Below are positions 1 to 29,436 of a DNA stretch of 29,436 nucleotides, piece after piece. Position numbers and translations under genes: made by a program. The notes beneath the pieces were generated by a model. It worked only from the letters and a program-made list of their open reading frames with translations, made no database searches and was not told the DNA's origin. Positions within the stretch are counted from its first letter, which is position 1, and each line of letters opens with the position of its first letter. Source of the DNA: a virus; the IMG/VR virus record IMGVR_UViG_3300033273_000370, positions 1-29,436 of that record. The stretch is one strand, 5' to 3'.

Positions 1-22
1 GATCGTCAAAGTTTTTAGTCAT
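1..22 (-). CDS. Start of the next gene (gene 16 slot), cut by the window edge
   Basis: On the minus strand an ATG at 22-20 shares its A with the TGA stop of gp15 (TGATG junction), and seven codons reading MTKNFDD are open up to the window edge. The one-base overlap is the same kind of junction seen between gp13 and gp14. In T4-like phages the gene after 15 is gene 16, the small terminase subunit, so that is the positional guess. Seven residues cannot confirm it. Confidence 0.45.
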
Positions 23-1038
23 CAGATATATCCACCATCAAAACCAAAGTTATCACCATCTTCAATAAGCGCACTGTCTGCACCAATTGTACCGATGCTT
101 GTTGTCGTGGTGGTATAGTCAATACCTTTGACCTCAGAACCAGCAACATGTTTAGCAGCAGCAGTATTATCTCTTCCTCTATCCACGGTTAGTTTATTAC
201 CAGTCTTTGATCTTACATATAATTCTTCATCACCAATGAAGATATACTTATCTGCTAAAATACCAGTTGCATCAGCAACTTCAATAGTCTTCGCTGTTGC
301 TGTGACATCTGCTGCCAATGTGGTAACAACGTTATCAACGTAAGACTTGAGTGCTCTTGCAGTAGCAGAATAAGTAAGTTCTCTTCTTGTATTTGTGGTG
401 TCTGTTCCAGTGAGATAACTGACAGTAGACCTCTTGATGATATCCTTGGATGCAGACTTGGTAGGTCCAAACAGATATGTCTTTGCAGTAAATCTTAAAG
501 TGTAATATAAAACTCTTCTAGTAGTAAAATCACCTTCATAATCATCCTGCATTGTGATATTTTCTAATACAATAGGAATATCTCTCTTCTCTCTAATTTC
601 ATCAACCAGTTCAATAGAAAGATTATATGCGGGTTGAAAATAAGGTAAAATTTGCTCTACAATTTGAAGAGCATCATCATTTAGTTTAGTATAGACACTT
701 AATTCAAATTGCATATTATATGGAACTGGCATATAAGTTTTACGAGTTTCAGTTCCATCATTTTTGTCTTTTGCGACAAATGTCTGAGTCGTGGTTACTT
801 TTCTACTAGGATCATAGGTAAGTCCAGTAAACTCAAAAGACATCCTTGGCAATGTAATTGCCATTGGTTTGTTCAGATCTGGTGACTGCTCAATTCTAGC
901 TAAAAACTTTTGAGTAGGACCATATGCCAAAGGAATTCTTACAACAGAACCTTCTTGTCGGATCTCCATAGAATTAAACAGAGTTCCAAAACCAATGATG
1001 GTTTTTCTCAGAATCTCGTTGTAAAAATATTCAAACAT
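22..1038 (-). CDS. 15: gp15-like proximal tail sheath stabiliser / tail terminator, with C-terminal extension
   Basis: In T4, gp15 caps the tail tube and last sheath ring and forms the tail side of the head-tail joint. Seen here: the start MFEYFYNEILRK matches the MFGYFYN-type start of T4 gp15, and IVEQILPYFQP is identical to the T4 protein, followed by an RDIPIVL segment equivalent to RDIKIVL in T4. T4 gp15 is about 272 aa; this protein is 338 aa. The excess lies after about residue 215. It includes a module (about residues 238-305) with IGDEELYV and LTVDRGRDNTAAAKH that also occurs in the two giant proteins of the window. The gene follows gp14 after a 36-nt gap holding a CCTAAATA motif. The Shine-Dalgarno sequence is weak. 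Assignment is firm from sequence and position; the role of the extension is unknown. Confidence 0.93.
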   Translation of the reverse strand: MFEYFYNEILRKTIIGFGTLFNSMEIRQEGSVVRIPLAYGPTQKFLARIEQSPDLNKPMAITLPRMSFEFTGLTYDPSRKVTTTQTFVAKDKNDGTETRKTYMPVPYNMQFELSVYTKLNDDALQIVEQILPYFQPAYNLSIELVDEIREKRDIPIVLENITMQDDYEGDFTTRRVLYYTLRFTAKTYLFGPTKSASKDIIKRSTVSYLTGTDTTNTRRELTYSATARALKSYVDNVVTTLAADVTATAKTIEVADATGILADKYIFIGDEELYVRSKTGNKLTVDRGRDNTAAAKHVAGSEVKGIDYTTTTTSIGTIGADSALIEDGDNFGFDGGYI

Positions 1039-1071
1039 GATTAAACTTTAGACTATTACCTGCAGTAAAAC

Positions 1072-1079
1072 TATTTAGG
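1072..1079 (-). promoter_or_regulatory. Candidate late promoter before gp15 (CCTAAATA)
   Basis: The minus strand reads CCTAAATA, containing the TAAATA core of the T4 late promoter (TATAAATA). It ends 33 nt before the gp15 ATG. The first three bases of TAAATA are the TAA stop codon of gp14. The same octamer stands before gp13. Assignment rests on motif, position and repetition; the first two bases differ from the T4 consensus. Confidence 0.45.
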
Positions 1080-2814
1080 GTATTCCAAATGGATTCTGTT
1101 CACTGAAGTCCAATATAGTATCAGCAGCGGTCTCAATATCAAAATTATCTGCATATGGATCATTATTAATAGTTCTATCTATCGTTCTCAGAACTCTAGT
1201 AGCACCAGAAGTAGATCCTGTCAAGGTTTCTCCTGCAGAGAAAGATCCAGAAACATTTGCGACTTCAAGAACATTTGTATCTGAATCCCAGGATCTAACT
1301 CTTGCAGTTGAACCACTAGAAGAACCTGTTACGATTTCATTAAATACGAAGTTTCCAGTATTTGTACCTGAAGTTGGTGCCGCAATAGTAATTGTTGGTG
1401 CAACAGTATATCCAAGTCCAGCATTTGTTAAGTAAATGTTTGTAATAGTTCCTGCAGCACTAACAACAGCAGTTGCAGCAGCAGATACGCCTGGACCTGG
1501 TGATCTGGTTGTTGTAAGACCAACCTTAATATATGAATTTCTGTTTCCACCATCAATCAGAAGAACATCTCCAACTTCATAATCTTGACCACCTGTTGCA
1601 AATGATAGACCACTAGTTGCACCAGTGATTGCTCCACTTGAATGGGTGACAGTTAGTGTTGCTCCACTTCCACTACCTCCAGTTAAGTTATAAGTTCCAG
1701 GACTATATCCAGAACCATTACTTCCAGTTATGTTTCCTCCAGAATCAGAAATATTGAATTCTGTACTCCAATTACCATATAGTACACCAGTGTATGGTGG
1801 TGGATCATCAAATGTAATAATGGGACTATCAGTATATCCGCCACCAGCATTTGTAATAGTTACCACTCCAACAATACCATCACCTATTGTTGCTGTAGCA
1901 GCTGCACCCACACCACTTCCATCAGATGTTCTAAAAGTCACTGCAGGTGCTACAGTATATCCAGAACCTGGATTTGCAACATCAACTCTCTGAACTGATT
2001 GGAATCTTGGATTTACATTAAGGTTGCAAACATTGATACCACCAATCATTGAGGCAATACCTACAGCAGTTACTCCACCTGTAGGTGCTGCAGATACCTC
2101 AACGGTTGGAACCATTCCATATCCACCGCCTCTATTAGTTATCGTAAAGGATCTTACACCACCATTAACAAGTCCTGTGATAGCAGTAGCAGTAACTGCT
2201 GTCCCAACCATTGTGAGAGTTTGAGTTATTCCCAGAACAGTGCTGATACCATCATCAGTCAATCCATCAACCTCATCTCCTAATAACTCATTATCAATTT
2301 CATCAATTCCAGTTGCGATAACCTCATCTTGATATTGGAAGAGTTCGCAATACAGTTCATAAACATAAAGATTCTGCAATTGATAATATGGTTTCGCATA
2401 TTCTACATCTTTAATTTCATATATGCGATCATCTAGAGGGAACCAAATTAAATCTCCACCTTTTGGTCTAGTGGATAATTTAATATTTGATTGCCCCTGA
2501 ATCAAAGGAGTAATGTAGTTTTCATATCTCTCTCTAGAAATAATAAGTCTTACCTCATCCTTTGACTCAATACCAAACTTAGACAGAACATCTCCTGCTC
2601 CAGAATATGCATCGTAATTATCTACATATGCTTCAATAGGCAATGCATTATCAAATTTAGACTGAACAACCTCTCTAATGACAGTTTTTTCTGCCATATA
2701 TTTTCTTGGGATGTAATATATGTCAACGCCATACATCCTCAACTGTTCGTTGATCAGATCCTGAACAAGATTTTGCTCAGACTTAGTTCCCTGTGTAAAA
2801 AATGGATTTAACAT
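1075..2814 (-). CDS. 14: gp14-like neck protein with a ~350-residue repeat insertion
   Basis: T4 gp14 is a neck protein that with gp13 closes the portal and receives the tail. Seen here: residues 1-180 match gp14 (MYGVDIYYIPRKY against MRGVECYYVPREY in T4; GDLIWFPLDDRIYEI against GDLIYFPMDNSLFEI; then a YYQL segment). The last ~30 residues, NNDPYADNFDIE onward, match the acidic C-terminal tail of the family. T4 gp14 is 256 aa; this one is 579 aa. The surplus, about residues 200-545, is inserted between these two conserved ends. It consists of Gly/Thr/Ser-rich beta repeats of the type ITNxGxGYTxxPxVxI (residues about 220, 277, 315 and 455) and one GEIVTG...SFSAGETLTG module. The gene starts on an ATG that shares one base with the gp13 stop (TGATG), implying translational coupling. 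The insertion may form a decorated outer face of the neck; that is inference. Confidence 0.92.
   Translation of the reverse strand: MLNPFFTQGTKSEQNLVQDLINEQLRMYGVDIYYIPRKYMAEKTVIREVVQSKFDNALPIEAYVDNYDAYSGAGDVLSKFGIESKDEVRLIISRERYENYITPLIQGQSNIKLSTRPKGGDLIWFPLDDRIYEIKDVEYAKPYYQLQNLYVYELYCELFQYQDEVIATGIDEIDNELLGDEVDGLTDDGISTVLGITQTLTMVGTAVTATAITGLVNGGVRSFTITNRGGGYGMVPTVEVSAAPTGGVTAVGIASMIGGINVCNLNVNPRFQSVQRVDVANPGSGYTVAPAVTFRTSDGSGVGAAATATIGDGIVGVVTITNAGGGYTDSPIITFDDPPPYTGVLYGNWSTEFNISDSGGNITGSNGSGYSPGTYNLTGGSGSGATLTVTHSSGAITGATSGLSFATGGQDYEVGDVLLIDGGNRNSYIKVGLTTTRSPGPGVSAAATAVVSAAGTITNIYLTNAGLGYTVAPTITIAAPTSGTNTGNFVFNEIVTGSSSGSTARVRSWDSDTNVLEVANVSGSFSAGETLTGSTSGATRVLRTIDRTINNDPYADNFDIETAADTILDFSEQNPFGIP
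1183..2235 (-). other. Repeat insertion inside gp14
   Basis: This stretch encodes the part of gp14 that has no T4 counterpart. It holds four clear ITNxGxGY units (NRGGGYGMVPTVEV, NPGSGYTVAPAVTF, NAGGGYTDSPIITF, NAGLGYTVAPTITI), two degenerate Gly-rich units between them, and a GExxTGxxSG module at the end. The frame is intact throughout. Units of the same kind occur in gp8, the DUF4815 protein and the 4082-aa protein of this window. Confidence 0.75.
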
Positions 2815-3659
2815 CAGCCTATCATGTCAAATGGAGGAAGTTCATAAGTATTTGACATAACTTCTCTAATTTTATCCAACTCTTTCTCTGCATCATCATA
2901 TATCTGTCTTCCATTCAATTCAATTCCCCCAGGAAGTTTTACTCCTTGAAACTTAATTAAATTTTGTCCCCATTGTTTTTTGATAAGAGCAGTTAGATAT
3001 CTCTTGACAAAAGAATCATTATATACTCTCGTATAATCATTGGGATCTAAAAGTCTATAACAGTCAATAACAATGTAGTCGTCAACGGTAACACTTGCCC
3101 AGTCAATATCAAGATACAACCTATCTTGTCTCTGATTAAATCTTATTTGTTTCTGTGTAGTTAATGCAAAATCGATATCTTCAAGATATCTCTTTGTCAT
3201 TGCATATGTTAATATCTCTGTCGATCCAAAATAATAGATATCGTTCAAAAATAATTGATATTTAACACTAAACATATTATTTGTTGTAGTGTTTGATCCA
3301 TCAAAATGAAAAATTTTCGAAATTCCTATAACATGAGGCGGAATTTGTAAATAATTACTATTCTCTTCATAAGAAAAAGTAGTTGCAGTACCCACAATGG
3401 TAGCATCTGCGGTGGTGGTTACAATACCAACAGGATTACTTCCGCCTCTACCTCGTCCTCTATCAATGTCTGCTTGAGTGACTTTGTATTTTAAGAATGT
3501 TTGAGTTACACCATCAAAGTGTCTTTCGTGGAAATATTGAAGGGCATCGTCAACCAGATCATCAATTTGCTCATCAGCAACATTGATCTCCAAAACAGGA
3601 GCACCTAACTGCCTCTTACAATAGTTAATTAGTTCTGTCCTATTTGTCGGTTGAGCCAT
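2814..3659 (-). CDS. 13: gp13-like neck protein (head completion)
   Basis: T4 gp13 binds the portal after DNA packaging and, with gp14, forms the neck to which the tail attaches. Seen here: the N-terminal segment LGAPVLEINVADEQIDD corresponds to LGAPIINVELTPDQIYD of T4 gp13, and HFDGVTQTFLKY to the HFDG segment that follows. The C-terminal part, with RYLTALIKKQWGQNLIKF and the NGRQIYDDAEKELDKIREV helix, is typical of the family. Length is 281 aa against 309 in T4, so no insertion has occurred here, in contrast to gp14. The gene follows the 128-aa gene by 25 nt with a CCTAAATA motif in the gap, and overlaps gp14 by one base. Confidence 0.92.
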   Translation of the reverse strand: MAQPTNRTELINYCKRQLGAPVLEINVADEQIDDLVDDALQYFHERHFDGVTQTFLKYKVTQADIDRGRGRGGSNPVGIVTTTADATIVGTATTFSYEENSNYLQIPPHVIGISKIFHFDGSNTTTNNMFSVKYQLFLNDIYYFGSTEILTYAMTKRYLEDIDFALTTQKQIRFNQRQDRLYLDIDWASVTVDDYIVIDCYRLLDPNDYTRVYNDSFVKRYLTALIKKQWGQNLIKFQGVKLPGGIELNGRQIYDDAEKELDKIREVMSNTYELPPFDMIG

Positions 3660-3681
3660 TTATCCACTAGTTTCCTAACTG

Positions 3682-3689
3682 TATTTAGG
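3682..3689 (-). promoter_or_regulatory. Candidate late promoter before gp13 (CCTAAATA)
   Basis: The minus strand reads CCTAAATA, 22 nt before the gp13 ATG. The TAA of TAAATA is the stop codon of the 128-aa gene. The octamer is identical to the one before gp15. It resembles the T4 late-promoter core but deviates from TATAAATA in its first two bases. Confidence 0.48.
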
Positions 3690-4071
3690 GTGCCGATGAT
3701 ACGGCAGGAACTACCATCACATTACCATTTACGAGAGTATATAATGTCGAACCACTACTCACTATTACATCATATACATATCTTCCTTGATCAAGATTTC
3801 TGGTAGAAGTAGATCCTAAAGAAATTTTGATTTTACCACCCAATGCACTTGTAATTCCAACTGAAAATGATGTTGTTATGCCAAGTGTTGCTCCAACGGC
3901 AACGCTTTTAGATATCGCAGCAGAACCCGAATATCCACTTAGATTGAATGCAGTATTGGAATTATTAGTTACATTAAATGTCGTTTCAAAGTCTGCACCT
4001 CCATAAATTGTCAAATTAGCTCCATAAGGAACTCCTGTGTCTGGATCGAAAGTAATATTTTTAGATGGCAT
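3685..4071 (-). CDS. Small probable virion structural protein, beta-rich
   Basis: A 128-aa protein with no close T4 relative that I recognise. It begins MPSKNITFDPDTG and is rich in Gly, Ser, Thr and Val, with no Cys and few charged residues. Alternating hydrophobic stretches suggest a beta sandwich. The segment TIYGGADFETTFNVTNN, then a Gly/Ser linker and a final GRYVYDVIVSSGSTLYTLVNG, resembles small immunoglobulin-like phage structural domains. It overlaps the preceding 60-aa gene by 11 nt and is followed by gp13. Position between the DUF4815 baseplate-type protein and the neck genes suggests a virion component, but its place in the particle is unknown. A weak AGGA stands upstream of the ATG. 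Confidence 0.78.
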   Translation of the reverse strand: MPSKNITFDPDTGVPYGANLTIYGGADFETTFNVTNNSNTAFNLSGYSGSAAISKSVAVGATLGITTSFSVGITSALGGKIKISLGSTSTRNLDQGRYVYDVIVSSGSTLYTLVNGNVMVVPAVSSAP

Positions 4072-4243
4072 CTGGAAGTCCTATTACTGACATTGTTTCT
4101 TGCTGTTTATAATAAAGTTTGCAAAATGCTTTTGCAATATTTTTAAGTTCATTACAATCTTCACAACTATCTATCTCAAAAGCAATCTTTTGATAAGCAA
4201 AACTTTTTGATAGATTCTTTAATTCAATACTATTTGGATCCAT
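4061..4243 (-). CDS. Small helical protein of unknown function with clustered cysteines
   Basis: A 60-aa protein, mostly helix-forming, with three cysteines in the stretch CEDCNELKNIAKAFCKLYYK. The ATG is preceded by AAAGGAG at good spacing, the best Shine-Dalgarno sequence in this part of the window, and this supports it as a real gene despite its size. It overlaps the 75-aa gene by 14 nt upstream and the 128-aa gene by 11 nt downstream, so all three are probably translated together. I do not recognise the family. The two N-terminal cysteines are spaced CxxC, but there is no second CxxC to make a standard zinc site. Confidence 0.65.
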   Translation of the reverse strand: MDPNSIELKNLSKSFAYQKIAFEIDSCEDCNELKNIAKAFCKLYYKQQETMSVIGLPDAI

Positions 4244-4457
4244 TGATTAACTCCTTTAATAATGACTTAATGTCATTGATGTCCTCCTTAATACTAGCAA
4301 CTTCACTCTCAATGGATTGTATCTTCTGATTCTTTTCACTTTTAGCCTTTCGACTAGCAACATAATGATCATAAGATGCTTTGTTCACATTAATAATGTT
4401 ATTGGTTAAAGGATCCCTTGCGAGATCCTTATGTCCTTTTTGTGTGTAAGTTTCCAT
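4230..4457 (-). CDS. Small coiled-coil protein of unknown function
   Basis: A 75-aa protein. The first half (METYTQKGHKDLARDPLTNN) is polar and resembles short N-terminal segments of small T4-like virion proteins. The second half, about residues 40-73, has a heptad-like pattern (IQSIESEVASIKEDINDIKS) predicted to form a coiled coil. The start lies one base beyond the TAA stop of the DUF4815 gene, with no clear Shine-Dalgarno sequence, so translation may depend on readthrough of ribosomes from that giant gene. Its place after the DUF4815 gene and before the neck genes suggests a structural or assembly role. In T4 the coiled-coil whisker protein wac lies in this region, but there is no sequence basis for equating the two. 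Confidence 0.7.
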   Translation of the reverse strand: METYTQKGHKDLARDPLTNNIINVNKASYDHYVASRKAKSEKNQKIQSIESEVASIKEDINDIKSLLKELINGSK

Positions 4458-4458
4458 A

Positions 4459-7400
4459 TTATGCGAGAGCGATCACTCTAAGATTTTTCATTTGAGGGAC
4501 TAATACTTGACTTGTTGATGTCATTACAAGTTTGATCCTATAAGATCTGAAGTTTGGAAGATTATCTACAGTAAATGTACGTTCGATAAAGTCAGTTTCC
4601 GATGGACTGTATCCTTTTTTGTTCGAATTTGGTACAAAAATGTCAGGTCTTCCATCATTATTTTCTTCATTAATCACTTCGCCATGAATATTAAGATTCA
4701 AATATCCGGGGAATGGTTCAAATATTGGTTCAAATCCAGGATCAGAATTAATCGCATAGAATGCTCTGATATCAGCATCCGTAGGAATGTGAGCATCTAC
4801 AATAATTTTAATTGACGATGCAGGATTTTCAAGGGTTACTTCTTTAGAAACATACTGACACGCACTAGGATCATTAAAGAGAGTATTTACTCTAGGATCA
4901 GTAGCATAATTAGTAACTTCAGAATTAACTCTATTTGATATCGCATAGATGCTACATCTATCAAGTTCAATTTGCGGAGTCAATTTAGTGTTAGTTGTTC
5001 CAAGGAAAAGTCTCATTTGCATGGACTTATTACCTTCAATAGAATCCAACTTGCGATCTTCATTTACCTTAGAGAAAACTGCTCTAGGGGAAACAAGATA
5101 ATTATTTGAATTAATTACAACATCTTCAAATCCCCCATTTACATAAGGAATTTCATTACCACTAATACTTTGAGTAGTAACAGTTCTTAATTGAGCAGAT
5201 AATGAAGTTCCTTCAACGGTAATGTTGTGTATTGATGGTTTGATAATTTCAAAAGGAATATTTTTAGTAGCCCTAACATTATCTCCCCCACCAGATTTTG
5301 TTGTATTGAGGAATAGTTTGGAGAATCCTACGTTGTCAGATCTATCATCGTTATCATTGATACCAATAGTTCCAAACTTTTCGGACATATCAAGTTTGAT
5401 GTGATAAGAATCTAATGTAATTGGATTTGGAACAGTTACATCACTTAGATCATGAGTTTTATTAATTCTGGCAAGACTTACTCCTGCGAATTCATACTTA
5501 TAGACTGGCGTGTCTATAGGATATGATTTTGGAACTGCTCCTCTAGAAATGGATCCTCCAATTGTTGATGATGTTGTAGAAGTGTATTCAATAATTTCTT
5601 CACCAATCAAAAGTAATCCAGTATTAGTTAAACCAACACCAACACCTTCAAATGTGGAGAAGTTACTTCCTGTTCCAGCAGTTACTTGAAGTGGATCTGT
5701 TGAAGACTTACTATACGCTGCTGTTAGTTTAGTTGGTTTAACATCAGGGAGAACATTGTATATTTTCACAAAGTTATCATCAAAATTCATTCCATGATTA
5801 ACATGATTTACTTTGATATGCAATCCATCAGAAACTTCTGTTATTCCATTAGAAGGAATTGTAACGTCTCCGCCATTATCACTATTCAGTTCTCTTTCCG
5901 TCCCACTACTATCAAAGAAACGAATAGTTCCTGCAGCTCCAGTAATAAATTCTCCTTGTACATTGCCGATTATCAATTGAGAAGTTTGTCCAATACTAGT
6001 TAAAGTAAATCTTGCGTTTCTTCCAACACTCAATCCAGCAGAATCCGATGAGGATGGATCTGGCGCAGTAGCACTAATAGTAACTACATCACCAACTTGA
6101 TATCCATTACCACCAGCATTAATAGTTGCCGCAACAGCAACTCCGTTTTCTATAGTAACATTTGCAGTTGCTCCTGATCCGTTTCCAGAAACAGCAACTA
6201 AATTTACTCCAGAGAAAGTAATACCACCATATGCTGGCGTATATCCAACTCCTGGATTAGAAACTGTTAATGTTCCCGTAGCACTAGCACCAACTCCAAT
6301 TAAGTCACCTTCAGCAATTCTATTTGTAGGAGTTCCCTGGAAGAATGTGTTGCCAAGAACATAACGATTATCGGCAATTGTTGTTCCTAATCCAACACGA
6401 ATTTCTTTTGAAGTAACATTTAATGGATTCTCCATTAATTTTGCAATTTGCTTATTACCTTCAGAAAGTTCTGGACTGTAGAGATCTACAGATCCAGACT
6501 CAACAAAGTCCGCTCTATACAGAGTAAACTTAAGATCTTCCCACTGACTTGCTTCCCATGTGGAAGCATTTTGAGACTTAAACAGCGATCCGAGTGTTGG
6601 TTGGTTAGAAATATAAGCATCAGATAAGATGTCATTTTCACCAACTCTGGAGATGTAAACACTATACTTCGTTGAGTTTGAAATTAAGCAGATAGCATAT
6701 TCTTTACCACCTTCCAGATAAACTGGAGCAGCAAATTCAAAGGTAGTTGCTACAGATCCGTCAGTTGAAGTATTAACACTATCAGGATAAAGGAGCACCT
6801 CAGATAAATCAAAATACTTAGGAGTTGGGAAACCATTCTCCATTGTTCTGATCTGCATTCTGACGGGTGTATTTCCATCATCTTTAGTACGGAAGAATAC
6901 ATCGCACTTCGTTATGAACACACCTTTAGGATCTGTTTTTTTATCGACCAGGAAAGATTGTGCGAGAGGGTCATACCAACCAACAATAGATTCACTAGTG
7001 CTTGCCTGTCCAATGTTTCTAGTAGCAGTTATCTCAGTATCAACAGTTCTATTAACAAGTTCCTCTTCAAAGAGTTTCTTCTGTTCAATCTTTGCATTTC
7101 TAATGGAAAGAATTTGTTCCTGAACTGTTTCTAAAGTACCGGCAGTTGGATATGCTTCTTCACCAACAGTAGTAGCAGAGTCTTGATCATTCTCTGGATC
7201 ATTTGTTAATGTAAATACATTAGTTCCTGTATCAAAGTTTGGATTGTCTCCATTACTTGGATCTGGAATAAAGAAACTTCCCAATAAAGCTGAAGATGTG
7301 TCAGTAATAAGTCTGACATTTGTTACTTCTGCCTCCGCCCCACTTGTTTTTCCAGTTAGTTTCATTCCTGTCTGGATATATCCAAAGAAATCACCTTCTG

Positions 7401-10400
7401 GTTGACTTGCGAGAGAGTATGTATCTACATTCAAAGTTGTTGATGTAGAAGAATAAGATTCGGGAATAGTTCCACCATCAACATAAGGATTATCTGGATA
7501 AACCTCTGTTGGAGAGTTATAATCACCTCTTCTATGATTGGATTGAGCAACTCTAAAGTTAATTCTAGGATTAGTATCCTTTCCTTCTTCACCAAGACCA
7601 GTACTAATAACCCTTCCTTCTACTGTCTCACCAACCTGGAATGTACCAGAACTCATTGAGATTTCGATCAGTTTGGGGACACAATACTTTGTGACATCTT
7701 TGCCATCAAAGAAAGCATAGATTCGAGTACTTGGTTTTAAGTTTGCCGCATAAAATTCAATATTTCTTGATCTTACAGTTGTGACGATTTCAGTACTAAG
7801 AACTTTATCACCAACAGAAACTTTTTCAAAAGTTTCAGTAACTACGTATTGTGTACCAGATCTTGTCTTAGTTCCACTTTCAATTGTGTCAGTTACATCC
7901 TGCTCAATTGGTTGAGTAGTAGTCTGTCTAACCCATGCGGCAGGTCCACCACTTCCACCATTAATCCATCCACCTCTTCCAAATGTTCTAGATGAAGTGG
8001 TAGTAGACTCTCTAGTGTCAGTTTTGGTGGTTGTAGTACCAGACCAATTTGTTTCCCAAGAATTCCATACCTCAGAAGCAAATCCAGTTTCTGGATCAAC
8101 ACCATATTTTTCTTCTGCCTCAGACATAATCTGAGAATAATTGCCAATAGTATCAATTGTTTTTGCCTTCGTCCTGGTTTGATCGACCCAAGTATCAGAA
8201 GAAGGTGTTAAAACAATTGTTCCTTGCCAGAAACTAATCAAGAAAGGAGTTACACTCTCAGTTCTAGTTGCAAAAGTTTGTGATATCCACTCAACATCAG
8301 AATAATCAAGACTGATAATACCATTTTGTTTTCTGACATTTGTTCCATCTATAGTAGAGTTTCTTTTGTCAACGGTAGGATCAGCATCAACGACAGGACC
8401 TGTCTGTAAAGTAAAGACATTCGTACTGTGTTTTGGTCTAAGAACTTTATTAGACTGGTCAATACTATTGTTTCTACCAAGTCTTAAGTCTTGAGTAGAG
8501 AATGATGTAAAGTTGTCCACAAAAAATCCAGACTTAAATCTATTAAGACCATTTGAGTCAGGAATAAACTGATTAGCAGTATTTGTTTCTAGTATAGAAA
8601 GAGTTGTATAATACTCTAAATTTCTAATTCTATCTTCAAGTTTTTTGATATCTTTCATCTGATATCTCTTGTACTTCAAGAATTGAATAGATGCCTGTTG
8701 TACGTTGTGAAGATATGGTGGATATTCTATTGTGGCAAGTTCAATTGCATTAGCAGGAGACTCTGGTTGTGCTCTCTTTGGATCATCAGAAGGAGTTCCA
8801 AACTTCATTTGAAGTTTTCCATCTTTATGTAGATAGAGTCTATCAATTCTTCCTTGATAATAGGCATAATCTAAGGAAATAGTTTCATTAGATGCAAGAA
8901 TATTCGAAACAGAATTTCCTGCTCTATTAAAAGATCTGCCAAGGAATTCCAATGGAGATCTAGATCCCTCAGTTACTGTATAATTATTGACTCTTGGTCT
9001 TAAATCAATAATATCTGTATTCAATACTCCATTTACTGCCTTTACTTCAGTAGAATAATCAAAATCATTATAGGATTCTACCGTAATAATATCTCCATCA
9101 TCGGAAGCATCAAAAGATGCTGCCTTGTAGTATATTTTAATTTTATTTCTTGGAGAATCTGAATCAGTTTTTCTTGTTATAAAACCATGATTGTAGATTG
9201 TTCCTCTTTGCCCAGATCCAAAAGTATAATTTGATGAAATATTGAAAGAAGTTGTATTTAAACTACTTACTCCACCAGAAATAGAAGATTCTTGGAATAC
9301 AACTGTTTCTCCTTCTACAAACTTGAAATTGTTTTTGGGAAGATATCTAATTGTCGTTGAATCTTTAATTTCTGCAAATACTGCAACTGCTCCACTTGTT
9401 TGACCAACTATCAATTCTCCAAGAACCAGGTCTCCAGTTGAAGCAGTAGGTCCATTTAACTGGGTAAGAGTCATTTCTGGAGCACCAAAACTAGTATTAG
9501 TTAAGGTGACATCAGATGTTTCATATATCGCATGAATTTCAATAATATCTGGCACATTTAACGATATAATGCTATCCTGAACTCTAGTTCCAAATGGATA
9601 GTTTCCATAAGTCAATCCATCATTTAAAGTAGTTGATCCAATTCCAGAAGCTGGATTAATTGACTTATCTACAACTAAAGACTTAACTCTATCTTTAATT
9701 TTTCTTTTTGCTTTTACATTACTCTTTCTGACTGTGGCAACAAGTTGAGCACCAGTATCATCTGCGCCTAAACCTCTAATCTGAAGTTCTCTTCCATCTG
9801 CGGAGAATGAGAAATTATTGGGAGCCAGTGGTTCGGTTGTTCCGTCAGATCTAATGAGAGAATATCTTTCGTTAGAATATGAAAGATAAATTTCTCCTTC
9901 TGGAAGTGTGACGGTAAGTAAACTAGTGGAACTTAATTGATTATTTACAATATCTACTGTGAATGGTTTTCTAATCGTTAATTCAGCATCTGTAAGATCA
10001 ACAACAGCAATATTTTGATTCGGCAACTCTGTATAGAAAGTTGTATCCGATGATGAATCTAATTGAGTATTAACAATTTTAAGATCGGAAGCGGTAAAAT
10101 TCGTTGTAGGAAGACCACCATTCACTACACCAGGAACTGTTGTTACTCCAGCAATTGTAACTTCAGTTGTTGTAACACCCACAACTCTTGCTAAAATTGG
10201 ATCCTGTGATACGCTGAGATCAGAGTATTCGAGTAGGTTATTTACTCTTAATTTGCCTGGGAATAATGAATTTGTACTAGAAACAGTGCTGATTCCACCA
10301 CCAGAAGCAGTAATAGTTGCTACTCCTACTGTCAATACTGGGGTTTGTATAACGTTAGCACTAAATGTATTAATACCAACAACATTATTTCCATTTGTTC

Positions 10401-12123
10401 CTGCTGCTATTCCTGTGTTAGAATAAACAGATTTTACATCTGAAATTCCGTAGGAAGTGATTGCCGTGGCAACTCGATTTATTGTAGATACTTGTGTAGA
10501 AATTCCACTTCTGAAGACAAGAACTTCATTTTTAACAAATTTGCCTTTTTGATCATATATCGTTAAAGCAGTTCCAGCACTAACTGGACTTCTTAAAAAT
10601 CCGGTCGCACCACTACTATTTCCTTCGACGTATGCAGGAATTGATAAATCAATAGAACCACTAACCGTGATTTCTGTAAAAGGTTGTATGTCATACATCG
10701 ACATACCCCACTCATTTTCTTGTGGGGTGAATGAATTATAAGATCCAGATTCAAGTCTGAAATCAAATACTCTAGCAAGTCCTATTTCTTTTCCAGGAGC
10801 AGTTTCGGAATTTACTCCAACTCTTTGATCTCTTAAACTGAGAATATATGTATTACCTACTCCAACAGTTGGTGATCTATATACACTGTTTAATTTCAGT
10901 GTTGGACCAGTACTATAAGGAAAAAACTGATTTTCAATAGTTCTTGTTGTCCTTGGTTTTGGTACATCAATAAAAGAAGGACTTATTGTTTCGATTTCAT
11001 ACCCTGTGACGTATGCTTTTCCTGGAGATACTTTACAAATTGCCAAATCTGGACTAGGAGTAGATCCACCAGCAGTAAATTGACCCTCTTCATATAATCC
11101 TTGATTTCCGCGATTATTATTAAGAGAGTTTAGAATAGAAACGTTGAATGGTTTGACGATATAGTGACCACTTTCGTCATATGTTCTTCTTGCTAAAACA
11201 TCTGTAAGATCGTCAAAGAAGACTGCACCGCCACCTTTGGCACTACCCCTCCTACTGGGTGTTTGGAGAACACCATCAATTACAGTTGCTAGTAAAATAA
11301 AATTATCATCATTGAAATCATCCAGAGATTTTTTAAATAAACTTGTGGAGATTTTAAGTCGATCTGCCCCTGGAGAACCATAGTTATTAAATCCTTGAGA
11401 ATTATCATTCAAAGATTCATCAGTATTTGAATTTACAACTTCTTCGGAAACAAAGAGACCAATTCTATAACTAGGAGTATTTGAATATTGATCTAAAATC
11501 AAAGACTCCCTATTTACATTTACAAAAAATCCGCGAATAAAGTAAACTCCACTTTCAATTTGAAATACTGACCCAGTAGCAGTCGAATTTGCTGGTATAG
11601 TATTTGCAAATGGAGTTCCAGCTGCAATAACAGAATTACCTAACAATCCCGAGCTCAAAGGTTGGTTACAGGTTAAAGATTCTCCATCAGTAAATGTTTG
11701 TGTAGTATTATCAGTTCTAGCAGAACCTTGATACGCAATATATAATGTTAAATTTCCCCTTTCCGAATCAGCAGACGGAAGAATGCTATCAACAACTGCA
11801 GTAACACCGGAAATTTGTCCAGTAATAGTTGTTCCAACTAATTGATCAGCATATGCTTCAACAGGAACTCCCTGGAAGGTATTTGCTAGTTGTACACAAT
11901 AATACAACTGCGAATATCCAGTGTTACCAGGAATTACTTTTGCACCTTCTTTGAAAAAGTGCTGCCCAAATTTTTCTACTTGATTCTGAAGAATCGATTG
12001 TAGAGTTGTTAATTCTCTTGCCTGAACAGGATATCCAGGCTTAAAAAGCACCTTGTGATAATCGTTCGTCGCATCAAAATCGTCAAAATATGGTGCTACG
12101 TTAAGGTTCGTCTGCTGTGGCAT
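4459..12123 (-). CDS. DUF4815-type giant virion structural protein (2554 aa)
   Basis: A 2554-aa protein recognisable as a cyanophage DUF4815 structural protein. The N terminus, with YFDDFDATNDYHKVLFKPGY followed by QARELTTLQSILQNQVEKF, is the family signature. Further landmarks: a likely coiled coil near residues 1145-1175 (YQMKDIKKLEDRIRNLEYY); a Thr/Ser/Gly-rich stretch near 1355-1413; VRSRNIEFYAANLKPSTRIY near 1447; a second likely coiled coil near 1670-1693; and YDPLAQSFLVD near 1717, which opens the conserved second half. Two GxGY units (about 1952 and 2000) and one IGEE...SRG module (about 2137-2210) match repeats in the other giant protein. The gene begins 6 nt after gp8 and occupies the place of T4 genes 9-12, so a peripheral baseplate or fibre-network role is likely. 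The family has no proven function that I know of. Confidence 0.88.
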   Translation of the reverse strand: MPQQTNLNVAPYFDDFDATNDYHKVLFKPGYPVQARELTTLQSILQNQVEKFGQHFFKEGAKVIPGNTGYSQLYYCVQLANTFQGVPVEAYADQLVGTTITGQISGVTAVVDSILPSADSERGNLTLYIAYQGSARTDNTTQTFTDGESLTCNQPLSSGLLGNSVIAAGTPFANTIPANSTATGSVFQIESGVYFIRGFFVNVNRESLILDQYSNTPSYRIGLFVSEEVVNSNTDESLNDNSQGFNNYGSPGADRLKISTSLFKKSLDDFNDDNFILLATVIDGVLQTPSRRGSAKGGGAVFFDDLTDVLARRTYDESGHYIVKPFNVSILNSLNNNRGNQGLYEEGQFTAGGSTPSPDLAICKVSPGKAYVTGYEIETISPSFIDVPKPRTTRTIENQFFPYSTGPTLKLNSVYRSPTVGVGNTYILSLRDQRVGVNSETAPGKEIGLARVFDFRLESGSYNSFTPQENEWGMSMYDIQPFTEITVSGSIDLSIPAYVEGNSSGATGFLRSPVSAGTALTIYDQKGKFVKNEVLVFRSGISTQVSTINRVATAITSYGISDVKSVYSNTGIAAGTNGNNVVGINTFSANVIQTPVLTVGVATITASGGGISTVSSTNSLFPGKLRVNNLLEYSDLSVSQDPILARVVGVTTTEVTIAGVTTVPGVVNGGLPTTNFTASDLKIVNTQLDSSSDTTFYTELPNQNIAVVDLTDAELTIRKPFTVDIVNNQLSSTSLLTVTLPEGEIYLSYSNERYSLIRSDGTTEPLAPNNFSFSADGRELQIRGLGADDTGAQLVATVRKSNVKAKRKIKDRVKSLVVDKSINPASGIGSTTLNDGLTYGNYPFGTRVQDSIISLNVPDIIEIHAIYETSDVTLTNTSFGAPEMTLTQLNGPTASTGDLVLGELIVGQTSGAVAVFAEIKDSTTIRYLPKNNFKFVEGETVVFQESSISGGVSSLNTTSFNISSNYTFGSGQRGTIYNHGFITRKTDSDSPRNKIKIYYKAASFDASDDGDIITVESYNDFDYSTEVKAVNGVLNTDIIDLRPRVNNYTVTEGSRSPLEFLGRSFNRAGNSVSNILASNETISLDYAYYQGRIDRLYLHKDGKLQMKFGTPSDDPKRAQPESPANAIELATIEYPPYLHNVQQASIQFLKYKRYQMKDIKKLEDRIRNLEYYTTLSILETNTANQFIPDSNGLNRFKSGFFVDNFTSFSTQDLRLGRNNSIDQSNKVLRPKHSTNVFTLQTGPVVDADPTVDKRNSTIDGTNVRKQNGIISLDYSDVEWISQTFATRTESVTPFLISFWQGTIVLTPSSDTWVDQTRTKAKTIDTIGNYSQIMSEAEEKYGVDPETGFASEVWNSWETNWSGTTTTKTDTRESTTTSSRTFGRGGWINGGSGGPAAWVRQTTTQPIEQDVTDTIESGTKTRSGTQYVVTETFEKVSVGDKVLSTEIVTTVRSRNIEFYAANLKPSTRIYAFFDGKDVTKYCVPKLIEISMSSGTFQVGETVEGRVISTGLGEEGKDTNPRINFRVAQSNHRRGDYNSPTEVYPDNPYVDGGTIPESYSSTSTTLNVDTYSLASQPEGDFFGYIQTGMKLTGKTSGAEAEVTNVRLITDTSSALLGSFFIPDPSNGDNPNFDTGTNVFTLTNDPENDQDSATTVGEEAYPTAGTLETVQEQILSIRNAKIEQKKLFEEELVNRTVDTEITATRNIGQASTSESIVGWYDPLAQSFLVDKKTDPKGVFITKCDVFFRTKDDGNTPVRMQIRTMENGFPTPKYFDLSEVLLYPDSVNTSTDGSVATTFEFAAPVYLEGGKEYAICLISNSTKYSVYISRVGENDILSDAYISNQPTLGSLFKSQNASTWEASQWEDLKFTLYRADFVESGSVDLYSPELSEGNKQIAKLMENPLNVTSKEIRVGLGTTIADNRYVLGNTFFQGTPTNRIAEGDLIGVGASATGTLTVSNPGVGYTPAYGGITFSGVNLVAVSGNGSGATANVTIENGVAVAATINAGGNGYQVGDVVTISATAPDPSSSDSAGLSVGRNARFTLTSIGQTSQLIIGNVQGEFITGAAGTIRFFDSSGTERELNSDNGGDVTIPSNGITEVSDGLHIKVNHVNHGMNFDDNFVKIYNVLPDVKPTKLTAAYSKSSTDPLQVTAGTGSNFSTFEGVGVGLTNTGLLLIGEEIIEYTSTTSSTIGGSISRGAVPKSYPIDTPVYKYEFAGVSLARINKTHDLSDVTVPNPITLDSYHIKLDMSEKFGTIGINDNDDRSDNVGFSKLFLNTTKSGGGDNVRATKNIPFEIIKPSIHNITVEGTSLSAQLRTVTTQSISGNEIPYVNGGFEDVVINSNNYLVSPRAVFSKVNEDRKLDSIEGNKSMQMRLFLGTTNTKLTPQIELDRCSIYAISNRVNSEVTNYATDPRVNTLFNDPSACQYVSKEVTLENPASSIKIIVDAHIPTDADIRAFYAINSDPGFEPIFEPFPGYLNLNIHGEVINEENNDGRPDIFVPNSNKKGYSPSETDFIERTFTVDNLPNFRSYRIKLVMTSTSQVLVPQMKNLRVIALA

Positions 12124-12129
12124 AATTCT

Positions 12130-13683
12130 TTAGAACTGCAAGATAACTTTTATGTCTTCTTTTTGGTTTGACGATCTTGTAATCGAAGGTCTATTATCTA
12201 CGTATATAATATTACCAGAATGCTGTTTTACCTCTGGGGATGCAACACCTGTAGTGAAATCCATTCCAAGATAATATGTACGATTATTTATCGTCGTTTT
12301 GTTATCGTTAAATGTACTGTCAATACTCAGAGTTAATCCTGTAGATGGGGTGATCGCCAATGATCCATTTCCAGTTGGACTTCCAGTAAAATCTCTTAGG
12401 GTATATCCATAAGTTGGGTTAGTAATTCCTATTCCAGCAGTGGAGAATCCAGCAACTGTTCTATCTTGCCAAAGCTTTAGAACTCCAGTATTTTGATCAT
12501 AATTTACAACTCTACCAACTGCTGTAGCACCAGTTCCAACTGTTTGAGTAACAACTGAATCTGCGGTAAAAGTTGCTTCACTATACCCAACTCCAGTTAA
12601 TTTTAAAGCAGTGACCGCACTTGCCTTATCTGCTGTTAAAACAGAACCTCCAGTTGGAGAAAGTGGATTTTCAACAATACCGATTCTTGCAAACTGATTT
12701 CCCGCAATAAAATCAGGATTTTCGTTGTCACTTTCAATTCTTGAATACATCAATACGCTATATGCACCAAGTTCTCTATAAATGTCTGCTCCATGCCCAC
12801 CTTGCGGCGTTATAATAACATCAAAAGTTGGTCTAGTTGTTCCTGCTGGAATTCCAGCAGCTTCAAAATCAAGAGTTCCAAATGTATATCCAGAACCTTG
12901 AGCAGATACAGAAACGTCACTAATTTTAGAGTCTCCATCAATAGTAACAGTGCATTGTGCCCCTGTACCGTCTCCATTAATAGGAACTCCAGTGTATGTC
13001 TGATTTGCTGCTCCTAAATCAGCGCCACGATTAGTTATCGTAACAATTTTAATCGAACCATCTACAGCATTATCTCTAACTAAAGCCGTATCATTACTAG
13101 TTCTCCAGTCTGTGGGAACTGGCATGAAATCTGTAGAGTCAAATTTAATGATGTCTGATGGTTTAATAGTGTAAAGATATTTCCAGATATAACCATCACC
13201 GCTAGTTCCAGCTGCTTTTGGTTCTAAATCGGTAAAAGTTGGTTCATCAAGAGACGGTCTACCAAGAGTATTTTCGGGATTTGTTCCATTCTGCAAGCAA
13301 ATATAAACTCTGTAATCACTATTCAATACATAGAAGTTAGAATTATATAAATTGGTAGAACCAGAGACTGGTGCAGTATTTGAACGACTGTAATCATGGC
13401 GATACATGTCATAAGTCGTTCCAGAAGACCAAATTCTTTTTGGAACTACTTGCCTAACATCAGTAGAATTGATTCTTTTCAAAGCGATCATTGTGTTCCA
13501 ATAATCATTTTCCTCATCAAAATTATCTTTTGGTGCAGGAGGAGTTGTATTCCATGTAGAGGAATAATCTGTCGGATTTGGAAGTCCGACAAACGAATAA
13601 TAAGAATTGCTAGCATTAGCAATTCCCGCAACAAAATTCTTTGCGTTTAATATTCTTACCTGATCAGTTATAATGGCAGCCAT
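12130..13683 (-). CDS. 8: gp8-like baseplate wedge protein with repeat insertion
   Basis: T4 gp8 is a wedge component that binds gp7, gp6 and gp10 at the outer baseplate. Seen here: the C terminus contains HSGNIIYVDNRP against HSGEMIYMENRP in T4, ending EDIKVILQF against EEINILFTF. The middle has GDGYIWKYLYTIKPSD against GDGYVWEYLFEIPPD, and the N-terminal half has VVPKRIWSSGTTYD against VIPRRDWGDTRY. Length is 517 aa against 334 in T4. Two insertions account for this: residues about 212-295, with ITNRGADL and SAQGSGYTFG units, and about 380-420, with a GTGATAVGRVVNYDQNTGVLKL module. The gene lies directly after the gp7-like giant, as in T4, behind an AATAAATA motif in a 36-nt gap. Confidence 0.93.
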   Translation of the reverse strand: MAAIITDQVRILNAKNFVAGIANASNSYYSFVGLPNPTDYSSTWNTTPPAPKDNFDEENDYWNTMIALKRINSTDVRQVVPKRIWSSGTTYDMYRHDYSRSNTAPVSGSTNLYNSNFYVLNSDYRVYICLQNGTNPENTLGRPSLDEPTFTDLEPKAAGTSGDGYIWKYLYTIKPSDIIKFDSTDFMPVPTDWRTSNDTALVRDNAVDGSIKIVTITNRGADLGAANQTYTGVPINGDGTGAQCTVTIDGDSKISDVSVSAQGSGYTFGTLDFEAAGIPAGTTRPTFDVIITPQGGHGADIYRELGAYSVLMYSRIESDNENPDFIAGNQFARIGIVENPLSPTGGSVLTADKASAVTALKLTGVGYSEATFTADSVVTQTVGTGATAVGRVVNYDQNTGVLKLWQDRTVAGFSTAGIGITNPTYGYTLRDFTGSPTGNGSLAITPSTGLTLSIDSTFNDNKTTINNRTYYLGMDFTTGVASPEVKQHSGNIIYVDNRPSITRSSNQKEDIKVILQF

Positions 13684-13703
13684 TTTTGACGGACTTTTTT
13701 ACT

Positions 13704-13711
13704 TATTTATT
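13704..13711 (-). promoter_or_regulatory. Late promoter before gp8 (AATAAATA)
   Basis: The minus strand reads AATAAATA, one base from the T4 late consensus TATAAATA and fitting the NATAAATA pattern of T4-like cyanophages. It ends 20 nt before the gp8 ATG, inside the 36-nt gap after the 4082-aa gene. The longest gap between the large genes coincides with this motif, which supports a promoter. Confidence 0.65.
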
Positions 13712-13719
13712 ACGAAAAA

Positions 13720-16700
13720 TCATGTGAAATTTTTGAACCTAATATATCTGGTTCTATAAACTTTCGATGAAGTTGATATACCAGTTAATCCGTTTGTTCC
13801 TATTCCAGACAAAGTATGCGCTGGATATGTAATTTCTTTGTTTCTAGCATCTAGAATAATCTTACCCCAGGAGTATTCTCCAAGGAATGATCCTGTTGAG
13901 AATCCAGAAACTCCATAAGGATTAATGTCTGTATTCACAGTTACTTTAGTTACATAAGTACTAACTCCAGAGATAACTTGAGTTTCAAGTTCCATTTTAT
14001 TGACGACATATACATTATCAAGAAACTCAGATCCAACTCCAACAACTGTAGAGTTGTCAGTTCCAAGAGCATTTATACTTGTTGATGCTGTTCCTAAACT
14101 CGAATTTCTTACAATAAAGTAATCTCCTGTAGATATTCCACTTAAAGTTACTGCAGATCCAACCAAATTAGTATTTCTCATATCAGAATCGAGAGGAATA
14201 TGAAGATGGAACATCAATCCCGTTGCTCCAACACCAATAGAAGTTGTTCCAAGTCCAACAATTATTCCAGAATCTCCAGAGTATCCAGAATTTTGAATAA
14301 CATTGCAGGATTCTGTTTGTCTTGCTGGAGGACCAATTAAAACCAAAGGTGGATTCGTAGATGTATATCCAGATCCAGGATTAGTAATAGTAATTCCAGT
14401 AACAACTCCGTTAGTAATTGTTGCGGCCGCAGTTGCGGTTGTAGATCCTATACCAACACTTACGTCTGGAGTTGTTGAATAACCAACTCCACCATTATTA
14501 ATAGTGATTGAAGCAATGGTTCCAGCAGCAGAAACTACAGCAGTCGCGGCCGCTCCAGTAACAACTATTGGATTTACTAACGTTACTCCCTTTTGAATAG
14601 TATTCCTAAAGGTAGAATCTACATTTTCATTATTAAGATTAAATAGAGGTCTCACCCTATCAACATAGATTACAGTAGAACCAATACCAACTGAACTAAT
14701 GATATTGGCAACTGGATTAATGACAGGTTCATAAATTTCCCTATCTTTACCAACTTCTTGTCCATTGATGATCTTATCCTGAGTCTGTCTGCACCAGGTT
14801 ATTGGTCTTTCGAAAGTAGTATCAGTAGTGTTTCCTGGTCCAAAATATGGGAGAGTGTCGCACTTATCAACATTTGTGACAGTGCTTATTGTCCTAGTAT
14901 TTTCTTGTTGATATGGTTTTTGTCCAAGATCTGGATTATAATTTAAAGTGACCTCATCTCCATATTTGATAGTTTCAATAACTTCTCTGTCAATAACATC
15001 AAGATCGTCTCCACTTCCCTTATAGAAGCAAATGTTGAGAGTATCTCCAACCTTCAATGCTTCCGAGAAGGTTATTTGAGAACCTCCATTAAATTCATAA
15101 GAATCACCTGGACGTTGAAGTATCTCATTTACGAATACTAAAAGTAACTGATCAAGTTCAATTTTTGATCCTTTTGATTTATTAATGGATATTGGAACAC
15201 CTGCTTTAATTAATGGGAAATCAACTCTAGATCCATCAATATACGAACTAACGTCATCAAACGTTTCAATAACACCCAAAGACCACCCAGTGAATTCATC
15301 ATGAATAACTTTTTCAATTTGAATTTCAAATATATTTGTAGAAGAGAACGAAGAGGTGGTAGGAATTCCAGTTGTTCCTCCAACAGCAACTGTTAATCTA
15401 TCTTCATTACTATAACCATATCCAGTATTTTTGATTTCAAAATCAATGACGCTAGACCCTTGACCAACAACAACATCAATTCTAGCTGCCGTCCCTAATC
15501 CTGTTGTCGCTGAAACATATTCTAAAGGTAAATTGGTATATGAAAGTGGAGAATCGATTACAACGAAAGGTGGATTTGTAGAGGTATATCCGCTTCCGGG
15601 ATTAGTAATAGTGACTCCAGTAATGTGACCACCACTAATCGAAGCAGTTCCAATAGCAACTATGTTAGTTGAAGAAAGACTTGTAGTTCCAACACTAACA
15701 TTTACTGTAGTTTGAATTCCAGATCTGTAACCAGATCCACTATTTCCAATCGAGATTGCTGAAATAGTTCCAGCAGCAGAAACAGTTGCAGTTCCGCCTG
15801 CAGCAACTAAAGGTTGATATCCAAATCCTGCTGTAGATCCAACAGAAACAATCATTCCTCCTCTTGGGAAAGTAGAAACTCCAACATCTTGAGACATTGA
15901 CTCTACGAAAGCAGATTGAGTTGTTCTACCTGTACCAACAAAAGAAATTGAAGTTATGCCAGTGTTTTCTGATAAAGTGAAATTGTTTCCTCCACCAGTA
16001 ATTTGGAATATATCATTAATTAATACAATTGCACCTTCATTATTAATTCCAGTAATATCACTTCCATCAGATTTTAAAGTAAATTCATTTTGAATTCCAT
16101 TGAATTGATCTGAAATATCATCAAAGATATAATTTTTGTAATAAGTCTCATTAGTAGTGTTTGGTTGAGCTGTTCTAAGAAAACTTCTTCCCTGGAAACT
16201 AGAACTAGTTGTTATTCCAACATAATCTCTTTGATCTGGGGGATTTGTTATAGTTCCAATAGGGGTGTTTCCATATGGTGCTTCAACAAAATTCAAAGTA
16301 TTACCAACAATATTGTAATTTCCAACAACTTTTGTTACCAAATCTCCAGTTGAAAGACCAGTTTGAATATTTGTTCCCATCCACCCTCTGCGAACTGAAA
16401 GTCTATTGGTACTTCCAATACCAACGCCTTCAATTTTCATTATTTCATTGCCAACTTTAAGTAAGTCTCCGCCAAAGATAGAATTTATGTTAGTCAGATC
16501 GATAGTATTATCTGTGCTTACTACTTCATCATCTAATGTTGTTGTAGTTGCAGTAGAAACGATAGGAGACTGAATAAGATTATCAATAGCGACTAATACT
16601 TTTTGATTCTTATTCGTCGCAGTAAACGTATGGGCAGATCCAACACCACCAGAACCAATTGAAGTTATGTCAAGAACTTCCGGAACAGACTTCAAAGACG

Positions 16701-19700
16701 CTTCTGCACTTCTAGCAAGTTTAATAGTATTATCATTAACCTTGATTGCAAACACTCCAGTTGAAGGGAGTAAATCTGTTGTAACTCCCGTAGCAGTGAA
16801 TGTAGTCTGAGCAATGCCAATTGATTGCGTAATGCCAATACCTGGACAAGCATATTCAATTTGTTCGCCAGTTACGTAGAAATGGTTTGGAATCGTAATA
16901 CTGTTAGAAGATGTATTAATACCACTTCCAACAAAAGTTCTTTCAAAAATATTGTCATTTTTATGAGTCAAATTAAATGATCTTTTGATATCTCTGTCAG
17001 TTCCTGTATATTCACCATATCCAGTTTCTATCGTTCCATTATTAAAACTAATAACATCTTTTGTATCATCCTCGATTCTAAGAGCGTTAGTATACACATG
17101 AACTGTGGCATCAATTCCCGATATGGGCGTAAAGAGAACTTGAGTGGTTGCAGCAAGTCCAACCGAATCGACAATTACTCTAGATCCAAAAGTACCAAGT
17201 CCTGAATGAGTTTGAATATTTGCAAATTCAGTATCAAATGTTTCGGAAGAAGATTCTCCTTCAATATGATCATCAACAACAAAATATTCTAAAAATTCAT
17301 AACGATTATTTGTAGTATCATGAACTTGAATCATGAAATATCCTGCATCATATCTGTCTTGGGCAATAGATACGTGGCTTGGATATTCCGCAATAATATT
17401 TTCCGTTGGAGAACCAGATGACGCTATATTTGTAGTTGTTGACTGTAATCTAGCATGTTTCATATCCAAGGTTGAAATGCCAGAAGATACTGAAGATAAT
17501 CCAACAACCATAGTATTAACTACAGCAGTTGTTCCTATCCCTACAGAAGGGTTAAAATCAACTTTAATGTTTGATCCATCAAGATACGCAGTATATGTTC
17601 CAAATCCAGTTGCACTAATTCCTCCAGGAGAAGTAGTTAATTTGCCATACTCAAGAATAGAAACATCAGTTCCATCATGAACAATGTTTAATTCCTGTGC
17701 TTCAAATTCATTTGTATTGAATGTCGCAGTACTTCCAAAAGATGGATTACTAACGTCTGGAGTTATTTCGACGAGAACCTTCAAAGAGTGATATGTATCT
17801 CCAATACTAACAATGGTTGCAGAGGAACTAGAGTTAACAATAGCACTGTCTGAGTCAATTAATACTCCTCCTATAGAAGTAGATCCTGTACTGAGATAAT
17901 TATCATTCAAATTATAAGAAATTGCTGTAATATCATAATCATTTACAGACGAATTAGTTGGGAAGAACAACAATTGACCTTCTGTGCCAGATATTGAAAA
18001 ATCAAAAGAACCTTGATCATATGTAGTTTCCAATCTTGCGTATTGATTAATATATCCAAAAGATCCATCATGGATAAGATCTACAATCAATCCTTGTCTT
18101 TCTTGAGTAAATCTCTTATCCTTTAAGTAAGTAAAATATTTTCTAAATCTAAAATCATCAAGACTGAAAGTATTAAGTATACTAAAAGCAGTTGCTCTAG
18201 GATTACTGTTAAATTGTGAACTTATGTCATCAATGGAAAGAACTCTATTTCCAAATGACTCAGCATAATCAGTTAAAATCTTATTATTGAGAATAATTTC
18301 ATCAGAGAGAATTGTACCATCTGGAAGATTTAAATTGTTTTCTGTGGCAATATCAAAATCGAATACGCAATTTGTGTCCATTACACCGTACAGATCACTT
18401 ACAATAGTAACATCAGTCAATTCTGTAGAAACACCAACTCTTAATGGTTGATCTAAATTGGTCGATTCGACTTGAAGGTCGCTAAATTTTCTATATCCAA
18501 GTGTATGATTTACAGAAGATACTGCATCTTTCCAAGTATCAAATGGAACTGTACTTCTTAAGGAATAAGAGAAATTCTGATAGTAGAAATTATCTTGTAA
18601 TCTTTGCAGGTTATCATTTAAATAACCAGATCCAGTTTGATTGCCGCTGAATATTTGGGAAGAAACGTCAGTTTCAAAATAAGACTCATATGATGTTACT
18701 TTTGAGGCAACTCCAGAAAGTTCTGAAGTAAGTCCTTTTATAACTTCTCCAGAAGCAAAATCATCAGAAGAAAGAACTCTAAGAGTTTTTGTTGTCCTAT
18801 CCCAACTTTGAACAATACCTTCTTTTCCATTAGTTGTAACTTTTTCTCCATCAAGATAGTCTCCTGTGGATAGTTCTACTGAAAAAGTTGGAAAATGTTT
18901 TTGTGCTATTATTTGCCCAGATGAGTTAATTGGGTCAAACACTCCTGGAATTTCTCCCCCATTCAATTCATTGCTTAAATTATATGCAACAGAACCAATT
19001 CCTCCAATGTTAGGAGTTACCGCATTAAGAGTGAATAATTTATATCCATAGTCTTTTGAATTATAACCCTTGATGGTAGTACCAACACCAACAGTGCTAA
19101 TATTCTCAATCATCACCTGATCACCAACTTCAAATGGGAATGAAGTACTAAACCCAATTGACATGGTTACAGTCACATCTTTAGTAACCGTATTAAATCC
19201 AACTGTACTGATTCCAACTCCGTTTGTATTTTTTATTGGCAATATTGTTGGAGTAGAATTATTAATTCCTCTAGTATTGCTTAAAATAGTTACAGAAGAA
19301 TCTCCTAATGAGTATTCCGCCGAAATATCAGTAATTTGAAGTCCAGTTTTACCATCAAAGAAAAGTAATTCTGGTGCCGAAGAGTATCCTCTTCCTCCAG
19401 AAACTATATCAATATTTTCAATTTTAGCAAAAGAATCTACATTAATAATTTGTGGAAGAGATGCACTTGGTTTTAGTGTTTTATCCGTTGGGAAGTCATA
19501 TCCAATGTCGTTGACTTTTATTTTTTCGATAACTCCAATGTCTTCACTGACAGATACTAAATCTCCTCCTACCCCTTCAATTGAATTGATAGATGTGATT
19601 GAGGGTAATGTAGTGTAGTTCTTACCAGAACTAGTAACTTCTACCGCAGATATTGAACCACTTGCATGAGTACAATCAGTTGTGTAAGTTATACTAGAAG

Positions 19701-22700
19701 AGGTTGATACGTATGAATTTGCTTCAGGAATATCAGATAGTTCAAATGTAAAGAAGTTAGTTTCAGCAACAGAAATTCTTCTATTTCCGTTGTAAACACT
19801 ATTCTGCGAAATTATAGAATTATGATTTGAAATTTCAGAATCAGTTATTATTTCTGATTTTTCTACGGGAAGATTCGTATCAGAAACTACATCGAATGAA
19901 TAGTATAATCTTTCTGGTGTAGTATTGCCAATAGAGACTGTTACGCTGGATGAAGATGTTCCGGCAGAGCCTACTCTAGAGACACTAAAAGTTGAAGATG
20001 ATTGATCTGTTTCCCAACGATTAGTATATTTGTCATCCAGATAGAAATTAAGTTTAAATGCAGAATATTGAGTATTCTGTTGAACAAATCCTAAAGAAGA
20101 ATCTGAAATGTCAAAATTTATTGTAGAACTTCTGTAAGCTTTGATAAGAGGATTAATAAGTCCAAATTCACCAAACGATGTACTTGCAATACCAACAACG
20201 CTTGGTATTAAACTTGTCGAATCGTAATAAGTATTGGATAATTTAATATTATTATCATCAACTTTTACAATGTAATAAATTTTATCATTTTCTAATCCTT
20301 CACAAGGAGTAGTTGAAGAATGAATTACTTTATCTCCACTTTCATATCCATGATTGGATATACTAATAGTATTAGTAGAAGTGTTAACACCTACAGCACT
20401 AAAAGTTTCTATACCAACCAACATGCGTCGATTAGTATCATTATACTTTACAACATATGTTGTTGCAAATGATGGATTAACATCAATATTAACAAAATGT
20501 CCCTCTCGGAGACCATGATTTACATCAGTCGTTACGGTAACAGTTCTTTTTACTGCATCTCCAGTAATATTAGAATAGTTTGTTGTAAAACTATGATTAT
20601 TGCCAGAACCAATTCCAGTGAAGAATAAAGTTTTAGAAGTGTTACCTACACCAACAAAACCACCAGTAGATCCAAGTCCAACTCTTTGAGTTGCAATACC
20701 AATCAAATCATTTGAAATCTTAGCAACAAAAACTTCTTGTCCGTCAGTTAATGTTTTAGCAACTCCAATATCATGATGTTCGTTATAAACAATACCTTCT
20801 CCTTCATTTGAAGAATATGTTAATACATCGCCTGTCTCTAATCTATGATTTTTTATATAAAGCGATTTAATAGGAACTGCAAGAGTACTAGAACCAAAAG
20901 TTGTTCCGATTCCAACCGTATTTAATCCAAAGGAACTAAATTGCAGTACAGATCCGATTCCAACAGCAGTAGTACCAAGACCTACAGTTTCTGATGGTTC
21001 AAAATATATTTCTCTGTTTTTCTTAAAATTATATCTTGTTTTGAATCCAGAATTTATCGTAAATCTCCTTGGATCTTCAGATAAAACAGATCCAATAGTA
21101 TGAATCGCACCAACAGTACCATTTACTGCTCGTAAAACTCTAAATCTAGAATTTGTTCTGTCTACATTTAAAACTTTTACTTTTTCTGTTCCTATGCCTA
21201 AAATATCATTTGGTACAATGTTCGATTCAATCAAACTTGATGATACATTGAAAAAAGTTACTAGTCCAGTAATATTTGTATTTCCAACAGCAACTCCTGT
21301 AGTTCCCAATCCAACTATTTTAAATCTTTCACTTGAAACACCAATCGAATACGAACCCTCAATTTTTGATGATGTTGTAGAAATACCACTAATGATAACA
21401 ATGTCCAGTAATTTAAGGTTATGAGGAGACGCTGATTGTACAATATATGACCCTTTTTTACTTGAAGGGATTAATTCAACATTAGATATTTGAGTTGTGG
21501 TGGCATTTAAACTAGCAACAGATTTACCATTTATTCTGGAAATTCTTCCAGCTGCTCCAAATCCAGTTGATTCTCCATCAGAAAAGTTTAATGTGTCTCC
21601 AACTTTATAATTATCTCCAGGACTTTTTACTTCTACTTTTGAAACTTTTCCTCTATTTGTAGATGTAATTTCTCCAGTTTGAGATAAGTTATTTGGGGAA
21701 TATATGTAAGGATAGTTAACATCATTTTCTCTCAAATTATAAGAGATTGTATTTCTACACCAATTGTTTGATTCGATATCATAATCATCCTGATTTGAAG
21801 TCTTTTTAAAGTTAAACTCGTTTGGAGTAGACTTATACTTGTCTCCTATAACATATGGGAATACTGGTCGTTTGTAATTTTCAAATAATCCAGAAGATTC
21901 TATACCAAAAGGATCAATCGTAGTAAAATAAGCATAAGTTCCATTTGGATATTCTGGTGTTACGCAAAATCTTCCATTATTTCTATCAAGATAAGAATCG
22001 TCATCATTTTCATAATAAGTAAAATCTTCTACAAAAAATCCTAGTGGAAAAATTGTTACTGGCGGTCCATCTGCACGGGATGTGTTAAGTCTGTAACTAG
22101 ACTTCATTAATGTAACTAATCCACCATCATTGTTGGAGTATCCATATGGACCATAGATTGGATTTCCATCATATGCCCAACCAATAATTGGAGAGTGATC
22201 TGTAAATACTGTTTCTTGAGAATTTACTATTTTTAAATCTGGTTTTCCATATAAAATCTCTCCCCCTTCTGAAACTGAATAGACCATTTCTCTTAATGGT
22301 CTCGGTGCATACAATGAGTAACATTGTAAACCGTACTTGTCGCTCAGTGACTTTTGTAAAATAATATCATCAGATCCTATTGCATTATTAACATATGATT
22401 TTTCAAATAAGTTTACTCTCCACTTTTGTATCTCTGGAATAAAGGAAAAATCTTCTTCTGATGTAACAACTTCAATAGACACTTCTCCAGAAATATATCC
22501 TGATCCTGGTTCTATAACCTTTACTTCGCGAAGACTTCCATTTACGAAAATTGGAGTTAAAACACACCCTACTCCAGAAGTAGATATTATTTCTAAGTCT
22601 GGAGTGGATGTATAATTGGATCCAACATTTTCTACAATAACTTCTATGATCCTACCATCAGCAGAAACAATGGGTTTGACCTGGGCGTTTCTGCCAGAAA

Positions 22701-25700
22701 TTACAGAGACCTCTGGTAATTTATTAAAATTAATAATCTCTTTAGTTCCATATCCAGATCCTTTATCAGATAAATGTACTGATGTTAGTTCTCCTCTAAA
22801 AATAGGTTGAACTTCTGCTTTATATGCACTCGATTCAATTCCTGGGACAGTTGCTATGCCAACAGGACCCTCTACAACAACAGATATTGGAGGATAATTG
22901 AAAGTTTGAGTTCCCGAACCAGAATTAGTTAAATCAATATATTGTTTTGTTCTATAAAAGAAAGTTTTGTCAGTAGTTAAACCAACTTCAGATAATTTAA
23001 ATGCGTCACTGTCAATTACCGTAACATAGTAATTAGTTCCATCACTTAATCCACCAATTGCGATTGTTCCAGCAGAATACTTTAATATCTCTCCAGATTT
23101 ATAATCATGATTCTCTATGGTAATAGTATCGGATGATGTGTTAATACCAGTAGAAACAACTGTTCTCTTTTTAGTTTCATACCCAGTTCCATTGTCAACA
23201 ATGTTTATCGAATCAATTATAGACTTTTTCGATACACACTCTAAAGTATGTTTTCCAATACCGTAAGAAGATAAAACAACTGTATTAATACCAACAATTG
23301 CTTGCTCTAAAGTGTTATGTAATTTAATTGTAGTTGCATCAACAACTTCTGCAAAATATGTTGAATTGGTTGACAGACCACCAACTATCTGTTGAGAATT
23401 TGGTTTATATACTACCTGTTCCCCATTTCTAAATTTATGATAAGTGGAGAACCCAATAGTAGAAGTAGTACCTAGGGAAACTTTATTAGACTGTGAATCA
23501 GAGAAAAATTCTACAGAATGAGAGATTAGTTTTGTATTTACTGACGCTCTAGCATTAATTCCATTTCCACCTGTTATCGAAACAGTAGGAGTTTCTGTAA
23601 AATCAAATCCTCTATTAATTAATTGTATTTCTCTTAAATTTCCACTGATCGCAAGAAATCCAGTTGCTCCAGTTCCAACAGGATCCGATATATTTAATAC
23701 TGGTGGATTAATCACATCAAATCCGTTTCCTGGAGATGTTACTTCAATTTTTTCTATTCGTCCAGTATGAACTATATCTTTTGATTTGTAATTTAAAATT
23801 TCAACACCATTAATTAATATTCCAGTAGCTCCTGGTGTTGTTTCTGACTTTACTTCATTATCAATCGGTGTTGCAATTTCTCTATAAAGTTTTTGAGAGT
23901 CTATATTTTTACCTCTTGTTTCCAGTAATTCTATAGTATTAGAAGTAACTGTAGTTGTTGACTTTACGGTTACGAAATTTGATGTATATAAGTTAGATAA
24001 AGATTTTGCTAGTTTTAAATTATTATTATCTACTCTAAAGACATAATATACTCCTTCGCCACCAGTATCTCCTCCAAATAAAGATGAAGTAACAGAACGA
24101 CTAGTTACAGATGCTCCATCGAGAGTGACAGTCGTTGTGCTTATCTGTGGAGTGTAATATACAGACTCTCCACTGTAAAATCCATGATTGTTTATATTTA
24201 ATGTTTCACCAAAAAATGTACCACTAAAGGTTTTTAGTGATTTTGCTGCAATAATTGGTACATCTTTAAATGAGGGTAAAGAGTTTGATGCAACTAGAAT
24301 TGAATTGCTATATTGTTTTTTATAGACATTTTGAACGTTTGCATGAAATTTATTAATACTAGGAAAAGTCGAAGATGTAACTTTTCTCAATTTTTTCAAT
24401 AACGAATAACTTGCTGTTAAATTAAGAGTACCAGAAGTTTTAAGTTTTATTGTTACAACTTTATCTGTAATAATATCAAGAACTTCTGCATCAAAAGAGT
24501 CTACTCCAGTCAAAGAAGTTATGGTTACAGAATCTCCAAGAGATAAGTAATTTTCTTTGTTTAAAGTTAACTTATAAGTTTTTGGTGAAACAGTACTAAT
24601 TAATTCAATTTTACTAATTGAATACTTAGCCGGATTGTTATATAACCAGTTTTTAAATTTAAATGAACTATCTTCAATACCGAGAGTTTTTATATTAAAT
24701 TTATCCCCCGATTTATAGTCAAATATACCATTTTGTTTTGAAAAACCAGATAGAACAGGCGTAAGACGAACTTCAATGGGATTGACATTATCATCTGGTT
24801 TTATTGAAGCAAAATCTTCCGTACTTAAAGTGTCACCGTCAATCAAAGTATCTGTAATATTGCTACAACCTAAAAATTGTGTTATTGTTTTAGATGTATA
24901 AGAAACAATACCTGTTGTATTTGTAGTTGAATTTGGATATTTTACATAAATCTCTCCAGAATTTGGAAATCCGATTGTTGAATCAACGTCAATAAAACTA
25001 GAACCTGCAGAAACATTTGCAATAATATGAGTTTTTGGTGCAACTTTAAAAGTGCCGACAGTTGATCCTAAAGATCTAGAATCTCTGTTATATCCATTAT
25101 CATAGGAAAGTTTATAATAAGTTTTTCCAGTTCCAGCATTTACTTTTTCAATATCATATATTGCAGTATATGTTTCATCATTATCCCCTTGAAATATAGT
25201 TTTACTCTCTAATTCTGAAGGATTGCCGGTAATTGATTCTACTAAAAAATTAGAAGTTACTAAATTGTTAGCATTTGAAGGTGTAAGTAGATAATCTCTT
25301 GGTTTTGTTATCTCAGCATTTACACCATAGAGAGCTTTAAATAAAATTTTGTAGGACTCATCGGTTCCTTTAGATGAGTAAAAGTCTTTTGCCTGCTTTA
25401 TGAAGACATTTTGATTTACATTTGATGATAAAGGTCTATCAGATAATCCAGGCAAAAACTGAATTTTAGTTTTATTTAAAAATTGTTTTAAGAAAAGGCA
25501 ACTTAAATTTTCTACTTTTGTTCCATCAGAGTGATCGGAAGCTGAAGTAGAATCAAAGACAAGATCCCCTTGTTTGGAATCTGATTTATATGATGTTACT
25601 CCAACAAATCCTCTAACACATCCAGTAAAAGAAGACGTAGTTTTTCCAGTATAGGTTATTACTTCATCCCCTATTTTCAGCAGACCATAAGAATCTGGGA

Positions 25701-25968
25701 AATTATTTGTTCCACCTGCGATTACATTTATTGTCGTTGCAAATTCATCAACATCGCCGTTCAGAGCAGTTTCATGGTTTAAATTAGTCTGTTCGTCAAC
25801 CTTTATGTACTGGTCAATATTTTGTATTAAATCAACAGGACCGCTTTTATATTCCTGACCAAGATAATACTGTTTTAAAAATTCAGAGATAAGAGGGAAC
25901 TCATTCTCAACATAAGTTGGGAGTTGATTCTTAACGATGCTGCTAAATTTGATTCTTGTTTCTGCCAT
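13720..25968 (-). CDS. Giant gp7-slot baseplate protein (4082 aa) with YHYH-type domain and many repeat modules
   Basis: T4 gp7 (1032 aa) starts wedge assembly by binding gp10 and gp8. This 4082-aa protein sits in the same slot, between gp6 and gp8. Near residues 193-212 it has FYSSKGTDESYKILFKALY, closely matching FYSTKGIEASYKFLFKVLY near the C terminus of T4 gp7. Here the match is near the N terminus, so the rest of the protein extends beyond that point. A YHYH-family segment lies near 1213-1347 (WAYDGNPIYGPYGY, then NGRFCVTPEYPNGTYAYF). Most of the remainder is repeat modules: about fifteen GxGY units, about eight NHGY...SGD units and several IGDE...RG units. Two segments (about 3287-3337 and 3603-3628) have the VFVNEILQRPGDSYEF type of phage fibre module also seen in T4 gp10. 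The frame is uninterrupted over 12.2 kb. Baseplate role is inferred from slot and motif; the full-length identity with gp7 is unproven. Confidence 0.85.
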   Translation of the reverse strand: MAETRIKFSSIVKNQLPTYVENEFPLISEFLKQYYLGQEYKSGPVDLIQNIDQYIKVDEQTNLNHETALNGDVDEFATTINVIAGGTNNFPDSYGLLKIGDEVITYTGKTTSSFTGCVRGFVGVTSYKSDSKQGDLVFDSTSASDHSDGTKVENLSCLFLKQFLNKTKIQFLPGLSDRPLSSNVNQNVFIKQAKDFYSSKGTDESYKILFKALYGVNAEITKPRDYLLTPSNANNLVTSNFLVESITGNPSELESKTIFQGDNDETYTAIYDIEKVNAGTGKTYYKLSYDNGYNRDSRSLGSTVGTFKVAPKTHIIANVSAGSSFIDVDSTIGFPNSGEIYVKYPNSTTNTTGIVSYTSKTITQFLGCSNITDTLIDGDTLSTEDFASIKPDDNVNPIEVRLTPVLSGFSKQNGIFDYKSGDKFNIKTLGIEDSSFKFKNWLYNNPAKYSISKIELISTVSPKTYKLTLNKENYLSLGDSVTITSLTGVDSFDAEVLDIITDKVVTIKLKTSGTLNLTASYSLLKKLRKVTSSTFPSINKFHANVQNVYKKQYSNSILVASNSLPSFKDVPIIAAKSLKTFSGTFFGETLNINNHGFYSGESVYYTPQISTTTVTLDGASVTSRSVTSSLFGGDTGGEGVYYVFRVDNNNLKLAKSLSNLYTSNFVTVKSTTTVTSNTIELLETRGKNIDSQKLYREIATPIDNEVKSETTPGATGILINGVEILNYKSKDIVHTGRIEKIEVTSPGNGFDVINPPVLNISDPVGTGATGFLAISGNLREIQLINRGFDFTETPTVSITGGNGINARASVNTKLISHSVEFFSDSQSNKVSLGTTSTIGFSTYHKFRNGEQVVYKPNSQQIVGGLSTNSTYFAEVVDATTIKLHNTLEQAIVGINTVVLSSYGIGKHTLECVSKKSIIDSINIVDNGTGYETKKRTVVSTGINTSSDTITIENHDYKSGEILKYSAGTIAIGGLSDGTNYYVTVIDSDAFKLSEVGLTTDKTFFYRTKQYIDLTNSGSGTQTFNYPPISVVVEGPVGIATVPGIESSAYKAEVQPIFRGELTSVHLSDKGSGYGTKEIINFNKLPEVSVISGRNAQVKPIVSADGRIIEVIVENVGSNYTSTPDLEIISTSGVGCVLTPIFVNGSLREVKVIEPGSGYISGEVSIEVVTSEEDFSFIPEIQKWRVNLFEKSYVNNAIGSDDIILQKSLSDKYGLQCYSLYAPRPLREMVYSVSEGGEILYGKPDLKIVNSQETVFTDHSPIIGWAYDGNPIYGPYGYSNNDGGLVTLMKSSYRLNTSRADGPPVTIFPLGFFVEDFTYYENDDDSYLDRNNGRFCVTPEYPNGTYAYFTTIDPFGIESSGLFENYKRPVFPYVIGDKYKSTPNEFNFKKTSNQDDYDIESNNWCRNTISYNLRENDVNYPYIYSPNNLSQTGEITSTNRGKVSKVEVKSPGDNYKVGDTLNFSDGESTGFGAAGRISRINGKSVASLNATTTQISNVELIPSSKKGSYIVQSASPHNLKLLDIVIISGISTTSSKIEGSYSIGVSSERFKIVGLGTTGVAVGNTNITGLVTFFNVSSSLIESNIVPNDILGIGTEKVKVLNVDRTNSRFRVLRAVNGTVGAIHTIGSVLSEDPRRFTINSGFKTRYNFKKNREIYFEPSETVGLGTTAVGIGSVLQFSSFGLNTVGIGTTFGSSTLAVPIKSLYIKNHRLETGDVLTYSSNEGEGIVYNEHHDIGVAKTLTDGQEVFVAKISNDLIGIATQRVGLGSTGGFVGVGNTSKTLFFTGIGSGNNHSFTTNYSNITGDAVKRTVTVTTDVNHGLREGHFVNIDVNPSFATTYVVKYNDTNRRMLVGIETFSAVGVNTSTNTISISNHGYESGDKVIHSSTTPCEGLENDKIYYIVKVDDNNIKLSNTYYDSTSLIPSVVGIASTSFGEFGLINPLIKAYRSSTINFDISDSSLGFVQQNTQYSAFKLNFYLDDKYTNRWETDQSSSTFSVSRVGSAGTSSSSVTVSIGNTTPERLYYSFDVVSDTNLPVEKSEIITDSEISNHNSIISQNSVYNGNRRISVAETNFFTFELSDIPEANSYVSTSSSITYTTDCTHASGSISAVEVTSSGKNYTTLPSITSINSIEGVGGDLVSVSEDIGVIEKIKVNDIGYDFPTDKTLKPSASLPQIINVDSFAKIENIDIVSGGRGYSSAPELLFFDGKTGLQITDISAEYSLGDSSVTILSNTRGINNSTPTILPIKNTNGVGISTVGFNTVTKDVTVTMSIGFSTSFPFEVGDQVMIENISTVGVGTTIKGYNSKDYGYKLFTLNAVTPNIGGIGSVAYNLSNELNGGEIPGVFDPINSSGQIIAQKHFPTFSVELSTGDYLDGEKVTTNGKEGIVQSWDRTTKTLRVLSSDDFASGEVIKGLTSELSGVASKVTSYESYFETDVSSQIFSGNQTGSGYLNDNLQRLQDNFYYQNFSYSLRSTVPFDTWKDAVSSVNHTLGYRKFSDLQVESTNLDQPLRVGVSTELTDVTIVSDLYGVMDTNCVFDFDIATENNLNLPDGTILSDEIILNNKILTDYAESFGNRVLSIDDISSQFNSNPRATAFSILNTFSLDDFRFRKYFTYLKDKRFTQERQGLIVDLIHDGSFGYINQYARLETTYDQGSFDFSISGTEGQLLFFPTNSSVNDYDITAISYNLNDNYLSTGSTSIGGVLIDSDSAIVNSSSSATIVSIGDTYHSLKVLVEITPDVSNPSFGSTATFNTNEFEAQELNIVHDGTDVSILEYGKLTTSPGGISATGFGTYTAYLDGSNIKVDFNPSVGIGTTAVVNTMVVGLSSVSSGISTLDMKHARLQSTTTNIASSGSPTENIIAEYPSHVSIAQDRYDAGYFMIQVHDTTNNRYEFLEYFVVDDHIEGESSSETFDTEFANIQTHSGLGTFGSRVIVDSVGLAATTQVLFTPISGIDATVHVYTNALRIEDDTKDVISFNNGTIETGYGEYTGTDRDIKRSFNLTHKNDNIFERTFVGSGINTSSNSITIPNHFYVTGEQIEYACPGIGITQSIGIAQTTFTATGVTTDLLPSTGVFAIKVNDNTIKLARSAEASLKSVPEVLDITSIGSGGVGSAHTFTATNKNQKVLVAIDNLIQSPIVSTATTTTLDDEVVSTDNTIDLTNINSIFGGDLLKVGNEIMKIEGVGIGSTNRLSVRRGWMGTNIQTGLSTGDLVTKVVGNYNIVGNTLNFVEAPYGNTPIGTITNPPDQRDYVGITTSSSFQGRSFLRTAQPNTTNETYYKNYIFDDISDQFNGIQNEFTLKSDGSDITGINNEGAIVLINDIFQITGGGNNFTLSENTGITSISFVGTGRTTQSAFVESMSQDVGVSTFPRGGMIVSVGSTAGFGYQPLVAAGGTATVSAAGTISAISIGNSGSGYRSGIQTTVNVSVGTTSLSSTNIVAIGTASISGGHITGVTITNPGSGYTSTNPPFVVIDSPLSYTNLPLEYVSATTGLGTAARIDVVVGQGSSVIDFEIKNTGYGYSNEDRLTVAVGGTTGIPTTSSFSSTNIFEIQIEKVIHDEFTGWSLGVIETFDDVSSYIDGSRVDFPLIKAGVPISINKSKGSKIELDQLLLVFVNEILQRPGDSYEFNGGSQITFSEALKVGDTLNICFYKGSGDDLDVIDREVIETIKYGDEVTLNYNPDLGQKPYQQENTRTISTVTNVDKCDTLPYFGPGNTTDTTFERPITWCRQTQDKIINGQEVGKDREIYEPVINPVANIISSVGIGSTVIYVDRVRPLFNLNNENVDSTFRNTIQKGVTLVNPIVVTGAAATAVVSAAGTIASITINNGGVGYSTTPDVSVGIGSTTATAAATITNGVVTGITITNPGSGYTSTNPPLVLIGPPARQTESCNVIQNSGYSGDSGIIVGLGTTSIGVGATGLMFHLHIPLDSDMRNTNLVGSAVTLSGISTGDYFIVRNSSLGTASTSINALGTDNSTVVGVGSEFLDNVYVVNKMELETQVISGVSTYVTKVTVNTDINPYGVSGFSTGSFLGEYSWGKIILDARNKEITYPAHTLSGIGTNGLTGISTSSKVYRTRYIRFKNFT
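14341..14400 (-). repeat. Diverged direct DNA repeat, copy A (ITNPGSGY unit)
   Basis: Sixty bases that match 15562-15621 in the same orientation with nine mismatches by eye. Both encode ITNPGSGYTSTNPP followed by a Val/Leu-rich strand. Six to seven of the differences leave the protein unchanged or nearly so, so the DNA repeat is older than its protein copy is diverged. Confidence 0.7.
15562..15621 (-). repeat. Diverged direct DNA repeat, copy B (ITNPGSGY unit)
   Basis: Partner of 14341-14400, about 1.2 kb away and in the same reading frame of the 4082-aa protein. The pair indicates intragenic duplication of one repeat unit near the C-terminal end of that protein. Confidence 0.7.
16620..16915 (-). 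repeat. NHGY-type module, distal copy in the giant protein
   Basis: Encodes a unit with NSITIPNHFYVTGEQIEY, a spacer, FAIKVNDNTIKLARSAEASL and a closing SAHTFTA. The same order of elements (NH, SGD or TGE, YYV, D-N-TIKLA, GxHTF) occurs around 20210-20375, 22900-23130, 23240-23470 and 23960-24210 in the same gene. This copy is separated from the others by more than 3 kb. Confidence 0.6.
20210..24210 (-). repeat. Region of recurring NHGYxSGDxVxY modules in the giant protein
   Basis: Seven recognisable or degenerate copies of one protein module lie in this 4-kb stretch. Good copies read NNHGFYSGESVYY, IENHDYKSGEILKY, KNHRLETGDVLTY and SNHGYESGDKVIH, each followed by a tyrosine-rich YYV strand and a D-N-x-KL segment. 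Copies at about 21315-21440 and 20405-20535 are degenerate. The YHYH-type segment lies between two groups of copies. At DNA level the copies have diverged, so this is a protein repeat rather than a simple DNA repeat. Confidence 0.65.
21930..22330 (-). other. YHYH-family segment inside the giant protein
   Basis: Encodes residues about 1213-1347. It contains DHSPIIGWAYDGNPIYGPYG, which follows the usual core of YHYH-family proteins (S-P-hydrophobic-G-x-A-x-DG-x-PIYGP), then LDRNNGRFCVTPEYPNGTYA. The tetrapeptide that names the family is not present upstream of the core. The function of the family is not established to my knowledge. Confidence 0.72.
25290..25400 (-). other. gp7-like signature segment of the giant protein
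   Basis: Encodes FYSSKGTDESYKILFKALY and the following YGVNAEITKPRDYLL. The equivalent T4 gp7 segment reads FYSTKGIEASYKFLFKVLY followed by NEEVEIEI. Twelve or more of nineteen positions agree by eye. This is the strongest evidence that the giant gene is the gene 7 counterpart. Confidence 0.7.
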
Positions 25969-25986
25969 TTTTTCTATATCTCTAAA

Positions 25987-28035
25987 TTAGTAACCGCCGC
26001 CGGATGAACCGCCAGAGGTTCCTGAAGTTGTATTAGCAAAAGAACTATTAGTAGAAGTAGTTGTATTTGCTGTGGTGTTTGCTGTAGTAATTACAGCATT
26101 TTCCGGACCACCAACACGAACTAAATTACCTTCTGCATAAGAAGAAGAAACAATATAATTTGATGCTGATGGATCAAGTCCTGATGCGATTTCGTCTGAT
26201 ACCATTTCAAACGTACTGTTACTAGTATCTAGTTGCAAATAAAGGTCCTGTAATCCAACAACATCATTTGATAAAGGTGTTGCTTGAATTTCTATGGTCT
26301 GTTGTCCGTCTTTTTCCATTCCTGCAATAATATTAATTGCATTAATGGTTATAATACCATTTACATAATCAATAGTACCAACATTAGAACGTATGATTGT
26401 TGGACTTTGAGAACCTACATTGGGTACGGTGAAGAAAAACAGAGTTCCAGTTTGTCTATTTGTATTTGGAATATCACTAAGATAAACATTTTCAGAAATT
26501 CCAACAACTCTAAACGCACTGGATTTTATGTTATAACCATTTATGCTGAAAATATGAAACTGATTACCAAATCCAATTTGATATTCAGCAATCGTGTTTG
26601 GTACAATTCTCAAATCTCTTCTCATCTTCACAACAGTAATGTTTGATGTTACTGCTTCATGACTATCATCAATCACTTTCAAAAACTTACTGTATTTGAA
26701 ACGAGCACCATACTTATTTAATTCAGTAGAACTAGCATACTTAGATGCATTATTAGAAACTACCGTAGAAACATCAGCTGCTGATGGTGCTAGATTGGTA
26801 TTATAATAAACTTTTGAACTTACCTCAAGATAAAGATACTTAAGATCCAAGATTTCAGGAACAACTCCTGCTACTGCGTATTTTTTTAATTTTAGTTTGA
26901 TATTATCTTTAATCAAATTTGGAAGAAAATCTCCAAATCTAGGTTTAATGCTGATAAAAACCTTTCCATATTGAGGAGGAATTAATTCCTCTCCACCAAA
27001 TACAGAAATAGACTCCGTATCTGGGTATATTTTTGCGGGAATCAGTGTTTCATAATCATCTGCAGTTACTGCACGGTTTTGAGTTGAGTAAATCTTTGGG
27101 GCATATTTTCTAACAGACTCAACTTCTTCAATTGCAGATCCTCCTCTAGAACTATACTCTGGTGTTAAAAGTGATATACCAGAGGTAACTGTATATTCAT
27201 TTCCATCTCTTACATAAGTTAATCTACCATTGAAAGCAAATTGTGAGAATCCATTTCCAGAATCCCCATTAGTGACCAAATAAGTGACTGTAATATAATT
27301 TTGATCGTCTAGTTTTTTACCAAAAACTCCATCACCAAAGAATATTTCATATCTTTCGTCTGCAACTTCTTGTAAAAAGTAGATTTTTGAGTCACTTCCA
27401 GCATAGAATAAGTTATCTTGCAAAGAGTATTTTACAGTTGCAGTTGAAGATGCATTATTTTTAACACCAACTCTGATTAAATCCGTATCAACTCCAGGAT
27501 TTGGTAAAATAAACTTTTGTTGAGGATTTCTAGCACTGTAAGTAAAGTTTTTTTCTACAACCGTCCCCTCATAGATTGGTATTTCATTAAAAGCAGCAAT
27601 TCCATTGACTACAGGAACGGTTATATCATCTAAAATACAGAAAGACCCACTAGAACCACCAAAGGTGCCTCTAGACGCTGCTACAGTCCCTTTACGGAGG
27701 GTTATAGACGCTGGTTTGGGTGTTATGTTAGATGTATCTACAATGAATGATATTGCAGATGTTGCTGCTTTTCTTGATCTGGGAGTATATCCAATATTTC
27801 TTGCTAACGCAACTACGTTTTCTCTTAAAGTTGCCGTATCAATAAAAACTTCGTTTGCTACCATATTAGCATTATACGAAGTAATGTACGTATTGTATGC
27901 TAATAAATCTAAAATCGTCGATAGGTTGGAACCTTCGAAGTCATAGTCCGTAAAATTGGAATTTGACTTTAGGTATTCTTTGAGAGTAGTTTTAACGTCC
28001 TCAAAGTCTAAATTTGTAAAATTTACTAGTGACAT
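25987..28035 (-). CDS. 6: gp6-like baseplate wedge protein
   Basis: T4 gp6 dimers form the inner iron-ring of the baseplate that links the six wedges around the hub. Seen here: the start region FTNLDFEDVKTTLKEYLKSN, then FEGSNLSTILDLLAYNTYI and NANMVANEVFIDTATLRENV, is the conserved N-terminal signature of gp6 and related baseplate J-like proteins. Length is 682 aa against 660 in T4. The last ~40 residues are a Thr/Asn/Ser/Gly-rich tail ending SGGSSGGGY, which is low complexity and probably disordered. The ATG lies one base after the gp25 stop, and an AAGG within the end of gp25 serves as its Shine-Dalgarno sequence. No repeat modules of the GxGY type are present, unlike the neighbouring gp8 and gp7-like proteins. 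Confidence 0.95.
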   Translation of the reverse strand: MSLVNFTNLDFEDVKTTLKEYLKSNSNFTDYDFEGSNLSTILDLLAYNTYITSYNANMVANEVFIDTATLRENVVALARNIGYTPRSRKAATSAISFIVDTSNITPKPASITLRKGTVAASRGTFGGSSGSFCILDDITVPVVNGIAAFNEIPIYEGTVVEKNFTYSARNPQQKFILPNPGVDTDLIRVGVKNNASSTATVKYSLQDNLFYAGSDSKIYFLQEVADERYEIFFGDGVFGKKLDDQNYITVTYLVTNGDSGNGFSQFAFNGRLTYVRDGNEYTVTSGISLLTPEYSSRGGSAIEEVESVRKYAPKIYSTQNRAVTADDYETLIPAKIYPDTESISVFGGEELIPPQYGKVFISIKPRFGDFLPNLIKDNIKLKLKKYAVAGVVPEILDLKYLYLEVSSKVYYNTNLAPSAADVSTVVSNNASKYASSTELNKYGARFKYSKFLKVIDDSHEAVTSNITVVKMRRDLRIVPNTIAEYQIGFGNQFHIFSINGYNIKSSAFRVVGISENVYLSDIPNTNRQTGTLFFFTVPNVGSQSPTIIRSNVGTIDYVNGIITINAINIIAGMEKDGQQTIEIQATPLSNDVVGLQDLYLQLDTSNSTFEMVSDEIASGLDPSASNYIVSSSYAEGNLVRVGGPENAVITTANTTANTTTSTNSSFANTTSGTSGGSSGGGY

Positions 28036-28036
28036 T

Positions 28037-28438
28037 TTACCTTGTTGGTTGCAATACGAATTCTAATTGTTGTGTAGGAATATCAGCTCCAATAATATCA
28101 TATACAATAACGACATCAAATGAATTACCATCTATATCAGCAAATGCATCAACAGATTTTAAATTAACTCTTGGTTCATACCTTTTAATTGATTCTTCAA
28201 TCTGAGTTTGAATTTCAATAGCAGTTAAATCATCAGCATTTTCAAAAAGAGATTCAGTAATGCGTGATCCAAATCTTGGATTAAAAAATTTCTCCCCAGG
28301 ATTTGTAAAAACAATGTTTTTTACTGATCTTGCGATTGCATTTTCATTTTTCATTGCAATCAAATCTTTTGTCAGAGGATTAGTCTGAAAAGACATGCTA
28401 ATATCTTTAAATCCTTGACTTATCCTTTCTAAAGGCAC
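28037..28438 (-). CDS. 25: gp25-like baseplate wedge protein (GTG start)
   Basis: gp25 completes the wedge next to gp6 and gp53, and belongs to the gp25/GpW baseplate family shared with contractile injection systems. Seen here: FNPRFGSRITESLFENADD matches FDPEFGCDLSDQLFENMTP in T4, followed by IEESIKRYEPRVNLKSVDA against IESAVRNYEPRIDKLAVNV. Length is 133 aa against 132 in T4. The start is GTG at 28438-28436. It is chosen because the MPLERISQGFKDISMSF beginning is conserved in cyanophage gp25 proteins as I recall them. The next in-frame ATG, 13 codons later, would remove that segment. No clear Shine-Dalgarno sequence precedes the GTG, but AATAAATA stands 21 nt upstream. Confidence 0.95.
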   Translation of the reverse strand: MPLERISQGFKDISMSFQTNPLTKDLIAMKNENAIARSVKNIVFTNPGEKFFNPRFGSRITESLFENADDLTAIEIQTQIEESIKRYEPRVNLKSVDAFADIDGNSFDVVIVYDIIGADIPTQQLEFVLQPTR

Positions 28439-28459
28439 AACAATACGGCAATTATGTAT

Positions 28460-28467
28460 TATTTATT
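28460..28467 (-). promoter_or_regulatory. Late promoter before gp25 (AATAAATA)
   Basis: The minus strand reads AATAAATA, 21 nt before the gp25 GTG, within the 40-nt gap that follows the 66-aa gene. It fits the T4-like late promoter pattern NATAAATA and is the same octamer and nearly the same spacing as before gp8. It would head the wedge genes gp25, gp6 and the gp7-like giant. Confidence 0.66.
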
Positions 28468-28478
28468 AGGGTATTTGA

Positions 28479-28679
28479 TTAAAATTCGTTAAGAGGAATG
28501 GGTTCTGTACCATATTCCCAATCATCATAATCCTCATCATTACGAATTTTTTGATGAATTTCGTTTTGTACCTTAAAATCATGTTTTTTTGGCGTCAAAT
28601 CATCATTTGCAATCTCACGGAGCATCTTTTGATGCTGATGATTTGCCAAATTATCTAAAAAATCGTGTTCAGTTGTCAT
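28479..28679 (-). CDS. Small acidic protein of unknown function
   Basis: A 66-aa hydrophilic protein. The first half is rich in His, Gln and Asn (DFLDNLANHQHQKML), and the C-terminal third is strongly acidic (NDEDYDDWEYG). It has no signal peptide or membrane segment. A good AGAGGA Shine-Dalgarno sequence lies just upstream of the ATG, and an AATAAATA motif 16 nt upstream, so it is very probably a real late gene. I do not recognise a family. It lies directly before gp25, and may be an assembly factor or unrelated. Confidence 0.72.
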   Translation of the reverse strand: MTTEHDFLDNLANHQHQKMLREIANDDLTPKKHDFKVQNEIHQKIRNDEDYDDWEYGTEPIPLNEF

Positions 28680-28695
28680 ATTTCCTCTTTTTTCG

Positions 28696-28703
28696 TATTT
28701 ATT
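28696..28703 (-). promoter_or_regulatory. Late promoter before the 66-aa gene (AATAAATA)
   Basis: The minus strand reads AATAAATA, 16 nt before the ATG of the 66-aa gene. The TAA in the middle of the octamer is the stop codon of the preceding gene. A Shine-Dalgarno sequence (AGAGGA) lies between the motif and the start. Confidence 0.62.
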
Positions 28704-29241
28704 GAAGGTCTAAAGGACGCCCATCTTGTGATTTGTACATATCTTCGGGTTTTTCTTCTTCATTTTTACGTTCTTTTGCTGTTTTCCAAAAATATTCATC
28801 CTCACGACCCATTCCAAGACGTTCAAATCCATTTTCAACACTATAATATTCAGTTGAAACCTTAAAATCGGGCATTTTGGGGTCAACAGGTGTCAAACTA
28901 TTGTCAAAAATACGCATTCTATTGTTTGGATACAGTGCATACTGACCATTATCCAACTCAATGAGGTTATGTGACTTATGTTCAGCTGGATTTTCACTTG
29001 TTGAATAGTCAATAACATCAGGATCTTGATGATAATTGTCTATTGTACAGATATATGTACCTTTCTGAATACCAAAATCGCGTGTATACAATTCAAAATC
29101 CATACTACCAATGAATTGTTTATGAATTGATACTACACCATAATCCATACAGTTCCAAAATTGTAAATTAGGTAAATCCATATCAGGATTTGGGGTTTCT
29201 GGTTCACCTACAAAAGCACTAATAGGTAACTTATCATACAT
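28699..29241 (-). CDS. Conserved phage protein of unknown function (5' end uncertain)
   Basis: From the first in-frame ATG this encodes 180 aa beginning MYDKLPISAFVGEPETP. It contains IGSMDFELYTRDFGIQKGTY, IDNYHQDPDVIDYSTSENPA and LDNGQYALYPNNRMRI, and ends in a charged tail (KERKNEEEKPEDMYK). I recall similar proteins of unknown function in marine phages, and in those the conserved part begins about 60 residues earlier. The open frame here does continue to 29418 and encodes matching sequence (VEVWVRKEYLTDHQF, GVWVSCKSIPGRAFYFETYL), so the ATG at 29241 is probably internal. No ATG, GTG or TTG occurs in frame in that extension. The composition suggests a soluble cytoplasmic or virion protein; no catalytic motif is visible. 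Confidence 0.7.
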   Translation of the reverse strand: MYDKLPISAFVGEPETPNPDMDLPNLQFWNCMDYGVVSIHKQFIGSMDFELYTRDFGIQKGTYICTIDNYHQDPDVIDYSTSENPAEHKSHNLIELDNGQYALYPNNRMRIFDNSLTPVDPKMPDFKVSTEYYSVENGFERLGMGREDEYFWKTAKERKNEEEKPEDMYKSQDGRPLDLQ

Positions 29242-29418
29242 TGCCGCATATTCTGGTAAATATGTCTCAAAATAAAAAGCACGCCCAGGAATCGATTTAC
29301 ACGATACCCAGACGCCTTTTACAAATTCCCCATGACCAAATTGATGATCAGTGAGATATTCTTTTCTTACCCATACCTCAACCGAGGGGAGGTTGCAAAT
29401 AAGTGCTGCAATAATATG
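29242..29418 (-). other. Probable N-terminal coding extension without a standard start codon
   Basis: Fifty-nine sense codons continue in frame upstream of 29241 until a TAA at 29421-29419. They read as plausible protein (NLPSVEVWVRKEYLTDHQF near the start). The only nearby ATG, at 29425-29423, is in a different frame and stops at 29378 after fifteen codons (MLTYYCSTYLQPPLG). The two frames would join if one base were lost or gained near the run of four G at 29386-29389. Either the true start is a rare codon such as ATT, or there is a frameshift or sequence error. Confidence 0.5.
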
Positions 29419-29436
29419 TTAACATAGCTTTACTTA

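Follow-up and report, generated by a model that had tools for sequence, protein, structure and literature searches.

Sequence evidence that a giant kyanovirus baseplate protein is a relative of T4 gp7 with a split conserved frame

Introduction

The sea harbours large numbers of T4-like cyanophages, whose baseplates have so far mostly been interpreted by analogy with T4. In T4, gp7, the third subunit of the baseplate wedge, is 1032 aa long. A passage in PMC10457771 describes XM1 gp17, a T4 gp7 orthologue of only 242 aa, as the small third subunit of the wedge, which is bundled into a core with two gp6-type chains and whose flexible parts bind tail spikes. In Kyanoviridae, far larger proteins are grouped as gp7/baseplate wedge initiator (phrog_2885). 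Published mass spectrometry work lists two relatives as virion proteins, one of 6619 aa in S-SZBM1 (71 peptides) and one of 1937 aa in S-CREM2 (91 peptides). However, a statement printed in PMC7029224 holds that gp7 is missing from cyano- and pelagimyophages, with VrlC taking its place.

Results

A 4082-residue protein occupies the gp7 position and is under purifying selection

The window analysed here is a 29,436-nt stretch of viral DNA (IMG/VR record IMGVR_UViG_3300033273_000370), and all features described below lie on its minus strand. A single ORF with an ATG start fills positions 13720–25968 and encodes 4082 aa (440 kDa). The original prediction, made from the sequence alone, had placed this 12.2-kb frame between gp6 and gp8 and proposed that it is under strong selection; both points hold, as does the existence of the frame, while its strand had to be corrected to minus. 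The expected wedge partner gp6 lies at 25987–28035 (phrog_219, E 7e-190) and is preceded by gp25, a sheath initiator/wedge protein (28037–28438; phrog_261, E 3e-53). On the other side lie gp8 (12130–13683; phrog_438, E 7e-167) and a separate gene for a VrlC-type protein of 2554 aa (4459–12123; phrog_358). The 4082-aa protein thus adjoins gp6 in the wedge operon, ahead of gp8, as a gp7-type protein does. The order gp25-gp6-X-gp8, then VrlC, is common to the window, HTVC008M, S-SM2, S-CREM2 and a minimal locus (L278), and recurs in phiM19, except that an HNH gene separates gp25 from gp6 there.

Against seven relatives, dN/dS was 0.146–0.183 over 3371–3911 codons, indicating purifying selection and, therefore, an open frame that is not due to chance. 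In 13 segments of 300 residues covering residues 1–3900, pN/pS was 0.12–0.28 against relative L095 and 0.12–0.31 against relative L097, and no hypervariable receptor tip was seen in this range in the two comparisons. Judged from sequence, this pattern of conservation is more in keeping with scaffolding than with a receptor tip that changes fast.

The protein belongs to phrog_2885, whose profile it matches over most of its length (3685.8 bits; in the best stretch, residues 1–3428 align with profile positions 5–3355 of 4179). Relatives in the slot after gp6 range from 291 to 7312 aa, with 4067 aa in Bellamy, 4156 aa in S-SM2, 5195 aa in P-SSM2, 6076 aa in Syn9 and 7312 aa in P-SSM4. Giant proteins of this kind have already been annotated in many phages of marine cyanobacteria, so the window protein is ordinary for its group. 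It is collinear end to end with the proteins in the same gene place of the Synechococcus phages Bellamy (50.4% identity) and S-SM2 (44.3% identity), which, as far as compared, differ from it in sequence only.

Three collinear blocks are common to the giant and T4 gp7

The giant carries three conserved blocks, each recovered by an HMM built without window rows. Block N1, the first core helices, covers residues 9–59 (25792–25944), with an uncertain end: the HMM matches residues 9–35 (iE 7e-6), and the stretch to residue 59 is based on an hhalign match (E 0.85) and predicted helices. Block N2 covers residues 161–231 (25276–25488; iE 3e-16; hhalign over residues 179–231, E 2.1e-10), and block C2, with its YQxFSY ... 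HPaG anchor, residues 2456–2502 (18463–18603; iE 2e-13; hhalign over residues 2455–2502, E 8.5e-6). The best matches among 204 shuffled or reversed decoys were 0.13, 0.057 and 0.013 for N1, N2 and C2, respectively. The best block-HMM score among the other nine window proteins was 1.4. By block HMM, all three blocks occur in order in 33 of 34 proteins, and in S-SZBM1 as well; L292 lacks N1 and N2. In minimal homologues of 291–314 aa, N1, N2 and C2 are almost contiguous and make up a frame of ~190 residues.

The motif within N2 on which homology to gp7 had first been claimed, FYSSKGTDESYKILFKALY (residues 196–214), does match T4 gp7, at residues 734–752. When residues 1–300 were searched against 177,635 distinct PDB sequences, two gp7 sequences were the sole matches at E ≤ 1 (0.014 and 0.02). 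A profile search of the PDB with 98 N-terminal rows (from 165 candidates after a 92% identity filter) returned the same two sequences at 3.1e-5 and 2.6e-4, and in block N2 nothing but gp7 sequences matched at E ≤ 1. We then aligned the frame alone (83 rows, 70 after a 90% filter; L292, its N-terminal part unaligned, was excluded and two window rows were added). The resulting 71-row profile, which holds no T4 row, matched T4 gp7 in the PDB with a whole-sequence E of 4.1e-13, profile positions 9–120 falling on T4 residues 646–760 (i-E 3.1e-10) and positions 136–166 on T4 residues 858–891; the second gp7 scored 9.9e-11 and the next match 0.64. By hhalign, the frame matched 18 T4-type gp7 proteins with E 1.9e-13 across T4 residues 645–894, and T4 gp7 as a single sequence with 1.2e-8; by contrast, seven other T4 baseplate proteins (single sequences) gave 0.036 or worse and the reversed profile 0.12.

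Taken alone, N1 and C2 are weak in T4. The N1 HMM gave 0.005 in T4, 0.02 in Aeh1 and 0.04 in S-CREM2, and was not significant in V05 (iE 8); second-best chance matches reached 0.027. In a first, smaller profile N1 alone scored E 0.69 against T4, and the N1 of the window 0.85; we counted neither as evidence by itself. Searched against the PDB, C2 alone missed significance for both T4 gp7 (i-E 14) and the second gp7 (0.85); with a small profile, hhalign gave it E 4e-4 and a probability of 35%. In whole-protein comparisons, BLAST of the full-length protein against T4 gave one 32-residue match and no other at E ≤ 0.001, and phmmer against the PDB gave no match at E ≤ 1, unlike residues 1–300 alone. 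Three Pfam domains present in T4 gp7 (PF21428, PF21427 and PF21456) were absent from residues 1–300 at E ≤ 1 and from the full protein at E ≤ 0.1; hence we do not place the window protein in the T4-type gp7 subfamily (Straboviridae). PF23786 (Baseplate_wedge) scored 27.9 bits with residues 1–300 and 20.7 bits with the full protein, against a gathering cut-off of 27 bits, its best stretch being profile positions 179–221 of 284. Nevertheless, the collinear blocks and the profile E of 4e-13 bear out the homology first proposed from a short segment, and on these alignments the 4082-residue protein is a genuine relative of T4 gp7.

Structure prediction, a check that the original prediction had asked for, was less informative. 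An AlphaFold2 model of residues 1–580 (98 rows) had a mean pLDDT of 69 and a pTM of 0.36, with a helical core of low confidence, and T4 gp7 was not among the best 50 Foldseek or best 50 VIA matches listed for this N-terminal model. Those matches concerned a small beta-barrel at residues 441–528, an insert module termed M3 (see below) and other proteins; around the first M3 copy, model residues 64–157 are similar in fold to phage VP1 chain 9in6_M (75 residues at rmsd 1.6, Z 11.1). With a model of the 291-aa homologue L278, Foldseek ranked the chains that we take to be gp7 first and second of 12 weak matches (E 0.031 and 0.05). In VIA, the gp7-type chains did not exceed Z 4.8, and all 47 chains stayed below Z 5.

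The additions lie at two internal sites and at the C terminus

Between the blocks, the giant is expanded at insert site A (residues 60–160, ~100 residues; 25489–25791), which holds one M3 module, and at insert site B (residues 232–2455, ~2220 residues; 18604–25275); beyond C2 follows the C-terminal addition C (residues 2503–4082, ~1580 residues; 13723–18462). By HMM, site A measures 0–2 residues in phiM19-like, Marzo-like and minimal homologues and ~610 residues in Syn9 and P-SSM4, and site B 19 residues in a minimal homologue, 105 in T4 and 2224 in the window. The proteins that share the three blocks and lie directly after gp6 in HTVC008M (1016 aa) and Stenotrophomonas phage Marzo (503 aa) have insert B of 526 and 263 residues (HMM), respectively. 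The P-SSM2 (Prochlorococcus phage) protein is 1113 aa longer than that of the window, mostly beyond C2. For Syn9 and P-SSM4, 5763 of 6076 and 5766 of 7312 residues were analysed, so that their C additions are lower bounds.

T4 gp7 has the same gene place and the same order of N1, N2 and C2, but carries ~640 residues ahead of the first block and ~100 between N2 and C2 (Pfam domain V), whereas the window protein has almost nothing in front and is enlarged at the three later sites. The expected scale of the addition was right (~100 + 2220 + 1580 of 4082 residues), but its arrangement was not. The original prediction had the T4-like core shifted to the front and the remainder placed behind it, and had overlooked the third block: additions A and B are internal and C is terminal. 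Because block order is the same in both proteins, relocation is not needed, and the offset of the motif (196 versus 734) is explained by the T4-specific N-terminal extension. We conclude from these alignments that the giant is the shared frame, greatly enlarged at two internal sites and beyond its last block.

Of the modules foreseen in the added regions, the YHYH-type segment and the repeats proved real. A YHYH domain lies inside insert B (residues 1257–1352, 21913–22200; PF14240, E 9.7e-24). M3 has three listed copies, at residues 76–136 (25561–25743), 325–380 (24829–24996) and 3149–3210 (16339–16524), and M2 six, at residues 589–678 (23935–24204), 837–907 (23248–23460), 948–1021 (22906–23127), 1702–1792 (20593–20865), 1867–1934 (20167–20370) and 3023–3107 (16648–16902). 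M1 (GSGY) is present in 12 copies, five within residues 734–1173 (22450–23769), two within 3399–3494 (15487–15774) and two within 3815–3897 (14278–14526). Since the training set of the module HMMs includes the window's own proteins, module copies in these proteins match partly by construction. The suggested fibre-like modules found no confirmation: YHYH and the weak Baseplate_wedge match were the only Pfam matches at E ≤ 0.1, and none of the seven PHROGs matched bears the name of a fibre.

Modules of the gp7 protein also turned up in gp8, gp14, gp15 and VrlC, and in S-SZBM1 some are encoded by separate genes next to the gp7 gene.

Of the two relatives with published detection in virions, S-SZBM1 has all three blocks, and S-CREM2 has clear matches to N2 and C2 and a weak one to N1. 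The gp7-slot gene is separated from gp8 by three extra genes in S-SZBM1 and Melnitz-1. A 615-aa S-SZBM1 protein from this interval is also named "baseplate wedge initiator" in print. We rejected it as a second gp7: it lacks all three blocks and carries M1 and M3 modules, and none of the seven neighbour genes tested contained N1, N2 or C2 (best iE 19). The common name is probably due to shared modules.

gp7 and VrlC are separate genes

The VrlC-type protein of the window is 57% identical to the product of the Bellamy gene after gp8 (2373 residues of the latter compared), and the gene at this place is named VrlC in S-SM2 and HTVC008M. Like the gp7 protein, it is a giant baseplate-region protein of the same operon with M1 and M3 modules, but it belongs to a different family, phrog_358, and in the PDB it is related to a DUF4815 protein (9euf). 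As gp7 and VrlC genes are both present, the gp7 loss stated in the passage of PMC7029224 is contradicted.

Discussion

Very probably, the giant is the gp7 of kyanoviruses, the wedge's third subunit, built as a frame with inserts. It is most likely the frame that acts as wedge subunit, and the inserts that make up the outer baseplate. The frame would join two gp6 chains, forming the wedge, and if stoichiometry follows T4, one giant gp7 would be present per wedge and six per tail. The inserts may leave the frame as arms, form the outer baseplate and hold fibres or spikes, a role that we liken to that of the flexible parts of XM1 gp17 described in PMC10457771. At 242 aa, XM1 gp17 has no giant insert, and it is likened here by its published description rather than by sequence.

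Could the giant instead be a structural protein of other descent, with no more than a short motif in common with gp7, and VrlC the replacement of gp7? The printed statement of gp7 loss and the single 32-residue BLAST match speak for this, yet it is highly improbable given collinear blocks and a profile that finds gp7 only; moreover, HTVC008M, S-SM2 and phiM19 each have a gene in the gp7 slot and, after gp8, another for VrlC, and both occur in the window as well. Even harder to credit, and disfavoured, is relocation of a T4-like core, once in the C-terminal part, to the start of the protein, the rest being appended behind. The position of the motif suggests it, but block order is unchanged, the third block lying at 2456–2502 in the window protein and at ~862–890 in T4, and minimal homologues start with block 1.

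A larger, though still minor, share of our doubt concerns what the inserts do. Rather than scaffolding, they might mainly provide receptor-binding surfaces, the YHYH domain and the repeats acting as adhesins, as the YHYH domain in insert B and the spike-binding flexible parts of XM1 gp17 (in the account of PMC10457771) could suggest. We consider this rather unlikely, since residues 1–3900 show no hypervariable stretch against L095 and L097, and the Bellamy and S-SM2 gp7 proteins align end to end. The chain might also be cut after synthesis and act as several smaller virion proteins. The size of the giant is the sole point in favour, and peptide detection in relatives does not prove an intact chain; but the single 6619-aa entry with 71 peptides listed for S-SZBM1 and the even selection over residues 1–3900 make cleavage improbable.

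In the portions of the literature consulted, we found no explicit account of the split-frame build of giant gp7. Telling ~190 wedge residues apart from ~3900 added ones predicts which stretch is bound to gp6 and which belongs to an unseen outer layer, and opens the function of the inserts to deletion tests; it also corrects the statement of gp7 absence in the cited passage of PMC7029224. More broadly, gp7 may, with about even chances, be a plug-in wedge frame, in which three blocks are fixed while two loops and the ends take anything from almost no residues to thousands. Each lineage might then, a proposition that we hold and doubt in equal measure, build its own outer baseplate by insertion into the gp7 gene, and the preferred sites could just as well as not be the N terminus in T4 and the inner loops and C terminus in kyanoviruses. 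If this is true, the kyanovirus baseplate would carry several megadaltons of single-chain arms that replace separate peripheral proteins.

A conserved gp7-family gene between gp6 and gp8

The giant protein of the window (4082 aa, ~440 kDa) is encoded on the minus strand from an ATG start (13720-25968). In the coding direction, genes for a 180-aa protein, gp25 and gp6 precede it, and those for gp8, a VrlC-type protein (2554 aa, phrog_358), a 128-aa protein, gp13, gp14 and gp15 follow. The 180-aa protein (28699-29241) is a ferredoxin according to PHROGs, and since the gene at its place is named ferredoxin/purM in S-SM2 and PurM in S-BM3, the public names disagree.

The giant protein matched phrog_2885, baseplate wedge subunit (profile length 4179). 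Its residues 1-300 matched 502 phage records (tblastn, E<=0.001), with Synechococcus phages predominating; of the 60 listed among these 502, most bear the name gp7, baseplate wedge initiator or baseplate wedge subunit. The gene after gp6 encodes 503 aa in Marzo, 896 in Melnitz-1, 1007 in phiM19, 1016 in HTVC008M, 1937 in S-CREM2, 3849 in S-BM3, 4067 in Bellamy, 4082 in the window, 4156 in S-SM2, 5195 in P-SSM2, 6076 in Syn9, 6619 in S-SZBM1 and 7312 in P-SSM4 (annotated coordinates for S-BM3, Syn9 and P-SSM4); larger proteins therefore exist, and that of the window is not unusual. It aligned end to end with the Bellamy and S-SM2 proteins, at 50.4% and 44.3% identity, respectively. Melnitz-1 and S-SZBM1 have three additional genes ahead of gp8.

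In one scan, at least 566 of 599 candidate viral-contig stretches encoded relatives, and 80 relatives were kept. Against seven relatives from viral contigs (73-95% amino-acid identity), dN/dS of the ORF was 0.146-0.183 over 3371-3911 codons, which bears out the original prediction that the long open frame reflects strong selection. Across 13 windows of 300 residues (1-3900), pN/pS was 0.12-0.28 against L095 and 0.12-0.31 against L097 (two related loci), and no hypervariable stretch was found. The ORF ends early at 1564 aa in L021 and L125 (1831-6522; both one contig), at 2633 aa in L129 (2405-10303) and at 2921 aa in L089 (5661-14423); these may be genuine short forms, or may reflect frameshifts or errors of assembly. 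We conclude that the window protein is real, selected and conserved. Its family is already annotated; the protein is new to this contig and is not a new kind.

A three-block frame shared with T4 gp7

Window residues 188-221 align with T4 gp7 726-759. With residues 1-300 as query, the sole PDB matches at E<=1 were two gp7 sequences, which a 98-row profile matched at 3.1e-5 and 2.6e-4. A second anchor (window 2456-2502, YQxFSY ... H..G) was found by BLAST and by profiles of compact homologues. HTVC008M, Melnitz-1, phiM19 and Marzo also carry it, and T4-type gp7 shows a weak match (T4 862-890); a five-row profile aligned it with three T4-type gp7 at an hhalign E of 4e-4 (probability 35%; controls >=0.043). 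A scan with Marzo-type proteins yielded minimal homologues at L278 (291 aa), L282 (295 aa) and L286 (314 aa), and the gene order at L278 is gp25, gp6, X, gp8, VrlC.

We then searched the PDB with a frame alignment of 71 rows, two from the window and none from T4. T4 gp7 was matched at 4.1e-13 overall: positions 9-120 corresponded to T4 gp7 646-760 (i-E 3.1e-10), and the stretch 136-166, aligned with 858-891, scored an i-E of 14 on its own. The second PDB gp7 followed at 9.9e-11, its second stretch reaching 0.85 by itself, and the next match only 0.64. By hhalign, the frame aligned with 18 T4-type gp7 at 1.9e-13 over 645-894 and with single-sequence T4 gp7 at 1.2e-8, versus 0.036 or worse for single-sequence controls (gp53, gp5, gp6, gp8, gp9, gp10 and gp11) and 0.12 for a reversed profile. 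The homology to T4 gp7 proposed in the original prediction stands.

HMMs of the three conserved frame blocks, N1 (window residues 9 to about 59), N2 (161-231) and C2 (2456-2502), were built without window rows and run on 34 proteins; E-values are for that small set, and most of the 34, or near copies, were training rows. Outside the training rows were the window, its close relative L095, Bellamy, S-SM2, P-SSM2, Syn9, P-SSM4, S-CREM2, Melnitz-1, T4, V05, Aeh1, L292 (C2 only) and S-SZBM1 (separate run). All three blocks were listed, in the order N1, N2, C2, in 33 of the 34 proteins, with N1 at 0.02 or better in 31; S-CREM2 matched N1 weakly (0.04), and V05 had no significant N1 match (8). Block values were 7e-6, 3e-16 and 2e-13 in the window and 0.005, 9e-11 and 4e-4 in T4. 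The best of 204 shuffled or reversed decoys gave 0.13, 0.057 and 0.013, the other nine window proteins 1.4 at best, and second-best matches inside the 34 proteins up to 0.027 (N1) and 0.077 (C2). In the 6619-aa S-SZBM1 protein, the blocks lie at 11-57, 675-740 and 3536-3579. A 488-aa protein at L292 (105-1568) has the C2 anchor without credible N1 or N2. At the level of sequence, a gp7 frame is shown to occupy gp7's gene place.

Insert sizes were counted as residues by HMM limits between N1 and N2 (site A), between N2 and C2 (B) and after C2 (C). The A/B/C values were 1/19/94 in L278, 38/105/141 in T4, 2/263/59 in Marzo, 120/526/197 in HTVC008M, 0/806/14 in phiM19, 0/1334/13 in L289, 145/1642/17 in S-CREM2, 125/2224/1580 in the window, 116/2237/2667 in P-SSM2, 616/2725/>=2258 in Syn9 and 610/2816/>=2172 in P-SSM4; the window's site A is nearer 100, because its HMM match to N1 is partial (9-35). 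The N2-C2 gap is 19 residues in the minimal homologues, and by block limits T4 domain V (766-861) falls in site B. A T4-like core moved to the front of the window protein, as originally proposed, is rejected: T4 has 646 residues ahead of N1, and given this insert anatomy the motif offset is T4's N-terminal part, with no relocation.

Predicted structures

A model of window residues 1-580 had a mean pLDDT of 69 and a pTM of 0.36, with a weak helical core; for this low-confidence model, T4 gp7 was absent among the 50 matches listed by each of Foldseek and VIA. By VIA, region 64-157, which holds an M3 module (see below), resembled a phage VP1 chain (Z 11.1, rmsd 1.6, 75 residues), and 63-204 a phage GP4 chain (Z 11.1, rmsd 5.2, 101 residues). 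Residues 441-528 (window 24385-24648) formed a small beta-barrel that matched other small beta-barrels, being most like the N-terminal barrel of the V-type ATPase B subunit and helicase barrels (Z about 9-10).

The L278 model had a mean pLDDT of 61, with values of 71-93, taken by tens, over residues 1-110. At E<=10, Foldseek matched it to 12 of 350,542 chains. The top two, both weak, were 9f4a_A0 (E 0.031) and 5iv5_BJ (E 0.05), taken to be gp7 given their lengths of 1031 and 1004 residues and the ranges that aligned. Baseplate chains from other contractile tails held ranks 3, 4, 5 and 8: a Streptomyces injection system, phage P1, diffocin and the type VI system. VIA aligned model residues 59-186 with 5iv5_BJ 702-894 (Z 4.8, rmsd 3.3, 87 residues), and none of 47 chains reached Z 5. 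These model-based matches agree with the sequence result, and would not carry gp7 homology alone.

Modules inside and beside the giant protein

Three modules were modelled iteratively (iE<0.01) from training data to which the window's own proteins contributed. M1 (GSGY type) occurs in 12 copies in the giant protein, four in gp14, two in gp8 (12130-13683; partial) and one in VrlC (4459-12123; weak); M2 (NHGY type) in six copies in the giant protein, the 128-aa protein matching marginally; and M3 (GDEVIxYT type) in three copies in the giant protein, one in gp15 (C-terminal) and one in VrlC, with a marginal partial match in gp14. Gene stretches with shared modules include 22-1038 and 1075-2814. 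As M1 and M3 recur in gp15, gp14, gp8 and VrlC, several virion genes of one genome share a domain stock. The VrlC-type protein has, in its residues 1713-1881, a sequence match to a DUF4815 protein called ORF65 (PDB 9euf, chain residues 787-951; E 4.4e-38).

A YHYH domain lies at giant-protein residues 1257-1352. S-SZBM1 carries two stand-alone genes between its giant gene and gp8: a 532-aa gene adjoining the giant (L295 11634-13232), a stretch of which is 47% identical to window 1258-1375 in the YHYH region, and a 615-aa gene (L295 8260-10107) with M1 and M3. Modules therefore live both inside and beside the giant. The 'tail tube B' of Pelagibacter phage Skadi-2 (L013 3444-5675) is 38% identical to window gp7 69-169 (E 5e-7), a match that spans the M3 region; M3 may cross tail types.

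Virion evidence and proposed working

A passage in PMC7029224 states that T4 Gp7 is absent in both phage groups and that VrlC appears to substitute. The gene tables of HTVC008M, S-SM2 and phiM19, together with the frame blocks, contradict its 'gp7 absent' statement. Table 1 of PMC9146016 lists S-SZBM1_208, 'baseplate wedge initiator' (724 kDa, 6619 aa), with 71 peptides and 13.5% coverage, and a second 'baseplate wedge initiator', S-SZBM1_205 (615 aa); by block HMMs, N1, N2 and C2 are all missing from the 615-aa gene of that genome. An excerpt of PMC10665884 reports 91 unique peptides for S-CREM2 ORF122, and part of PMC3004832 describes T4 gp7 as a monomer of 119 kDa in six copies. ORF122 has N2 and C2 clearly. 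A split-frame description was not found among the titles and abstract openings listed, a scope outside which most subscription journals and bioRxiv preprints fall.

T4 gp7 joins two gp6-type chains in the wedge. A section of PMC10457771 reports the same for gp17, the XM1 gp7 counterpart, whose flexible parts hold tail spikes. The window frame would likewise join two gp6-type chains, once per wedge, in which case six copies would amount to ~2.6 MDa, versus ~0.7 MDa for T4 gp7. Emerging from two loops of the frame and from its C terminus, the inserts would make up the outer baseplate. The evenness of conservation, and collinearity with the Bellamy and S-SM2 proteins, point to the inserts as scaffolding, while the YHYH domain and the precedent of XM1 suggest that they may in part hold receptor-binding parts or serve as such. 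For this family, the useful results are the correction of the 'gp7 absent' statement in that passage of PMC7029224 and a three-block frame with graded insert sizes.
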